This document shows, piece by piece, positions 1 through 64,000 of a stretch of DNA of 64,000 nt. The DNA comes from Bradyrhizobium barranii subsp. barranii (GTDB lineage Bacteria; Pseudomonadota; Alphaproteobacteria; Rhizobiales; Xanthobacteraceae). The notes under the pieces are model-generated. The model worked only from the letters and a program-made list of their open reading frames with translations. It had not been told where the DNA came from and searched no databases. The position numbers were made by a program, and so were the translations under genes. How positions within the stretch are numbered: the first letter of the stretch is position 1; every line of letters starts with the position of its first letter. The stretch is taken from contig NZ_CP086137.1 in the NCBI RefSeq assembly GCF_017565645.3, positions 62,001 to 126,000 on the forward strand. Direction: 5' to 3'.

Positions 1-6
1 GCGTAT

Positions 7-240
7 TCAGTCCGCCGGTTTTGCCTCGGGCAATTGCCACCGTCGCCCGGTAGAGCCGAACCGTGTAGTTCCAGACTTTGGTGATCGGCAGGCAGTTTTG
101 GATCTTGCCGTCGTAGCCTCCAAACTGGCACCGCAACTGAGCCGTCCGAGCCAGCCGCGCACTGAGCTTGCGAACGCATCGGTGGTCATGCCGGCATACG
201 GCACCGCCATTAATCTGCACCAGGCCCTTCTCGCCGCTGG
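7..240 (-). pseudogene. C-terminal remnant of a DUF1254/DUF1214-type protein
   Basis: Reading the minus strand, one frame gives an FGGYDGKIQNCLPITKVWNY stretch followed by TVRLYR, and a second frame then gives RWQLPEAKPAD and a stop at 7-9. From memory this resembles the end of DUF1254/DUF1214 proteins, which finish with a WNYTVRLYRPR...EILDG.W.FPEA tail. The segment between LYR and W is missing and the frame changes there, so this is a decayed, truncated copy. DUF1254 proteins are secreted or periplasmic proteins of poorly known function. Nothing N-terminal of this tail is recognisable before the next remnant begins. Family assignment is moderate; the pseudogene status is clear from the frame change. 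Confidence 0.45.
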
Positions 241-1171
241 CGGCAAGCGCCCCGCTGTCCTTCTCCAGAATCGCTTTGAACGGCTGCCGCGGAAGAGCGC
301 GCGCTCGACCACGCTGATCTCGGCGTCGAGTACAGGATCGTGGGCAGCGAGCCGCAATGCCTCGATCGCATGCGTGGCGCGACCGGTTCGAACCGTTGCA
401 GCCAGTCGCGCGCGAACACGTCGCGCAATACGCCTCACGACCGGCGTGCGCCGCTCGCTGACGGGTTTGCCTCGACATGCAGGTCACCGCATCGAAATGC
501 GTCACGTCGATTCTTTGCGCGCCGACGTCTGAAGCGACGATTGAGCGGGGTAGAGCTTGAGCCCGTCTAGGACAGCAAATTTCGCCGGCGACAACAGCAT
601 CGTCGGAATGCCCTCGGTCCTCGATAGTGACGGTTCGCGTCACGGCATTCCCGGTCTCGAGCAGATCCGACGAGCGATTGATGGTCTGCGCGATCGACAG
701 ACTGCCTGCAGCGAGGAAGGGCTGCAGATCGGATGCCACATGCGGGATGAAGGTCTGAAATGCGATCCGCGGGAGCGTGAGCGTTGCCTCGCGTGTGGCC
801 GGCGGATCGGCCGCGCAAATGGCGACGATCGTCAGGCCAGAGATCGCATAGCTGCCCGGCTCCTGCGGATGGATCGCGAATTCGAACCGGACGCCGCCAT
901 AAGTGAGGCCGTCGCGCTCTTCGCTCTCATTGGGGCTGCTCAGCTGGCGCGTCAGGGCATTGCGCGGTTGGAAGTCTGGCAGCTTGGGCGGCGCCGTCAT
1001 GTAGTTCGGCGCCAGCACCTCGATCCGCTGCGTGGCAGCCTGTCTCACCACGACGCACGGCGGATCGAGCGTCACCCGCAGGATCGGCTCGGGCGTGTGT
1101 TCCTGAGCGTGGGCCGCGCATGGCGCGAGCAAGCCAAGCATCGGGGCTGCGTTAGGCTGCGGATACCTCAT
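240..1171 (-). pseudogene. BatD-like (oxygen-tolerance family) protein, frameshifted and internally deleted
   Basis: From an ATG at 1171-1169 the minus strand reads a signal-peptide-like start ending in AHAQ, then RVTLDPPCVVVRQAATQRIE, LAPNYMTAPPKLPDF, YGGVRFEFAIHPQEPGSY and NAVTRTVTIE. This pattern is what I remember of BatD-family proteins, membrane-anchored periplasmic proteins usually encoded next to BatA/BatB von Willebrand proteins. After TVTIE (about 620) the sequence continues in another frame (TEGIPTMLLSPAKFAVLDGL, then KLYPAQ) and stops. A third frame (240-430) carries a likely C-terminal tail (DPVLDAEISVVERALFRGSR). The transmembrane and middle parts are gone. It abuts the DUF1254-like debris, so two unrelated gene tails have been joined by deletion. 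The family name is an inference. Confidence 0.5.
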
Positions 1172-1434
1172 TGCTTCGCTCCCGCAGGCTGCGTCGCATC
1201 CTAGTGGGCAAATCTCAGCTTGAGAAATCAGCAGGCGTGGCCTGAACCTGTCCAGGCTTCGGCGGCGCGGGGCGTGGTCAAGTCTGCCGGTGTAACCTGA
1301 TCTTCTTGCCCCCCTTCTGGGTTGGGTGGATCCGACGGCCTGCCAAATAATCAAGTCCCTCCATCGACGACAATTGCCGCAAACGATCAACTACCAATAC
1401 TCGCAATTGACTGCCGATGGAGGCATGACCACCC
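1172..1434. other. Intergenic/IS flank, no gene seen
   Basis: No convincing coding frame. The left end of the IS630 element lies at 1435. The original 3' flank of the ISL3 element probably lies in this stretch, but I could not identify its terminus. Confidence 0.4.
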
Positions 1435-2556
1435 TAGTACCCGGAATCAGAGCTGAGTGATACGGCGGCCTTTGAAACGGCGTTGACGGACCTTTTTCTT
1501 GGTCCAGACGAAGGGCTCGGCTCTGTCGTTGTATGCGTTGACGTAGGCATCGATGTGTTCCTGAAGCTGCTTGAGGCTCGTGAAGGAGGTGCCGCTGAGC
1601 GACTGCCCCTGCAAGATGGAAAACCATACTTCGACCTGATTGAGCCATGACGCACTTGTCGGCGTGAAATGAAATTGCACGTTGGGGTGGGCCTTGAGCC
1701 AGTCCTCGTTCTTTTTATGGGTGTTGAGGTTGTCGAGGATGACGTGAAGCTTGCGGTTCGGAAAAGCCGCGGTGACGCTGTTCATGAAATCGAGAAACTC
1801 GACGCGGCGCCGGCGTTTTGAATGGGTCGCGATGATCTTTCCGGTGGCGACTTCGAGCGCCGCAAACAATGTTGTGGTGCCATGCCGCTTGTAATCGTGG
1901 CTTTGGCCGGTTAAGGCGCGGCCATTGGGCAACTTCAGATAACCCTGCGCTCGCTCCAAAGCCTGGATCGAGGGCTTCTCGTCCACGCACAGCACAATGG
2001 CCTTCGCCGGCGGCGCGACATAGAGGCCGACAACATCGGCGGCTTTGGCCGTAAAGTTCGGGTCGTTGCTCTCGCACCAGGACTTGCGAGCCACCAGGTC
2101 AATCTTGTGGCTGCGCAGGAACCGCCAGACATATTGGACATCGACATCGCCCAGCGCCTCGGCCAGCAGGGGGCCGGTCCAGCGCGCAAACCCTTGCGGT
2201 GGCGGCTTATCCAGCAGCTTCAGAATCCGCTTGTCGGTCGTCTTCGTATAGATCGGCTGCTTGCCAGGCCGCGGCTTGTCTTGCAGCCCTTCAAGGCCAT
2301 GGTCGGCATAGCGATGCCGCCAAAGGCTGACAATCCGCGGCTGGACCCCAACTTCCTTGGCGATCGACCGGGTGCTGCGCCCATCCGCCGCCAACAGAAC
2401 TATCCGCGCCCGCTTCAAATCGCGCTGCAACGTCACCGGAGAGCGATAACACGCCTCAAGCACCTTGCGATCTTTCCTCGAAAGGTGGACTTCTCTTGCT
2501 TCGGGTATCATCCCGACCTTGAATCACGACTCACGTTCCAAGAAAAGTGGGTACTA
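1435..2556 (-). mobile_element. IS630-family element inserted at CTAG
   Basis: Both outer ends show CTAGTACCC facing inward (1434-1442 on the plus strand, 2549-2557 read on the minus strand). The TA at 1435-1436 and 2555-2556 is the expected IS630 TA target duplication. One full-length transposase gene lies inside. The right end sits exactly at the stop codon of the neighbouring ISL3 transposase. Confidence 0.8.
1447..2511 (-). CDS. IS630-family transposase
   Basis: DDE transposase of 354 residues. The N-terminal third is a helix-turn-helix DNA-binding region (RSTRSIAKEVGVQPRIVSLW). The catalytic core shows the IS630 acidic triad: Asp in CVDEKPSIQ, Asp in ILDNLNTHK and Glu in NQVEVWF. Length and motif spacing are those of a complete IS630 enzyme, so the copy may be active. 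It catalyses cut-and-paste transposition into TA. The gene fills its element and is transcribed away from the ISL3 gene it touches. Confidence 0.9.
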   Translation of the reverse strand: MIPEAREVHLSRKDRKVLEACYRSPVTLQRDLKRARIVLLAADGRSTRSIAKEVGVQPRIVSLWRHRYADHGLEGLQDKPRPGKQPIYTKTTDKRILKLLDKPPPQGFARWTGPLLAEALGDVDVQYVWRFLRSHKIDLVARKSWCESNDPNFTAKAADVVGLYVAPPAKAIVLCVDEKPSIQALERAQGYLKLPNGRALTGQSHDYKRHGTTTLFAALEVATGKIIATHSKRRRRVEFLDFMNSVTAAFPNRKLHVILDNLNTHKKNEDWLKAHPNVQFHFTPTSASWLNQVEVWFSILQGQSLSGTSFTSLKQLQEHIDAYVNAYNDRAEPFVWTKKKVRQRRFKGRRITQL

Positions 2557-4110
2557 GATGGCGCCTTTCAAGCGGGCTTGCAGGAGGTCGATCTTCGCCC
2601 GTCCATACATCTGGCGTTTTACGAGCTTTAGTTTAGTGATCTGCCCTTCTGTCTGGCCATTGGACCAAGGCTCGGTGATGGCGGCACGGACGGCGGCTTT
2701 GTCCTTGATGATGCCACTCGCAAAAGAGGCGATCAGGCTCAAGCTGGCGGTGGCGATCCACGGATCGAGATCAGCGAAGAGCTTCTTGCGTACCATGGCC
2801 TGAAAGCTTTCGACGAGCATGCGGGCTTCGACGAGTGTGGGAACGCGCGCCTCGATGGCGGCGATGGTGATCGTATCTGCTTTGCTGAGATTGTCGCGCG
2901 CCGTGGTCATCAATCGTGAGATTGTTCTCGCGGATGGAACTTTTTGCAGTTGTTGATTGGTCGCCTTCTCGGCCCGTCGTCGCCGTGTCGTCCACTCACT
3001 GACTACACGCAAGGAGCCTCGGAAGCCTTGCCCTTGCAAACGACGCCAGAGCTCTGCGCCGTTACGGCAGCCCTCGCTCCATTGCGCATCCAGAAAGGGC
3101 AAGTGGGCATCGAGCGTGCTTTGCCGGGTCCGGAAGACATCTGTACTCTCGCCGCGACTGACTTGGCGAACGAGTTTACGGCTGTGTCCTGTTCGACGGA
3201 CAATCTCCTTGAGTGGCACAGCGTCTCTGACGAGCTCCATGATGGCGGCATTCGTCTGCTTGCGCCGGAGATATCCTTCATACTGCAGCCTTTCCGCGCA
3301 AGTGAGCAGTTTTGGATTGATCGTCGTCGCACCGATTGCGGCGCGGATCACCCGCATGGAACGGCGCACCGCGTTGAGGAAGGCCGCGCTTGCGTTCTCC
3401 ATCAGGTGCCAACGGTCGGCGACCTGGACGGCGTCGGGCAGCGCCTTTGCCGCGGCCTCACCGTAGCCGCCGCCACGGTCGCGCGATACGACCCTGATCT
3501 CCGGATGGTCGGAAAGCCAAGCCCGCACCGTTGCAATCTCGCGATCTGGAAGCAGGGTTACGATCCGCCGCCTCTCCAGATCGCACACGATTGTTCCGTA
3601 GCGATGGTTCTTGCGAAAAGCCCAGTCGTCAATGCCGGCGACGATCAGAGGCTCCGTTCGCGGGCGGGTTCGTCGCCTGACAACCCGAAGCAACGTATCG
3701 TTGCTGACCGGCAGCATCAGCCGTTTAGCGAAGCTCGCCGCTGGTCTGCCGCCGAGTGCCAGCCCCAGATGGTGGACGATACATTCCAGCCGTGCCGTCC
3801 GGCGCGACCGGGTCGGGAGAATATCGTCCCCGAACCGTTCAGCGAAAATCCGTCGCCGACACTGAGGCACCTCGCAAACGAAGCGCCGCGTGATCACGCG
3901 GAGCCGTATTTCCTTCCCGGAACACGGCAAATCCGCGACTCGTCTGTCATATCGGCTATGGATTCGGCGCGATCTCGCCCCGCACAGTGGGCACCCGGCT
4001 GCATCGCCCTCGGATCGGACGGCTAAAATAATCGAGTCAGATGACTCACTTACGCTCTCGATAACCAACCCACTCGGCACAAGCGACGAGATTCGAATAC
4101 CGACTCGCAT
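2554..4110 (-). CDS. ISL3-family transposase (copy 1), 3' end abutted by IS630
   Basis: 518-residue ISL3 transposase. It has an N-terminal zinc ribbon (CPLC near residue 40 and a second Cys pair near residue 80) and a DDE core with Asp in GIDDWAFRK, Asp in SRDRGGGYGEA and Glu in the C-terminal NGQTEGQITKLKLVKRQMYG signature. The reading frame is intact from ATG 4110 to LLQARLKGAI. The TAG stop at 2556-2554 is part of the CTAG at the IS630 junction. Since the other IS630 flank also begins TAG, the native gene would have ended at the same codon, and the insertion may be neutral for the protein. A second, damaged ISL3 copy lies at 53.9-55.2 kb. Confidence 0.9.
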   Translation of the reverse strand: MRVGIRISSLVPSGLVIESVSESSDSIILAVRSEGDAAGCPLCGARSRRIHSRYDRRVADLPCSGKEIRLRVITRRFVCEVPQCRRRIFAERFGDDILPTRSRRTARLECIVHHLGLALGGRPAASFAKRLMLPVSNDTLLRVVRRRTRPRTEPLIVAGIDDWAFRKNHRYGTIVCDLERRRIVTLLPDREIATVRAWLSDHPEIRVVSRDRGGGYGEAAAKALPDAVQVADRWHLMENASAAFLNAVRRSMRVIRAAIGATTINPKLLTCAERLQYEGYLRRKQTNAAIMELVRDAVPLKEIVRRTGHSRKLVRQVSRGESTDVFRTRQSTLDAHLPFLDAQWSEGCRNGAELWRRLQGQGFRGSLRVVSEWTTRRRRAEKATNQQLQKVPSARTISRLMTTARDNLSKADTITIAAIEARVPTLVEARMLVESFQAMVRKKLFADLDPWIATASLSLIASFASGIIKDKAAVRAAITEPWSNGQTEGQITKLKLVKRQMYGRAKIDLLQARLKGAI

Positions 4111-4285
4111 GGCTGATTCCCCCGTTGGAGAACCGCAAACTCGGCAGACAAAATCATCAGATGTGAGTCAGATGGGGTATTCGGCCTGTTGCTGAGCCCC
4201 GCGTTAGCAGGGTGCTGCGCTTCAGGTTGATGATAAACGTGGTCTGTTTTCGAACAGCCACAAGCATCAGACGGAGAAGCGCAGC

Positions 4286-4980
4286 ATGAAACATTACGCT
4301 GGACTGGACGTGTCGGTCAAAGAGACGTCCCTGTGCATTGTCGACGAAACGGGCCGCATTTGCCGGGAAGCGAAGTTGGTGAGTCACCCGGACGATCTTC
4401 TTGCTGCACTCAACGATCCGATTTGGCGGTTTGATCGGATTGGGCTCGAGGCTGGACCGCTGTCGCAATGGCTGTTCAGCGGGCTGGCGGAGGCTGGCCT
4501 GCCGGTAATCTGCATCGAGACGCGACATGCCAAGGCGTTCCTCAAGGCGCAGGTGAACAAGAGCGACCGCAATGATGCGCGTGGCATTGCGCAGATGATG
4601 CGCGTCGGCTTGTTCCGGCCTGTCCACGTCAAGACCCTGATCAGCCAAAAGCGACGGGTCCTGCTTGCCGGTCGCAAGCTGCTTCAGGAGAAGGCCATTG
4701 CCATCGAGAATGACATTCGTGGGCTGTTACGCAACTTCGGCTTGAAGGTCGGAATTGTGGGGGTGATCGGCTTTGAACAACGTATCCACGAACTCGTCGG
4801 CGGTCAGCCGGAGCTGGCCGAACTCATGGAACCGCTTCTCGTCGCCCGACGCGTTTTACGCGAACAGTTCACACAACTGCATCGCAAAGTGCTTCTGCTT
4901 GCCCGGGAAAGCGAGGTCTGTCGTCGGTTGATGACGATCCCTGGTGTCGGCCCCGTCACGTCGCTGGCCTTTATCAGCAC
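4286..4980 (+). pseudogene. IS110-family transposase, 5' portion (copy 1)
   Basis: The frame begins MKHYAGLDVSVKETSLCIVD, the RuvC-like DEDD start of IS110 transposases. Other catalytic acids lie in LEAGPLSQW and KSDRNDARGIAQ. It runs to GVGPVTSLAFIST, the start of the C-terminal Transposase_20 domain, and is then cut at 4981 by the left end of an IS21 element. Residues beyond that come from the IS21 end. The sequence upstream (about 4170-4285) is also found, inverted, at 53.8-53.9 kb next to a third IS110 fragment. The missing C-terminal half is not the piece at 10.2 kb, because that piece repeats the last 73 bp of this one. Confidence 0.85.
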
Positions 4981-5054
4981 CCCGCGGGTCACTTCAAATT
5001 CCTCCGGGTGTGGTCAGTCAAATTCCTCCACCCGCGAGGCAGGACAAGGGACTG

Positions 5055-5822
5055 TTAGTTTGAGTTTGTTTCCCGGGCAAGAGCTTCAGCGGCTTCTTTG
5101 AGCCGATAGCAGCGTCCGTCGAACTCAGGCAGATGGCAATGATGCATAAGGCGATCGAGGATCGTCGTGCTCATAGTGTTGTCCCCAAGGTATGCCCCCC
5201 AATCCTGCACGACGCGATTGGAGGTGACGATGACGCTGCGGCGCAGTTTGTAACGCTGATGGATCAGGGTCTGCAGCAAAGTGCCGGCGTCGTCGGGGAT
5301 GGCGCGTGCGAGGAATAGATCGTCCAGCACGAGGAGATCGCAGTCGATGATGGTTCGCAGCCGGACCTCGCGTTGTGCCGGAGAGTTCAGGGCGTAGCGG
5401 TGGAAGAAGTCGTCGGTCTCAAGATACTGGACCTTGTGGCTTTGCAGGATCGCCTGATAGGCAATCGCCTTGGCGATGTGCGACTTCCCGGTGCCAGGTT
5501 TGCCAACAAGCAGAGCGTTCTCGCCAGCGGCAATGAACGCCAGGGTGTGGAGCTGGAAGCAGGTCTGACGTGGCAGTTTGGGATTGAAGGACCAGTCGAA
5601 CTCGGCGAGCGTCAGCTTTTCGTCGAGCCCGGATTGCTGGTATCGCCGCTCGATAAGACGGGACTGACGACGGTCCAGTTCATCCTGCAGGATAAGGGAG
5701 AAGGTCTCGAGGAAGGGCTGGTTGGCGCCCTGCGCCTGGAGCACGCGCGTCTGCAGCGTGTCGCGGACACCCGACAGGCGCAGCTGTCGTAGGCAACGCT
5801 CAATTTCCGGCATGGTCATCAT
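5055..5822 (-). CDS. istB: IS21 transposition helper ATPase IstB
   Basis: IstB is a AAA+ ATPase related to DnaA/DnaC that helps the IstA transposase select its target. The P-loop GKPGTGKSH and the Walker B LLVLDDLF are clear, and HCHLPEFDGRCYRLKEA is the usual IstB tail. The frame is open upstream, but the start is placed at ATG 5822-5820 (MMTMPEIERCL), 4 bp after the istA stop (TAG 5829-5827). This fits the normal coupled istA-istB arrangement and a product of about 255 residues. A second ATG immediately follows (5819) and could also serve. The gene is intact. Confidence 0.88.
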   Translation of the reverse strand: MMTMPEIERCLRQLRLSGVRDTLQTRVLQAQGANQPFLETFSLILQDELDRRQSRLIERRYQQSGLDEKLTLAEFDWSFNPKLPRQTCFQLHTLAFIAAGENALLVGKPGTGKSHIAKAIAYQAILQSHKVQYLETDDFFHRYALNSPAQREVRLRTIIDCDLLVLDDLFLARAIPDDAGTLLQTLIHQRYKLRRSVIVTSNRVVQDWGAYLGDNTMSTTILDRLMHHCHLPEFDGRCYRLKEAAEALARETNSN

Positions 5823-5826
5823 GTGG

Positions 5827-7584
5827 CTAGGTCTCCAGTTTAAGGTGAGAAGGTGCAGCGGGAGCGCTCGTGGCGCCGGAGTTGGCCGGGGTTGCGCAGG
5901 CGACACGAGCGCGGATTGCCGTGGCGTGATCGTCGTGAGCCTCGGCCTGCCGACCATTGTCGTCGGCGTCGCGCCGCACAGCGCGGCTGAAGAGGTCGCC
6001 GTATTCCGCGGGGGTACGGATCAGCGGATGATCCTGGGTGAGCGGCGATGCCGGCTGTGGCGTCACTCCAACCTGCTCGATCGCCTGTTCGAACAACCGC
6101 TCGACGGTCGCACGCACGTGCTTGTAGCGGTAGATGCGGTTGTCGATGGCGTGCGCGCAGGCCTGCTCGACCAGCCGCGCCGGATACTTCCGGCCCAGCC
6201 CGACAATGCCCCACATCGCGCGCTGTCCGGGGCGCCCTTCGGTGTCGAACACCTGCTGGCACAAGGCCCTGGTCTGCGGTCCGATGCGCTCGGCGCTCGC
6301 CAGCAGCACGGCGGTTTGCCGCGACGGGTTGAACGGCCGTTCGCTGGTCGGCAGGACGACAGAACCGGGGTGCGCCATCCGGGAATGAACACGCAGCAGC
6401 GCACGGGTGTGGCGATCACGGATCTCGATCGTGGTGGTGTAGATGCGCACGACGACCTGGCTGCCGATCGGCGCGGGCCGCGCGGCGTAATAGCTGTTGT
6501 CGACGCGTACGGTGGTGTCGTCGCAGACAGTCCGGACGACTTCGGTGAAGATGCGGAAGGGAGCGACAGGCAGCGGCCGCAGGTGCGGCTTCTCTTCCTG
6601 GAACATCGCCTCGACCTGACGGCGCGTGCTGCCGTGGATGCGTTTGGAAGCCCAGTTCTCCTCCCAGTGCCTCAAGAACTCGTTTTGCGCCTCCAGCGTC
6701 TCGAAGCGCCGTCCGGCCAGCGCAGTGCCCTGGGTATGTTGAATCGCATTCTCGACGCATCCTTTCCGATTTGGATCGGCCACGCGCGCGGGATCGGCGA
6801 CCACGGCGTAATGAGCCAGCATCGCGCTGTAAATCGGGTTGAGCTGGGGCTCGTACAAATCCGGCTTGAGGACGCCTTCCTTCAGGTTGTCGAGCACGAC
6901 ATAGCTGGGGACCCCGCCAAAATACCGGAACGCCTCTTCGTGGAGCTGCGCCCAGACTTGTTGGCTGGACTTCCAGACTACCCGCCGGAAGCTGCGCCGC
7001 GAGTAGCGTAGCGTCATCACGAACAGGCGGGGACGACGGTACCGCCCGCTCTTCGGATCAACCGTCGGCGCGCCCTCGCCATAGTCGACCTGAGCTTCCT
7101 CGCCGGGGAGGAACTCAAGACGATCAAACTGCTCAGGATCAGCGTGCCGCAACCGGCGCACAAACCGCTTGACACTCTGGTAGCTGGACGGAAAGCCAAA
7201 TTGATCAACCAGGTCCTGGTAAATCGCCTGCGCGTTCCGCTTCAGCCGGACCTGTTCTTCGATCCACGTCCGATGCGCTTCGCAAGCCGAACGGGCCAGG
7301 CTGCTGGTGACCGTCGCTTCCGATGTCCCAAAAGCCGGTGGTCGGGGTGGAGGAATTTGGCCGTCCGCGCTCACCGAGCCGGTGGTCACTTCCCCGGGGG
7401 AATTTGCCTCCGCACCGGCCCGCAGCGCCTGATAACGCCGGATCGTCTTGCGATCGACACCCGTCAGCCGGTGAATCTCGCGCTGGCTGGTGTTGCGATC
7501 AAGTAATGTAAGTACGGTGCTTTGCAGATGTCGCTTCAAGACGTTCAACTCCCCGGCCCCTTGCTGGCTAAAGGGGTCGAACAT
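5827..7584 (-). CDS. istA: IS21 transposase IstA
   Basis: 585-residue IS21 transposase. An N-terminal helix-turn-helix (LDRNTSQREIHRLTGVDRKT) is followed by the rve integrase core with Asp in EEAQVDYGEG, Asp in VVLDNLKEGV and Glu in KGCVENAIQH, then a Mu-transposase-like C-terminal domain. No frameshift is visible, so with istB downstream this element looks competent for transposition. The ATG at 7584 gives a normal-length protein. Confidence 0.9.
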   Translation of the reverse strand: MFDPFSQQGAGELNVLKRHLQSTVLTLLDRNTSQREIHRLTGVDRKTIRRYQALRAGAEANSPGEVTTGSVSADGQIPPPRPPAFGTSEATVTSSLARSACEAHRTWIEEQVRLKRNAQAIYQDLVDQFGFPSSYQSVKRFVRRLRHADPEQFDRLEFLPGEEAQVDYGEGAPTVDPKSGRYRRPRLFVMTLRYSRRSFRRVVWKSSQQVWAQLHEEAFRYFGGVPSYVVLDNLKEGVLKPDLYEPQLNPIYSAMLAHYAVVADPARVADPNRKGCVENAIQHTQGTALAGRRFETLEAQNEFLRHWEENWASKRIHGSTRRQVEAMFQEEKPHLRPLPVAPFRIFTEVVRTVCDDTTVRVDNSYYAARPAPIGSQVVVRIYTTTIEIRDRHTRALLRVHSRMAHPGSVVLPTSERPFNPSRQTAVLLASAERIGPQTRALCQQVFDTEGRPGQRAMWGIVGLGRKYPARLVEQACAHAIDNRIYRYKHVRATVERLFEQAIEQVGVTPQPASPLTQDHPLIRTPAEYGDLFSRAVRRDADDNGRQAEAHDDHATAIRARVACATPANSGATSAPAAPSHLKLET

Positions 7585-7689
7585 AAACGTCCTGCCTGAC
7601 CGGCTACTGCTGTTCAGCGGCGCTGACGGCGATCATCAGGTGGGGGAGTTTCAAGTGACCATACCCGGGGGATTTTGACCGACCCACGG

Positions 7690-7926
7690 GGCGGATTCAG
7701 CAGCATGATCGGCTCCTTCCGCATTGAACGGCGGGGCCCTGCAGCGAGATAGGATTCGATCATGTTGGCGATGATGGCGCCCGCCTTGGCAAAATCGAGC
7801 GTTGCGACAGCCGGATCCATTTAGTCGAGACTCTCGCGCGACGCAGAAGCTCGGCATTGATCGCGCAAATCTCGTTGAGCATCTCCTGTAGTTTGCGGTA
7901 GTTGGTGAGAAACGCAGCGACTTGGG
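7690..7926 (-). pseudogene. Unidentified coding debris
   Basis: On the minus strand a frame reads VAAFLTNYRKLQEMLNEICA then INAELLRRARVS (about 7935-7825). An overlapping frame starts MDPAVATLDFAKAGAIIANM (7820 down). Both look protein-like but neither is complete: one side ends at the IS21 terminus, the other at the gluconolactonase fragment. I do not recognise the family. Confidence 0.25.
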
Positions 7927-8467
7927 GGTAAGTCTGACCATCGCGCGCGACGGAACGATCTATGCGAGCGACCCAAATTGGAAGGGCCGCAGCGGCCAGA
8001 TTTGGCGGATTACGCTTGCCGCAGACGGGACCGTGCAGGGACAAGTCATGGTTCCGCCCCGCGCCATGGGGACGACGAACGGCATTGATCTCAGCCCAGA
8101 CGGGAAAATTCTCTATGTCGGCGAATCTGGGAGCGGCCAAATTTTGGCGTATCACGTTTCCGGAAACGAGCTGACCAACGCGAGACTCGTAAAGACGTTC
8201 GATCGCGATACAATCGATGGGGTTCGCACCGATGTTGCGGGTAAGCTGCTCGTCGCCCGCATCATGAAGGGGACAATTTCAGTCCTGACTCCAGACGGCA
8301 ACGTTCAGAAAGAGATTGCACTCCAAGGCAAAGAGCCATCAAACCTCGCCTTCGGCGGCAAGGACGGCAGGACGATTTTTGTCACGCAGCGCCAGGGTGG
8401 CTTTATCGAATCCTTTCGCACAGACCAGGAAGGGCGCGAGCACTGCCTGCAAAGAGCGGAATGCTAA
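7927..8467 (+). pseudogene. SMP-30/gluconolactonase-type beta-propeller, N-terminally truncated
   Basis: About 180 residues of a lactonase-like six-bladed propeller: LTIARDGTIYASDPNWKGR, QIWRITLAADGTVQG, NGIDLSPDGKILYVGES and the tail QGGFIESFRTDQEGREHC. Such enzymes hydrolyse sugar lactones and are about 290-310 residues. Here the first 100 or so residues are missing, and the frame enters from unrelated DNA at about 7927, with no good start codon or ribosome site. It is the stranded 3' end of a metabolic gene whose 5' part was lost during element insertion or deletion. The stop codon is at 8465-8467. Confidence 0.6.
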
Positions 8468-8472
8468 GCCTA

Positions 8473-8504
8473 ACTGATAAGTTTTCGTATGAAAGCTTAT
8501 CAGT
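8473..8504. terminator. Hairpin after the gluconolactonase fragment
   Basis: ACTGATAAG (8473-8481) and CTTATCAGT (8496-8504) are perfect inverted repeats, nearly extendable through TTTTC/GAAAG to a 14-bp stem with a 4-base loop. It lies 6 bp past the stop codon and just before the presumed IS66 end (8506). There is no T-tract, so it may be a terminator or an inverted-repeat site used as an IS target. Confidence 0.4.
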
Positions 8505-8505
8505 C

Positions 8506-8863
8506 GTAAGCGACGTTCGCGTCCCATTCGCAAAGGTTTGGCGTGGGGATTGCAGTCTGTTGATCAACGTGTTTGCAAATCGTTGGCGGGGGGTATGGAG
8601 GCGGCAACGACGGAGAATTACGAGGTGCCGCCGAACGACCAGGGCAGGAGCTCGTCGATCCGGGACTGCGGGTGACCGGTTGCGATCGCTTTGAGCGTCG
8701 CTTTCATCCAGACGTAGGGCTCCACGCTGTTGATTTTGCAGGTGGCGATGAGCGAAGCTATGCGCGCCCATGAACGACCACCTTCGTCGTGACCAGCAAA
8801 TAAACTATTTTTACGCGTCAGAGTCAGCGGCCTGATTTGATTTTCGACGGGATTGGTGTCCAT
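8506..8863 (-). pseudogene. IS66-family transposase (TnpC), C-terminal fragment with right end
   Basis: The minus strand from the IS3 junction at 8863 reads [40 protein letters not shown] and ends HPQSRIDELLPWSFGGTS at 8618. This is the conserved last quarter of IS66 TnpC, including the catalytic-region DTNPVEN motif. The element end GTAAGCGACGTTCGCG at 8506 matches the usual GTAAGCG start of IS66 termini. The rest of the transposase and tnpA/tnpB are absent: IS3 copy A forms the other boundary. Confidence 0.8.
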
Positions 8864-8951
8864 AGAGCTGGCCCCGCAAATTCGGACAGTAGCTTGAGTG
8901 GATTTTCTGCCTGACAGCGGCGAGGATTCTTGCTGCGAATCAGGAGCGAAG

Positions 8952-9253
8952 ATGACGAAGAAGAGCCGCCGGACGCATTCTCCGGCATTCAAGGCGAAGG
9001 TTGCTTTGGCTGCGGTCAAAGGCGACAAGACACTGGCGGAGCTGGCGCGTTTGATGTTCATCCGAACCAGATCACGATCTGGAAAAACCAGCTCCTGGAA
9101 GGCGCCGCCGGCGTGTTTGGGCATGACAAGACATCGGCCGAGACGCCGGTCGATTTGAAGGCGTTACATGCCAAGATCGGCGAGCTGGCGTTGGAAAACG
9201 ATTTTTTGTCCGGCGCGCTCACCAAGGCGGGCCTGCTGAGCGCAAAGCGATGA
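8952..9253 (+). pseudogene. IS3 OrfA, copy A, 4-bp deletion
   Basis: OrfA is the helix-turn-helix and leucine-zipper half of the IS3 transposase. It starts [20 protein letters not shown] as in copies B and C. At about 9048 the four bases AACT present in the other copies are missing, which changes the frame in the middle of the DNA-binding helix (LAELA then a switch). The second half (HAKIGELALENDFLSG) is only readable in another frame. No OrfAB fusion can therefore be made from this copy, though its orfB is intact and its ends could still be mobilised in trans. Confidence 0.88.
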
Positions 9254-10077
9254 TCGACCGCGATCATGATCTTTCTATCGTGCGCCAGGCGAAGGTCCTG
9301 AAGCTGGCTCGCAGCACGGTCTACTATGAACCTCGGCCAGTTTCGGCCGAGGACCTTGCCTTGATGCGTCGGCTCGATGAGCTGCATCTCGATTATCCCT
9401 TCGCGGGAGCGCGTATGCTGCGATCGTTGCTGCGGCGGGAGGGCGTATACGCCGGTCGCCGCCACATCGCGACGCTGATGAAGCGCATGGGGATCGAGGC
9501 GGTCTATCGTCGCCCGAACACGAGCAAGCCGGCTCCGGGTCACAAGATCTACCCGTACCTGTTGCGCGGATTGAAGATCGAGCGGCCCGACCATGCGTGG
9601 GCAATGGACATCACCTACATTCCGATGCGGCGTGGCTTCGTCTATCTCGCGGCGGTCGTCGATGTGTTCAGCCGACGGGTCCTGGCCCATCGCGTCTCGA
9701 TCACAATGGAGGCGGCCTTCTGCGTCGAAGCGGTCCAGGAGGCGTTGGCGAAGCACGGCAGGCCCGAGATTTTCAACACGGATCAGGGCAGCCAGTTCAC
9801 CAGCCTCGAGTTCACCGATGTGCTGCTGGACGCGAAGATCGCCATCAGCATGGACGGCAAGGGCGCCTGGCGCGACAACGTGTTTGTCGAGCGGCTCTGG
9901 CGCACGGTCAAATACGAAGAAGTTTATCTCCGCGCCTACGACAGCGTGTCCGAGGCGCGAGCGTCAATTGCCAAGTATCTGGCCTTCTACAATCAGGGAC
10001 GCCCTCACTCGAGCCTTGACGGGCGCACGCCCGACGAGGCTTACTTCGGCACGCAAGCTATGGTGATGGCCGCATGA
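9250..10077 (+). CDS. IS3 OrfB transposase catalytic subunit, copy A
   Basis: 275-residue rve-type catalytic half. It shows the HTH_21 region (LDYPFAGARMLRSLLRREGV) and the DDE triad in [19 protein letters not shown] and VERLWRTVKYEEV. ATG 9250 overlaps the orfA stop as ATGA, the usual IS3 coupling or frameshift site. The sequence is intact and equal to copies B and C except for single-base differences. With orfA broken it is probably not productive alone. Confidence 0.9.
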   Translation: MIDRDHDLSIVRQAKVLKLARSTVYYEPRPVSAEDLALMRRLDELHLDYPFAGARMLRSLLRREGVYAGRRHIATLMKRMGIEAVYRRPNTSKPAPGHKIYPYLLRGLKIERPDHAWAMDITYIPMRRGFVYLAAVVDVFSRRVLAHRVSITMEAAFCVEAVQEALAKHGRPEIFNTDQGSQFTSLEFTDVLLDAKIAISMDGKGAWRDNVFVERLWRTVKYEEVYLRAYDSVSEARASIAKYLAFYNQGRPHSSLDGRTPDEAYFGTQAMVMAA

Positions 10078-10086
10078 CCGTCGCCG

Positions 10087-10143
10087 ACGGTTTTGTCGTC
10101 GCTCTGGTCGGGCTACGCCCTCCCGACGCAACGACAAAACCGT
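10087..10143. terminator. Conserved long hairpin at IS3 right end (copy A)
   Basis: ACGGTTTTGTCGT pairs with ACGACAAAACCGT around an inner GTCGGG/CCCGAC stem. The structure follows orfB by 10 bp and is present in all three copies. It could stop transcription leaving the element or act as a transposition-related cruciform. Confidence 0.5.
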
Positions 10144-10223
10144 AAAGCCCCGCGTTCAGCATAACCCGGCAGGAATCCACTTAAATCCAGCGGGGCGCTG
10201 TCCAAACAACCGGGGCCAGCTCT

Positions 10224-10639
10224 AAAGCGAGGTCTGTCGTCGGTTGATGACGATCCCTGGTGTCGGCCCCGTCACGTCGCTGGCCTTTATCAGCACGATC
10301 GACGTTCCCGCCCGCTTCAAGAGTTCGAAAGCCGTCGGGCCGTCCCTTGGATTGACGCCAGTTCTCAACCAGTCCGGCGAAAGCCACCGCATCGGCCGGA
10401 TTTCGCTGTGCGGTGATGAAGCCATGCGAGCGCTACTCTATGAGGCCGCACAGGTCATGCTGACGCGGGTGCAGAAATGGTCCTGGCTCAAGGCGTGGGC
10501 CATGCAGATCGCCAAACGACGCGGGCAGCAGAAGGCGATCGTCGCTTTGGCGCGGCGGCTCGCCGTCATCATGCACCGCATGTGGAGCGACGGAACGGAA
10601 TTCCGCTGGACACGGGAGGCCACGCCCGCGGCACAATAG
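10224..10639 (+). pseudogene. IS110-family transposase, 3' portion (copy 2)
   Basis: Begins directly at the IS3 end with the codons for SEVCRRLMTIPGVGPVTSLA and continues through the Transposase_20 region (GLTPVLNQSGESHRIGRISL, GDEAMRALLYEAAQ) to a stop at 10637-10639. The first 73 bp repeat 4908-4980 exactly, so this comes from a different IS110 copy than the 5' portion at 4.3 kb. It lacks the RuvC-like N-terminal half and cannot be active. Confidence 0.85.
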
Positions 10640-11069
10640 TGCGACGCGCGGTCCACGCACCCGTTGTTTAGCGGGAGGAGGTCCCTCGCGGGACGATGGA
10701 CGAGATGAGTTCGCTTTGGGCTCTTGTACGGTCGCGTCCTTGCGATCAGCACGCGAGTCAGATTGTTCCGTCTCGTTCTACTGATCCCATGCTGGGAGAG
10801 CCATACGGCTGATCCCGAAGAGAAGCACGGCCCCGCGAGCGGTACCGAACCCAAGGAGGCGCCCAATCAAGCCCTTGACTAAATCCGGCCGAATAGAGAA
10901 GAGCCCTTATTCCATGCCGAAACACAGCCATAGGCATCAACCCTTGTTTCGATGGTCGCTTGCTGTCGGACATCTTTAATGCTGCCGACCCGTGCCGTTG
11001 TGCCAGACGCCACCGGACGCGCAGATTGGGCTGCCCACGGAGGAGCCACTTCGTCCCTGACGACACCGG
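10640..11069. other. Non-coding stretch, probably IS110 3' end and flank
   Basis: No supported gene. IS110 elements carry a non-coding 3' tail (in this family the bridge-RNA or end region), and the first part of this stretch is likely that. The boundary with older DNA before 11070 cannot be placed. Confidence 0.3.
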
Positions 11070-11435
11070 CTAGTGCAGTTTGGGCGCAGCTGCGAAGAGT
11101 AGGAGTACGGCAAGCTCGATCTGGGCGTCGAAATCGCCATCGAGGGCCGCGAGTTCAAGATAGGGGATGGCGTCCCACGGGCTCATGGTCAGAAGCAGGT
11201 ATTCCCCGATGGCCCGATTGGCGACATGCTCCCCGGCGGCAGCTCTAGCTATAAGATCGGCACCGAGGGACCGAATGCGCGGATCGAAAGCGACGGCTGT
11301 CTGCCGGTGTACCCCTAGGGGATCGGAACTGAGATAAGTGACCTCGAAGAGTTCGGGACGGTTAGGGTCGGATCTGACGAAAACCGGACTGTGCTCGTCT
11401 ATACGGCACATCCGGCAGGCCTTCGACCAGCACAT
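11070..11435 (-). CDS. Hypothetical protein, small
   Basis: 121-residue frame. After a doubtful first 10 residues it reads like a protein: RSDPNRPELFEVTYLSSDPL then IRSLGADLIARAAAGEHVAN and a helical, Leu/Ala-rich tail (WDAIPYLELAALDGDFDAQI). No motif or membrane segment is recognised. It lies downstream of fic on the same strand, with about 110 bp between. The true start may be an internal codon. It could be a cargo gene of the same island or a truncated larger protein. Confidence 0.4.
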   Translation of the reverse strand: MCWSKACRMCRIDEHSPVFVRSDPNRPELFEVTYLSSDPLGVHRQTAVAFDPRIRSLGADLIARAAAGEHVANRAIGEYLLLTMSPWDAIPYLELAALDGDFDAQIELAVLLLFAAAPKLH

Positions 11436-11543
11436 CGAGAATTTTTTCTGGTTTCCGGAGGATGCATGGTGATGATCGATACTTGGAGTGGAATCGTATG
11501 TACGATTCTACGATGATCGTGTCTGGCGTTGCCCGCCGAAAAC

Positions 11544-12713
11544 TCAGGCGGCCGGCTGGTACAATCTCGGAAACCATCGATCGACAACGGCCGAGGGAAA
11601 GCCCAGCTTCACGGGCGAGCGCGTCGTGGGTGAAACGAGGTAGCCCTTTTCAATAAGGGCGTTGAGGACCGTTCGCGCTTGGCGTTCTTCGTATCCCGTA
11701 AGGGTAGGCGCATTACCCCGCGTGTACTCTCCGGCCATGACCGCTTCGCGCAGTAAAGGCCAAGAGCCCTTTGGAAGCCGCTTTGCACGCGTTTCCTCCT
11801 CGGTCCAGATCTCCATCCGCCTGAGCAGTTCTTCCGGTTCCAAAAGCCCCGTCATGAAGTCGACCTGGTCAACGCAGGTGGTAAGGAAGAATTGGCAGAA
11901 CCCGACAAGCCCCGACATCGTGAGATTACCGCGGCCATCAAGGTCACCGCGCCGCGGTTCGTCTGCCGCCTGTAGGTTTGCTTTATAATCGGCGACTCGC
12001 CGCGCGAGTCCCCGCGAGACGGCCCAAAGCTCAGAGCCGACTTCTAACTCGCGCAAGAGTGCATGTGAGAACAGGCGTGTCACGCGGCCATTACCGTCCA
12101 GAAACGGGTGAATCCAGGCCAGGCGATGGTGTGATGCCGCAACGCCGATAATTTTGCGTAGCTTTGAAAGGTGAGGGGACGAATATCCTTCGGCAAAACG
12201 CTTCAGGAATGCGGGGAGATCGGCTGGATCGGGAGGGATGTGACGCCCCACTCTCACCTGGTCTTGGCGAAGTTCGCCGGGTACGATCTTGATCTTCTTC
12301 TTGGTCGTGGGATGGTCAACGACCAGCAGCTCTTCGGGCAGGCGTTCGCAGAAGTTTTTGTGCGTCCAGACAATAAAATCGACGGACAGCGCGGGCGAGG
12401 GGGCTTCGCCGCGATCGATAATCTGCTGAACTTCAATGTGAGCGCGCGCCTCTAATTGCAGATTCCGGCGCTCCGGCTCCTTGGCCAGGTCGTTGTTCAG
12501 TGCTCGATCAATGTCGATGGGCAGTGTGTTGTGGCCCTCGATGAGGTTGGAGTAGTAACAGTTCATCGAACGCACCAGATCGCCTACCGAGGCCCTCATG
12601 ACCGGGTGGAGGCGGCCGGCCAGCGTGTTGGCCCTTGCAACCAAATCAGTTGCGAGATCTTCGAGTTCCTGCCGATCCTCGGGCAGGAGAGGCTCCATTG
12701 CTGATACATCCAT
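11544..12713 (-). CDS. fic: Fic-domain protein (AMPylator-type toxin/regulator)
   Basis: 389 residues. The Fic catalytic loop HPFLDGNGR is at residues 202-210. The inhibitory helix motif S-x-x-x-E-G (SNLIEG, residues 55-60) is N-terminal to it, as in class II self-inhibited Fic proteins. A C-terminal winged-helix-like segment (LTGYEERQARTVLNALIEKG) follows. Fic enzymes usually transfer AMP from ATP to a hydroxyl side chain of a target protein; the target cannot be read here. The start ATG 12713 follows a GGAAG ribosome site. The gene is divergent from the helix-turn-helix gene at 12891, and the shared 177-bp AT-rich intergenic region holds two palindromic operators, suggesting common control. 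All catalytic residues are present, so it is probably functional. Confidence 0.88.
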   Translation of the reverse strand: MDVSAMEPLLPEDRQELEDLATDLVARANTLAGRLHPVMRASVGDLVRSMNCYYSNLIEGHNTLPIDIDRALNNDLAKEPERRNLQLEARAHIEVQQIIDRGEAPSPALSVDFIVWTHKNFCERLPEELLVVDHPTTKKKIKIVPGELRQDQVRVGRHIPPDPADLPAFLKRFAEGYSSPHLSKLRKIIGVAASHHRLAWIHPFLDGNGRVTRLFSHALLRELEVGSELWAVSRGLARRVADYKANLQAADEPRRGDLDGRGNLTMSGLVGFCQFFLTTCVDQVDFMTGLLEPEELLRRMEIWTEEETRAKRLPKGSWPLLREAVMAGEYTRGNAPTLTGYEERQARTVLNALIEKGYLVSPTTRSPVKLGFPSAVVDRWFPRLYQPAA

Positions 12714-12838
12714 TTTGCCGCTTCCTTTGCCGCCAGAATATATAGCAATATCAATCGATATATAAAGATTAGTGCTGCCCGTTTTGCCGGTTTTATTGCC
12801 GCTTCAAAAGGCAAATAAATGAATGGATCTCTTTACTA

Positions 12839-12855
12839 TAGGGCCAATGGTCCTA
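12839..12855. promoter_or_regulatory. Palindromic operator 1 (fic / HTH intergenic)
   Basis: TAGGGCCAATGGTCCTA is a 17-bp near-perfect palindrome. It shares the TAGGnCCAAnGGnCCTA pattern with operator 2, centred 25 bp downstream, close to two and a half helical turns away. A likely binding site for the adjacent helix-turn-helix protein. Confidence 0.6.
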
Positions 12856-12863
12856 TATATAAC

Positions 12864-12880
12864 TAGGTCCAACGGACCTA
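12864..12880. promoter_or_regulatory. Palindromic operator 2, 10 bp before HTH start codon
   Basis: TAGGTCCAACGGACCTA; arms extend to CTAGGTCC/GGACCTAG (8 bp perfect). It ends 10 bp before ATG 12891, covering the ribosome-binding region, so repression of its own gene is the simplest reading. Confidence 0.6.
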
Positions 12881-12890
12881 GGAAAGCCTT

Positions 12891-13574
12891 ATGACTCTCG
12901 TCAGAACACCGGAAGCTTTGAAGGACGCGCGCGCTTCGCTTGGATTAAGCGCAGACGCCTTGGCCAAAATCGTGCGGGTTGAAGATGGGCGCACGGTCCG
13001 CCGATGGGAAGCCGGCGAACGCGAAATCCCCGGGCCTGTTATCGTTATTCTGGAAGCGGCCATCGGCTATCTCGACAGCATCAAGCTGATCGACACGCAG
13101 CTGGCCATGTTGCGCTCGGGCAAAATGACCAGCGGCGAAACAACGAGTGCTGGCAGGATCGATCAGACCGACGCCGACATTGAACGTCTCACGGTCTCTC
13201 GAAAGAGCCTTGTAGAGGCCCTGGAGATACTGACCCGGCAGCCGGCCAATGATGGCTCAGACCGGGTTCATTGGTACACTTTGCAGCGGGCAACACCGCT
13301 ATTTGACCCGGCACAAAAGGACGAATGGTCGATCCCCGGAGAACTGAGCCCTGAAGCTGCCTTGGCCTATTTTGCCAAGCATGAGGGGTTCGACGAAGGG
13401 CTCGAAGTCGCCAACGACGAAGGCCCTCTTAAGGAGTTCGTTCTTGAAAAGCGCGAAGTGCTACGCCGTCAAGTTGGCGCCTCGCAGCGCCTCAGCGCGG
13501 GCCGCGTGATCCAGACCTATGCGGTGCGCCGACATCTCAGGAGCTATGCGGGAAACTGGGTGATGACGGAATGA
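12891..13574 (+). pseudogene. Helix-turn-helix regulator, last residues replaced by IS256 insertion
   Basis: The N-terminal 45 residues form an XRE-like DNA-binding fold (LSADALAKIVRVEDGRTVRR then WEAGEREIPGP). The middle is helical and the remainder is unknown. IS256 copy 1 entered after 13540. Joining the two sides across the 9-bp repeat ACATCTCAG restores a natural end RRHLRHSNP and a stop at 14950, so the native protein had about 219 residues. The present frame reads through the IS end and stops with SYAGNWVMTE instead. Only about four terminal residues differ, so DNA binding may survive. It probably controls itself and the divergent fic gene through the two palindromes upstream. Confidence 0.65.
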
Positions 13575-14935
13575 GATAGGCGGCGTATCGAGGCGGGTGT
13601 CGAGCCTGCCAGAACCTCAAGGAGAGCGATACGCCATGAACGAGCATAGCAACATTGTCCCACTGCGTCAGCCCGATGAGATCGACGATCCACTGACGAA
13701 TATTTTGCGATCTGGAGCTCGGCAGCTGCTTGCGCAGGCTGTCGAGATGGAAGCCGAGGCGTTTCTCGCCGCGATGAAGGGCTTGAAGCTTCCCGATGGC
13801 CGCGACCGCCTCGTGCGACACGGCCATGGTCCAGTGCGGACGATCCAGACGGGGATCGGCGCCGTCGAAGTCGCCCGGGTAAAGATTCGCGATCGCGCGG
13901 TGACCCGCGATGGCGAGCGGATCCGCTTCACCTCGGCGATCCTGCCGTTGTGGGCACGGCGCACGAAGAGCTTGGATGCACTTTTGCCGGTTCTGTACCT
14001 GCGAGGCATCTCGACGGGCGACTTCCAGGAGGCGCTGGCGGCGCTCTTGGGCAAGGATGCGCCGAATCTTTCTCCGGCGGTGGTTTCCAGACTGACGACG
14101 GAGTGGCAGCTCGAGTACGAGCGTTGGCAGAAGCGCGATCTGTCGGCGCGCCGGTACGTATACGTGTGGGCGGACGGCGTCTTCCTGCAGGCTCGCATGG
14201 AAGACCACAGCGAATGCATGCTGGTGCTGATCGGCGCGACGCCGGAAGGCAAGAAGGAACTCATCGGCTTCCAGGTCGGCGTGCGCGAGAGCACGCAGAG
14301 CTGGCACGAACTGCTCGTCGAGGCGAAAACCCGTGGGCTGAAGATCGCCCCGGAAATCGCCGTCGGTGACGGCGCGCTCGGCTTCTGGAAGGCGCTCGAC
14401 GAGGTCTTTCCCGCCACGCGACATCAGCGGTGCTGGGTGCACAAAACCGCGAATATCTTGAACAAAGTCGCAGTGTCGGTACAGGCCAGCATGAAGAAGG
14501 ATCTGCGCGAGGTCTATTTGGCGTCCAACCGAGCTTCGGCCGAAGTGGCGATCGATGTCTTTGCCGAGAAATACGGAGCGAAGTACGACAAGGCGGTCGA
14601 GTGCCTGACGAAAGATCGCGACGCAATGCTTGCGTTCTACGAATTCCCCGCCGAGCATTGGGACCACTTGCGGACGACGAATCCCATCGAAAGCGTGTTC
14701 GCGACGGTCCGGCACAGAACGGTGCGCACGAAAGGTTCGTTATCGTCAACGACTGCCAAGTTGATGGTGTTCAAGCTGCTCTGCGCCGCATCAAAGACCT
14801 GGCGGCGGCTGAAAGGCACAAATCAGTTGCCGAAGGTCATCGCAGGTGTCAGATTCGAAAACGGCATCGAGGTCATCCAAGTGCCGGAAAACCACGCCGC
14901 CTGATCGCCTCGTCACCCAAAATCCCGCATAGCTC
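13541..14935 (+). mobile_element. IS256-family element, copy 1, with 9-bp target repeat
   Basis: Ends GAGCTATGCGGGA (13541) and TCCCGCATAGCTC (to 14935) are a perfect 13-bp inverted repeat. Direct repeats ACATCTCAG flank it at 13532-13540 and 14936-14944. It sits in the 3' end of the helix-turn-helix gene. Confidence 0.92.
13636..14904 (+). CDS. IS256-family (Mutator) transposase, copy 1
   Basis: 422 residues from ATG 13636 (MNEHSNIVPLRQPDE) behind an AAGGAGAG ribosome site. DDE triad: Asp in YVWADGVFLQ, Asp in AVGDGALGFWKAL and Glu in TTNPIESVFATV. Full length and without frameshift, so this copy looks active. It is clearly homologous to copies 2 (16.4 kb) and 3 (62.4 kb) but not identical to them, so they are different elements of the same family. 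Confidence 0.92.
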   Translation: MNEHSNIVPLRQPDEIDDPLTNILRSGARQLLAQAVEMEAEAFLAAMKGLKLPDGRDRLVRHGHGPVRTIQTGIGAVEVARVKIRDRAVTRDGERIRFTSAILPLWARRTKSLDALLPVLYLRGISTGDFQEALAALLGKDAPNLSPAVVSRLTTEWQLEYERWQKRDLSARRYVYVWADGVFLQARMEDHSECMLVLIGATPEGKKELIGFQVGVRESTQSWHELLVEAKTRGLKIAPEIAVGDGALGFWKALDEVFPATRHQRCWVHKTANILNKVAVSVQASMKKDLREVYLASNRASAEVAIDVFAEKYGAKYDKAVECLTKDRDAMLAFYEFPAEHWDHLRTTNPIESVFATVRHRTVRTKGSLSSTTAKLMVFKLLCAASKTWRRLKGTNQLPKVIAGVRFENGIEVIQVPENHAA

Positions 14936-15367
14936 ACATCTCAGGCATTCCAATCCATGAAGGCGTAGCAGATGACGAACCTAAAGCGTTCGGAGATGCG
15001 CTTAATCGACAGCGCCTTGGGCATGGGCAGCGGCTACGTCCTCAATTTCTCCGATCGCACTTTTGCTGAATTCTTCGACGACGAGTTCAGGATCGACGTC
15101 GACCAGCAGCGTTACAAGACGCGGGGGACGTCCAAAGCCAATCGGTTGCGCTCGTTCATAGATCAAGAGGACGAGCACCTGGTTGCCCGCGTCCTCCGTC
15201 GCCTATGGAAAGAGCGCGAGGAGATTCCGATCTTTCGAGACGCCGATGACCACGGGTCTCTGAAGATCAAACTGTTCGAGCTCATCGCCACTATCGAGGG
15301 TGGCGCGGCCGTTCCGAGGACGGATGTTATCGAAAGGTTTACCCGCGACGAAACTCTTGAGGAGCTA

Positions 15368-16192
15368 GGGTCCAGACTCAATTGAGCCAATATGCGACGA
15401 GAGCGGCGAGATGAACAGCGGCCAAAAAATTACGGGCGAGCTTGTCATATCGCGTGGCGATGCGCCGGAAGTCCTTGAGCCTGCAAAAGCAGCGTTCGAT
15501 GACATTTCGTCCTTTGTAGGCGCGTTTGTTGAAGCGATGGATGACGACACGGTTAGATTTATTGGGGATTACGGGCTTGGCGCCACGACGAATGATTGCG
15601 CCGCGAAGCTTGTCGCCATCATACCCTTTGTCGGCGAGGAGCACGCTCATGGGTGGCGCGAGCGCCAGGACATCGGGAGCCGCAGCGATATCGGCATCCT
15701 GGCCTGGAGTCAGATGCAGGACGACCGGCCGATCGCTCAGCGCATGGATTTTTGTCGTGCGGCCTCCGCGCGAGCGGCCGATTGCTTGATTGTGCTCCCC
15801 CCTTTTCCGCCGGAGGCACACCGGTGAGCTTTAATCGAGGTCGAGTCGAGCGACAGTACGACGCCGTCTTCGCCAGGCTTGGCCAGCGCTTCGAAGATTG
15901 CGCACCATCGTCCTCGCTTGGCCCAGCGATTGAAGCGATTGTAGATCGTCGTGTAAGGGCCGTATTCACGTGGACAATCACGCCATCGTGCACCCGATTG
16001 CAGCATGTGAATGATGCCGCTGACGATGCGTCGGTCGTCGTCCCGATCCGGCCCCGTCAGTCCCCTCGGCAGATGCGGTTCGATACGCGCCCATTGCCTG
16101 TCGTTCAGCCAAAACAAACCAGCGCGCATTCTCTCGCCCCCGAATCAACACGTAGGCAAGAGAATCACGTGGCGCTATTTAGGTACAGACCC
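15368..16192 (-). mobile_element. IS5-family element (IS427-like) in the Abi gene
   Basis: GGGTC-starting imperfect inverted ends; CTAG at 15365-15368 and 16192-16195 gives the TA target repeat typical of this subgroup. It carries two overlapping transposase frames. Confidence 0.82.
15378..16129 (-). CDS. IS5/IS427-type transposase in two overlapping frames
   Basis: The upstream frame (16129-15737) begins MRAGLFWLNDRQWARIEPHL, with the first catalytic Asp in LSLDSTSIKAHR. The downstream frame (15821-15378) holds the second Asp in LLADKGYDGDKLRG, the Glu in NVIERCFCRLKDFRRIATRY and the YWLN end. The two overlap by about 85 bp, and IS427-type elements join them by programmed frameshift. No other damage is seen, so the element may be functional. 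It is transcribed against the Abi gene it interrupts. Confidence 0.85.
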
Positions 16193-16334
16193 TAGTGTCT
16201 TCGATCGAGCGGGACATCAGCGCGAACAAGCCCGCTGCCGCTCTCGATCGCCTGCACACCTACTGCATGAAGAAGTTCGGTCATTTGCTCGACAGCCATG
16301 ATGTCGGTTGGAGCACCGACGAGCCCCTGCACAG

Positions 16335-17730
16335 CTATGGCGGAATCTGGGTGATGACGGTGTGAGGAAGGCGGCGTATCGAGGCGGGTGACGAGCCTGC
16401 CAGAACCTCTCGAGGAGAGCGATACGCCATGACCGAGACTACCAATGTTCTTGCTTTCCGTCAGCCGTCCGCGGTTGATGATCCACTGACCGATATCGTT
16501 CGTGCCGGCGCGCGGGACCTGCTTGCCAGGGCGATCGAGATCGAGGTTGGCGCGTTTCTGGCCAGCACGGCCAATCTGACGCTGCCCGACGGTCGAGCGC
16601 GCCTGGTCCGACATGGGCACGGTCCGGTGCGCGAGATTGCGACCGGCATCGGTCCGGTGGAGGTCGCTCGTCCCAAGGTCCGCGACCGCGGAGCGAGCGG
16701 GCCAGGCGACCGCCTCCGCTTCAGTTCGGCAATCCTGCCGCTATGGGCGCGGCGGACGAAGAGCCTGGATGCCTTGATCCCGGTCCTCTATTTGCGCGGC
16801 ATCTCGACCGGCGACTTCCAGGAGGCGCTCTCGGCGCTGCTCGGCAAGGATGCGCCGAACCTGTCGCCTTCGGTGATCGCCGGCCTGAAGGCCGATTGGC
16901 AGGTCGAGTACGAACGCTGGCAGAGACGCGATCTGTCGGCGCGTCGCTATGTCTACATCTGGGCCGATGGCGTGTACCTGCAGGCCCGCATGGAAGATCA
17001 CAGCGAATGCATGCTGGTGCTGATTGGCACCACGCCGGAAGGCAAGAAGGAGCTGATCGGCTTCCAGGTCGGCGTGCGCGAGAGCGCGCAGAGCTGGCGC
17101 GAACTCCTGATCGACCTGCGGCAACGCGGGTTACGGATTGCCCCGCAACTCGCCATCGGCGACGGCGCCCTCGGCTTCTGGAAGGCACTGGACGAGGCCT
17201 TTCCCGGCACGCGGCACCAACGATGCTGGTGCCATAAAGTGAGCAACGTACTCGACAAGGTCGCCAAATCCGTGCAGGGCCCCATGAAGAACGACCTGCG
17301 GAACATCTATCTGGCCCCACACCGGGCCGAAGCTGAAACCGCGATCGACGTCTTCGTCGAGAAATACCACGTCAAATACGGACGTGCGGTGGAGTGCCTG
17401 ATCAAGGATCGCCATGCGCTGCTCGCCTTCTTCGACTTCCCTGCTGAGCACTGGATCCACCTACGCAGCTCGAACCCGATCGAGAGCGTCTTCGCCACGG
17501 TGCGCCACCGAACGGTGCGGACCAAGGGATCGCTGTCGCAACAAACTGCGAAGCTGATGGTGTTCAAGCTCATCGACGCCGCATCGAAGACCTGGCGGCG
17601 ATTGAAGAGCACGAACCAGTTGCCGAAAGTCATCGCCGGTGTAAAGTTCATCGACGGAATCGAAGTCATTCCGAACACTGAAAGCCACGCCGCCTGATCA
17701 GGCCGCGTCACCCAAAATCAGCCATAGCTC
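16335..17730 (+). mobile_element. IS256-family element, copy 2, with 9-bp target repeat
   Basis: Left end begins CTATGGCGGAATC and right end closes GATTTTGGG-type (read inward GAGCTATGGCTGATTTTGGG). CCTGCACAG is repeated at 16326-16334 and 17731-17739. The left end is 2-3 bases shorter than the right, as if the terminal AG overlapped the target. Confidence 0.88.
16429..17697 (+). CDS. IS256-family transposase, copy 2
   Basis: 422 residues, ATG 16429 (MTETTNVLAFRQPSAVDDPL) after a GAGGAGAG ribosome site. DDE residues lie in YIWADGVYLQ, AIGDGALGFWKAL and SSNPIESVFATV. The frame is intact. Similar in length and arrangement to copy 1 but diverged throughout, and its inverted repeat differs (GCTATGGC against GCTATGCGGG), so it arrived independently. 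Confidence 0.92.
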   Translation: MTETTNVLAFRQPSAVDDPLTDIVRAGARDLLARAIEIEVGAFLASTANLTLPDGRARLVRHGHGPVREIATGIGPVEVARPKVRDRGASGPGDRLRFSSAILPLWARRTKSLDALIPVLYLRGISTGDFQEALSALLGKDAPNLSPSVIAGLKADWQVEYERWQRRDLSARRYVYIWADGVYLQARMEDHSECMLVLIGTTPEGKKELIGFQVGVRESAQSWRELLIDLRQRGLRIAPQLAIGDGALGFWKALDEAFPGTRHQRCWCHKVSNVLDKVAKSVQGPMKNDLRNIYLAPHRAEAETAIDVFVEKYHVKYGRAVECLIKDRHALLAFFDFPAEHWIHLRSSNPIESVFATVRHRTVRTKGSLSQQTAKLMVFKLIDAASKTWRRLKSTNQLPKVIAGVKFIDGIEVIPNTESHAA

Positions 17731-17988
17731 CCTGCACAGCCGGGTGGGCAAATACGTCAAAGCCCTGGACCAAGGGCATCAGCTCACCGACATGAGTAAG
17801 CAGATCATCAAGAACGCGATCGGTGTCTTCGAGAAGTTCAACTTCGTCCGCAACAACAATTCCCTGGCCCACGACAATGTGCTGCCAAACCATCCGGAAG
17901 CCCGGTTCATTTTCGATTCTGTGACCGCGGTTTTGCGGTTTATCAAGAGTATTGAAGCGGCGCGTTTCGGGAGCTGAGCCTGGCGGCC

Positions 17989-20104
17989 TTATCCTGCCGC
18001 GGCAGCAGCAGCTCCCGGCGGTTGCTTTCGTAACGCATCGCTCGCGTCTTTCTTGGCTTGATCGAATGGACGGCCAAGAAGGATCGGGCGTTCAGCCTTG
18101 ATGGCCTTGCCGGCCGCCAGAAACTGGAAGCGGCCGAGATTTGGAATCGAGCGGACATGCTGTGTGCTGTACACACTCTCCAGGAAATTGAGGCTGGTCT
18201 GATAGATCAGGCTATGTGTCAGGAAGGTGTTACACTGGGAAAGGATCGTCTTGCTCACCAGCGCGATCCGCTGGCTGATGACCAGAAGACCTACGCCGTA
18301 CTTCCGGCCTTGCAATGCAATTTGCCCGATCCGACTGACGACCCATTGCGTTTCGCTGTCAAAACCCGAGCTGAACGTCTCCGGAATGATGGTGTGGGCT
18401 TCTTCGAGGACAATGAGAACCTTGCGCGCCTGCCGGTTGGCCCGGGCCCAGGCCATGATCGTTGACAGGTACAGCTCGGTGATCCTCAGCGTTGCCTTAG
18501 TGTTCGAGATTTCGGTCAACTCAAGTATTGCCAGCGGATCATTGCCGACCAGAAAGTCGTTGATCTGCTTGTCGACGCCGCCCTTGATCTGGGTGAGGGC
18601 GGTCTTCAGGGCGGCTTTCTCCGCGGGCGCGCCGCAGGGCGTCGTTTCGACAGCGAACAGTTTCTGCTCAAGGTCGTCCGTTTCTTTCTGCGTCGGCGCC
18701 GGAAAGATGGGCTTCAGGTCGGCGAGCCGGGCCTTGTACTCGCCTGTGAAATCCACACAGAAAATCCTGAAATCATTCTTGGCGGCCTCGCAGACGATAT
18801 CAAGCGCGAGTTCGGTCTTGCCCGTGCCGGTGACGCCGAGAACGGCCGTGTGAAACTGAACCAGATCGTCGATATTGGCCATCACGCCGATATTGGTTGA
18901 CGGCACGACGCCAATGGGAAACTCGCCCTGCTTGGCAATGGGAGCCGGAAATACGCGCTCTTTCGCCCAGAACACTGGCGTGTTCATGGTTGAAAGCCAG
19001 CCAAACTTGGTGAAGCCGTCCTCCGGCGAATAACAACCCAGCTGCACGGCGTTGACGATGTGCGTGCCGCGCGGGTTCTGGTCAAAGCTCTCTTCCGCCG
19101 TCTGGGCGTCGAGGATCTGGTAAAAGACGTCCATTCCATTCACGCGCACAAAAACGACCTGGCCTTCTGCCAACTCGGATGCGGCCGAGACCTCGAAGCG
19201 CAAGATGCCGATGTTCGAGTTCTCGACGGTGAATCCGACCAGCACGGACCCGGCCGTGCCGCTCAGGTTTTCTATGAACTTCGCTGCCTTCTCGGGGGAG
19301 TGCGACTGGATGACGTCTCCTTCAGCCAGCACTATCCTGTCCTGCAGCTCAGCCACGCAAAGACCGGGCCCCATCACGTCCAGTCCCTGGACCTGAGCGA
19401 ACAGAGCCATGACATAGTGCTGATCACCATTTGACATGGCCGCGGTGTGCAGCATGCCCGGCTTCCACGAGCTGTGCCGCGACAGCCTGACCCTGACGAT
19501 ATTGGGGTGATCAATGCGTTCGATGATGCCTACCGTCGGGGAGGTAATGACCCTGGCTTTTTCTGCCTGCCAGTGCTTCCAGGCGGCGATCAGCCGCTCA
19601 AAAGGCCTGCCGATCGCGATCAATGTCCACAGCATTGTCAGCCAGGCGACCGTGGTCAGGCTGCTCTGGTAGGCGCCGATGATGCTGATCAGCGCCGGTG
19701 GCGTGTAGAGCAGCTCGCCCTGGCCGAAAGCATCGGTGGCCCGAAAGAAAAACCGCCCGACGGGGGATCGTTTGTTCTTGTCGTGAATAACAGGGCGACC
19801 ATCGCTCCCGCCATAGAGGCGAGGCAGCAGATTACCGCAGTCCAACGCATGACCTCGAGATGAGGCTTAAGAGCCCCGGTCGCTCCGAGGTCAGCCGTAA
19901 TCAGGATGGCCATGGCGCCAATGGCGTTGGCGAGAGCGTCTTTTGGTGGCACGAACCAGGGTGCCGAAAGCAGCGCCAGAAACCAGAGTGCAAGGCCGCT
20001 TAAGAACCAAACGCTTTCGAGCCCGCCGGTCGGCAAGAGGTTTCCCGATGCGACATACAGGCCGATGTAGAAGACAGCGACATTGGCAGCGAGTGCCAGT
20101 GAAA
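17989..20104 (-). pseudogene. HerA-like (DUF87) ATPase with N-terminal membrane segments, truncated and frameshifted
   Basis: The downstream 618-codon frame carries a Walker A GVTGTGKTE, a Walker B VLIVLEEAHTI and conserved HerA/FtsK-type motifs (QIALQGRKYGVGLLVISQRI). The upstream frame (to 20104) encodes membrane helices (SVWFLSGLALWFLALLSAPW, MRWTAVICCLASMAGAMVAL). The frames switch near 19765 around a CCCCC run, a likely one-base indel. The 5' end is cut off by an IS3-type element at 20105. HerA-type ATPases are hexameric DNA translocases that work with nucleases, including in several anti-phage systems. The gene ends 12 bp after the Abi_C stop, tail to tail. With both lesions it is almost certainly non-functional. 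Confidence 0.8.
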
Positions 20105-21375
20105 TGGACCCCGGTTTTGGGACCAGAGGCTAAGTTGGAAAAGGGCCGCTCCGTTTGATAGACGGAGGGCATGATGACGAAGAAGACACGACGGAAGATC
20201 GACGCGGCGTTGAAGGCAAAGATCGCGCTGGAAGCGGTGCGGGAGCAGGCGACGGTGGCCGATCTGGCCCAGCGCTATGAGGTTCACCCGAACCAGATCT
20301 ATGCCTGGAAGAAGCAGCTGCTGGACCAGGCGGCCCGGGCTTTTGACGCGGGTGTCGGGCGCGAGAGCGAGGAAACGCGCGAACGCGAGATCGAGAAGCT
20401 GCACGCCAAGATTGGACAACTGACAGTCGAGCGCGATTTTTTAGCGCGGAGGTCCGGAAGATGAGCACGCCGGACCGTCGAGGAATGCTCGATCGCGCCG
20501 ACCAGGCGCTGTCGATCCGCCGGCAATGCATGTTGCTTGGCATCGCCCGTTCTGGGGTCTACCGGCCGCCACAGCCGGCCAACGACAACGACCTTGCCCT
20601 GATGCAGCGGATCGACGAGCTGTTCACCGCCTGGCCATTCCTGGGCTCGCGGCGAATGACCGCGATGCTGAAGGCTGAGGGGCTTCAGGTCAATCGCAAG
20701 CGCGTGCAGCGGTTGATGCGCAAGATGGGCATCGCGGCGCTGGGACCGAAGCCGAACACGACAAAGCCGGCGCCGGGCCACAAGATCTATCCCTATCTGC
20801 TGCGCAACATGACGATCGACCGGCCGAACCAGGTGTGGGCGGCCGACATCACGTATCTGCCCATCGGCCGCGGCTTTCTCTATCTCGTCGCCATCATCGA
20901 CTGGGCGAGCCGTGCGGTTCTGGCGTGGCGGTTGTCGAATACGATGGACGTCTCGTTCTGCGTGGCGGCTCTGGAAGAGGCGCTGGCGACCTACGGCACG
21001 CCGGAGATTTTCAACACCGACCAGGGCAGCCAGTTCACCAGCGCGGCCTTCACCGGCGCGTTGGTGGGCGCAGGGATCAAGATCTCCATGGATGGCCGCG
21101 GTCGTTGGATGGACAATGTCTTCATCGAGCGGCTGTGGCGGTCGCTCAAGCATGAGGACATCTATCTCAAGGGCTATGCCGACGGCCGCGAGGCCAAGGC
21201 AGGGATCGCGAGCTGGATCGCCTTCTACAACGATCGTCGCCTTCATCAGTCCCTCGGCTATCGCACGCCGATGGCGGTCTGGCGCGAACGGATGCAGGCC
21301 GCGCAGGCTGTGGACATGGTGGACAACGCTGACGCGTTGACCACATGCCCATCTGTGGACGCCCCGGTGGATGCA
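20105..21375 (+). mobile_element. IS3-family element of a second type, right end not found
   Basis: The left end starts TGGACCCCGGTTTTGGGACC at 20105, inside the HerA gene. I could not find the matching inverse near 21.3-21.45 kb, so the right end seems lost, and the orfB tail after about 21375 is foreign. The boundary is approximate. Confidence 0.65.
20171..20464 (+). CDS. IS3 OrfA (second IS3 type)
   Basis: 97 residues. The helix-turn-helix of IS3 OrfA proteins ([20 protein letters not shown]) is followed by a leucine-zipper-like helix ([20 protein letters not shown]). GGAGGGC precedes the start at 20171; ATG 20174 is equally possible. The stop overlaps the orfB start (ATGA, 20461-20464), the usual site for OrfAB frameshifting. 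Intact. Confidence 0.88.
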
Positions 21376-21435
21376 AGAAGAATCTTTCGATTAGGTGTTG
21401 CGCGTAGTCGGGTGCTGACATCTGTCCGGCCTTGA
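20461..21435 (+). CDS. IS3 OrfB transposase (second type), abnormal C-terminus
   Basis: 324 residues with the DDE triad in [19 protein letters not shown] and [13 protein letters not shown], and the usual GYRTPMAVW ending region. The last 30 or so residues (from about [12 protein letters not shown]) run into DNA that does not look like an IS end. This agrees with loss of the right terminus. The catalytic core is complete, but without its second end the element cannot move itself. Confidence 0.85.
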
Positions 21436-21620
21436 TTGCGACCGTCATATGTCGCGGGCCCGTATGGGAGTTCGCGGATCAGGTCCAAATCACAGCGGCG
21501 TACTTGGAAGCACTTGGGCATGTACTGGTTTTCCCGACCCCGTCTCATCGACTGTTGCGCCGTACCTTCCGTTTGACCTTCCTACCTCCTCGACGACCTC
21601 TGGTCGGGCGGACTAAGCGA
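21436..21620. other. Unassigned DNA between IS3 and IS110
   Basis: A minus-strand frame (PKCFQVRRCDLDLIRELPYG) looks faintly protein-like but has no recognisable family or proper boundaries. Confidence 0.2.
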
Positions 21621-22646
21621 TTAAGCCGCTGCGACCGGAGCTTTGTAGACCCCACCGTTGACCATCAAAGCCCACACGGTGCGAGCCATCTTGTTGGCGA
21701 GAGCGACGGCGACAAGCATGGGCGGCTTACGAGCGAGCATGCGCTCCAGCCATGCCCCTTGCGATTGACCGCGTCGGCGAGCCAGCTTCACCACCGCACT
21801 CGCCCCGATGATGAGGAGACGCCGCAGCGTTCGCTCACCCATTTTCGATATTTGGCCGAGCTTCTGTCTTCCACCAGTGGAACGTTGCAGCGGCGTCAAC
21901 CCCAACCACGCGGCGAAATCCCGGCCACGTTTGAAGTTTTCGGGCTCAGGCGCTAGCGCCATCAGAGCTGTCGCAGTGATTGGGCCGATGCCAGGAACTG
22001 TCATAAGCCGTCGAGCAACTTCCTCTTCTCGGGCTCGTCGCGCGATCTCAATATCGAGTTGCTTGATTTGCTCTTCCAGCACCGCCAGCATCTTGACTAG
22101 GATATCGAGCGCCGGTTGCGCCGCCGTTGGCACGCTGCTCCCGGAAGCTTGCGCGTGCTCAACCAGCGCGGCGACATTGGACGCCCCCTTTGCAACGACC
22201 AGGCCGTATTCGGCGAGGTGACCTCGCAACGCGTTTATGATCTGAGTACGTTGCCGGACCAAAAGATCGCGAGCGCGAAACACGACCGCGCTCGCCTGCT
22301 GGTCCTCACTCTTCACGGCGGCAAAGCGCATGGTGGGGCGTTGGGCTGCTTCGCAAATCGCTTCTGCATCGGCCATATCGTTTTTCTGGCGTTTCACAAA
22401 GGGCTTTACATAGGACGGTGGAATCAGACGCACTGCGTGACCCAGCTTGCCAATCTCACGAGCCCAGTGATGGGCGCTGGCGCAGGCTTCCATCGCTACC
22501 AGGCACGCAGGCTGCTGAGCAAAGAAAGCCAGCACATTATCACGACGCAGCTGTTTGCGGAAAACAACAACGCCGCCAGCGTCTGCGCCATGTGCCTGAA
22601 AAACATGTTTCGCCAAGTCTAGTCCAATCGTGCTAACTTCGTTCAC
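21621..22646 (-). CDS. IS110-family transposase (IS1111-like)
   Basis: Full-length DEDD transposase of about 341 residues. The N-terminal RuvC-like domain starts VNEVSTIGLDLAKHVFQAHG, with further acids in MEACASAHHW and KNDMADAEAI. The C-terminal Transposase_20 domain has GIGPITATALMALAPEP and a serine-bearing STGGRQKLGQISKMGERTLR stretch. The GTG at 22646 matches the usual start of the family; an ATG 30 bp upstream (22676) extends the frame. It is unlike the other three IS110 fragments in this window and seems intact. Confidence 0.88.
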   Translation of the reverse strand: MNEVSTIGLDLAKHVFQAHGADAGGVVVFRKQLRRDNVLAFFAQQPACLVAMEACASAHHWAREIGKLGHAVRLIPPSYVKPFVKRQKNDMADAEAICEAAQRPTMRFAAVKSEDQQASAVVFRARDLLVRQRTQIINALRGHLAEYGLVVAKGASNVAALVEHAQASGSSVPTAAQPALDILVKMLAVLEEQIKQLDIEIARRAREEEVARRLMTVPGIGPITATALMALAPEPENFKRGRDFAAWLGLTPLQRSTGGRQKLGQISKMGERTLRRLLIIGASAVVKLARRRGQSQGAWLERMLARKPPMLVAVALANKMARTVWALMVNGGVYKAPVAAA

Positions 22647-22676
22647 GGACGCTTCCTCTTTCTGACGGTTCAACAC

Positions 22677-22980
22677 CCTTCACTTTGGCACATCGATGCC
22701 GTCGAGGGGCGTCCACCCCATCACAGCAACTGCAGCAGACAGAGTCTCTGGCTGCGTGATAGAAAGGGATCAGGAGCGATCCGTTTCCAACTAACAAACC
22801 GGTTCAACCGGTCCCGCTCCGCGGGTCCATTTCACCAGGGCTCGATCGGCTAGCGTGGTCTGGATTCTGTCGGTTGACACGGTTCGGCTTTCCAGGTTGT
22901 GGTTAAGCTTAGCACACAACCTGTATAGTTCGGGACGAGAGCGCAAGGGCGGCTTCTGGTGCGCTGCATCAAGCCGGGCG
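22677..22980. other. IS110 flank and promoter region
   Basis: No gene. The part up to about 22850 is probably the non-coding end of the IS110 element; the remainder precedes the hypothetical gene at 22981. Confidence 0.3.
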
Positions 22981-23706
22981 ATGTCCCCGAAAGCCGATGA
23001 TGCTGATGATCATGGCGACGGATTTCTTATGACGACCCCATGGAAACCGTACGCTTGCACGGTGACGGCCGCAGGCGTTGCCGGCACCGCTTCGGTGCTG
23101 TCGACCGTGCATCATGTCACGCACACCGGGCCGGCCTTACGTATACTAGCTGATGGGCAGGTTACCCGAGGGTTGATCTACGACGAGTGTATCCTCAACG
23201 ACTCCCGCACGACGGTCGTCTGGTTATCTCCCAACAACTGGCACAATGGCTCGCGTTACGGCTGCGTCCAGTTCACTTTTAATTTTGCCGACATCGTCGC
23301 ACGCCGAAAGATCTATTGGGTGGAGGTTCGCAAATACAAGAACCACGCCTACCGCTTCATGATTTCCGACAAGGACTTGAGCAAGCTGCCGGTTACCCCC
23401 TACGACCCCACAAAGGAAGAGGGGCCGCTGCGACAGGTCGGCGGAGTCTGGTACTGGAATTCGGAGCACACGGCGGAATTCCTGCTCGATTCCAGTCTGA
23501 TCCTTCATTTCTGCAAGAAGATCGATTTCGTCAAGCATCACGAGAAGATGTGTGCTGCACCAGGTGGCTGCGGGCAGCTTGGCCAGGACGGCACCAACGC
23601 CGCCGGGAGAGTCCTGGCCTTTCTGCTCTCCAGAGACCTACGAGGTCTAAACGACACATTCGACCATGGCGGCGAAGTTCTCGGAGCTAAAGAGTGCTCC
23701 CGCTGA
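22981..23706 (+). CDS. Uncharacterised protein, possible ADP-ribosyltransferase-like fold
   Basis: The compact core reads LSTVHHVTHTGPALRILADG, QVTRGLIYDECILNDSRTTV, VWLSPNNWHNGSRYGCVQFT and YWVEVRKYKNHAYRF. An early His-x-Thr, a middle Tyr/Ser segment and a late Glu after a Trp-Val strand recall DarT- and ART-type enzymes that modify nucleic acid or protein. This is inference from pattern only, and I do not recognise the family by name. A Cys-containing tail follows (MCAAPGGCGQLGQDG). The start may be 22981 or 23029 (MTTPWKPYACT). Residues after about DLRGLNDTF (23655) may be foreign, since the adjacent higA remnant is also cut there. Its position between Abi and toxin-antitoxin remnants suits a defence or toxin role. 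Confidence 0.5.
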   Translation: MSPKADDADDHGDGFLMTTPWKPYACTVTAAGVAGTASVLSTVHHVTHTGPALRILADGQVTRGLIYDECILNDSRTTVVWLSPNNWHNGSRYGCVQFTFNFADIVARRKIYWVEVRKYKNHAYRFMISDKDLSKLPVTPYDPTKEEGPLRQVGGVWYWNSEHTAEFLLDSSLILHFCKKIDFVKHHEKMCAAPGGCGQLGQDGTNAAGRVLAFLLSRDLRGLNDTFDHGGEVLGAKECSR

Positions 23707-24009
23707 AGCCGCGGAGTAGGGCGGCCTAAAGCAGAGCCTCGTTGAACCGTGAAAAGCATGCGCATCAGCTTTTTCTATTGAAACCAGCTTGAATTGCCCA
23801 CGGAGTACCTTGGACGAGTCTGGCTGCTTCATCTCGACCAGCTTGGCGGCGTCGGTCTGGGTGACCTCCCGCTCGGCCATCAGCCGTTTTAACTGCACCA
23901 CCAGTGCAGCTTTGAGCTGATGTTCCTCTGCGTTGGGCAGGCCGAGATCAGCAAAAATGTTGCCCGAGCCCTTGGTGTGGGCGGGCAGCTTCGTTTTGGT
24001 GCTTATCAT
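23700..24009 (-). pseudogene. higA: HigA-type XRE antitoxin, frameshifted and truncated
   Basis: From ATG 24009 the frame reads GSGNIFADLGLPNAEEHQLK then REVTQTDAAKLVEMKQPDSS, the helix-turn-helix of HigA2-like antitoxins. After QFKLVSIEK (about 23780) the natural continuation (LMRMLFTV) lies in another frame, and homology ends near 23700 against the neighbouring gene. The start overlaps the stop of the toxin fragment (ATGA), the normal toxin-first order of HigBA. It probably cannot fold fully and has no intact toxin to neutralise. Confidence 0.7.
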
Positions 24010-24127
24010 CGCTCTCCCTTTGTTGCCTTGTGGATGGCCTCGGCTTCGCGCAAGCGCTGCCGGACCAGGTCTATGTGCCGTTGCGGGGTCGCAATCCCGC
24101 TGGTGGATTTCTTCTGGAACGCGTGTG
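24006..24127 (-). pseudogene. higB: HigB/RelE-type toxin, C-terminal fragment
   Basis: Reading from the IS3 copy B border the frame gives HAFQKKSTSGIATPQRHIDL then VRQRLREAEAIHKATKGER and a stop overlapping the higA start. The HAFQKKS...TP...I.L...R pattern is the conserved end of phage-related Gp49/HigB toxins, ribosome-dependent mRNA interferases. About two thirds of the gene is missing on the other side of the element, and the sequence right of copy B does not supply it. Confidence 0.75.
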
Positions 24128-24215
24128 AGAGCTGGCCCCGCAAATTCGGACAGTAGCTTGAGTGGATTTTCTGCCTGACAGCGGCGAGGATTCTTGCTGC
24201 GAATCAGGAGCGAAG

Positions 24216-24521
24216 ATGACGAAGAAGAGCCGCCGGACGCATTCTCCGGCATTCAAGGCGAAGGTTGCTTTGGCTGCGGTCAAAGGCGACAAGACACTGG
24301 CGGAGCTGGCGCAACTGTTTGATGTTCATCCGAACCAGATCACGATCTGGAAAAACCAGCTCCTGGAAGGCGCCGCCGGCGTGTTTGGGCATGACAAGAC
24401 ATCGGCCGAGACGCCGGTCGATTTGAAGGCGTTACATGCCAAGATCGGCGAGCTGGCGTTGGAAAACGATTTTTTGTCCGGCGCGCTCACCAAGGCGGGC
24501 CTGCTGAGCGCAAAGCGATGA
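24216..24521 (+). CDS. IS3 OrfA, copy B
   Basis: 101 residues from ATG 24216 ([20 protein letters not shown]), preceded by AGGAGCGAAG. Helix-turn-helix LAELAQLFDVHPNQITIWKN and a zipper-like helix HAKIGELALENDFLSGALTK. The open frame extends 54 bp upstream into the element end, but the MTKK start is the conserved one. Its stop overlaps the orfB start. This copy has the AACT tetranucleotide missing from copy A. Confidence 0.92.
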   Translation: MTKKSRRTHSPAFKAKVALAAVKGDKTLAELAQLFDVHPNQITIWKNQLLEGAAGVFGHDKTSAETPVDLKALHAKIGELALENDFLSGALTKAGLLSAKR

Positions 24522-25345
24522 TCGACCGCGGTCATGATCTTTCTATCGTGCGCCAGGCGAAGGTCCTGAAGCTGGCTCGCAGCACGGTCTACTATGAACC
24601 TCGGCCAGTTTCGGCCGAGGACCTTGCCTTGATGCGTCGGCTCGATGAGCTGCATCTCGATTATCCCTTCGCGGGAGCGCGTATGCTGCGATCGTTGCTG
24701 CGGCGGGAGGGCGTATACGCCGGTCGCCGCCACATCGCGACGCTGATGAAGCGCATGGGGATCGAGGCGGTCTATCGTCGCCCGAACACGAGCAAGCCGG
24801 CTCCGGGTCACAAGATCTACCCGTACCTGTTGCGCGGATTGAAGATCGAGCGGCCCGACCATGCGTGGGCAATGGACATCACCTACATTCCGATGCGGCG
24901 TGGCTTCGTCTATCTCGCGGCGGTCGTCGATGTGTTCAGCCGACGGGTCCTGGCCCATCGCGTCTCGATCACAATGGAGGCGGCCTTCTGCGTCGAAGCG
25001 GTCCAGGAGGCGTTGGCGAAGCACGGCAGGCCCGAGATTTTCAACACGGATCAGGGCAGCCAGTTCACCAGCCTCGAGTTCACCGATGTGCTGCTGGACG
25101 CGAAGATCGCCATCAGCATGGACGGCAAGGGCGCCTGGCGCGACAACGTGTTTGTCGAGCGGCTCTGGCGCACGGTCAAATACGAAGAAGTATATCTCCG
25201 CGCCTACGACAGCGTGTCCGAGGCGCGAGCGTCAATTGCCAAGTATCTGGCCTTCTACAATCAGGGACGCCCTCACTCGAGCCTTGACGGGCGCACGCCC
25301 GACGAGGCTTACTTCGGCACGCAAGCTATGGTGATGGCCGCATGA
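24518..25345 (+). CDS. IS3 OrfB, copy B
   Basis: 275 residues, DDE triad as in copy A. It differs from copy A by single bases, for example GACCGCGGTCATG against GACCGCGATCATG near its start (Asp to Gly at residue 5) and GAAGTATATC against GAAGTTTATC. Intact, and probably the source of active transposase for this family. Confidence 0.92.
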   Translation: MIDRGHDLSIVRQAKVLKLARSTVYYEPRPVSAEDLALMRRLDELHLDYPFAGARMLRSLLRREGVYAGRRHIATLMKRMGIEAVYRRPNTSKPAPGHKIYPYLLRGLKIERPDHAWAMDITYIPMRRGFVYLAAVVDVFSRRVLAHRVSITMEAAFCVEAVQEALAKHGRPEIFNTDQGSQFTSLEFTDVLLDAKIAISMDGKGAWRDNVFVERLWRTVKYEEVYLRAYDSVSEARASIAKYLAFYNQGRPHSSLDGRTPDEAYFGTQAMVMAA

Positions 25346-25354
25346 CCGTCGCCG

Positions 25355-25411
25355 ACGGTTTTGTCGTCGCTCTGGTCGGGCTACGCCCTCCCGACGCAAC
25401 GACAAAACCGT
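25355..25411. terminator. Conserved long hairpin at IS3 right end (copy B)
   Basis: Same ACGGTTTTGTCGT/ACGACAAAACCGT structure as in copy A, downstream of orfB. Confidence 0.5.
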
Positions 25412-25673
25412 AAAGCCCCGCGTTCAGCATAACCCGGCAGGAATCCACTTAAATCCAGCGGGGCGCTGTCCAAACAACCGGGGCCAGCTCTGACCGCTCT
25501 GCAAATTGAAGCCATAGCGCCTTACCTACCCGAGCCAACCCGACCCACAGACCAACACTCCCGGCGGCAATCGGTTGGTGTCTAAATACAGACAATGACT
25601 TTCGTAGCATGCGGAGCATCGCTCTATTGAAAGTTGTGCCGCGGTCGGTGAGAATGTGCCGAGGGGAGAGGCC

Positions 25674-25868
25674 ATGGTTTTCAAATTCAGTGATACTGCG
25701 CCTTTGGGCGACAATTTTGCAGCATACAGTGCAGAGCTTGAACAGTTGGACTCGACGCTTGGACCTGTTCTAGCGACCCGGCTCAATGATCTCGCCGCCG
25801 GTGCGGAGCCGGCGCTGATTTGGGACGAGCTTCTCGCTGCGCTAGCGAAAACGCCGAAGGCACCATGA
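25674..25868 (+). CDS. Small helical protein, first gene of the zinc-hook ATPase cluster
   Basis: 64 residues from ATG 25674, behind a good GGGGAGAG ribosome site (a longer in-frame start at 25656 is less likely). It is acidic and helical: FAAYSAELEQLDSTLGPVLA, LNDLAAGAEPALIWDELLAA. No family recognised. Its TGA overlaps the ATG of the large ATPase gene (ATGA at 25865-25868), so the two are translationally coupled and probably form a complex or an effector/regulator pair. The size and position resemble the small accessory subunits seen next to SMC-like ATPases in defence systems, but that is context only. Confidence 0.65.
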   Translation: MVFKFSDTAPLGDNFAAYSAELEQLDSTLGPVLATRLNDLAAGAEPALIWDELLAALAKTPKAP

Positions 25869-28327
25869 GCGGCTGGTTTTTGGAACGCCTCGAGATCGAG
25901 GGTGTACGCGGCATCAACAATGAGGGTGATCCTCTGGTGTTGAGTTTCGCGCACGATGCCGTCAACTCCGTTTCCGCGCCCAACGGCGTCGGCAAGAGCT
26001 CTATCTTTGACGCACTCACATACGCATTGCGCAAGAAGATTCCGAAGCTCGACGAGCTGCCGGCGACGGAAAGCGGTGATTCTTACTACTTGAACCGCTT
26101 TCATTCAAAAAACACGGGAACGATTCGTTTGACCGTGCGGCCAGACGGCGGAGGGGCGCCCGTTTCGCTCACCATAACCCGCAACGCCCTCGGCGTTCGC
26201 AAGGTGACTTCCCCAGCCAACATCGACGGCGAGAAGCTTCTGGAGTCCCTCAACCGCGATTTCGTCCTGCTCGACCACAAGACGCTGCAGTCCTTCATCG
26301 ATGATAAGGCCCTCGACAGGGGGCGAGCCTTTGCGGGCTTGCTTGGACTCGCCGCATACTCGACCCTGCGTCAGGTACTGCAAGGGCTTGCCAACACGCG
26401 AGCCTTCAACAACCACTTCGAGGTTAAAGTCCTGACGCAACAGGAAACCTCCTTGAAGGCAACGATTGCCAAGCAGCAGGCTGAGGCGGTCGCGGCGTTT
26501 CAGTTACTGACGCAGACCTCTCTCCATGAGCAGAAAGATCACGCGGCTGCGATCGCAAAGGCACATGATGCGTTGCATCAGATCGCGGTTCTCATGCCGC
26601 ACTGCGCTGGCAAGAGCTTTGCTGATATAGCACTCGACGACTGCGTGGAGTCGATCAAGAAGGCTGAAGGAGGCGATGGTCCGGCGCGCCTGGCTACGTT
26701 GCGACGCCAGGAGACCACGTACACAAGCCAAATCTCGATGGGACCAACCGATGCGGACCATCAGCAACTGCTCGCGCTCGCGCAACAGCGCGACACTACG
26801 TTGTCAAAGACAGCTGGCCGGTTGCTGAAGGATCTTTACGCCGCGAGCCGCGCCGTTCTTGTGGATGAGTGTTGGCCGAACAAGAACAAGTGCCCGGCTT
26901 GCGAGCATGAAGGCTCCGGACCTTTGCTTCCCGACTTGGAGGTGCGCCTGGCCGCTTTCCAAGAGCTCGAGGACTGCACGGTCAACATCGATGCCGAATG
27001 GAAGGCAAAGTCGTGGAGCGATTTGCGCAAGCTGGAGGAGGCCCATGCCGTCAAGGATGAGAAGCTACTTTTCGCCAATCTGGCCCATAGGCCCGAATTG
27101 GCTCTAACCGCGGCGAACGTTGCAGATCTTTGGACCTGGCGAAACACGTTGATCGACCGAGCGTCGGCGGCCCTCAAGGACACAAAGACCAAGCGCGAGG
27201 CGCTGGAGAAGGAACTTCCGGCGTCCCTCGTTGCGGTCACGACCGCGGTTGAGGCCGCCAGACGCCTGCAGAAGGCTTGGAATGAAATCGAGGGCGCGCA
27301 GGCCTCTCTCACGAAAGTCACCGGCAAGCTTGCGGCCATCACGCGGATCAAGGCCTTCCTAGACCGGGCGAGTGAGACCTTCGCTACCGCGGAGGCGAAT
27401 CTTTCCAAGCGCCGGTTGGCCGCCGTCGAGCCCCTGTGTCAGAAGTTCTTCGGCTCGATCATGTACCAGCCTGTCAAGCCGTCGCTGGCCAAGGCCGATG
27501 GTGCCGAGGCTCTTTCTATCGGTCTGTCCGAGTTTTTCACGCTCAAGAACGTGTCCGCGCAGGCGCTCCTCTCTGAGAGCTTCCGCAACGCGTTTGCCGT
27601 GTCGGTCTACCTGGCGGCGGCGATGCTTTATGGAGGCGAGCCGCGGTTCGTGGTTCTTGACGATGTGACCTCCAGCTTCGACGCGGGGCACCAATTCCAC
27701 CTGATGGAGCTCATTCGTACCCAGTTTGCGCGTCCGATGCAGGCTGACGGGCCACAAGTCATTCTTCTGAGCCATGACACCCTCCTCGAGAAGCGTTTCA
27801 ACCGCAACAGCGGCCAGGGGTGGCGACATCAACGGTTGGAAGGGACAGCCCGCACGGCCGTGTTGCCGCAATCTGATGCGGTCAATCGTGTTCGTGATGC
27901 CACTTTGCGGTTCCTGCAGGCCGGCCAGATCGACGACGCGGCGCCGCGACTTCGTCAGTACCTGGAGCATCGGCTACTGGAGATCATCCAGAAAGTGAAA
28001 ATCCCGGTCCCGATTGATTTCGCGCTCGACGACAACAATAAGCAGGTGGGCAATGCGGTGGCCGCGATCGAGGCGGCCGTGAAGTTGCACAAGGCCGCCG
28101 GCGATCTGATCCTGGATGCAGCACAGCAAGCGGGCCTACAGACTCATATGGCCAGTATCACCGGCAATTTCGTGGCCCACTACGCGACGGGGACGACCAA
28201 CGCGTTCTCCAGCCCATCCTTGCAGGGCGTGATGCAAGCAATCGACACCTATGCCGAATGCTTCATGTGCGAGGATCCGCCTGGCAGCGGCACCAAGCGC
28301 TTCTACCGCTCACTGAATAAACGATGA
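25865..28327 (+). CDS. Rad50/SMC-like ATPase with zinc hook and possible HEPN-like C-terminus
   Basis: 820 residues. Walker A APNGVGKSS at residues 38-46. Long charged coiled-coil arms on both sides of a CPAC zinc-hook motif (Cys343, Cys346). An ABC-like signature region (LKNVSAQALLSESFRNAFAV) precedes Walker B FVVLDDVTSSFD (Asp599-600) and the H-loop LLSHD. After the ATPase head there are about 190 more residues: a helical RLRQYLEHRLLEIIQ segment, then TGNFVAHYATG (Asn768, His772), then a CFMCED end. N-x-x-A-H after a preceding Arg-rich helix resembles HEPN ribonuclease or RloC-type effector ends; this part is inference. The start is fixed by overlap with the upstream small gene. Rad50-like proteins tether DNA ends, and defence relatives sense phage DNA. 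The protein is intact and, with 25674 and 28412, forms the best-preserved unfamiliar cluster in the window. Confidence 0.8.
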   Translation: MSGWFLERLEIEGVRGINNEGDPLVLSFAHDAVNSVSAPNGVGKSSIFDALTYALRKKIPKLDELPATESGDSYYLNRFHSKNTGTIRLTVRPDGGGAPVSLTITRNALGVRKVTSPANIDGEKLLESLNRDFVLLDHKTLQSFIDDKALDRGRAFAGLLGLAAYSTLRQVLQGLANTRAFNNHFEVKVLTQQETSLKATIAKQQAEAVAAFQLLTQTSLHEQKDHAAAIAKAHDALHQIAVLMPHCAGKSFADIALDDCVESIKKAEGGDGPARLATLRRQETTYTSQISMGPTDADHQQLLALAQQRDTTLSKTAGRLLKDLYAASRAVLVDECWPNKNKCPACEHEGSGPLLPDLEVRLAAFQELEDCTVNIDAEWKAKSWSDLRKLEEAHAVKDEKLLFANLAHRPELALTAANVADLWTWRNTLIDRASAALKDTKTKREALEKELPASLVAVTTAVEAARRLQKAWNEIEGAQASLTKVTGKLAAITRIKAFLDRASETFATAEANLSKRRLAAVEPLCQKFFGSIMYQPVKPSLAKADGAEALSIGLSEFFTLKNVSAQALLSESFRNAFAVSVYLAAAMLYGGEPRFVVLDDVTSSFDAGHQFHLMELIRTQFARPMQADGPQVILLSHDTLLEKRFNRNSGQGWRHQRLEGTARTAVLPQSDAVNRVRDATLRFLQAGQIDDAAPRLRQYLEHRLLEIIQKVKIPVPIDFALDDNNKQVGNAVAAIEAAVKLHKAAGDLILDAAQQAGLQTHMASITGNFVAHYATGTTNAFSSPSLQGVMQAIDTYAECFMCEDPPGSGTKRFYRSLNKR

Positions 28328-28411
28328 TGCGCCTTCATCGCCTTAGTTGAAGGCGGCGAATCCGCTGGTAGAATCCGAACTATGTCTACTTAGAAGGAGT
28401 GGCGACCAGCT

Positions 28412-29530
28412 ATGTCTCCTGTCGGCGCCATGTATGTCGGCCGATCTAAGGAGTTTGAGAAGCTGAAATCTCTCCTGACTGGAGAATTTCCGCGAAGCGT
28501 CGTCGTGACGGGCCTGGGCGGGATTGGAAAGACGAGCTTTGTTCAAATGTTTGCCCACGCCGCTGCGGATTTATTTCCCGACGGCGTGGAGTTCTTAAGT
28601 GCGCCACTCCACGAGGCCAGGGCGGCACAGCCCATTGGGCTACCGGCTCCCATCGTCGCCCGATTTCTGTTGGTAGTCGATGATCTCGACAGGGTGTCAT
28701 GGGAAGCCCAGTCTCAGTTGATGAAGCAGCTTGACGAGGCTCACTTCCGGTATCCAAATCTGCGAAGCATCGTGATTTCGCGTGTCCAACTCGCACGTAT
28801 GTCCTCCGAGCAGATCGTGCTGGGCGGCCTGGATGAGCGAGAGTTCTACCTGCTCGCTAACAACGTCGCTGAGGAGATGGGGGCGTCCCTCCAGCTGCAA
28901 GACCTTCAACGGCTGCGAGAAATCTCACAGGGACACCCCGCAATTGTGAGTTTGGCACTGCAGGAGCTCCGCAGCGGTCGGAGCGATGCCATAGGTGAGA
29001 TACTCCGTCACCTGCGAGGTTTTCGAGCAAATGGCCTTGTGGGGCCTGACGGCAGGCCGCTGAAGGGCGATTCCGAGCGGCAGGTCATTGTTGAGGTCAG
29101 CACGGCCAACGATGAGATCCTCAAGCTTCTGAGGGCCGAGCCAGAACTGGTGAGGAGCCTACCGCCCCGCAAGTTTGAAGAGTTGGTCGGAGAGATACTG
29201 GCCAAGATGGGCTACGAGATCACATTGACCCCCGAAAAGAGGGGCGGTGGATTCGACATCTATGCCGCACGAAAAGAAGGATTAGGGCAATTCCTCTATT
29301 TGGTCGAATGCAAGCGATACGCTCCTACGCACAAAGTGGGAGTCGAGATCGTGCGATCGCTTCATGGGGTTCTTCAGGCCGAGCGAGCGACCGCCGGCGC
29401 AATCGTCACAACGTCATTCTTTACGTCAGGGGCCAGGGAATATCAGCAGCGCATTGAACACCAGATGCAACTGCACGACTACATCACGCTCCAGACCTGG
29501 ATAAAGGGATTCCCGCTCACTCGAAGTTAG
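28412..29530 (+). CDS. STAND-type ATPase fused to Mrr-like restriction nuclease
   Basis: 372 residues. The N-terminal half is a compact NB-ARC/STAND NTPase: MYVGRSKEFEKLK entry motif, P-loop GLGGIGKT (residues 34-41), Walker B RFLLVVDDLDRV and a GHPAIVSLAL sensor-like motif. The C-terminal 120 residues are an Mrr-type PD-(D/E)xK nuclease: KFEELVGEILAKMGYEITLT, Asp282 in GGFDIYAA and E299-C-K301 in VECKRYAP. An AGAAGGAG ribosome site lies before ATG 28412; ATG 28430 is an alternative. The gene starts 84 bp after the zinc-hook ATPase on the same strand. Avs-type immune proteins combine STAND and nuclease modules but carry a large C-terminal sensor. Here the nuclease is C-terminal and the sensor is absent, suggesting the neighbouring ATPase supplies recognition. 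Fully intact. Confidence 0.82.
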   Translation: MSPVGAMYVGRSKEFEKLKSLLTGEFPRSVVVTGLGGIGKTSFVQMFAHAAADLFPDGVEFLSAPLHEARAAQPIGLPAPIVARFLLVVDDLDRVSWEAQSQLMKQLDEAHFRYPNLRSIVISRVQLARMSSEQIVLGGLDEREFYLLANNVAEEMGASLQLQDLQRLREISQGHPAIVSLALQELRSGRSDAIGEILRHLRGFRANGLVGPDGRPLKGDSERQVIVEVSTANDEILKLLRAEPELVRSLPPRKFEELVGEILAKMGYEITLTPEKRGGGFDIYAARKEGLGQFLYLVECKRYAPTHKVGVEIVRSLHGVLQAERATAGAIVTTSFFTSGAREYQQRIEHQMQLHDYITLQTWIKGFPLTRS

Positions 29531-30068
29531 CGGAATATTCCATAATCTATGTTATGCGAACGCAGATAGTTAAATAGAATCACCTGGATAGCGCTGCTAA
29601 GCTCCATAACACAAATGATCAAGGATCTAGAGAGCTTCTATTCCAGCGGGGTGCGTATCCGCCCTACGCGATCTCGACGGCATCAATATTCTGGTTGAAT
29701 GAGACCCCATCGGACTGCCCTGCTCGTCCGCGACCGCGCCGTTGTCGATCGGCGCGATCCTGGTCTCTGTCATCCAGGATGGCCATAGGATCTTCTGCTA
29801 GGGGGTCACAGAAGCAGAAGTGCGTTCACATCATGGCTGGTTAGGAGCGACAAAACATACCACGTATATGATCGAGAACAGCGTGCCTAACCCTAAACAC
29901 CGCGACGCGATCGCAAGTCAGAAAAGCAACGGGCTCTCATCTCTCAGCAGTACACTCCCAAAGCCCAATGGTATCTGCATCGTTCGGAAGCTATTCAAGA
30001 ACTTAAATCCGACAAGCGCGAACGCGACCATCACGACCATAAGTATCGATATCACTGGGATCGGCGGA
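29531..30068. other. Gene-poor stretch after the STAND-Mrr gene
   Basis: AT-richer than its surroundings. GGAATATTCC right after the stop and CATAA/TTATG may form a weak terminator. A plus frame at 29820-30098 lacks codon bias and is not supported. On the minus strand a hydrophobic stretch (IPVISILMVVMVAFALVGFK, about 30055-29995) might be the end of a lost membrane protein. Confidence 0.3.
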
Positions 30069-30407
30069 TCAGCTACCCAGAATGCCGCGCATCTCTGATA
30101 AAACTTCGATCATCAAACGAGGCTTGATGCGACCGAGCCGTTCCGCGTCGCGCGCCTCTATCGTCGCTATCTTACAAGGTCGAATGATGGAGGGAGCAGG
30201 CAGACCGGCCTCTTCGTAGCGACTGATTGCAATATCCCCGGGCCATGTTCTGTTTTCAGCACTCGTGATCATCACCACCCAAAGAAGGTTTCCATTTTCC
30301 CCGATGCCTCCTGTGGATACAACGAGTGCCGGGCGATGCTGACGAGTTGATCGATCAGTGTACGGGAAAGGAACCCTAACGACGTCACCCTGCTTAAAGG
30401 CTGGCAT
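30069..30407 (-). CDS. mazF: MazF/PemK-family mRNA interferase toxin
   Basis: 112 residues from ATG 30407 (MPAFKQGDVVRVPFPYTDRS). The GDVVRVPFPYTD start, RPALVVST strand, WVVMITSAENRTWPGDI core and IIRPCKIATIEARDA segment are those of MazF/PemK ribonucleases, which cleave mRNA at short sites and arrest growth. The start is chosen because it overlaps the end of the antitoxin gene by 14 bp, the normal coupled order; the longer in-frame start at 30461 lies inside mazE. The toxin appears complete. As a pair it stabilises the region or acts in stress or phage response. Confidence 0.85.
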   Translation of the reverse strand: MPAFKQGDVVRVPFPYTDRSTRQHRPALVVSTGGIGENGNLLWVVMITSAENRTWPGDIAISRYEEAGLPAPSIIRPCKIATIEARDAERLGRIKPRLMIEVLSEMRGILGS

Positions 30408-30609
30408 AGGCTTTCCGATCTGCCTCGCTGTCCCATTCGCTGAAGGTGACGAAGGGATCATCGACCAGAGCAGGTTCAGCCTTTGTCAGCACGACCTTAT
30501 CACCAGTGATCGTATAAGCGATCTCATCACCTTCCTTCAGATGCAGAGCGGTTCGGACTGCCTGGGGGATCGTGGTTTGAGCTTTGGTAGTCAGTTTACT
30601 CGTAATCAT
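30394..30609 (-). CDS. mazE: AbrB/MazE-family antitoxin
   Basis: 71 residues from ATG 30609 (MITSKLTTKAQTTIPQAVRT). The SpoVT/AbrB swapped-hairpin DNA-binding fold is followed by the GDEIAYTITGDKVVLTKAEP strand pair and a toxin-binding tail rich in acidic residues (DDPFVTFSEWDSEADRKAYA). An ATG 18 bp upstream (30627) is less typical. GGAGGGG precedes 30609. Expected to repress its own promoter through the palindromes just upstream. Confidence 0.85.
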   Translation of the reverse strand: MITSKLTTKAQTTIPQAVRTALHLKEGDEIAYTITGDKVVLTKAEPALVDDPFVTFSEWDSEADRKAYASL

Positions 30610-30632
30610 GCGCACCCCTCCAGTCAAGGACT

Positions 30633-30656
30633 TTCCTTACTGTAAGGAATTTCCTT
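30633..30656 (-). promoter_or_regulatory. Overlapping palindromic operator for mazEF
   Basis: TTCCTTACTGTAAGGAA (30633-30649) is a perfect 8-bp-arm palindrome and overlaps a second one, AAGGAATTTCCTT (30644-30656). They lie 24-47 bp before the mazE start, the usual place for AbrB-type antitoxin binding and autorepression. Confidence 0.65.
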
Positions 30657-30963
30657 TCAATTTCAAGCCACAATAGCTGCGGAAGGACGCGGGGCTGGCG
30701 GGGCTCTTGCCTAGCAATACCTCTAACGGTGCACCAGGCCGGCGCCGCCCACGATCCCTTTCTAAAGAAAGTAGCCGGGAGACGTACTTTGGTCGGAAGT
30801 CGCCACTTTTCGCGGCCCGTCGCCGACGTCGAGATCAGATTTTTAACAGCTTGCAAGGGATATAGGGGACCTACTTTGATCGGCGCCACCAAGATAGCGC
30901 CGGCGCCGGCCGACCAACGCTCGACGCGGCCTAAGGCACGCTCGGTCGCACCGATCCAGCGTC
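30657..30963. other. No gene recognised
   Basis: GC-rich stretch with long open frames on both strands that lack any protein-like motif. I see no RNA gene or repeat here. Confidence 0.3.
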
Positions 30964-31194
30964 CTAGGGCAGCAGCTTCCCCAGCGCCGTGGTGAGGCAT
31001 TCACGGGCCCATGCGACTGCTTTTGCCTGGGCTTCCTCTTCGTCGTCCGCGACGCCCTGCGCCACTACATCGTCACTGACGTCCGTAACACACCATCGCC
31101 AGGCTTCCTGATAGAAAAACGTATCGAAACGCAGCACATCGGCGTTGAAGGTATGGCCGGCTGCGCTCTTTTTCCATTCCACCGGCATCTGCAT
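30964..31194 (-). CDS. Small hypothetical protein
   Basis: 76 residues: MQMPVEWKKSAAGHTFNADV then FYQEAWRWCVTDVSDDVVAQ and a helical, acidic ADDEEEAQAKAVAWARECLT end. The pattern of an aromatic beta-hairpin followed by an amphipathic helix is reminiscent of the small DNA-mimic or stress proteins common on rhizobial islands, but no family is recognised. Codon use fits a real gene. Confidence 0.5.
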   Translation of the reverse strand: MQMPVEWKKSAAGHTFNADVLRFDTFFYQEAWRWCVTDVSDDVVAQGVADDEEEAQAKAVAWARECLTTALGKLLP

Positions 31195-31232
31195 CCCTCA
31201 GAGAATAGCCCCCTTGCGCTTTCGTCCTCGCT

Positions 31233-31442
31233 CTAATCATTGCGGGCATGACCATTGGTCAAGACTGCGAGCGTCGGGAGCGCACGGTCGACGAAAGCTA
31301 TGTCGTCACCGACATGCACGCCGTCGCCATCCCCACGCGGATAGTAGCCGGGCAGATCCACGGTGACGCTCCGCCGCACATAGGTGACCGTAAATGGCCG
31401 CACGCCACGGGGCAGAATCTCGCCCGTCTCAGGCGAAAGCAT
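31233..31442 (-). CDS. YgiT/MqsA-type antitoxin fragment
   Basis: 69 residues: MLSPETGEILPRGVRPFTVT, then VTVDLPGYYPRGDGDGVHVG and DDIAFVDRAL. This resembles the N-terminal zinc/strand domain of YgiT-type (MqsA-like) antitoxins, in which the DLPGYYP and GVHVGDDM segments are conserved. The normal protein continues with a helix-turn-helix domain of about 60 residues. Here it ends soon after DRAL with an unrelated tail, so it is either a truncated antitoxin or a stand-alone short form. No partner toxin lies beside it. Confidence 0.45.
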   Translation of the reverse strand: MLSPETGEILPRGVRPFTVTYVRRSVTVDLPGYYPRGDGDGVHVGDDIAFVDRALPTLAVLTNGHARND

Positions 31443-32057
31443 TGTTTCGAAAGAGTGCCGGCCCTCGTGGTCATTGCGACTTCTCCGCGTATTGCAGCCG
31501 TCCAGATGATTGCAAATCCATCCGACCTCCTGAAGTCGAGCCCGGCATCATCAGTCTGATCCCCGGAGCCGCGGTGGCAGGCAACCCGCGGCAACGGCGC
31601 GCGCAGCCTGCAAGGGCGTCTCTTCTTCCTCTAGGCCAGCCGGCGGCAATCGGGCTCTTTCGCGTCTCGTTGATGCTCTTGAGTATCTGCCGGGCCTCTG
31701 GGCGATGCCGGCGTCGGCCAGGCCGATCAGCAGGCTGCGGTGTTCAGCAGATGTGCGTTCTTCAGGCGCGCAATGCGCAGTTCAGGGACATCCGAGTCTT
31801 CGAACGGCACCAGCGGGATCATCGCCGGATACCCTGCCTTGCCAAGGCCCTCGCATGCTCGTCGACGGCGATCTCGCCCAATTGTCCGGTCGGCGCCGGA
31901 AGCGCGGAGAAGGAGCTGGAGGACGCTTTGAAGAACAAGCTCCGATGCCGAGATCGACGCCTACCTGCCGGCGCCGCTGAAGCGGTCAATGCCGGCTCGG
32001 GATGAGGCTCCTGAAATGTGCCGCGGCGCGACTGCAGGTCTCACCGAAGACGGTCGC
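31443..32057. other. Eroded stretch without supported genes
   Basis: Overlapping open frames on both strands reflect high GC. A short minus-strand piece (MIPLVPFEDSDVPELRIARL, about 31826 down) reads like protein and then stops. Best regarded as decayed coding DNA. Confidence 0.3.
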
Positions 32058-32387
32058 TCATTGACGGTCGGAGCTCGCAAGACCGCGCCTTGTCTTCCTG
32101 CCCAGGCGTTCCTGGGCCGGCGCTTCGGGCTCCCTCTTTGGCATGTCCACCAGGACCTTCCCGGGCGGCATCATCAATTCCGCGAGCTCGAGACCGAGTG
32201 CGATCGCGATCCTGTCCAGTGACTGCAACGTCGGATTTACCGTTCCCGCTTCGAGCCCGCTGATCAGCGCCTGGCGCAGGCGCGAAGCGTCGGCAAGGTC
32301 ATATTGCGACCAGGACTTTTGCAGGCGACGCTGTCGCAAATTGCGTGCAAGCAGCCGCTTTGTGTGGGCCGGATTTCGCCGCTTCAT
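32058..32387 (-). CDS. XRE-family transcriptional regulator
   Basis: 109 residues from ATG 32387 (MKRRNPAHTKRLLARNLRQR). The cro/C1 helix-turn-helix is complete: SWSQYDLADASRLRQALISG then LEAGTVNPTLQSLDRIAIAL. The rest is a basic tail. The frame is open upstream, but the earlier part covers the repeat-bearing promoter region and is not protein-like. Two copies of ACGCTATRACGT lie 38-68 bp upstream and are likely its own operator. Such regulators often control prophage or toxin genes; no clear target remains nearby. Confidence 0.72.
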   Translation of the reverse strand: MKRRNPAHTKRLLARNLRQRRLQKSWSQYDLADASRLRQALISGLEAGTVNPTLQSLDRIAIALGLELAELMMPPGKVLVDMPKREPEAPAQERLGRKTRRGLASSDRQ

Positions 32388-32424
32388 CCGGCAGGATGAT
32401 GCATTTCGCGCGCGCCGACCAAAC

Positions 32425-32455
32425 ACGCTATAACGTATGAAATACGCTATGACGT
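32425..32455 (-). promoter_or_regulatory. Direct repeats upstream of the XRE gene
   Basis: ACGCTATAACGT (32425-32436) and ACGCTATGACGT (32444-32455) are 12-bp repeats differing at one base, 19 bp apart start to start. Their position before an XRE gene suggests an autoregulatory operator. Confidence 0.5.
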
Positions 32456-32698
32456 GTTCTGTGCACCGATTTCGCCGAACCACCTTCCCTTAGTCCGCGC
32501 CTCCTCTTGGCGGACCACTTTTCGCGGCGCTCGCCGCCCTGCAACCGGGCCCGTCCGGAGTTTTCCCCGTTCCCCTAATGGCATCGCCTTGACTCAATGC
32601 TCCCGGCGAGTCGGTCTAGAAAGCGATAACGTAACCAACGGGCCAGTGGATTTGGTGAGAGGAATGGATCATGACGAGACGTCAGCAACCCAATTTTT

Positions 32699-32947
32699 AT
32701 GGTGATGCCCATGCGCGACGAAAACGGCGGAAAGTCCTGGCACATCATTGACGGGCGACGCGTCATCTCGACGGGCTTTTCAGCCGACCAACATGTCGCC
32801 GCCGTTCGCGCGTTCCGGAAGTACCACGTCGACAAAGAGCAGAAGCGATCCACCCGTGCAATGAGGCATCGCGAAAGAGAACGCTCCGCCGAACCGCACG
32901 CGACAAGCGATGTGCCCCTTTCGTCTGAGACATCCGTCCCCTCTTGA
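32699..32947 (+). pseudogene. N-terminal piece of a phage-type tyrosine integrase
   Basis: The segment MRDENGGKSWHIIDGRRVIS then TGFSADQHVAAVRAFRKYHV resembles the arm-binding N-terminus of island integrases (pattern W.I.DG.R.ISTG....D...AE.AL..Y...K). After about 45 residues the sequence becomes Arg/Ser-rich and unrelated, and no catalytic R/H/R/Y region follows. It probably marks the old integrase end of an island. The assignment is tentative. Confidence 0.4.
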
Positions 32948-32964
32948 GCCAATCCATGTCATTC

Positions 32965-33810
32965 GACCTCCAATATTGACCCCCGTATTGCCGCATCTGC
33001 GAAACCTTGATGTCGCCATTGCCAATGACCATCCGATGTCGATTAATCGGTCGCGCCAGATGGCTTTCCCGGCTTGCTCGACGAGAGGGGCTGTGGGCGG
33101 GTGGGGCCCTATCGAGCCGTCCACAACCCCGGGCAATGGGGCAGCGGTCGTGGCGTCGTCGAGCGGGCTCTGGGCGACCAACCGTCCGGCAGCCCTCCGT
33201 CTGAGCGCCCTCAGCAGACGTTGCACAATCGAATGCTGTCTCTTTCCGAACTCCTCGGGGTATTTCTCGCGCAGCCGGCCGACAATTGCGAGCGCCGTCA
33301 GTTGCGGCTGCTCTGCGAGCCACGCTTCGATCGCGGCAATATGCGGGTCGAGCTTGGACGGCATGCGAAGTCTTATAGGACCAACGAGTTCGCCGGTGCG
33401 TGGCACGCGGCTCGCCGACCGTCGCGGTCTTGCCGAGCGTCTTCGCGAACGTCGCCGCGGTCGCTGGCAGGATGCTAGTGTGAGCGGGTTGCAGGCGGCG
33501 CGCTTGTCCGGCACGACGATCGACGCGATCGCCTAGTTCCTCTTGGGTTGCGCGAATCTCCGCCAACAGCGCGACCGGATCGAGCGAGCGATACTGATCG
33601 CGTAGCCGTTTCGTCACGGTCGCGGTCACCTTGGAATGCGCCAAGGCACGCTCATAGGGCGTCGATGGGAGATGATAGCGCTTGATCACTTTAGCCCCTT
33701 CGCGACGCTTCTCCTTCAGCTCGATCGACGTGACGTAGGGCCGTGCCGCCGCGTAGAGGCCGGCCCATCATGCGCGCTGTCTCGACGCCATCGAAGCGGC
33801 CATAGCCCAT
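32965..33810 (-). pseudogene. Degenerate rve/Mu-type IS transposase (3' part)
   Basis: Pieces in different minus-strand frames keep the order of a known transposase C-terminus: VRRLMGYGRFDGVETARMMG (33820 down), TSIELKEKRREGAKVIKRYH, LPSTPYERALAHSKVTATVT, SLDPVALLAEIRATQEELGD, then LDPHIAAIEAWLAEQPQLTA and IVQRLLRALRRRAAGRLVAQ (to about 33150). The catalytic DDE half is missing and there are several frame changes. Non-functional. The non-coding end near 32965 (CCAATATTGACCCC) looks like the element terminus. Confidence 0.6.
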
Positions 33811-34125
33811 GAGGCGGCGGACAAATCGACCAAGTAGCAACTTTGCTTGTCGGGCCGTATCGAACGCGGAGAATTATTCAAAGCGACGTCTGGACCTGAT
33901 CTTGCGAGCGCTTGGATTGGCCTGGATGTTTGACCAATTTGTGATCGTGTTGCCCGCAGCTAGCGAGCTAACCGAGTACCAACGAACCCTCGTTGACTGC
34001 TTGCAGCACGTCAAAGGCCGCAATCTCGGACTTACGCCCGCCCTCGCCCTAGCGTCCACCCAATTCAGATCCAGGAATTGTAGTGCCCGTTGGTTATTGC
34101 GTCGACCAACGCGGTTCTCACGCAG
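33811..34125. other. Unassigned DNA
   Basis: A plus frame contains ELTEYQRTLVDCLQHVKGRN followed by [14 protein letters not shown], which looks protein-like but is not recognised and runs out of frame into the dinB remnant. Confidence 0.25.
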
Positions 34126-34798
34126 AAGACGAGGCTACGGGCCTCAACGCCTCGGCCGGCATCTCCTACAACAAGCTCTTGGCGAAACTCGCCTCGGACC
34201 ACCGCAAGCCGAACGGACAGTACGTCATCACGCCGGAGATGGGACCTGGATTCGTTGAGGCGCTTCCGGTCGGGAAATTCCACGGCATCGGCTCACGAGC
34301 GCGAAGATGAACGCGCTCGGTCTCCACACCGGTCTCGATATGCGCAAGCAGACGCTCGAATTTATGCAGGCCAATTTCGGTAAGGCCGGCGCCTACTACT
34401 ATTGGATCTCGCGCGGCGTCGACAACCGCGAGGTACGTGCGAACCGCATCCGAAAATCCGTCGGCGCCGAGAACACGTTCTCCGCGGACCTCACGGATTT
34501 CGATGCGATGGTCGCCGAACTGGAGGCGCTCATCGACAAGGTCTGGCGGCACTGCGCGGAGAAGGGCTCGCGCGGACGGACAGTCACGCTGAAGGTGAAG
34601 TTCAACGACTTCGAGATCATCACCCGAAGCAGGTCGATCCCGACGGCGGTTTCGACCCGCGAAGATCTCGAGCGCCTAGCGGTCGCGATGCTGCAGAACC
34701 AGATCCCGATGCCGAAGCCGGTCCGGCTACTCGGCCTCTCGCTCTCGTCGCTCGACGGGGCGGAACATGAAGTCTCGCAACTCGAGCTGCCGATATAA
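34126..34798 (+). pseudogene. dinB: DNA polymerase IV (DinB) fragment, frameshifted
   Basis: The first frame gives [20 protein letters not shown] then [20 protein letters not shown] and [13 protein letters not shown]. The rest ([40 protein letters not shown], the little-finger domain and LLGLSLSSL) lies in a second frame from 34307. A single-base indel in GGCATCGGCTCACGAGCG at about 34293 separates them. The first 110 or so residues of the palm domain, including the catalytic acids of Y-family polymerases, are absent upstream. It cannot make a polymerase. The end (stop 34796-34798) is native. Confidence 0.82.
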
Positions 34799-34845
34799 AG
34801 TTCTGTTCAGGATATCGAGCGCTCCAGAAAGCGACGCCGGACGGT

Positions 34846-35247
34846 TCAGCCCCTGCGTCCCGCTGGGCGTTTCTCCGACAACAGTCGCCTAAGAGCTGAC
34901 GATCGAGCATGGTATTCGTCGTCCGTTTCGGCATCTTCGCGGGGAATCGCGGTTTCCGCACGCGGCGCGACGCCTTTCTTTCCCGCGGCGGAAGCGGCCT
35001 CTTCGTTGTCGCGACGGATCTTCGACCAGAACGCTTCCGCGTTGTCGCCCCGTATAGGTATGGTGCCGCCGTTCTCCCTCACAGCTGTTCCGAAGCGCCT
35101 GCCACTCGCTGCCTTTTGCCGTGCCCCTTCTTCCGCCGCTTTCTGACGCGCCTGCAGGGCGGCGAGCGCTTCGTCGTCCAGCGGCTTCTGCTTCTTGCGA
35201 GGGGCCTTGCTGAGAGAGGGGCCGTTCTGAGGATGCTTCCGCGGCAT
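34846..35247 (-). CDS. Small charged hypothetical protein
   Basis: 133 residues from ATG 35247 (MPRKHPQNGPSLSKAPRKKQ). Very rich in Lys, Arg, Glu and Ala: a helical ALAALQARQKAAEEGARQKA segment, then NAEAFWSKIRRDNEEAASAA and a basic end. No enzyme motif; likely a nucleic-acid-associated or structural small protein of rhizobia. The frame extends 14 codons upstream, but the internal MPRK start follows the better context. Function unknown. Confidence 0.5.
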   Translation of the reverse strand: MPRKHPQNGPSLSKAPRKKQKPLDDEALAALQARQKAAEEGARQKAASGRRFGTAVRENGGTIPIRGDNAEAFWSKIRRDNEEAASAAGKKGVAPRAETAIPREDAETDDEYHARSSALRRLLSEKRPAGRRG

Positions 35248-35412
35248 GCTGTGCTCCCGGATGGTCTGCGTGGGCGTCCAATCTGCCACAAGATCGCGGC
35301 CGCGTCGTTCTTTCTTGCTACCCGGGAAGGTCGAATGACGGAATCCCTAGTCTGCGACGGAGACGTGGAACGCAATCCGGCGACAAGGATTCGTCCCGTC
35401 TGGAGACATTGC

Positions 35413-35673
35413 ATGACGCCGATGGAACGGACGAAAATGCGCTCGCTTCGGGCGTGGGCAATCTCGGTGCTCGACGAGGCCGGTGCCATCCGCGAGTGCG
35501 AGGAGCATTGCTGGATCCAGGACCGCGCCGATCCGCACGCACGCGAGCGGGCCTTCGATATGGCCCGCAGCCATCCACCTTTGGGATCGACGGCCAAAGA
35601 GGCCATCGCGGCAATCGACGGCGTGCTCGAAGGGATCGGCGAGGTCTGTCCTGAGTGCCTTCCGGAGGACTAG
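35413..35673 (+). CDS. Small hypothetical protein (conserved-looking)
   Basis: 86 residues from ATG 35413: MTPMERTKMRSLRAWAISVL, DEAGAIRECEEHCWIQDRAD, PHARERAFDMARSHPPLGST, ending EVCPECLPED. The spread of Cys (CEEHC and CPEC) suggests metal binding. No family name recalled, but the amino-acid pattern and codon use are those of a genuine gene. It is followed convergently by the DUF3606 gene, 31 bp away. Confidence 0.6.
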   Translation: MTPMERTKMRSLRAWAISVLDEAGAIRECEEHCWIQDRADPHARERAFDMARSHPPLGSTAKEAIAAIDGVLEGIGEVCPECLPED

Positions 35674-35704
35674 CCGGTCCTTGGCAGAACCGGCTCCAGG
35701 CGCC

Positions 35705-35899
35705 TCATCGCCCGAGGCGCTTTTCGACCTTCTTGCGGACGTTCCCGACCTTCTTGACCGCTTTCTTCACGGCGGACGCCGAGCGGCCGGTCTTCTTCGA
35801 CTCGTAACCCACTTCGTACCTCTGCCCGCCGGCGACCTTCGCTCGGTCCTGGGCGCGTCCGCGTGCGGTCTTCTTGATCGCCTTCTTCGCTGCCGCCAT
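35705..35899 (-). CDS. DUF3606-like small basic protein
   Basis: 64 residues from ATG 35899 (MAAAKKAIKKTARGRAQDRA). The QRYEVGYESKKTGRSASAVK then KAVKKVGNVRKKVEKRL core matches the DUF3606 pattern (a GG..YEV.Y...K....AV..VGN....VE..L motif), small Lys-rich proteins of soil alphaproteobacteria with unknown role. The frame extends 27 codons upstream, but AGGAGGAGCC directly before 35899 fixes this start. Confidence 0.75.
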   Translation of the reverse strand: MAAAKKAIKKTARGRAQDRAKVAGGQRYEVGYESKKTGRSASAVKKAVKKVGNVRKKVEKRLGR

Positions 35900-36012
35900 G
35901 TTCGGCTCCTCCTCATTGAACGATGCGAGTCTCAACGTCGAAAGGAATCGCCGGTTCCGGAACGATTCCGGATGTGCCATCTTGATTTACGTTTGTTGCG
36001 TGGAGTTCATTC

Positions 36013-36933
36013 GTGGCGTTTGCGCGTAGGAAGTTGGCCGACATCGGCATCAAGGCACCGTTTCCCGACTTCGTCGAGCCGGCGTTGGCATCCTCTATCG
36101 ACAAGGTGCCGTCGGGAGCCAGGTGGATCCACGAAATCAAGTTCGACGGCTACCGCGTGCAGGCGCGGATCCATGCAAAGAGCGTCAGCATCCTGACCAG
36201 ACGCGGGCACGATTGGACGAAGAGGTTCGCGAAGGTGGCGCACGACGCCTGGCGCATCAAGGCGAGCTCCGCGATCATCGACGGCGAGATCGTCGTGCCG
36301 GCTCCTGACGGCACCACCGACTTCAGCGTCCTGCAGAACGAACTCAAGGGCTCCTCCAAGAAGATCGTGATGGTCGCCTTCGACCTGCTCTATCTGAACG
36401 GCTGCGACCTGCGAAAGCTGCCGCTGCATCAGCGCAAGGGTGAGCTCAGGAGGATTGTCGCCGGCACCGACCTGCAGTTCAGCGAAAGCTTCGAGATCGA
36501 CGGTCAGGCGATGTTCGAGCACGCCTGCAAGGTCGGCTTGGAGGGCGTGGTCTCGAAGGTCCGCGACAGCACGTATCCTAAGGGACGCAGCAACGCTTGG
36601 GTCAAGAAGACCTGCACGCAGCGCGAGACGCTGACCATCGCCGGCTTCGCGCTCGACGGCACCAGGTGGGACGGGCTCTATGTCGGGCGGCGCAAGGGCG
36701 ACGATCTCGTCTACGCCGGCAAGGTCGACCACGGCTTCAACAAAGCGTCGGCCGCGGACCTGCGTAAACGGCTGGAGCCCCTGGTCAGGAAGACGCAGGC
36801 GTTCAAGAGGCGCATCGCGCACAAGGGCATCTGGGTCGAGCCGAAGCTGTCCGCCGAGATCGAGTACCGGGCGAAGTCTGCGGAGGGAAAGGTTCGGCAC
36901 CCGTTCTTCAAGGGGCTGCGCGACGATATATGA
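36013..36933 (+). CDS. ATP-dependent DNA ligase (LigC/LigD ligase-domain type)
   Basis: 306 residues. The nucleotidyltransferase motif I EIKFDGYR gives the adenylated Lys43. Motif III-like KKIVMVAFDLLYLNG, motif IV GLEGVVSKVRDSTYP, motif V WVKKTC and a C-terminal OB-fold (LYVGRRKGDDLVYAGKVDHG ... RHPFFKGLRDD) are all present. It seals nicks in DNA using ATP. It has only ligase and OB domains, without the polymerase and phosphoesterase domains of full LigD; such short ligases take part in Ku-dependent end joining or repair in rhizobia. No Ku gene is in the window. Intact. Confidence 0.9.
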   Translation: MAFARRKLADIGIKAPFPDFVEPALASSIDKVPSGARWIHEIKFDGYRVQARIHAKSVSILTRRGHDWTKRFAKVAHDAWRIKASSAIIDGEIVVPAPDGTTDFSVLQNELKGSSKKIVMVAFDLLYLNGCDLRKLPLHQRKGELRRIVAGTDLQFSESFEIDGQAMFEHACKVGLEGVVSKVRDSTYPKGRSNAWVKKTCTQRETLTIAGFALDGTRWDGLYVGRRKGDDLVYAGKVDHGFNKASAADLRKRLEPLVRKTQAFKRRIAHKGIWVEPKLSAEIEYRAKSAEGKVRHPFFKGLRDDI

Positions 36934-36980
36934 ACGTCCACGCGCCTTGCGTTCGGCGGTCGCGGTCATATGTCGACTCC

Positions 36981-37238
36981 ATGGAATTGAGCATCATTCA
37001 GGACTACGCGATCCAGGCGCGCGTCGCCGCGGTGATCGGCGCGACCGTGTTCGATCGGGTCTTCTCCGGCGTCAGGTTCGCGGAAACAGACGGCCCGTTG
37101 TTATATGTCTACGCGCGCGACGAACAGAGTTCCGCGGAGATCGAAGACGACTTCTCGCTTCTCATCGCCGACATCGCGAGTCGCATCCTGCAACGCGACG
37201 TCGAATTGGTCGTCGTCCTTCCGAAGGTCCTGCAATAG
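36981..37238 (+). CDS. Small hypothetical protein after the ligase
   Basis: 85 residues from ATG 36981 (MELSIIQDYAIQARVAAVIG), continuing ATVFDRVFSGVRFAETDGPL, LYVYARDEQSSAEIEDDFSL and ending VELVVVLPKVLQ. An alpha/beta pattern without known motif. The frame is open 17 codons upstream (36930) and would then overlap the ligase stop; the inner start avoids an Arg-rich run. It probably shares the ligase transcript. Confidence 0.5.
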   Translation: MELSIIQDYAIQARVAAVIGATVFDRVFSGVRFAETDGPLLYVYARDEQSSAEIEDDFSLLIADIASRILQRDVELVVVLPKVLQ

Positions 37239-37252
37239 GGCTCGGACGCGTC

Positions 37253-37420
37253 ATGCCTAGGATGCGCCGCAAATCCGAGCTTCCCACGAAGATCTGCGCC
37301 GCATGCGGGCGTCCGTTCGCCTGGCGCAAGAAGTGGGCGAAGGTCTAGGACGAAGTGAAGACCTGTTCGGATCGCTGCAAGGCGCAGCTACGTCGGACTA
37401 AGGATCCGACCGGTCGCTGA
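37253..37420 (+). pseudogene. DUF2256 zinc-ribbon protein with in-frame amber codon
   Basis: Reading 37253-37420 gives RRKSELPTKICAACGRPFAW then RKKWAKV, stop, DEVKTCSDRC and KAQLRRTKDPTGR. DUF2256 proteins have the form K.DLPTK.C..CGRPF.WRKKWA..W..V..CS..C. The TAG at 37346-37348 stands exactly where a conserved Trp (TGG) is expected, and the frame beyond it is perfect, including the second Cys pair. So a single G-to-A change has split the zinc-binding site. It is a recent nonsense mutation, unless the codon is suppressed. Confidence 0.75.
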
Positions 37421-38038
37421 TCAAGTCCGGCCATCGCGTGCGCGCTTCAAAGCCGCCTTCAGCCGCTTCTCCTCCTCGGCCCAATCGTCTGCCTCGGATC
37501 GTATCCTGTCCTCGACGACTTCGAGCTCGCTCCGCAGGGCGGACGCGCGCTTCGCATGCTCCCGTTCGGCTTCGTCCAGCGCCGATTGAGCCTTTTCGAC
37601 GACCCGCTCCCTCCGTTCGCGCTCCTTCCGCCTTGCCGCTTCTTCCTTGGCTTCCTCGCGTTCGCGCCGCTGACGTTCGCGTTCGTAGGCCTGATCGGCC
37701 TTGCGCTCCGCGGCCTTGTCGGACTTGGCTGAGGTCTTCTTCGCCGCGCGGACCTTCTTCGACGGCGGTTTCCCGGTTCCGTCCCGACCGAAGCTCTTCG
37801 GCAGTTCGGCGTGCTCGCCGAACGGACCGTCCGACCCTACGGGGCGCTTCAGTACGATGCCAGGCTTCTTCATCGTCGCAGCGATGACGTCCGGATCGGT
37901 GCTCTCCTTGGCGGCACCTTGATGGAAGAGGTTGCTGTCGGCGCCCCACGCCTCCAAGGCCGCCTTCATCGAAGGGGCGGCGATCGCCTGCTCGAAGAAG
38001 CCCAGCGAGGTCTGGTAGGTCTTCAATTTCCTGGCCAT
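37421..38038 (-). CDS. Hypothetical protein with Lys/Glu/Arg coiled-coil region
   Basis: 205 residues from ATG 38038 (MARKLKTYQTSLGFFEQAIA). The folded N-terminal part (APSMKAALEAWGADSNLFHQ, DPDVIAATMKKPGIVLKRPV) is followed by a long charged helix (KADQAYERERQRREREEAKE onward). The start motif KTYQTSLGFFEQAIAAPSMK is familiar from rhizobial unknown proteins next to repair genes. No catalytic motif. The frame upstream of 38038 overlaps the HAD stop and is not protein-like. Confidence 0.65.
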   Translation of the reverse strand: MARKLKTYQTSLGFFEQAIAAPSMKAALEAWGADSNLFHQGAAKESTDPDVIAATMKKPGIVLKRPVGSDGPFGEHAELPKSFGRDGTGKPPSKKVRAAKKTSAKSDKAAERKADQAYERERQRREREEAKEEAARRKERERRERVVEKAQSALDEAEREHAKRASALRSELEVVEDRIRSEADDWAEEEKRLKAALKRARDGRT

Positions 38039-38066
38039 CGTTGCTCCGCGTCGGTCCTGACCGCTT

Positions 38067-38440
38067 CTACTTCGCGAGCAGGCTTTCGTCGAACAGCGCG
38101 AGCAACGAGGCCGGGCCCGGATAGACCTCGGCGCAGCCGGCTCCGCGCAACGACGCTTCCGCAAAGCCGCCGCATAGCACGCCGATGGCTGCGATCCCCG
38201 CCTTGCGGGCGGCGCTGGCGTCGTAGGGCGTGTCGCCGATAGCGACTGCGTCGGCGCCGGCTATTCCGAGTTTTCCGAGGGCAGCTTCGAAGATGTCGGG
38301 GGCAGGTTTGGACTCCTCCGCGTCGTCGGAAGAGGTCGTCGCATCGACGAGACCGCCTATGCCCGCGATGTCGTGGAAGAGCGAAGAGGATCCGGCAAGA
38401 ACGAGGTTGGGACCGTCGTCGTGCGAAGCGCGGGTGATCC
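38067..38440 (-). pseudogene. HAD-family hydrolase, C-terminal half
   Basis: The minus strand reads ATTSSDDAEESKPAPDIFEA, LGKLGIAGADAVAIGDTPYD and AARKAGIAAIGVLCGGFAEA, ending SLLAK at 38067. DAEESKP (motif III Lys) and GDTPYD (motif IV) are HAD phosphatase signatures. The nucleophile motif DxDGT and the cap domain should lie upstream, but the open frame there (PGGYLSRLNGCDPAITVVPG and further) does not contain them. Either the N-terminus was replaced or a frame change lies near 38400. Function of the remnant is unlikely. Confidence 0.6.
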
Positions 38441-38704
38441 GAGCTCCCGGCCGGCCGTCGGGCGCGCCGGTATCGATCAGAAGCTGGCTTCCGGTTTCGG
38501 CCTGCGCTCTGCTACCGCCAGGGACGACGGTTATGGCGGGATCGCAGCCGTTGAGCCGGCTGAGATAGCCGCCCGGAATCGCCAGGTCGCCGACGGGAGC
38601 CCGCGCGGTTCGCTCATCAAAAACGCTGCGGCGCCGGCAGTGCTTGGGGGGAAGATCGCCGGCGGGCGGGCATGTAAAAATGCGGCCCGCGAAGGCCGCG
38701 TAAA

Positions 38705-38962
38705 GTGTTAGGGTCGTCCGCGAAGAAGGATGAGCTCGGAGAGTACCTCGCCGCCAATGTCCGACGCCTGCGCAAGGACAGGAAACTGAGCCAAGCAGAA
38801 CTCGCGAGCGCGCTCGGCGTCGATCCGGCGGCGATAAGTCTGATCGAGCTCAAGCGCTCGAATCCCACCGTATCCATGCTGGACGCGATCGCGACCGCCC
38901 TCAAGACGACGTCCGCCGAACTGCTGACCCGGTACAGGCGCGCTCAGACGAAAGCCCACTGA
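38705..38962 (+). CDS. XRE-family transcriptional regulator
   Basis: 85 residues from GTG 38705. Complete cro/C1 helix-turn-helix: LAANVRRLRKDRKLSQAELA then SALGVDPAAISLIELKRSNP, followed by a third helix pair. There is almost no tail, so it is a minimal DNA-binding protein of the kind found beside toxin or phage genes. An ATG at 38730 is out of frame; the GTG is the only in-frame start before the domain. No operator is obvious. Confidence 0.72.
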   Translation: MLGSSAKKDELGEYLAANVRRLRKDRKLSQAELASALGVDPAAISLIELKRSNPTVSMLDAIATALKTTSAELLTRYRRAQTKAH

Positions 38963-38992
38963 AATCGACATGCTCGTGCGCGACCGGTCCCG

Positions 38993-39118
38993 TCACGCCG
39001 GACGGGACATCGATGCGGGCCAGAACTTCGGTTCGATCCGATCGTTCTCGTCGGCGACGGCGACTCCCAACAGGACCACCAGCAACGCCAGAGCCACGAA
39101 GGAGAATCCGTTCCTCAT
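38993..39118 (-). CDS. Short membrane-anchored or secreted peptide
   Basis: 41 residues from ATG 39118: MRNGFSFVALALLVVLLGVA followed by VADENDRIEPKFWPA. One hydrophobic segment after a positive start, so a signal anchor or cleaved signal peptide ending near AVA. Its start overlaps the stop of the ORF at 39115 (ATGA), suggesting a two-gene unit. Function unknown. Confidence 0.5.
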   Translation of the reverse strand: MRNGFSFVALALLVVLLGVAVADENDRIEPKFWPASMSRPA

Positions 39119-39234
39119 GGGAAGGAACGCGGCTTCGTTCCGTGCGCCCTGACGAGGTTCATCGCCTCCTGGCACGCCAGCGACTCGACCAGCACGTCGG
39201 GTTTCATCGCGGCATCCGCCGATTTCCGGGCCAT
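39115..39234 (-). CDS. Small hypothetical protein upstream of the membrane peptide
   Basis: 39 residues from ATG 39234: MARKSADAAMKPDVLVESLA then CQEAMNLVRAHGTKPRSFP. The frame stays open and protein-like to about 39425 (RNWREISWTWGDRG, CPGDGDFGASIDGALEDATG, DYRVAVGGGGIGIRF) but has no usual start codon there. The real gene may therefore be longer or a truncated relic. Coupled to the next ORF by ATGA. Confidence 0.4.
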   Translation of the reverse strand: MARKSADAAMKPDVLVESLACQEAMNLVRAHGTKPRSFP

Positions 39235-39460
39235 CGCGAACCGTATGCCTATCCCTCCTCCGCCGACCGCAACCCGATAATCCCCAGTCGCGTCCTCAAG
39301 CGCACCGTCGATGGATGCTCCGAAATCCCCGTCGCCGGGACATGCCTCGACCCGGCGGCCGCGATCGCCCCAAGTCCAAGAAATTTCGCGCCAATTCCGG
39401 GCCCGTCCAAATTCGGGGTGCTAAGATCATGCCCCGGTACGAGTCTCGAAAGTCAGCCCT

Positions 39461-42106
39461 GTGGTCGAAATCCGAACATCAATCGTTGGTGGTCCGCTGG
39501 CGTTCCAAATGCGGCGCGCCGAAGCCGCACGCTCCGGCGAGATCGGCCTGCAGATCCTGACGCTTCCCCAGGTCGCCGCGCGGCTGGCCGGCGGCTTTCG
39601 ATCTCCCATCACCTCCGAGCATCTGGACCTTGCCGTCCAGGCAGCGCTCGCGGAAGGCGGTTTCCTTGAGATCGAAGCGGTGCGTGACCTGCCGGGAATG
39701 ACGCGGGCGGTCTCTCGGGCGCTGCGCAAGGTCTGGGACGCCGACGTACCCATCCGGTTCGCCAGCACCACGGTCGCTCGTTTCGACGACCTGGTCGCGA
39801 TCGAATCCCGCGTTAGGGCCGCACTTCCGATGGCCATGGCGTCTCCCGTCGATCTGCGCGACGCCGCACTCGCCCGAATCCGTCATGCCCGTCGCCTGAT
39901 CGGCCCGACGACCATCGAGCGCCTCTCCGCGATCCCGCCGCTATGGCGTCCGTTGATCGAAGCACTCATCAAAGAGGTCCCGGTCGACTGGCTGGCGTCC
40001 GAACACGCCGAAGCCGGATGGTTCGGCGGCAAGGTTCTCCGTGGGGCGAACGGCGAGCCCGCCGCGCCGGCCGTCGTCTCCTGCGCGGATCCTCGCCACG
40101 AAGTGGTCGAGAGCCTGCGATGGGCACGCCAACTGATCGTGGCCGGGACCGCCGAGCCCTGCCAGATCGCGATCGTGTCGGCCGCGACCTCGAGTTGGGA
40201 CGACCATTTCCGGGCCCTCGCCTCGGACGCGGGTTTCCCGGTCGCCTTCCCGCACGGCATACCGGCACTCTCAACCCGCGACGGGCAGCGATGCGCGGCG
40301 CTGGCCGACGTCCTACAGCGCGGTCTCAACCAACAGCGCGTCCGACGCCTCGTCTCGCTATGCCGGGGCGAGCGAAACGCGCTCGATTCCTTGCCCGACC
40401 GATGGCCGACCGCGGTGCCCCGCGGCGCTACCTTGTCGCGTCCGGACGAATGGCGGCGAGCGATCTCTGCCGCCATAGCGGTCGATGCCGCATTGGCGGG
40501 CGTGCAGGCGATCCTGCCGGTCATCGAGGTGCTCGAAAAAGGAATTTCAGCAACCACCGAGGCCGCCGGCCTGTTGCTGCGGGGACGGGCGCTGCAGCTA
40601 TGGCAGGCCGCATTGCGGAGCGCTCCGCCCGAAGCCATCGAGCTTTCGCTACGTTCCGCGAAATTCGAATCCGAGAACGACGCCGCCTGTTCGGTGGTCT
40701 GGTGCTCGGCGAAAGACCTGGCATCGGCACCGCGCCCGTTCGTCCGCCTGCTCGGCCTGACCAACCGCAACTGGCCTCGGCGCCAAGGCGAAGACTCGAT
40801 CGTGCCCGCGCATGTCCTATCGGCCGAGTCGTTGGACTTCGATCCCGTCGCGAAGGCCGACCGCAGGCACTTCCGGATCGTCCTCGAGGCGGCAACCGGC
40901 GGAGCCGTACTCTCGGGCGGCCGTCGAAGCGCGCAAGGCAGCCGCGTCGGGCGAAGCCCCTTGCTGGAAGACCGGGTGGAAACCCAGCTTTCACGCGCCC
41001 GTATTCCGGAGCACGCCTGGAACGAAGCGGATCGCATCATGGCGCGCCCGCAAGAAGCGGCGAACGTAGATCGGTTGAAGGCCGCAGACACGTGCTGGCG
41101 AAACTGGCACGTCGCGCAGCTAACGGCCAACGACGGCAAGTACGATGCCGACCATCCCGCGATCTCCAGGGCCATCGAGCGCGTCCAGTCTCCGACGTCC
41201 TTGCGCCTGATGCTGCGCGATCCCTTGGGCTTCGTGTGGCGCTACGCGCTCGGATGGAACGCGCCGCGCGACCGCGAGCAGCCGATGACGATCTCCGCCG
41301 ACCATTTCGGCAAGCTCGTGCACGAGCTTCTGCGCCGTACGGTCGACATGCTCGAACCGCGCCCGGGATACACCGCGGCCTCCGATACCGAGATCGAAAA
41401 CGCACTCGCCAAAGCGGCCGGGACCGTCCGGGACGACTGGCCTCTGCGGGAGCAGGTACCCCCGACGATGCTATGGCGCAACACCGTAGACTTCGCCGCC
41501 AGCCTGGCGCTCGCGGGATTGATGCGGCGGGAAATATCGGACTCCGGCACCCGGAGCTGGACGGAGGTGCCGTTCGGTCAGCCCGAATCCTTCGTCGCCG
41601 AACGGGAGCTGCCTTGGGATCCGAGAATTCCGGTCGCGGTGACCGGAACACCAGTCACCCTGCGCGGCACCATCGATCGCCTGGATCTCACGAGTTCGGG
41701 CAACGCGGTCCGCGTCACCGACTACAAGACGGGCGAGGCACCTCGAGACCCCGGACGCATCGTGATCGGCGGCGGCTCCGAACTGCAACGGGCGTTGTAC
41801 GGTCTCGCCTGCCGCCAACTGCTCGAAGGCGAACCCACGGTCGTCGCCAGGCTGCTGTACCTGCGGGGCGACACGCTCGCGCTGCGCCTCATCGAGCTCG
41901 ACGCCACCATCGAGCAGATAGCCGCCTTCATCAACGTCGCCGTCGCGATGATCCGAAGCGGCACCGTCACGCCGGGCCGGCAGTCGTTCGACGGCTCCAA
42001 CGACCTGCGGTTGGCGCTTCCCGCGTCGCCCGGATACCAACGACGCAAGTTGATCGCGACCAACAAGGCCAACGAGGCCCTCTTCCGGTTCTGGAGCGCT
42101 AGATGA
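39461..42106 (+). CDS. AddB-like PD-(D/E)XK nuclease protein
   Basis: 881 residues from GTG 39461. The long N-terminal part resembles an inactivated UvrD-like helicase core as in AddB (CSAKDLASAPRPFVRLLGLT then NRNWPRRQGEDS). The C-terminal domain is a RecB-type nuclease: FGKLVHELLRRTVD helix, GTIDRLDL (Asp), VTDYKTGE (Asp-x-Lys) and the QRALYGLACRQLL motif. AddAB complexes unwind and degrade double-strand ends for recombination and also destroy phage DNA. The stop overlaps the start of the helicase gene (ATGA at 42103-42106). The true start is uncertain: an upstream ATG at 39429 is out of frame. Intact. Confidence 0.8.
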   Translation: MVEIRTSIVGGPLAFQMRRAEAARSGEIGLQILTLPQVAARLAGGFRSPITSEHLDLAVQAALAEGGFLEIEAVRDLPGMTRAVSRALRKVWDADVPIRFASTTVARFDDLVAIESRVRAALPMAMASPVDLRDAALARIRHARRLIGPTTIERLSAIPPLWRPLIEALIKEVPVDWLASEHAEAGWFGGKVLRGANGEPAAPAVVSCADPRHEVVESLRWARQLIVAGTAEPCQIAIVSAATSSWDDHFRALASDAGFPVAFPHGIPALSTRDGQRCAALADVLQRGLNQQRVRRLVSLCRGERNALDSLPDRWPTAVPRGATLSRPDEWRRAISAAIAVDAALAGVQAILPVIEVLEKGISATTEAAGLLLRGRALQLWQAALRSAPPEAIELSLRSAKFESENDAACSVVWCSAKDLASAPRPFVRLLGLTNRNWPRRQGEDSIVPAHVLSAESLDFDPVAKADRRHFRIVLEAATGGAVLSGGRRSAQGSRVGRSPLLEDRVETQLSRARIPEHAWNEADRIMARPQEAANVDRLKAADTCWRNWHVAQLTANDGKYDADHPAISRAIERVQSPTSLRLMLRDPLGFVWRYALGWNAPRDREQPMTISADHFGKLVHELLRRTVDMLEPRPGYTAASDTEIENALAKAAGTVRDDWPLREQVPPTMLWRNTVDFAASLALAGLMRREISDSGTRSWTEVPFGQPESFVAERELPWDPRIPVAVTGTPVTLRGTIDRLDLTSSGNAVRVTDYKTGEAPRDPGRIVIGGGSELQRALYGLACRQLLEGEPTVVARLLYLRGDTLALRLIELDATIEQIAAFINVAVAMIRSGTVTPGRQSFDGSNDLRLALPASPGYQRRKLIATNKANEALFRFWSAR

Positions 42107-45100
42107 AGGCGATCGCGGACGAAGCCGAGCGCCTGAGGGCTCTGACCGATCTGAAATCGTGCCTTCTCGTAGAGGCCGCGGCCGGCACCGGAAAGACGTC
42201 GCTGCTCGCGGGCCGCGTCGTGATGCTCCTCGCGGCAGGCACCGATCCCGGCTCCATCGCCGCCATCACCTTCACCGAACTCGCCGCAGGCGAACTGCGC
42301 CAACGTATTGCGTCATATCTCGAACGAATCCTTCAGGGAAAGATTCCGGACGAACTCAGGCCGGCGATGCCGTCAGGCCCCGACGCCGTCCAGAAAGCCA
42401 CGCTTCGCGCCGCGGCGGACCGGCTGGACGAGCTTACGTGCGGAACGATCCATTCCTTCTGCCACGATCTCCTTCTCACGTACGCGGTGGAAGCGTCAAT
42501 CGATCCCGGTGCGGAAATCCTAGACGGGGATCAGGCCGATTTCGCCTTTGACGCGATCTTCAACCGATGGTGGCGCGACCGGCTGGATCGCGACGCGCCG
42601 GCGTCGACGAGCGATCCCATCACGTCCGTCGCGCGCCGGGATCCGATCGGAGCCGAAGGATTGCTCCGCAGCTTCGCGAAATTCCGTCGCCGCTTTCGGT
42701 CCGGGCGCCCCCTCCCCGCCGACCTCGATTCCGATGCCGACCTCGACCTTGCAGAGGCCGTGCGCGAATTCCGCCGGTGGTGCGACGGGGTCGACGTGCC
42801 GCCGGAAGCCGATCCCGACATCGTGGCGCTCGAGTCCCTGGTGACGCATTTCCGCGGACGCTTCGATCCCATGCCCGACTTCGAAGGTCTATGGATGTTG
42901 GCCCATCCGGCGTGGCTTCCGATCATGCGGAAGGCAACGTTCGATCTGCGGGAGTATCAGCGACGGACCTTGTGGAAGAAGGCGGGCGGGAAGGAGAACG
43001 GCGATCGGCTGGCCGACGAAGCGGACGAACACTTCGCGCGATGCAAGAAGGCCTACGGCACGTTGATGGGACGGATCGCGACCGCGATCATCGGAACGTT
43101 CTCCGCCCAGCTCGAAGAAGTCATGACGCAATACGAGGCGTTCAAGCGGCGAGCCGCCGTACTCGACTTCGACGATCTCCTGTTCACGTGCCGGGCCGTG
43201 CTGCGCGACAACGCCGTCGTCCGCTCGACCGCCGCGGCGCGGTTCGGACATTTGCTGGTCGACGAGTTCCAGGATACCGACCCCGTCCAGGCGGAGATCA
43301 TCTTCCTTCTGTGCGGAAAGTCCGACGTCACGTGCGGCTGGCACGAGCGATCGCTGACGCCGGGAAATCTCTTCGTCGTCGGCGATCCGAAACAAGCGAT
43401 CTATCGCTTCCGGGGAGCCGACCTGGCGACCTATCTCGTCGTGCGCGACGCGATCGTGAGACAATTTCCGGCCAACATCCTGCGGGTGACCGCCAACTTC
43501 CGCTCCCGCGGCCAGATCCTTGATCACGTCAACCGCTGCTTCGAGGAACGGCTGTCGTCCCAGGACGCCGGCTACGTCGCGCTCCGCAACACCCGAGACG
43601 ACGTCCGGGGCGGCGTGCCGTGCGTGGCGAAGGTCTCCGTTCGCCTTCCTCCGCAGACGAAGGTCGACGGCGCGCGCGACGAAGAGGCACAAGTCGTCGC
43701 CGAGGTATGCGCGCGGCTGATAGGCAATCTCGAGATCGAGCTCAACGACGGCGTGAGACGGCGCTTGCGACCGGGCGACATCGCATTGCTGGCTCCGGTC
43801 TCGACGGATCTCTGGCGGTACGAACGCGCGCTGGAGGAAGCAGGTCTGCCGTTCGCCTCCCAGGCCGGGAAGAACCTCTTCAAGCGTCAAGAAGCCCAGG
43901 ATCTCGTGGCGCTGATCCGCGCCTTGGCCGATACGCGGGATACGCTGGCTCTCGGTGCCCTGCTGCGGGGTCCGCTCGTAGGCCTTACAGAACAGGAATT
44001 GCTCGACATCACCGCGAGCATGCCGGTCGAAGCCGACGAAATCGTCGGTCTGTCTCTCCGAACCGACCCGACCACGATCGGAAATCCGGTGGCGCGCGAG
44101 GTGCTGTCGATCCTGGGAGACCTGCGCCGGCGCATGAACGGTACGACGCCAGCTTCGATCCTCGCGGAGGCCATCGAGCGGCTCCGGATCCGCGCCGTCG
44201 TCGCGGCGCGTAGCGCCGACCAGGCCGCCCGTTCTCTCGCGAACATCGACGGCCTGATCGAACGCGCGCGCAGCTACGACGTCCGCGGCTTCGTTCAATT
44301 CGCCAGAGACGTGGACGACGAGTGGTCGGGCGGATCGAGTTCTCCCGAAGGCATGATCGAGGCCGACGGCCAATCCATCGAGATCGTCACCGTGCACAGC
44401 TCGAAGGGCTTGGAATGGCCGGTCGTCATACCGATCAACCGGGCCTCCATGCCGCGGAGAGCGGAGGCGTTCGTGCATCGGCGGCGGGACGAGAGCCTGC
44501 ACTGGGCCTTAGGGCAGATCGTACCGCCCGGCTTGGGAGAAGCGCTGCGGACCGAAGAGGCCGAAAAGAAGGACGAGAACGTGCGGCTGCTCTACGTCGC
44601 ATGCACGCGCGCGATGGAGCTTCTGGTCATACCGGACTTCACATGGAGCAACGACGCCTCCTGGGCGAAGCTGCTGGATTTCAAGCTCGACGATATTCCC
44701 GAGCTGGACATTGGCCGCTTCTCGCGAATCCCGATCGTTCCGCAGCAACCGGCCGTCAACCTTCAGAGCGCGGAGATCTTCGCGGACGAACGTGTCCGCA
44801 TCGATGCCGCGCCGCGCGTGCGCTGGATCAAGCCCAGCGACGGCGACCCGGACGTGATCACGGCTCCGTTGTCTAAGGATGCGGGCGGCGATGGACTGGT
44901 CAGCCCAGCCGCGGCGATCGAGGGCGGACGTATTCGCGGCATCCTCTTGCACAAGATCATGGAGGAGCTGATCACCGGCGAGATCGAGGACGATGTGGCC
45001 GTCGTCACCAGCCGATCCGCGGAGTTACTCGCTCAACTTTCGTCGATATCGCCGACCGGAGCGGTCATCGAAGCGGCAGAAATCGCAGCGACCGCGCTGA

Positions 45101-45408
45101 AGACTTGGCGCCTTCCGGATGTCGCAAAGTATCGCGGACGCATGGTCGCTGAAGTGCCGATCTACGCTGCCTCGTCCGCCGACGATCTCATCGCGGGTCG
45201 AGCCGATGCCGTCGCGAAAGACGACGAAGGCCAAGTCGTATTCGATTGGAAGAGCGACGTCGCCCCAAAGGAAGCCGAATTCGCCGGCTACCGCAACCAG
45301 CTCGGTCAGTATCTGCGGGCGGTCGGTGCCCGCAAGGGCGCCATCGTCTACATGACGACCGGGACGGTCGACTGGGTCATGCCGTCGCGACGATCGGCAC
45401 CCTCATGA
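42103..45408 (+). CDS. AddA-like UvrD-family helicase-nuclease
   Basis: 1101 residues. Superfamily 1 helicase motifs: Walker A EAAAGTGKTS (Lys31), AITFTELAAGELRQRI, motif II LLVDEFQDTDP, motif III VVGDPKQAIYRFRGAD, motif IV LRVTANFRS, motif V IVTVHSSKGLEWPVV and motif VI RLLYVACTRA. The C-terminal nuclease domain has GRADAVAKDDEGQ and VVFDWKSDV followed by YRNQLGQYLRAVG, the AddA pattern. With the upstream gene it forms a two-nuclease AddAB-like machine. Because it sits in a defence-rich island and is followed directly by a RES toxin-like gene, an anti-phage role is plausible. It could equally be a duplicated repair system. Confidence 0.85.
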   Translation: MKAIADEAERLRALTDLKSCLLVEAAAGTGKTSLLAGRVVMLLAAGTDPGSIAAITFTELAAGELRQRIASYLERILQGKIPDELRPAMPSGPDAVQKATLRAAADRLDELTCGTIHSFCHDLLLTYAVEASIDPGAEILDGDQADFAFDAIFNRWWRDRLDRDAPASTSDPITSVARRDPIGAEGLLRSFAKFRRRFRSGRPLPADLDSDADLDLAEAVREFRRWCDGVDVPPEADPDIVALESLVTHFRGRFDPMPDFEGLWMLAHPAWLPIMRKATFDLREYQRRTLWKKAGGKENGDRLADEADEHFARCKKAYGTLMGRIATAIIGTFSAQLEEVMTQYEAFKRRAAVLDFDDLLFTCRAVLRDNAVVRSTAAARFGHLLVDEFQDTDPVQAEIIFLLCGKSDVTCGWHERSLTPGNLFVVGDPKQAIYRFRGADLATYLVVRDAIVRQFPANILRVTANFRSRGQILDHVNRCFEERLSSQDAGYVALRNTRDDVRGGVPCVAKVSVRLPPQTKVDGARDEEAQVVAEVCARLIGNLEIELNDGVRRRLRPGDIALLAPVSTDLWRYERALEEAGLPFASQAGKNLFKRQEAQDLVALIRALADTRDTLALGALLRGPLVGLTEQELLDITASMPVEADEIVGLSLRTDPTTIGNPVAREVLSILGDLRRRMNGTTPASILAEAIERLRIRAVVAARSADQAARSLANIDGLIERARSYDVRGFVQFARDVDDEWSGGSSSPEGMIEADGQSIEIVTVHSSKGLEWPVVIPINRASMPRRAEAFVHRRRDESLHWALGQIVPPGLGEALRTEEAEKKDENVRLLYVACTRAMELLVIPDFTWSNDASWAKLLDFKLDDIPELDIGRFSRIPIVPQQPAVNLQSAEIFADERVRIDAAPRVRWIKPSDGDPDVITAPLSKDAGGDGLVSPAAAIEGGRIRGILLHKIMEELITGEIEDDVAVVTSRSAELLAQLSSISPTGAVIEAAEIAATALKTWRLPDVAKYRGRMVAEVPIYAASSADDLIAGRADAVAKDDEGQVVFDWKSDVAPKEAEFAGYRNQLGQYLRAVGARKGAIVYMTTGTVDWVMPSRRSAPS

Positions 45409-45611
45409 TCCTGGAAGAGCTCATACGTTCCGATACGCAACTCTACGCAAAGAGCGAATGGGCGCGCGCCAGCTCGCAATGGCCCGCACTTACGTCGTGC
45501 GTAGGCACGTCCGATGGCGCAGGATTCCGGCTATTACCGCCGAAGAAACCGTGGCTGCGTTACGGGCCGCCAGTTGGCTGCGGACGGTCGGCACGATACA
45601 TGTCACGATGA
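45405..45611 (+). CDS. Short ORF coupled to the AddA-like gene (doubtful)
   Basis: 68 codons beginning with an ATG that overlaps the helicase stop (ATGA): MILEELIRSDTQLYAKSEWA, ending GCGRSARYMSR. A second frame in the same interval (ATG near 45458, MARTYVVRRHVRWRRIPAIT then AEETVAALRAASWLR, 59 codons) ends immediately before the RES gene start. One of the two may be a genuine small linker gene; neither is recognised. Confidence 0.3.
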   Translation: MILEELIRSDTQLYAKSEWARASSQWPALTSCVGTSDGAGFRLLPPKKPWLRYGPPVGCGRSARYMSR

Positions 45612-45634
45612 ACGGTCCGATCGCGCGAGGATGA

Positions 45635-46843
45635 ATGGCCGACGACAGAAAACTCTGCCCACGCTGTGTTCAGGAAGGACCGCTGCAGGAGTGGATCGAT
45701 ACGATCGGCGTCGAGAGCAATTGCGACTTCGACGACGATCATACCTCCGTGCCGTGCGTGACTGTCGATGAATTCGCGGAGGAAGCAGATCGCTGGTTTC
45801 AGTCCAATTATCAGCCGGGCGCGGAAACCTTCGAGGTCGACGACCGCGACAAGGTCTACTACGGGACGGAGGGGCAGCCCTACGAAGAGATATTTTCGGA
45901 AGAACTCGGAGCTTCCGACGACGTCGTCGAAGCCGTGATCGCCGCTCTGCCCGACGTTTCGGATCACGATATCTCTCAAGGAGCAGAGCCGTACTACACG
46001 GATGCCCACAATTTCGAGCCGATCGCGGCGGCCGATGCCCGAGAGAAGGCCGACCAAGACGATTATTGGTTCGATCGCAGATACTCCCTCCAGTGGAACG
46101 AGTTCAGCAGACAGGTCCAATTCACCTCGCGCTTCTTCGGCATCAAGGACAAACTTGACGACCTTTTCGGCAAACCGGAAGAGTACGGCGAAGGGCCGGT
46201 AAGGCCACTCTACGATCTACCGCCAGGCCAAGTAATCTATCGCGCCCGCCTGATGGACGGCGGTCTGACCAAGGATGCCGTCGACGCGGACGGCGCCAGC
46301 AAGCTAGGGCCGCCACCTTTCGACCGGACGTCCGCGGGGAGGATGAACGTCGAATTCATTCCCGTGCTCTACGCAGCCTTCTCGAGTGCGACCGCGATTG
46401 CCGAATTGAGGCCAAGCATCGGTGACTCGGTCGCCATCGGACGTTTCGCGACCCGCATGCCTCTCAAGGTCTTCGACTTCACGGTGTTCGATCGGCGCGC
46501 CGCCGACCGGAAGCTGTTCTTCGAGCATAGCCGGTACGAATTCATCGACCAGATGCAGGACGAGATCAGCCGGCCCGTACGACCGCACGAACGCCAGCGC
46601 GAGTACATCTCGACCCAAATCGTCGCGGAATATCTCAAGTCGTCTTTCGGCTGCGATGCGGTCATCTTCAGATCCTCGATGCAACGCGACGAGACCCAGG
46701 ACAGCCGCAATATCGTCATCCTGAACCGGAAAACGTTCGTCGGGACCGAGGATCCCAGCGTCGTCAGCTATCTCGACTGGTTGATGCGCGAGGTGACGGA
46801 CGTCCGATATACGACCGTCGGCGACGAAGATCTGCAGTTCTGA
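45635..46843 (+). CDS. RES-domain protein with HEPN/RES N-terminal region
   Basis: 402 residues. The N-terminal part has a CPRC...C zinc-like start (LCPRCVQEGPLQEWIDTIGV) and a helical region of the HEPN/RES-N type. The C-terminal RES domain is clear: QVIYRARLMDG, LGPPPFDRTSAGRMNVEFIP, VLYAAFSSATAIAELRPSIG and FGCDAVIFRSS. RES domains degrade NAD+ (or ADP-ribosylate) and act as toxins; longer forms with HEPN/RES-N occur singly in defence islands. ATG 45635 immediately follows the stop of a short ORF. It is the last gene of the AddB-AddA run (227 bp after the helicase). No Xre-type antitoxin partner is seen, so activity may be controlled by its N-terminal domain or by infection. Confidence 0.8.
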   Translation: MADDRKLCPRCVQEGPLQEWIDTIGVESNCDFDDDHTSVPCVTVDEFAEEADRWFQSNYQPGAETFEVDDRDKVYYGTEGQPYEEIFSEELGASDDVVEAVIAALPDVSDHDISQGAEPYYTDAHNFEPIAAADAREKADQDDYWFDRRYSLQWNEFSRQVQFTSRFFGIKDKLDDLFGKPEEYGEGPVRPLYDLPPGQVIYRARLMDGGLTKDAVDADGASKLGPPPFDRTSAGRMNVEFIPVLYAAFSSATAIAELRPSIGDSVAIGRFATRMPLKVFDFTVFDRRAADRKLFFEHSRYEFIDQMQDEISRPVRPHERQREYISTQIVAEYLKSSFGCDAVIFRSSMQRDETQDSRNIVILNRKTFVGTEDPSVVSYLDWLMREVTDVRYTTVGDEDLQF

Positions 46844-46852
46844 TCGGCGGTC

Positions 46853-47841
46853 TCACTCCGCGACAGGCAGAAGCTTCGCCAACGCCGCGAGCACGTCGGT
46901 CTGCGTGACGATACCAATCACCTCGTTGAGGTCGTCGACGACGACGACGACGGCATGGGTCTTCCCGTCCGTGAGCGCCGGGGTCAGAGCCACGATCGAA
47001 GTCCCCGCGCCGCACGTGATGGCCGGCGACATTCGCGACCCGACGCTCGCACCGCTGCCTGCCAGTTCCCGCAGACCGACCGTACCGACGATCCGATCGT
47101 GACGCGGGTCCGTAACCGGCAGGGTCCGGACGTCATGGCTCAAAAGCAGCGAGCGGGCACGATCTGTACTCTCGTGAGAGCGGGATCGTGACGACGTCAC
47201 GGGACATGACGTCCGCGCACGTCACCTGTCCGTGGGTGCGCGTCAAAGCCTTGAGTTCGATCTCCCTCAGCAGCAATTCCAGGTCCGAGCGGCTGATGTC
47301 TTAGGACTCGTTGAAGGATTCCAAGGCGTCGTCGATATCCTGTGCCTGAAAGCCAATGCGGACACTCGGTTTCACGTCGGAAGTCCCGCGCGGGTGCGTC
47401 ACCGCATCGGTCACGTGGGGATATCTTCTTCCGGACAAGCGATGAAAGACCCTCCGATCGCCAAGAGGATGAGGCCGTTCAGCGCGACGGGTGCAAAGGA
47501 AAAGATAAAGCCCGCATTCGTCACCGCCGGTCCGCCGATGATCGCCGTCAATGCAGCCGCACGGAGATCGTGTTGCCGCCCACGATCTCCCACGGCTGAG
47601 CCATCGGACTGGTTGGCACCGCGAAAAGCAGTACCGCCGACGCTCCCAACGGGGCAACGATCAACGGTAGATGGGACTCGGGACCCAAGACGAGCTTGCT
47701 GATCAGTGCCGTGGATGCGATCGCTAAGAGTGCTCCCAGGCAGCCGATCAATCGCTCCCGCAGCGTGGCTCTAGCGAGGATCGGCTCGAAGTAGCGCTTG
47801 ACGCCTTTTCTTTTGGGGATCTTTCTTTCAAGCGACTTCAT
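46853..47841 (-). pseudogene. HPP-family membrane protein with CBS domains, multiply frameshifted
   Basis: The order of an HPP-CBS protein is kept, but in several frames. ATG 47841 begins MKSLERKIPKRKGVKRYFEP, then LIVAPLGASAVLLFAVPTSP and MAQPWEIVGGNTIS. A second frame holds ALTAIIGGPAVTNAGFIFSF and VALNGLILLAIGGSF; a third has SGRRYPHVTDAV and DIDDALESFNES. Then come a TAA, DISRSDLELLLREIELKALT and finally the CBS pair (SHDVRTLPVTDPRHDRIVGT, DLNEVIGIVTQTDVLAALAK) to 46853. HPP proteins are four-helix membrane proteins linked to nitrite transport. At least three lesions and an internal deletion make it non-functional. Confidence 0.78.
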
Positions 47842-48202
47842 TTCGAATCCGGACCTAACGTGATGCGGCGTCGGTATATCCGGCAGATCGGAAAATTGAA
47901 TTCTAAAAAACAAGACAGCCCCAGATCGATCGTCCTGCCGTCACGTTAACCGCGAACTCCCGGCAATCGCATCCCACGACGTATTTGGCGGTCAGCGCGA
48001 CGGGAACGGATCGCGATCGCAATCGATTATGATCTCGGCAGAGAAGTCGAAGAGGTGTCGCGTTCAGCCAGGCTCCGGCCCTGTTCGCAATGCAAATGAT
48101 CGCGACGCGTTCGGGAAGTGGTCCACAGCCTGGGCTTGATCGCCAGCCGCGACTCGCCGTATCTGGGTCAGCCTAACATCAACCAACCGATCCATCCATC
48201 AA
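47842..48202. other. Non-coding stretch
   Basis: Promoter side of the HPP pseudogene and upstream region of the small gene at 48203. No supported ORF, RNA gene or repeat seen. Confidence 0.35.
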
Positions 48203-48385
48203 ATGAAGACCAACAGGATGCCGACGGACGGTTTCGCGCTGCTCGTCGACGGACTCGTGAAGACCGAATTCGAAACCCGCGAAGGCGCGCAGCGGGGTGC
48301 TTCGGATTTGAAGCAGCGCTTCCCCTCCCTGAAGATCGGTATTTATGACGCCGTCGCAAAGCGGGCCGAGCCGGTCGAAGCCTAA
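48203..48385 (+). CDS. Small rhizobial hypothetical protein
   Basis: 60 residues: MKTNRMPTDGFALLVDGLVK then TEFETREGAQRGASDLKQRF and PSLKIGIYDAVAKRAEPVEA. The FAL.VDG.VK..F.T...A...A.ELK..FP.L....YD pattern is a compact beta-alpha-beta fold common in small rhizobial proteins of unknown role. ATG 48218 (MPTDGFALLV) is an alternative start. Intact. Confidence 0.6.
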   Translation: MKTNRMPTDGFALLVDGLVKTEFETREGAQRGASDLKQRFPSLKIGIYDAVAKRAEPVEA

Positions 48386-48526
48386 CGGCTTTCCGGACTC
48401 ATCGGCGTCCAGATCGGATGATCCACGAGCGATCGACGAATCTGGATCCCTTCCAAGTAGCGACCACGACGGCACGACGAGCCACATCGCAATGCGGCAG
48501 ATCGCTGGGAGATCGGGAAGCAGGAA

Positions 48527-50329
48527 TCAACCCTCGATCCTCTCGGCGAGTTCGCAGACCCAAGGTGACGGGTGATGCTCCTGAAACACCAAACTCACCG
48601 ACTTCCTCGGACGCGTGACGCCGACGTAGAAGCTACGGCGCGCCTCGCGGAGACTATGTGCGGATTTCTTGTCCTTGTAGCTCGGTAGATCCGCAGCGTT
48701 GACGCCGAACATGATGACCGCGTCGAACTCCCGGCCTTTTGCGCTGTGCAACGTCGTCAAGGTGACGCGGCCCGATCCCTCGATACGACCGGCGAAACGA
48801 TCGAGGGACATATCGAGATCGTCCGCAGGATCGGTGTTCGAAATCATCTCCGAGCACACATCCCAATCCGACTCCGAATTGCGAGATATGTCACGCCACG
48901 GCGCGATGAGTTCGTCATCGCACCGCTGAAGCCAGACGTGCGTGCTCTCGGTCGAGCCGATTGATGAGTTCAAAAACCCGATGAGCCGATCAGAGAGATC
49001 TTGCATTTCTTGCTCGCTCGCATCTCCACCGTAGACGAACGCGCCAGCGCGAGCGAGCAACCGGCTGTAGCGCGGCTCGGCCGACCGCCAGCCGCCGGTC
49101 GCCCATTTCGCACAGTCTTCGATGAAGCAGGCGAGCCGCGAACTCCGACGAACCAGCCCCTTCGGGTCCGCCCGAACGAACGGTATATCAGCTTGTCTCA
49201 GCGCATCCGCGACCTTGTCGCCGAGCCAAGAGGCCCGATACAGAACCGCGATCTCGCCCAGCGAGATTCCTTTCTCTATGATGTCCGGGATAATGCTCGT
49301 GGCGATCTCTTCTGCCTGCTCGTCGAGCCCGTGCGGAACCTCATAGAACGAGATCTCACCGTCCGGTGCCCCCTCGATCTCCTGATAATCGCGGTCCTCC
49401 CCGAGCGCGCCCATGGACGCCCGAATGATCCGTTTGCCCGATCGATAGTTGAAGCGCAGCTTGATGGTCTTGATGTCCGCGCGATCCGTCAGACCTTCCA
49501 ATAGCTCGGGGTTGGCACCGTTGAAACCGTATATGGATTGATCGACGTCACCGACCGCGAACAACCTGATGCCTCCGCCGAAGCAGAGCAGGAGCACGAG
49601 TTCGTGGAGGGCATGGCCAAGATCTTGATATTCGTCCACGAACAGGATCGGGAAACGCGCCGCCACGGCGTCACGTATCCAATCGTGTTGCTTGATCATG
49701 CGGTACGCAAGAAGCGGCATATCATCGTAGTCGATAAGCCCAAGGCGTCTGAGCTCAGCTTCGTAGGCTTCGATGAAATCAGCGAGTTCGGGGTTCGATC
49801 CCCTCCATTCGGGGCCGGAGCGATCGACGTCGCGACGCCGCTTCTCGACAGCAAACTCCCAACGCCGATGCGGATTCTCGCCGCCTCCGATCGCCGCGGC
49901 GTGAGCGGTCTCCACCGCGGTGCGACACTCGGTGCGCGTCGCGACCCTGAAGTCGGGAGGTAGGCCGATGGAAACGCAGCGCGCGTAGGGCGAGACAACC
50001 TGGCTAAGCGCGAACCCGTGTACGGTCCCGATGAAAGCGCGATTGCCAGGAGCGATACCTAGCTTCGCAAGTCTGGTTTCCAGCTCGGCGACGCACTCGT
50101 TGCTGTAGGTGATGCAGGCAACGCCGCGCGGATCGACAACATCCTCGATAATGGCCCGCGCCATGGCCGTCGTGAGCGTCTTGGTCTTGCCGCTGCCAGG
50201 ACCGGCCAAGACGACGCAATGCCCCTTCTCACCGACCGCGGCCGATTGCTCGGGATTGCCCGCTAGTTCGTCGAGCGCTTTCAGAAGTCTGCGCGCGTCA
50301 GACACGGTCGGCCACATGTTCGATGGCAT
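48527..50329 (-). CDS. gajB: Gabija protein GajB (UvrD-like helicase)
   Basis: 600 residues. Walker A GPGSGKTK at about 43-50, Ia CITYSNECVAELETRL, IGTVHGFALS, motif II LFVDEYQDLGH, motif III AVGDVDQSIYGFNGA, motif IV LRFNYRSGK, motif V TLTTLHSAKGREFDAVIMFG and motif VI SFYVGVTRPRKSV. GajB is a superfamily 1 helicase-like partner that senses ssDNA ends and hydrolyses nucleotides to activate DNA cleavage by GajA. The start at 50329 overlaps the gajA end by 32 bp; MWPTV at 50317 is an alternative that still overlaps. Directly downstream of gajA on the same strand, the canonical order of Gabija. Intact. Confidence 0.88.
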   Translation of the reverse strand: MPSNMWPTVSDARRLLKALDELAGNPEQSAAVGEKGHCVVLAGPGSGKTKTLTTAMARAIIEDVVDPRGVACITYSNECVAELETRLAKLGIAPGNRAFIGTVHGFALSQVVSPYARCVSIGLPPDFRVATRTECRTAVETAHAAAIGGGENPHRRWEFAVEKRRRDVDRSGPEWRGSNPELADFIEAYEAELRRLGLIDYDDMPLLAYRMIKQHDWIRDAVAARFPILFVDEYQDLGHALHELVLLLCFGGGIRLFAVGDVDQSIYGFNGANPELLEGLTDRADIKTIKLRFNYRSGKRIIRASMGALGEDRDYQEIEGAPDGEISFYEVPHGLDEQAEEIATSIIPDIIEKGISLGEIAVLYRASWLGDKVADALRQADIPFVRADPKGLVRRSSRLACFIEDCAKWATGGWRSAEPRYSRLLARAGAFVYGGDASEQEMQDLSDRLIGFLNSSIGSTESTHVWLQRCDDELIAPWRDISRNSESDWDVCSEMISNTDPADDLDMSLDRFAGRIEGSGRVTLTTLHSAKGREFDAVIMFGVNAADLPSYKDKKSAHSLREARRSFYVGVTRPRKSVSLVFQEHHPSPWVCELAERIEG

Positions 50330-52079
50330 CGGCGATGTATCCGGGCGGCGTAAGCCCGATCATCTTCTTGCCGAGCCGCGATGCCAATCGCCCTTTGCCG
50401 ATATCCGCGATCATGGCGAGCAGTTGCGTAGGATCGACAGCGACCGTGCCTTTACGCCATGCGGCGATGCGGCGGGTCCGGGTCGATCCGAAACCTTGCT
50501 CATCGAGAATGTCGAGCAATGGCTTCAGAAGCGCCGGCGTATTCGCAACCGACACCTCGAACGTGCGGTCGTTCAGAAAGACGCCCGTTTTGGTCGACTG
50601 CTTCGCGAAGTAGGCGTGGTCCTTGGTTTCCAAGGTAGTCCGCTTGCTCGACGTCATCGCTGGTTTGCCCCTGATCGCGAGCATGACCTGCAATAGATCG
50701 AGCGTGCGCTTCCGGCCCAACGGCGGCTTCGAACCGTCGAGCGGATCCCAATCCGTGATGACGGCGTAAGGCAGGTTCAACGACTCGGCGAGCTTCACGT
50801 ATGGAGCGAAGTTGACGCCGGCCACGTTGCAGACCGTGATCCCGAGTTCGTCCAGCGGTCGGCTTAGCGACTGCGCGAAGACCGGTACCAAAGCCTCCTC
50901 GGCATCGCCTTCCACGAAAAGCACACCCCGCGCGAACAGCAACTCCGCCCGCGTCGCGTTCAGAGAGCTCTCCAGATCGTCGAGTTCGTCGCCGCTTACG
51001 GGCAATTCCGCCAGCGAAAACGCTTCCGTCGCGCCGTCCCGAATTCTCAACTGCACGATCGAGCGTAACGGCGTAACGGCCGCCAAGGTGGGCGAATGGC
51101 TGGTGACGATGAGCGCTTGCGCGGGATCCTCATCGCCGAACAGTTTCTTGAAGACGGACCGTTGCAACTGCGGGTGCAGATGCGCCTCCGGCTCCTCGAT
51201 GCACAGCAGCGAAAAATTCCGATCGTTCTTCTTGCGGCGCCACGCGAACTCGGCAAGCTTGAGCGCGAGAAGCGCGACGTTGGCCGATCCCAGGCTCGCC
51301 TCGGCGATACCGCGTTTGCCTCCGTCGATGAACATCGCTATCGCCCGGAAAAGCCGGAGAGGATCGGATGGCGCGAACCTCAATCTGGCGTCGATGTCGT
51401 GCGCCTTCCCCGACAGGCGACGGATACCGGCCCTCAGTTCGTCCTCAAGAGTCTTGATCGTCGGAAAGCTTTCCAGTGCCTTGGTTGCCTTGTCGAGCTC
51501 CGCGGCAACCGCATCGATATCGGCCGATGGAACGTCGGAGATGGCCTCCTCCAACAGATGGCGGAGCGGCGAGCTACGCCATGTGGCAAGCTGGCCTTCG
51601 GCGTCGCGCAGCGCATCCAGGACGTCGATCGCTACCCTCCGCCGGACACGGCCAGGCACCGGACGCGTTTCGTCGCCGCCGCCGAAAACGACGAAGTCGA
51701 AGTCGGCGCCGGTCTCCGGCGCACCGGACATGCCGGCCCTCTTTCGGAACACGTAGCTCAGGCTGACGGTCATCGGATCACGGGCGGTCCGGAAGTCCGT
51801 CAGCAAAGCGACGAGCGCCGGGTCTCCCGCGAAGTCGGTGAACTCGAGGTGCACCTCGATCGGGTCATCGTAGGTCGCCCCGCAGCCGTCCCAGAAGTCC
51901 GACAACCTGAGCTGACGAGCGGAGTCGGGCAGCGCCGGATCGAGGACAAGGCGTATCGCAAAAAGGAGATTGCTTTTGCCGACCCGGTTCTCGCCCAGGA
52001 ACACGACGTTACCGGACAAAGGTACGTCGACCGCTTCGAAATTCCTGAAGTTGCGAATGCTCAATCTGGAGAGACGCAT
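50298..52079 (-). CDS. gajA: Gabija protein GajA (OLD-family ATPase-TOPRIM endonuclease)
   Basis: 593 residues, the usual GajA size. The N-terminal ABC-type ATPase has MRLSRLSIRNFRNFEAVDVP, Walker A GENRVGKSN (Lys35) and Walker B LLCIEEPEAHLHPQLQ. The C-terminal TOPRIM domain has VLFVEGDAEEALVPVF (Glu) and AVITDWDPLD (Asp-x-Asp). GajA is a site-specific nickase restrained by nucleotides and released when phage replication depletes them. The frame is complete from ATG 52079, but IS3 copy C ends at 52086, only 6 bp before the start codon. Its own promoter and ribosome site are therefore gone: no Shine-Dalgarno is visible in the CCAGCTCTCAGCCG leader. The element's orfB is read in the same direction, so expression would depend on read-through. 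Confidence 0.88.
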   Translation of the reverse strand: MRLSRLSIRNFRNFEAVDVPLSGNVVFLGENRVGKSNLLFAIRLVLDPALPDSARQLRLSDFWDGCGATYDDPIEVHLEFTDFAGDPALVALLTDFRTARDPMTVSLSYVFRKRAGMSGAPETGADFDFVVFGGGDETRPVPGRVRRRVAIDVLDALRDAEGQLATWRSSPLRHLLEEAISDVPSADIDAVAAELDKATKALESFPTIKTLEDELRAGIRRLSGKAHDIDARLRFAPSDPLRLFRAIAMFIDGGKRGIAEASLGSANVALLALKLAEFAWRRKKNDRNFSLLCIEEPEAHLHPQLQRSVFKKLFGDEDPAQALIVTSHSPTLAAVTPLRSIVQLRIRDGATEAFSLAELPVSGDELDDLESSLNATRAELLFARGVLFVEGDAEEALVPVFAQSLSRPLDELGITVCNVAGVNFAPYVKLAESLNLPYAVITDWDPLDGSKPPLGRKRTLDLLQVMLAIRGKPAMTSSKRTTLETKDHAYFAKQSTKTGVFLNDRTFEVSVANTPALLKPLLDILDEQGFGSTRTRRIAAWRKGTVAVDPTQLLAMIADIGKGRLASRLGKKMIGLTPPGYIADAIEHVADRV

Positions 52080-52165
52080 CGGCTGAGAGCTGGCCCCGGT
52101 TGTTTGGACAGCGCCCCGCTGGATTTAAGTGGATTCCTGCCGGGTTATGCTGAACGCGGGGCTGT

Positions 52166-52222
52166 ACGGTTTTGTCGTTGCGTCGGGAGGGCGTAGCCCG
52201 ACCAGAGCGACGACAAAACCGT
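52166..52222. terminator. Conserved long hairpin at IS3 right end (copy C)
   Basis: ACGGTTTTGTCGT/ACGACAAAACCGT with the inner GTCGGG stem, between orfB and gajA. If it terminates transcription, gajA would be silenced. Confidence 0.5.
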
Positions 52223-52231
52223 CGGCGACGG

Positions 52232-53059
52232 TCATGCGGCCATCACCATAGCTTGCGTGCCGAAGTAAGCCTCGTCGGGCGTGCGCCCGTCAAGGCTCGA
52301 GTGAGGGCGTCCCTGATTGTAGAAGGCCAGATACTTGGCAATTGACGCTCGCGCCTCGGACACGCTGTCGTAGGCGCGGAGATAAACTTCTTCGTATTTG
52401 ACCGTGCGCCAGAGCCGCTCGACAAACACGTTGTCGCGCCAGGCGCCCTTGCCGTCCATGCTGATGGCGATCTTCGCGTCCAGCAGCACATCGGTGAACT
52501 CGAGGCTGGTGAACTGGCTGCCCTGATCCGTGTTGAAAATCTCGGGCCTGCCGTGCTTCGCCAACGCCTCCTGGACCGCTTCGACGCAGAAGGCCGCCTC
52601 CATTGTGATCGAGACGCGATGGGCCAGGACCCGTCGGCTGAACACATCGACGACCGCCGCGAGATAGACGAAGCCACGCCGCATCGGAATGTAGGTGATG
52701 TCCATTGCCCACGCATGGTCGGGCCGCTCGATCTTCAATCCGCGCAACAGGTACGGGTAGATCTTGTGACCCGGAGCCGGCTTGCTCGTGTTCGGGCGAC
52801 GATAGACCGCCTCGATCCGCATGCGCTTCATCAGCGTCGCGATGTGGCGGCGACCGGCGTATACGCCCTCCCGCCGCAGCAACGATCGCAGCATACGCGC
52901 TCCCGCGAAGGGATAATCGAGATGCAGCTCATCGAGCCGACGCATCAAGGCAAGGTCCTCGGCCGAAACTGGCCGAGGTTCATAGTAGACCGTGCTGCGA
53001 GCCAGCTTCAGGACCTTCGCCTGGCGCACGATAGAAAGATCATGATCGCGGTCGATCAT
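52232..53059 (-). CDS. IS3 OrfB, copy C
   Basis: 275 residues, same DDE core as copies A and B. One visible difference is MKRMRIEAVY instead of MKRMGIEAVY (Gly to Arg). The change is outside the catalytic triad but lies beside the helix-turn-helix of the N-terminal region, so activity may be altered. Otherwise intact, transcribed toward gajA. Confidence 0.92.
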   Translation of the reverse strand: MIDRDHDLSIVRQAKVLKLARSTVYYEPRPVSAEDLALMRRLDELHLDYPFAGARMLRSLLRREGVYAGRRHIATLMKRMRIEAVYRRPNTSKPAPGHKIYPYLLRGLKIERPDHAWAMDITYIPMRRGFVYLAAVVDVFSRRVLAHRVSITMEAAFCVEAVQEALAKHGRPEIFNTDQGSQFTSLEFTDVLLDAKIAISMDGKGAWRDNVFVERLWRTVKYEEVYLRAYDSVSEARASIAKYLAFYNQGRPHSSLDGRTPDEAYFGTQAMVMAA

Positions 53060-53361
53060 CGCTTTGCGCTCAGCAGGCCCGCCTTGGTGAGCGCGCCGGA
53101 CAAAAAATCGTTTTCCAACGCCAGCTCGCCGATCTTGGCATGTAACGCCTTCAAATCGACCGGCGTCTCGGCCGATGTCTTGTCATGCCCAAACACGCCG
53201 GCGGCGCCTTCCAGGAGCTGGTTTTTCCAGATCGTGATCTGGTTCGGATGAACATCAAACAGTTGCGCCAGCTCCGCCAGTGTCTTGTCGCCTTTGACCG
53301 CAGCCAAAGCAACCTTCGCCTTGAATGCCGGAGAATGCGTCCGGCGGCTCTTCTTCGTCAT
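53056..53361 (-). CDS. IS3 OrfA, copy C
   Basis: 101 residues from ATG 53361, equal to copy B OrfA (helix-turn-helix LAELAQLFDVHPNQITIWKN), with the ATGA overlap into orfB. Intact. Confidence 0.92.
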   Translation of the reverse strand: MTKKSRRTHSPAFKAKVALAAVKGDKTLAELAQLFDVHPNQITIWKNQLLEGAAGVFGHDKTSAETPVDLKALHAKIGELALENDFLSGALTKAGLLSAKR

Positions 53362-53449
53362 CTTCGCTCCTGATTCGCAGCAAGAATCCTCGCCGCTGTC
53401 AGGCAGAAAATCCACTCAAGCTACTGTCCGAATTTGCGGGGCCAGCTCT

Positions 53450-53715
53450 GTCTGGCCAGCGCGGCATCGAGTTCGCCGCGGATCAATTCTTCGATGAACT
53501 GGCGCGATCGAGCCCTTACCTCAGTCTCGATCGGGTCGAACCAGTTGTCGAAAACATCAACAGCCATCTCGGTCGTCGGCTGCAAAGAATCAGGCCTGGT
53601 GGTATGCTTCGTCATGGCGTGGTCTCCAGTCCGGCGCTTCAACGCCGGATGATTCGAGGTTCAACACCCCGGAGACTACGCCAACCTCAATTCCTACCAA
53701 CTCCGCGACGGCATC
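53450..53715 (-). pseudogene. IS256-type transposase, N-terminal fragment with left end
   Basis: ATG 53615 starts MTKHTTRPDSLQPTTEMAVD then VFDNWFDPIETEVRARSRQF and IEELIRGELDAALAR. The D.FD.W.DPIE..VR.R.R.FIEE.I..EL..AL.R pattern opens a distinct IS256-group transposase. After 55 residues it is cut by IS3 copy C. The non-coding part to 53715 is its left end, inserted in an IS110 gene. It is not related closely to IS256 copies 1-3. Confidence 0.72.
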
Positions 53716-53905
53716 AATGCGGCCCGTTTCGTCGACAATGCACAGGGACGTCTCTTTGACCGACACGTCCAGTCCAGCGTAATGTTTCATGCTGCGCTTC
53801 TCCGTCTGATGCTTGTGGCTGTTCGAAAACAGACCACGTTTATCATCAACCTGAAGCGCAGCACCCTGCTAACGCGGGGCTCAGCAACAGGCCGAATACC
53901 CCATC
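53716..53905 (-). pseudogene. IS110 5' end, copy 3 (25 codons plus leader)
   Basis: ATG 53790 encodes MKHYAGLDVSVKETSLCIVD and ETGRI, then the IS256-type end begins. The leader to about 53905 is identical to 4172-4285 upstream of copy 1 and ends with the same CCCCATCTGACT boundary, next to another ISL3 element in both places. Confidence 0.85.
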
Positions 53906-53957
53906 TGACTTACTTTGTGTGGGGATGGTATCTTCTGCATGAGGGCAGGAGAAAGTC

Positions 53958-55186
53958 ATGGGATCAACGAGACGATGGGCGCTGGATAAGTCGGTAAAGA
54001 CGTATGACGCGGCACGATCTGGCGACGGGACATGGGTCGTCTACGCCAAAATGGCCAATCATGGGATTTGTCCTGGCTGCAATCGGCGATCCCGGCACGC
54101 GCATCGATGGCGTGAGAGACGGCTGCAGGATCTTGCCGCACAAGGTGAGCAGGTCACGGTCAGGCTGCGCGTGCGGCGGTGGCGTGCGTTCGGGCAGACT
54201 GCGACCGTCAAACCTTTTCCGATCAATCCTCGGCTATTGCGTCGCCATACGCCCGACGTACGAAGCGGGCGGCGCAGATAGCCAGTCTATTGGGCCACAG
54301 CGCCAGTGGCAGGCCGGGTGAGCGCGTGATGCAACGCCTCGGCATGCCGATCAGCAACGACACCATCCTGCGCGTATTGAAACGAGACGCCCAGGTCGAT
54401 CCTCCAGCGCCACGCGTCATCGGCATTGATGACTGGAGTCGGCGGAAAACTTGGCGCTACGGCACGATCATGGTCGATCTTGAGCGCGGTTCGGTGGTCG
54501 ACATTTTGGAGGATCGGAGCGTGAGGAGCGCCGCAATTTGGCTGAGGAAGAACCCTTCCATCGAGGTCGTCACCCGGGACCGTTGCGGCCTGTACGGGCA
54601 GGCGGTTCGTGAGGGAGCGCCGCAGGCCATACAAATTGCTGATCGGTTTCATCTTGTTCAGAACCTTCGCTTGGCGATCGAAGAACAAATGAGCACGACG
54701 GGACGCACGACAGGAAGGTCGATCCTGTCTGAAGAGGACAGCATCGACGCTGCGGTCTATCGTCGTCGAGCGCGCCTTGCGCATCGGCGGTCGCGCGAAG
54801 ACGTTTTCGCAGCGATCCACGCACTGCGCGACAAAGGTTTCTCTTATAGCGAGATCGAGCGTCGGACAGGCTATAAGCGCCGCACCGTGGCGAAATGGCT
54901 CACATTCAAGGCGCCGCCGGACCGGCGCCGAGCGACGCTGACCCCCACATCGCCTCGGTATTTCGAGGAGTTTCTCGCCAGGTGTTGGAAAGACGGAAAT
55001 CGCTGCGGGCGACATCTGTTCCACGACGTCAAGCGGCGTGGATACACAGGCAGCTTCTCCAATCTGGAGCGGCTGCTTGGAGCGTGGCGTAGGGCCGACA
55101 AGCCGGCAAGCAACGAGCCGCCCCCAAGCGCATTCAATCTTGGTCCTGTTCGAGAGTCGCCCGTGAAGAACCTTCGCGCGCGCTGA
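53958..55186 (+). pseudogene. ISL3-family transposase, copy 2, frameshifted and C-terminally truncated
   Basis: The first frame (53958-54281) has the zinc ribbon ICPGCNRRSRHAHRWRERRL. The second frame (54179-55186) has RLGMPISNDTILRVLKRDAQ, the catalytic Asp in GIDDWSRRKTW, the second Asp in TRDRCGLYGQA and a helix-turn-helix. The switch is near 54230. The frame ends at 55186 without the third catalytic acid region (NGQ.EG...KLK.KRQMYGR) that lies near residue 490 in the copy at 2.6-4.1 kb. It is diverged from that copy, so it is another ISL3 element. Dead. Confidence 0.8.
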
Positions 55187-55187
55187 T

Positions 55188-56082
55188 TTAAGCGATCTTT
55201 TGAGCCGGGACAGTTTCGGCGAAGGTTCGGATGATGGCACGCAAAAGCTCTTCAAGCCATTGCAGGAGCAGGCCGAAGTTGTAGCCAGCCGCAGCGAGGA
55301 CGGCGTTGATGCGGTCGCCGTCGCGGCCCTTGAGATAGTTGCGGTCCATGCGGTGCTCGGCCTAGACGTGGCCGATGACGGGCTCGACAGCCGTGCGGCG
55401 CTTCATCTCGCGCCGGATGGCAGTCGTGACGCGGCGGACCTGACCCGAGATCCAGACCCTGAACCGGTGCGGGTGGTTGTGGCCGCGGTACCCTTTGTCG
55501 ACGTGGATGCGGCGAGCCTGCACGCCGGTGTCAGCTTCTCCATGTCGGCGATCACGGGGCCGAGCGTGTGCCCATCGAACGGATTGCCATGCAGTGCCTT
55601 GGCATGGAGCACGAACTGTCCGCCCTTCGGGGACGTCACGGGGGTGGCGATTCTGACCTTGCAGCCGAACTCGTAAGGCGCGCGGGCTTTTCCCTTGCCG
55701 ATGCACTCGACCTCCGGGGCATGTAACGCATAGACCTTCGGAACGCGCTGATGCTGATCCTGGGCGCGCACCCGCTGCGCCAACTCGAGCAGCGGACCGA
55801 AGCGGGCTTCCAGCACCGCATCACCATCGATCTTGCGGCGGATGTCGCGGATGATCCGGCCAAGTCGCGTCCGCAGGAACTTGAGTTGGCGCCGGGCGCG
55901 CTTGCACTGATGAGCGTGGGTATAGCGGCCGACCATGATGGCGGCGCGCTTCGCCAAGCGCAGATAGCTCTGGCGCAGCGGCACACGGTTGCGCTTGGCG
56001 AGCCCGACGAGCTTGGTGATGGCCCGATGCATCAGCCGCGCGTCGGTCGGATGCGTAACGGCCTTTGGCTGCACCGTGGTAT
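55188..56082 (-). pseudogene. IS5-family transposase, 3' part, with frameshift and amber codon
   Basis: From the intron junction the frame reads TTVQPKAVTHPTDARLMHRA, SYLRLAKRAAIMVGRYTHAH, APEVECIGKGKARAPYEFGC and KALHGNPFDGHTLGPVIADM. Near 55535 the frame shifts to RRIHVDKGYRGHNHPHRFRV and REMKRRTAVEPVIGHV. There a TAG (about 55364-55366) replaces the expected Lys codon before AEHRMDRNYLKGRDGDRINA and a native end VPAQKIA (stop at 55188). Second catalytic Asp and Glu lie in HVDKGY and AVEPVIGH. The N-terminal third lies beyond the group II intron and is not in the window. Dead copy. Confidence 0.78.
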
Positions 56083-56754
56083 GTGCGCCATGATGGCGCG
56101 AAGAAGGAGGTTGAATATGTAGACCATCTTTCGAGCAGCCTTGCTGCGCAAGAGATGAGGGCAGGCCCCTCGGACTCGGATTGCAGGATCAGAGTTCAAA
56201 CCGCCACAAGCTGCTTTAGCTCAAGGGCTGAGGTGGTGAGCGTTGCTGGAAAAGGCGGGCAATCAGCCCGTCAGGTGAGCCACGGGAAGACGAACGCAAG
56301 TAAACCGCCGATGATGCATCGAAAGTACAGTTCAGGTGTTGTCGAAACCAGGGGCGATACCACCTCCTGGGATCAAGCGCGGCAAGAGCCTGTCTATTGG
56401 CCGGGCGGCAACCGGTGTAGAGGCGGCGTGATCCCGATGGCAGGCTCTTGCGTGGAACATGGGAACCTGCGTCGTGATGCCAAGGGAGACCCCAAAGGCG
56501 GCGGACCCGCCGAGGGCAGAGTACCAATGCGCGACGCAGGGGCGGACGGGTTCGTAGTAGTGATGAGGCCCGGTAATGCGGGCGGAGCAAAGGGACCCGA
56601 TCTTCTAGCCAAAGTCACAGGCCAACCGGAAACGGGAGGAGCCGATGACTGAGGCAAAGCCGTATCAAATTCCCAAACGACTCGTTTGGGACGCTTGGAA
56701 ACAGGTGAAAGCGAATCGCGGAGCGGCAGGAGTGGACGGAGTGTCCGTTGAATC
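56083..56754 (+). mobile_element. Group II intron, 5' portion
   Basis: GTGCGCC at 56083 fits the GUGYG start of group II introns. About 560 bp of structured, GC-rich, non-coding DNA follows (ribozyme domains I-III), then the intron-encoded protein start at 56645. It interrupts the IS5-type gene on the opposite strand. The intron is cut at about 56754 by IS91-type DNA, so domains IV-VI are absent. Confidence 0.65.
56645..56754 (+). pseudogene. ltrA: Group II intron reverse transcriptase/maturase, N-terminal 36 residues
   Basis: MTEAKPYQIPKRLVWDAWKQ then VKANRGAAGVDGVSVES is the conserved beginning of bacterial LtrA-type intron proteins (pattern IPK..VW.AW..V..N.GAAGVDG). GGAGGAGCCG precedes the ATG. 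The natural continuation (F..DL...LY..WNR) is replaced after residue 36 by unrelated DNA. The reverse transcriptase and maturase domains are lost. Confidence 0.85.
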
Positions 56755-57113
56755 TGGAGGGTTCTGTGAGGTCGCGCTCACGCGAGGGTGCGGCAAGCGC
56801 TTATCACGCGACCTCATTGAAGCCGGATTGAACGAAGGCGCGGGAGAAGATGCACGGTGGTGCGGCTATGGGGATAGTTTGAGATCGCGGGTTGCTATCG
56901 GCAGACTGCGGAGCTGACACGGCGACGTATTGGTTGGGCAATGACGGCAACTTGAGACAGAGAGCCTTTTACGGGCGGTCGCGGTCGATGGCCTGCTGCA
57001 TCGAATAGTTTCCATCGCGCTGTTTGGCCGCACGGAGTCGGCAGCGCCTGCGATGATCGGGACGACGGGATCATAATGACGAATGACGATCTTCGTGCAC
57101 GGGATGAGTTGGC

Positions 57114-58125
57114 TCACGATGTGTCGCACCGGTACGATTGGGTTGGAGCGCCAGAACTACTGAAGCTGTGTCGAAAGCGCTCGATGATGCGCATGACGCC
57201 ACCACAATCAGGACAGGCGGGAACCTTGGCCCACGTCAGAGCGTCCGAATCCCCAGGCGACGGCTCGCCATCGTTTGGCGCTGTCCGCTCAGGATCGAGA
57301 AGTTTGCGGCAGAGGGCGAGTTTGGCAGCGCGGTGGCCGTTGGCCATGAAGCCGAAGTGGCGGATGCGATGGAAGCCATCGGGCAGCGTGTGAAGAAGGA
57401 AGCGGCGGATGAACTCGTCGGGCTTGAGCTTCATGATCTTTGTCGCGCCGTTCTGGCGGTAGTCCTTCCAGGTAAAGGCGACGTGATCCTCATCGAGGGC
57501 GACGAGCCGGCTGTTGGCGATGGCGACGCGATGGGTATAGCGGCCGAGATAGGCCAGCACCTGCGCGGGGCCGCCGAACGGCCGTTTGGCGTAGACGACC
57601 CAGCTGATGCGCCGCATGGCGACGAGGTGAGCTGCGAAGGCGGCAGGCTTGGCCAGGGATGCGAGATCGCCGAAAAAGTTCAGGGTGCCGGCGTCGAAGG
57701 CGGCGGTCAGACGTTCGAGGAAGAGGCGTCTGAACAGCCTTGCGAGCGGTTTGACGGCCAGGAAGAAGTTTGGTCGGCTGGCGATCCAGCGCGCGCCATC
57801 GGGCGAGAGGCCGCCGCCCGGCACGACGCAGTGGACGTGGGGATGGTGCGTCAGCGCCTGCCCCCAGGTGTGGAGGACGGCGACGACGCCGATCCCGGCG
57901 CCGAGCCGGCGTGGATTGGCGGCGAGCGTCGACATTGCCTCGGCGGCGGCTTTGAACAGGATCGCATAAACGATGGCTTTGTTCTGAAAGGCGATCGCGG
58001 CGATCGGAGCGGGAAGTGTAAAGACGACGTGGAAATAGGGAACCGGCAGCAGGTCGGCTTCTCGCGCGGCGAGCCACGCGGCCCGGGCTGGCCCCTGACA
58101 CTTCGGACAGTGCCGGTTGCGGCAA
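57114..58125 (-). pseudogene. IS91 transposase, C-terminal portion
   Basis: After the RIT border the frame reads CRNRHCPKCQGPARAAWLAA, YFHVVFTLPAPIAAIAFQNK, the HUH motif HPHVHCVVPGGGLSPDG, and the tyrosine-bearing AYLGRYTHRVAIANSRLVAL, ending SYRCDTS at 57114. These are the zinc-finger, HUH and Tyr motifs of Y2 rolling-circle transposases (PF04986 type). The first 80 residues are 3.4 kb away beyond the RIT element (61501-61741). Removing the RIT restores VAYNSC-RNRHC in frame, so the ancestral gene was complete. Confidence 0.88.
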
Positions 58126-58296
58126 GTAATGGGCATCACCCATTACCTGCCGTATGGGCAAAGCCAGTAATGGGGAGCTGCCAATCGCGATCACCGTATT
58201 TTCTTGTGGATTGCCGCTCTCGAGCTCTCCATTACAAGTCGCTCGTGCGGCCCCGTTGGGTCGGCCACTGATGGCCGGTCACATACGGAGACGGAC

Positions 58297-59526
58297 ATGT
58301 TGGAGACGTACTTCTCGGCAGCGAAGATGCTGGGGCATCTGCGCAGTGGGCCGAGCGGGCCTTACCTTGACGGGTTTGCAGCGGCGCTGGAGCGGCAGGG
58401 CTATGGCCCCGAGACAGCGGTACGCTATTTGCGAGCGGCGGCTCACATCGGTCATGTTATGGCCGAGCAAGGCGCGGGCCTGACGGACGTTGATCTCGCC
58501 GCGTTCGGCGAGCACCTGCGCACTTGCCGGTGTCCACGCGCCAAAGGCGGCCGGCGCAACCACCACACCATCTACGGTGCCAGGCTCTTTCGTCGGCACC
58601 TCGTCGAGCTCGGCCTTTGCCGGTCCGCGGTGGCGGCAGCACCCGCCGAGCCGCAGCTGGTCGCCGACTTCAAAACGTGGCTGCGCAAGCATCGCGGCGC
58701 ATCCGATGCCACCATCAGGCTCTACGCCCGCGACGCCGCGGGCCTGATGATGCATCTTCGATCTGACCCGGACGGCTGGAGGCCGAACGATGTCCGCAGT
58801 TACTTCCTGGAGCGGGCGAGCAATAGCGGGAGTGGCACGATCGAGAAGATGACAACGAGCCTGCGGGCCTTCCTGCGGTATCTCGCAGTCGCAGGCCGTT
58901 GTCAGGCAGGTCTCGACGGCGCCGTTCCAGCCTACGCTCATTGGCAGCTTGCCGACATGCCCCGGTATCTGTCGACCGAGCAGGTCGACCGGCTGATCGC
59001 TGTCTGTGACGGCGACGTCGGTGGGCGCCGGCGTGATCGTGCGATCGTACTTTTGTTGGTGCGCCTCGGCCTGCGGGCCGGTGACGTGGCGCAACTGCGT
59101 CTCGCGGATATTGAGTGGCAAACGGGATCGCTACGGGTCTGCGGCAAGTCGCGCTACGAGGTCCGGCTGCCGCTACCGCAAGACGTCGGGGATGCGATCG
59201 CCGCCTACCTCGAATGCCGGCCGTCTACCGGCCGGAACGATGTCTTGTTCCTGCGCACGATCGCGCCGAGCCGGCCATTCCGACGAGGCGACGGCATCTC
59301 GTCGGTGGTCAAGCGTATCATGAAGCGGGCCGACATTGTGGCGCCGGTCAAAGGGGCCCACACTCTGCGGCACACCGCGGCGACCGAGATGCTGCGCCAT
59401 GGCGTGCCGCTCGACAAGATCGGCCTCGTCCTTCGGCATCGCGGCATCGACACGACGGCCTATTACGCAAAGGCCGACGTCGCGCTGCTGAAGCAGGTTG
59501 CTCAGCCTTGGCCGGAGGCGCTCTGA
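58297..59526 (+). CDS. RIT tyrosine recombinase 1 (RitA type)
   Basis: 409 residues from ATG 58297 (MLETYFSAAKMLGHLRSGPS); the upstream in-frame codons overlap the element border. SAM-like core-binding region, then the catalytic tyrosine-recombinase domain: Arg in LVRLGLRAGDVAQLRLADIE, HTLRHTAATEMLRHGVPLDK (His-x-x-Arg), LRHRG and the nucleophile Tyr in TTAYYAKADVALL. It cuts and joins DNA at the element ends together with the next two proteins. Its TGA overlaps the ATG of the second gene (TGATG). Intact. Confidence 0.88.
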   Translation: MLETYFSAAKMLGHLRSGPSGPYLDGFAAALERQGYGPETAVRYLRAAAHIGHVMAEQGAGLTDVDLAAFGEHLRTCRCPRAKGGRRNHHTIYGARLFRRHLVELGLCRSAVAAAPAEPQLVADFKTWLRKHRGASDATIRLYARDAAGLMMHLRSDPDGWRPNDVRSYFLERASNSGSGTIEKMTTSLRAFLRYLAVAGRCQAGLDGAVPAYAHWQLADMPRYLSTEQVDRLIAVCDGDVGGRRRDRAIVLLLVRLGLRAGDVAQLRLADIEWQTGSLRVCGKSRYEVRLPLPQDVGDAIAAYLECRPSTGRNDVLFLRTIAPSRPFRRGDGISSVVKRIMKRADIVAPVKGAHTLRHTAATEMLRHGVPLDKIGLVLRHRGIDTTAYYAKADVALLKQVAQPWPEAL

Positions 59527-60431
59527 TGCTCGACGCCATCGAGACCTATCTCGCGCTCCGCCGCACCACGGGCTTCGCGATGTCGACCGCGGAGCACCTG
59601 CTGAAGAGCTTTGCCGCCTTCGCGGCCGAGCGCGGACAAACGTACGTCGAGACAAAAACAGCGATCGACTGGGCCGCGCTCGGACCATCCGTCGCGCAAC
59701 GCGATGCACGGCTCAGAGCCGTCTGTCGCTTCGTACGCCATGTCCGGGTGGAGGAAGTCGGGCACGAGCTGCCGCCGGCAAATCACTTCGGCGCCCGCAA
59801 GAAGCGTCGCACGCCGCACATCTACACGACAGACGAGATTAGTCGGCTGGTCGAAGCTGCGCTGCGGCTTCGGCCAACGCGCGGCTTGCGCCCGCACACG
59901 CAAGCGACCTTGATCGCGCTGCTCTCATCCACCGGGCTCAGGATCTCCGAAGCCCTGAAGCTGACGATCGCGGACGTGACCCGCGACGGTCTGCTGATCC
60001 GCGAGACCAAGTTCCGCAAGACCCGACTGGTGCCGCTGCACGACACGGCGGTTGCCGGCTTGCAGCGATACCTGGCACGTCGCGGGCTCGGCTCAGACGA
60101 TGATCCGGTCTTCATCGACAAGCCCGGTCGGCCGCTACGCTACATTGCCGTCAAGGAGACCTTCGACAGGCTGGTCGACAAGGTTGGCATCAGATCGACG
60201 TCGGCTCGCCGTCCTCGCCTGCACGATCTACGGCACACGTTTGCGGTGCGCGCGCTGCAAGGCAGCCCTACCGGCCGGGGCCGGTGCGGGGCGCACATGG
60301 CGGCACTCGCGACCTACATGGGTCACGTCAACATCTATGCGACCTACTGGTATCTCGAGGCCACGCCCGACCTCTTGCGCGATGTCGCCATGGCCGGCGA
60401 AGCGTTCATCTCCGAAGGGAGGTCAGCATGA
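59526..60431 (+). CDS. RIT tyrosine recombinase 2 (RitB type)
   Basis: 301 residues from ATG 59526 (MLDAIETYLALRRTTGFAMS). Catalytic residues: Arg in LSSTGLRISEALKLTIADVT, HDLRHTFAVRALQ, GHVNIYATYWYLEATPDLL (His and nucleophile Tyr). The insert PTGRGRCGAHMAALATYMGH between the HxxR and GH motifs is slightly longer than usual. Coupled by overlaps on both sides (TGATG, then ATGA), as expected for an obligate trio. Intact. Confidence 0.88.
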   Translation: MLDAIETYLALRRTTGFAMSTAEHLLKSFAAFAAERGQTYVETKTAIDWAALGPSVAQRDARLRAVCRFVRHVRVEEVGHELPPANHFGARKKRRTPHIYTTDEISRLVEAALRLRPTRGLRPHTQATLIALLSSTGLRISEALKLTIADVTRDGLLIRETKFRKTRLVPLHDTAVAGLQRYLARRGLGSDDDPVFIDKPGRPLRYIAVKETFDRLVDKVGIRSTSARRPRLHDLRHTFAVRALQGSPTGRGRCGAHMAALATYMGHVNIYATYWYLEATPDLLRDVAMAGEAFISEGRSA

Positions 60432-61417
60432 CGCCGATCGCTCCCCTCATCGAGACGTTCCTGCGCGACACACTCGCTTGCCAGCGGGGCGCCAGCCAGC
60501 ACACGAGGGACTCCTATGCCTCGAGCTTCCAGCTGCTGTTCGTGTTCGCCGCCGACCGGCTCAAGGTCAAACCTTCGGCGCTGACGCTCGAACAGATCGA
60601 TGCCGGGCTCGTCAGCGCCTTCCTTGAGCATCTTGAGGACGAGCGCAAAAACGCGGCCGTGACGCGCAACGTTCGCCTGGCGGCGATCAAGTCGTTCTTC
60701 CGCTTCCTCGAGTACCGGCAGCCGGCGGCGCTCGAGCAGATCCGCCGTGTACTGGCGATCCCGTTCAAGAAAACTGACACGCGCCTGGTACCCTACCTTC
60801 TGCGCGAAGAGCTCAAAGCCGTGCTCGACGCTCCCGATCCGGCGACACGCGATGGCATCCGCGATCGCGCAATGCTGCACGTGGCCGTCTGCGCAGGGCT
60901 GCGCGTCTCCGAACTGACGGGCCTCAAGGTCGATGACATCGACCTGCCTTCGATGAGCATCTGCGTGCTCGGCAAGGGACGCCGGGAGCGGACGCTGCCG
61001 TTGTGGAAGCCGGCGGCTGCTGCACTGCGTGCCTGGCTGGCCATCCGCGGGCAGGTCGCGACACCCGAGGTGTTCGTCAACGCCCGTGGTGAGCCGCTGA
61101 GCCGATGGGGCTTTGCCTATCTGCTCAGGCAGCACGCCGCGACTGCGGCTCGCAAGCAGCCCGGTCTCGCCAAGAAACGCGTCTCGCCCCACGTGCTCAG
61201 GCACACCTGCGCGATGGTCGTTCTGCAAGCGACCCGGGACATCCGGAAGGTGTCGCTGTGGCTGGGCCACGCTACGCTGACGACCACCGAGGTCTACACG
61301 CGCGGCGATCCAACCGAGAAGCTCGATGCGATGGAGGCGATCGTGCCGCCCCACCTGCGGCGCGGCGTCTTCCAGCCCACCGACCAGCTGATCGAACTCC
61401 TCAGGCGTACCTCGTAA
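60428..61417 (+). CDS. RIT tyrosine recombinase 3 (RitC type)
   Basis: 329 residues from ATG 60428 (MTPIAPLIETFLRDTLACQR). N-terminal SAM-like domain; catalytic Arg in CAGLRVSELTGLKVDDIDLP, Lys in LGKGRRERTLPLW, HVLRHTCAMVVLQATRDIRK, LGHATLTTTEVYTRGDPTEK (His, Tyr). It ends 54 bp before the right inverted repeat. All three catalytic sites in the trio look complete, so the element may still be mobile. Confidence 0.88.
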   Translation: MTPIAPLIETFLRDTLACQRGASQHTRDSYASSFQLLFVFAADRLKVKPSALTLEQIDAGLVSAFLEHLEDERKNAAVTRNVRLAAIKSFFRFLEYRQPAALEQIRRVLAIPFKKTDTRLVPYLLREELKAVLDAPDPATRDGIRDRAMLHVAVCAGLRVSELTGLKVDDIDLPSMSICVLGKGRRERTLPLWKPAAAALRAWLAIRGQVATPEVFVNARGEPLSRWGFAYLLRQHAATAARKQPGLAKKRVSPHVLRHTCAMVVLQATRDIRKVSLWLGHATLTTTEVYTRGDPTEKLDAMEAIVPPHLRRGVFQPTDQLIELLRRTS

Positions 61418-61500
61418 TGGAGAGCGGGGTTGGCGGTGATTGGTGCAGGAGCGCGATCAAATTGCCGCCAGCTCCCCATTACTGGCTTTGCCCATAAGGC

Positions 61501-61741
61501 AGGAATTATAGGCGACGCGTGTCGTGCCGCAGTCGTCGCAAGCCTCCATGTGGCCGCCGAGCGCCTCGGTCCGGCACGCCACGATCGCGCTCATCACGCG
61601 CCGCTCAACCCGACCGAGATGACCGACATGGTCACGGCGATAGGTGTCGCCATGCCGGCGCAGAATATCGGCAATCTCGAGAGCGGGCCTGTTGGAGCGG
61701 CCGTCGGGGCGGATCATCACCCGCATCCCGCCGCGGATCAT
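61501..61741 (-). pseudogene. IS91 transposase, N-terminal portion
   Basis: Starts at ATG 61741, overlapping the stop of the upstream recombinase (ATGA): MIRGGMRVMIRPDGRSNRPA, LEIADILRRHGDTYRRDHVG, HLGRVERRVMSAIVACRTEA, then the first zinc-finger half EACDDCGTTRVAYNSC. Translation then enters the RIT end and stops after MGKASNGELAAI. The remainder is at 57114-58125. Confidence 0.85.
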
Positions 61742-62361
61742 CGAGGTGGCGTCACCTCCAGCGACAGGCGATCGAGCGGGCTCTGCGTCGCCCGGATCGT
61801 ATCGGTGGCGACCTGCGTGTAGCGCGCTGTCGACGACAAATTGTTGTGCCCGGGCAAGACCTGGATGATCCGGATATCGGTTCCGTTCTCGAGAAGATGC
61901 GTCGCGAAGCTGTGGCGCAGCGTGTGCAGCGTGACGCGCTTGGTCAGGCCCGCAGCCTTCACCGCCGACCGACAGGCGGCGTGCAACACGGTCTGATCGA
62001 TCGGATGATCTTCGTCACGACCAGGGAACAGATAAAGCCGCGGCCGGGCGAGCCGCCAGTAGGTGCGCAGGATGCCCAGCAGCTGGGGCGACAGCATCAC
62101 GTTGCGATCCTTCGCGCCCTTGCCATGGCGCACCTGGATGACGCCGCGGGCGCTGTCGATGTCTTCGATCCGCAGTCCCGCGACTTCGGAGGCCCTGAGT
62201 CCGGCCGCATAGGCCGTGGTGAGCGCGGCGCGGCTCTTCAGGCTGGACACTGCTTCGAGGAACTGAACCACTTCGTCGGCGCTGAGCACGACCGGCAGCT
62301 TGCGCGGTTCTCGCGCATAGGGAATGCGCTCCGGGATCAGCGCCTCGCCGAGCGTGACGCC

Positions 62362-63777
62362 GGAGCTATCGCTGAAAGTTGGTGACGGCGGGAATCGGGA
62401 AGGCGGCATATCGTGGGGGTGCTTGACGCCTCCACTTCTCCACCGAAGGAGCGATATGCCGTGTCCAACGATAACGTCACCAAGCTGATTCAGCCAGGAG
62501 TGTTCGACGACCAACTCACCGAAATCTTGCGTAACGGGGCCCGCGCTCTGTTGGCGCAGGCGGTCGAGGCCGAGGTCGCGGACTTTCTCGGCAAGCATGC
62601 CGATGTGAAGACCGAGGACGGCCAGCAGCGTGTGGTCCGCCACGGTCACCTGCCGGAGCGCGAGGTGATGACCGGGATCGGTCCAGTCTCCGTCCGCCAG
62701 CCGCGTGTGCGCGATCGCGAGGCCGCCGCCGATCCCGACCGTATCCGGTTCTCGCCATCGGTCGTGCCGCCCTACATGCGGCGGTCGAAGTCGATCGAGA
62801 CGCTGCTGCCGATCCTCTATTTGAAGGGGATCTCGACCGGCGACTTCTCCGAGGCGCTGGCGGCGCTGCTCGGCAAGGATGCTGCCGGGTTGTCGGCATC
62901 CGCCGTTGGTCGCCTGAAGGACGGCTGGCTCGACGAGTACGCCGCGTGGCAAAAGCGCGATCTTTCGGCCAGGCGCTATGTCTACATCTGGGCCGATGGC
63001 ATCCATCTCGAAGCTCGCCTCGAGGACGAGAAGCAGTGCATCCTGGTGCTGATCGGCGCGACGCCGGAAGGCCGCAAGGAACTGGTCGGCTTCACCGATG
63101 GCGCCCGCGAGAGCGCGCACGATTGGCGCGATCTGCTGCTCGATCTGAAGCGGCGTGGGCTCGACGTGTCGCCGCGGCTCGTCATTGCCGACGGCGCGCT
63201 CGGGTTCTGGAAGGCCGCCGGTGAGGTCTGGCCGACAACGCGCGAGCAGCGCTGCTGGTGCACAAGACCACCAACGTGCTCGCCAAGCTGCCAAAGAGCC
63301 AGCAGCCGAAAGCCAAACGCGCGCTGCAGGAGATTTGGATGGCGGAGTCCAAGGCCACCGCCGAGCTGGCATTCGACGCCTTCATCGAGAGCTACACACC
63401 CAAATACGAAAAGGCGGCCGACTGCCTCGGCAAGGATCGGGACACGCTGCTGGCTTTCTACGACTTCCCCGCCGAGCACTGGAAACACCTGCGGACGACC
63501 AATCCCATTGAAAGCACCTTCGCCACCGTGCGCCACCGCACGATCCGATCGAAGGGTTGCCTGTCCAACAGGACGGCGCTCGCGATGGTCTTCAAACTGG
63601 CCGAGGCCGCGCAGAAAAGTTGGCGTCGACTCGATGGTCACAACCAGTTGCCAAAACTCGTGCTCGGTGTGACATTCAACGACGGGATTGAGGTCATCGC
63701 CAAGCACGGCTGACCGTGAGCCCAAAACCGCCGCCGCCTGACCGGCCCGGCCGTCACCAAAATTTGGCGATAGCTCC
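62362..63777 (+). mobile_element. IS256-family element, copy 3, with 8-bp target repeat
   Basis: Ends GGAGCTATCGC (62362) and GCGATAGCTCC (to 63777). GTGACGCC is repeated at 62354-62361 and 63778-63785. Confidence 0.9.
62461..63713 (+). pseudogene. IS256-family transposase, copy 3, one-base deletion
   Basis: From GTG 62461 (MSNDNVTKLIQPGVFDDQLT) the first frame carries two catalytic Asp (YIWADGIHLEA, VIADGALGFWKAA) and breaks at REQRCW near 63258. There CTGCTGGTGCAC lacks one G compared with CTGGGTGCAC in copy 1. The rest (HKTTNVLAKLPKSQQPKAKR, TTNPIESTFATVRHRTIRSK with the Glu) is in the next frame to 63713. A single deletion has inactivated an otherwise complete transposase. It can only be moved in trans. 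Confidence 0.88.
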
Positions 63778-64000
63778 GTGACGCCGTAGAAAAACCGTAG
63801 CGCACAGACGATCTGGTTCAGCGCCGGCCATGAGATGCCGGTCGAGACCAGATGCACCTGGAAGGCGCGGACGTCTTCCAGCTCCAACCGGTCAGGCGAT
63901 CGGCCAAAATAGCGGCTGAACTTCGAAACCGCGCTGATGTAGGATCGTTGCGTCGCCGGCGACAGATTGCGGACGGTCATGTCTTCGATCATGCGGCGGC

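Follow-up and report, generated by a model that had tools for sequence, protein, structure and literature searches.

A plasmid-borne zinc-hook ATPase with a separable small N-terminal domain and a putative RNase tail in Bradyrhizobium

ABC ATPases are central to RloC, PrrC, and Lamassu (ABC-3C), the described systems closest to the locus reported here. RloC, a wobble nucleotide-excising anticodon nuclease, is a Rad50-like ABC ATPase with a CxxC zinc hook and a helical C-terminal tail that carries Arg-x3-Glu and a later His, which may be preceded by N-x2-S/A, and it is usually not tied to a restriction-modification (R-M) operon. PMC2610378 defines the RloC triad as a C-terminal Arg-x3-Glu-x36-52-His and describes PrrC, an ABC ATPase with a C-terminal R-x3-E...H, as linked to type I R-M and having no zinc-hook insert. 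Lamassu has a zinc-hook SMC-like ATPase with a small gene upstream, and PMC10586767 describes LmuB as often having a CPxC hook and LmuC as the small middle component. In a 64,000-nucleotide stretch of Bradyrhizobium DNA (the window), we found a small ORF and an ATPase that share with RloC the hooked Rad50-like ATPase, the tail motifs, and the usual independence from R-M operons, with PrrC the C-terminal R-x3-E...H, and with Lamassu the SMC-like ATPase behind a small upstream gene.

All three genes of the original prediction are present and intact on the forward strand of the window: a small helical protein of 64 aa (25674..25868), a zinc-hook Rad50/SMC-like ABC ATPase of 820 aa (25865..28327), and a 372-aa P-loop NTPase joined to an Mrr-type PD-(D/E)xK nuclease (28412..29530). 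The predicted coupling between the first two was borne out: all 38 loci read (37 distinct) have the small ORF either immediately in front of the ATPase gene or joined to it. It is a separate gene in 31 of these loci, 24 of them with a 4-base ATGA overlap, and is fused in frame with the ATPase in the remaining 7 (L023, L041, L054, L095, and L126-L128). Compared with its counterpart in B. iriomotense (L021), the small ORF has a dN/dS of about 0.07, and its product matched no PADLOC model. A promoter-like TTGAAA-17-GAGAAT lies 5' of the small ORF (25627..25655, forward strand); it comes from a consensus scan only, where 2 such sites were found and 1.1 were expected, and both hexamers are also kept upstream in B. 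iriomotense L021. The small ORF is a helical N-terminal domain of the ATPase that is able to be split off, and the conserved unit is a stand-alone cassette of two genes, which is a single gene in some relatives.

The cassette is mobile and resides on plasmids in both Alphaproteobacteria and Actinomycetota, often close to other defense genes. Its distribution is patchy and accessory, with a full-length ATPase in 19 of 265 Bradyrhizobium genomes and none in the same-species genome G107; a wider class search for the ATPase found 10 of 385 besides the window's own genome, all partial and distant. The ATPase had no relatives among 50,697 phage records or in viral contigs scanned with the single protein, and an alignment scan of viral sequences gave one ATPase fragment (L136). 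R-M linkage, a PrrC-like trait, was seen in one relative (G078), and PADLOC gave no PrrC match here.

The ATPase carries a Walker A motif with K44, a hook at C343-P-A-C346, the signature LSESFRN, a Walker B of LDD, and H637. The zinc hook C343-P344-x-C346 is conserved at 1.0 in 126 sequences and has the CxxC form of the RloC hook. Fold matches place the head and arms close to Rad50, SMC, and RecF, a likeness that, along with the plasmid location and an SbcCD-like gene pair near the fused homologue in L128, would suit a Rad50/SbcC-like ATPase for DNA repair or plasmid maintenance, with no toxin role and a structural or partner-binding tail. However, no Mre11-like partner is a constant neighbor in the loci read, the accessory distribution described above does not favor such a role, and the near-invariant R, E, N, and H residues of the tail (see below) are hard to explain structurally. 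We consider this explanation unlikely.

The same head and arms match the PADLOC LmuB model PDLC03859 over residues 8-654 (E=1.3e-20), and Lamassu structures are among the fold matches. These results, with the frequent CPxC hook of LmuB and the small LmuC, speak for a Lamassu variant with the ATPase as LmuB, the small ORF as LmuC, and an effector that is either an Mrr protein or lost. However, the model match is unspecific, since a true RloC scores 7.4e-17 with it, and a long C-terminal tail of about 165 aa lies outside the match. The LDD of Walker B also differs from the E-to-Q change described for LmuB. PADLOC found no LmuA match for the Mrr protein or for 10 neighbor proteins from 7 loci, the Bradyrhizobium plasmid p155_2 included, and the other loci, judged by annotation only, likewise gave no LmuA. 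An IS3-family element upstream of the cassette (24127..25492, forward strand; ISRj2 in the B. barranii annotation) is no part of it and matches copies in p155_2 and pBb323S2a at 98-99%. The idea that its insertion removed an LmuA-type gene was unsupported: p155_2 has no IS3 at this position and no annotated gene from DUF2130 to the small ORF in the PLSDB gene tables, which are incomplete, and the two genes upstream of its small ORF match no PADLOC model. Altogether, we regard a Lamassu variant as decidedly unlikely.

Residues 655-820 of the ATPase (27827..28324, forward strand) form a helical C-terminal tail, with a block pLDDT mostly of 83-94 from residue 771 and dips to 70 (911-residue numbering). 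The suggestion that the ATPase has a built-in effector gained support, as R697-x3-E701 and N768-x2-(A/S)-H772 are near-invariant in the 126-sequence comparison; the tail is a putative RNase (HEPN-like) effector. The arrangement R697-x3-E701...H772 resembles the RNase triad Arg-x3-Glu...His known from RloC. However, 70 residues separate E701 from H772, outside the 36-52 of RloC. Profile comparison gave no support for membership in RloC and no alignment of the tails: hhalign gave a probability of 0.3% with shallow profiles (Neff 2-3), and the tail profile scored E 2.1 against the RloC of L105. Pfam AAA_13 (PF13166) covers only residues 591-648 of the ATPase at 27.1 bits, below the cut-off of 36, and the pair further differs from RloC by its extra small N-terminal partner or domain. 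On the features compared, the pair does not qualify as RloC or as Lamassu. The tail, which had been labeled HEPN-like, lacks the canonical Rx4-6H, with G, A, or S at the R position before N768-x3-H772; HEPN families without this R exist, according to PMC3710099. The tail had no significant match in Pfam or among PDB sequences (of 4 PDB matches, all at chance level, the best had E 0.32), and no HEPN or RloC structure was among the 50 fold matches listed, which covered residues 95-758 of 911 and barely included the tail.

The third protein contains a Pfam Mrr_cat domain (5.6e-28), and NA-iREase1 in its nuclease half also passes the cut-off. D282, E299, and K301, the intact D...E-x-K of Mrr nucleases, are invariant in 67 sequences. 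It had been labeled STAND-Mrr, of which the P-loop NTPase and the Mrr nuclease hold and the STAND assignment is unsupported, with no NACHT, NB-ARC, or nSTAND above cut-off. In Mrr proper, the N-terminal domain reads DNA; the third protein shares Mrr_cat with Mrr and type IV restriction nucleases, but its N-terminal half is a P-loop NTPase instead. Among 100 relatives, the full-length protein occurs in the window's own genome only, and searches of 398 Pseudomonadota genomes (E 1e-15) and, by profile, of 299 genomes (E 1e-25) found besides the window only the nuclease half, in G715 and G725 and in G715, respectively. The single-protein scan of phages and viral contigs found none, and in the viral alignment scan, three loci matched it through the Mrr half.

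The original prediction was a three-gene system with the ATPase as a sensor of DNA ends that licenses this nuclease. Both the window and p155_2 carry intact, adjacent ATPase and Mrr genes, and adjacency is likely, from equal contig size only, in two further contigs (P0005/P0125 and P0009/P0126), where the two proteins show similar divergence (91/88% and 82/82%). Since the p155_2 adjacency is real and the two further cases are likely, it does not hold that the genes are never adjacent. However, these are the only contigs of shared size among the best 120 of 294 and best 120 of 198 matches, compared by eye (119 besides the window in each). The 84-base gap between the genes holds an inverted repeat (CGCCTTCA...TGAAGGCG; 28330..28355, forward strand; z -2.06 for a 98-nt stretch) and, overlapping it, a promoter-like TTGAAG-16-TAGAAT (28347-28374, forward strand; consensus only), both weak. 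A full-length Mrr copy is missing from all 21 other genomes with the ATPase, DNA homology with B. iriomotense L021 stops at the ATPase end, and an IS element in B. barranii splits the Mrr gene beside an intact pair. The Mrr gene thus does not belong to the cassette as a constant component. Tight coupling was rejected on these grounds, licensing is unsupported, and we find the three-gene system highly improbable. The Mrr gene looks like a loosely linked local Bradyrhizobium neighbor and may be an independent type-IV-like nuclease beside the pair in one lineage. It is equally improbable that the pair commands two effectors there, the RNase-like tail to stop translation and the P-loop-Mrr protein to destroy DNA, as a system recently built from two free-standing modules and now being dismantled by IS elements.

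The whole cluster matched no named system in the searches made, and no description among the literature matches listed was recognized as this pair, with bioRxiv and most subscription papers outside the scope. We lean, by a little over an even chance, towards the pair being an RNase toxin of RloC-like type that is gated by DNA ends, has a regulatory domain that can be detached, and plays no part in licensing the Mrr nuclease. We infer that the Rad50-like head and its zinc-hook arms detect linear DNA, whether broken or foreign, and that ATP turnover releases the tail, which would then cleave RNA, probably tRNA, through R697, E701, N768, and H772. Such cleavage would halt translation in an infected or plasmid-invaded cell, giving the pair a predicted defense role. 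The small helical domain, which sits on a disordered linker in the fused forms, would help to regulate or assemble the ATPase.

These findings show that a neighboring nuclease gene in a defense island need not belong to the system beside it. Since nature provides the presumed control domain both fused and split, the effect of the small gene on the toxicity or silence of the ATPase is directly testable. If the preferred RNase toxin reading is true, this plasmid-borne family enlarges the small group of zinc-hook ATPases believed to respond to DNA breaks by arresting translation.

The small ORF (25674..25868, +, 64 aa) and the zinc-hook ABC ATPase (25865..28327, +, 820 aa) form a two-gene unit, to which the neighboring gene for the P-loop NTPase-Mrr protein P0003 (28412..29530, +, 372 aa) is only loosely linked. 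The original prediction had joined all three into one defence system in which the ATPase senses DNA ends and licenses the Mrr nuclease. When re-checked on the DNA, its three reading frames and their lengths, the ATGA overlap, the 84-base gap and the residue numbers all proved correct. The window lies on a contig of 317,868 bases (G000:C2) in an 11.4-Mb genome, most closely related to Bradyrhizobium, where the small ORF occurs once. Substitution rates indicate that the small ORF (dN 0.104, dS 1.449 against L021, the Bradyrhizobium iriomotense locus), the ATPase (dN 0.057, dS 0.700) and its tail, residues 655-820 (dN 0.070 against L039 of genome G017, with a dS of 3.296 that is saturated and thus a rough value), are under purifying selection.

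We examined 38 loci that carry a homologue of the ATPase; because L022 and L103 represent one genome, 37 of them are distinct. They were drawn from all 19 Bradyrhizobium genomes with a full-length match, G102 with a broken copy, G078, three further loci and 14 of 19 plasmid records; remnants in G002, G004, G010 (a second copy), G027, G056 and G103 and plasmid matches H2, H6, H11, H18 and H19 were left out. The small ORF, of about 62-98 codons depending on the start chosen, sits immediately upstream of the ATPase in 31 of these loci, and in the other seven (L023, L041, L054, L095, L126, L127 and L128) the small domain is fused in frame with it, so that none of the 38 lacks both. Among the 31 split loci, 24 have a 4-base overlap (23 by script, plus L104), and the remaining seven range from an overlap of a few bases to a 12-base gap (L131); L125 was placed among these seven, although a 4-base overlap is likewise annotated there. 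Since the small ORF is identical letter for letter in L042, L043, L045, L098, L099 and L100, not every one of the 38 loci counts as independent. A tree of 125 ATPases, in which the record of one split member (P0062, 813 aa) may be shortened, requires three changes between the fused and split states, and its fused forms make up one large clade plus an Arthrobacter that stands apart. AlphaFold modelled a fused homologue, P0087, with an overall pLDDT of 88; its small domain folds into four helices (15-68) connected to the ATPase by a low-confidence linker.

The Mrr gene is intact and adjoins the ATPase in the window and in plasmid p155_2 (L050), but a search of 21 other ATPase-bearing genomes, of which G102 and G103 have broken copies of the ATPase, found no full-length P0003. 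Partial, distant matches lie elsewhere in 10 of the 21, and tblastn found no P0003 around the ATPase or its remnants in 13 other loci. Among the matches listed, there are two further cases in which an ATPase homologue and a Mrr homologue are on contigs of equal size (131,658 in one case, 34,043 in the other), which suggests adjacency there too. DNA similarity between the window and L021 runs from 25566 to 28316, spanning the small ORF and ATPase, and no further. The B. barranii plasmid pBb323S2a has an intact pair and a Mrr gene split by an IS256 element. The USDA 123 plasmid (L057, 6016-6339) lacks the pair and retains, next to an IS256 element, nothing of the Mrr gene but its 3' end. The 84-base gap contains a hairpin (z -2.06) and a promoter-like site, each weak as evidence against a fixed link. 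Plasmids p155_2, pBb323S2a and that of USDA 123 carry a DUF2130 gene, most of which is missing from the window (23658-23660, against L050 3301-5105). Elsewhere in the window are a PemK/MazF-type toxin gene (30069-30461, -), preceded by an AbrB-like small ORF labeled an antitoxin by eye (-; both within 30069-30627), and an ORF (34307-34798) that encodes no part of a Y-family (impB/mucB) DNA polymerase except the C-terminal domain.

Full-length ATPase is present in 19 of 265 Bradyrhizobium genomes, or 42 when broken, partial and distant matches are included, and is not found in the same-species genome G107. Matches occur in 19 of 72,556 plasmid records (17 covering at least 80% of the query), with hosts in Bradyrhizobium, Rhizobium, Sinorhizobium, Sphingopyxis, Cereibacter, Rhodococcus, Arthrobacter and, weakly, Aliiroseovarius, and in none of 50,697 phage records. 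A PADLOC scan of 10 neighboring proteins from seven loci gave strong matches to QatA (L021, 1009 bits), ShosA and ShosT (L039) and a type III methylase (L044), a weak match to a DrmC-like nuclease (L022) and none for the other five. Since QatA adjoins the cassette in B. iriomotense (5248-7224, -) and the ShosA/ShosT pair lies ahead of it in G017 (10256-11795, -), the cassette travels in defence islands. By annotation, other defence or toxin genes lie in six of 12 annotated plasmid stretches around the ATPase (L050, L053, L056, L127, L128 and L131), a count that excludes two stretches without a gene table. Near the fused ATPase of Sinorhizobium meliloti pMl9 (L128), a pair is annotated as an SMC family ATPase and exonuclease SbcCD subunit D (7956-12169, -). 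In G078 (L044), the small ORF and ATPase lie downstream of a type III R-M-like operon (methylase 12363-14093, -; ResIII 9767-12358, -), 24 bases past the ResIII gene. This order recalls PrrC in R-M loci, and it agrees with what PMC2610378 describes, namely that PrrC is linked to R-M genes and RloC rarely so.

The best PADLOC match of the ATPase is LmuB (1.3e-20), which shows its general class only, because a genuine RloC also matches that model (7.4e-17). RloC is defined by Arg-x3-Glu-x36-52-His, with Ser often preceding His, and the tRNase activity of GkaRloC requires all three residues (PMC2610378). In a family of 117 Bradyrhizobium RloC sequences, several of which bear the name wobble nucleotide-excising tRNase, we found R646-x3-E650 and N684-D-G-S687-H688. 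Near-invariant polar residues are few in the ATPase tail (H655 and H772, 1.0; R697, Y699, E701, Q754 and N768, 0.99), and 18 sequences spanning Actinomycetota show no variation at its R, Y, E, N and H. The residue arrangement is like that of RloC, but the spacing is 70 rather than 37. When the two families are compared by hhalign, the alignment is confined to their ATPase lobes (probability 80%, residues 562-664) and does not include the tails (0.3%), nor does the tail profile find RloC (E 2.1). The likeness therefore appears, from these comparisons, to be one of architecture and residue pattern, with homology of the tails unproven. A broken AAA_13 (RloC-type) gene survives in the same genome as remnants with stop codons (G000:C4:10052-11355). 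The pair departs from Lamassu in the LmuA test, from RloC in its spacing and the AAA_13 test, and from HEPN in the Rx4-6H motif test; no NCBIfam model scored above cut-off, and no description of it was recognised among the papers listed by the literature searches. Altogether, the pair was placed under none of these systems and is best called RloC-like, as a new variant.

Linear DNA and DNA-breaking agents activate the RNase of RloC (PMC3874168). By analogy, the ATPase would sense DNA ends, freeing its tail to cut RNA, and the small domain may control assembly or activation. Of 26 distant ATPases, the majority of them collected for their match to the ATPase itself, 10 were matched by the tail profile at E <0.01 (best L077, 1.1e-10), mostly through the R-x3-E helix. 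R-x3-(E/D) with N-x2-(S/T)-H recurs in several other ABC ATPase tails (L077, L078, L117 and L020). These four, L074 and L084 belong to different ABC ATPase families whose tails carry R-x3-(E/D) followed further on by either N-x2-(S/T)-H or N-x3-H; in some, the tail closes with a Cys-rich segment. Judged by such motifs, the tails common to several ABC ATPase families possibly represent a wider class of ATPase-RNase toxins.
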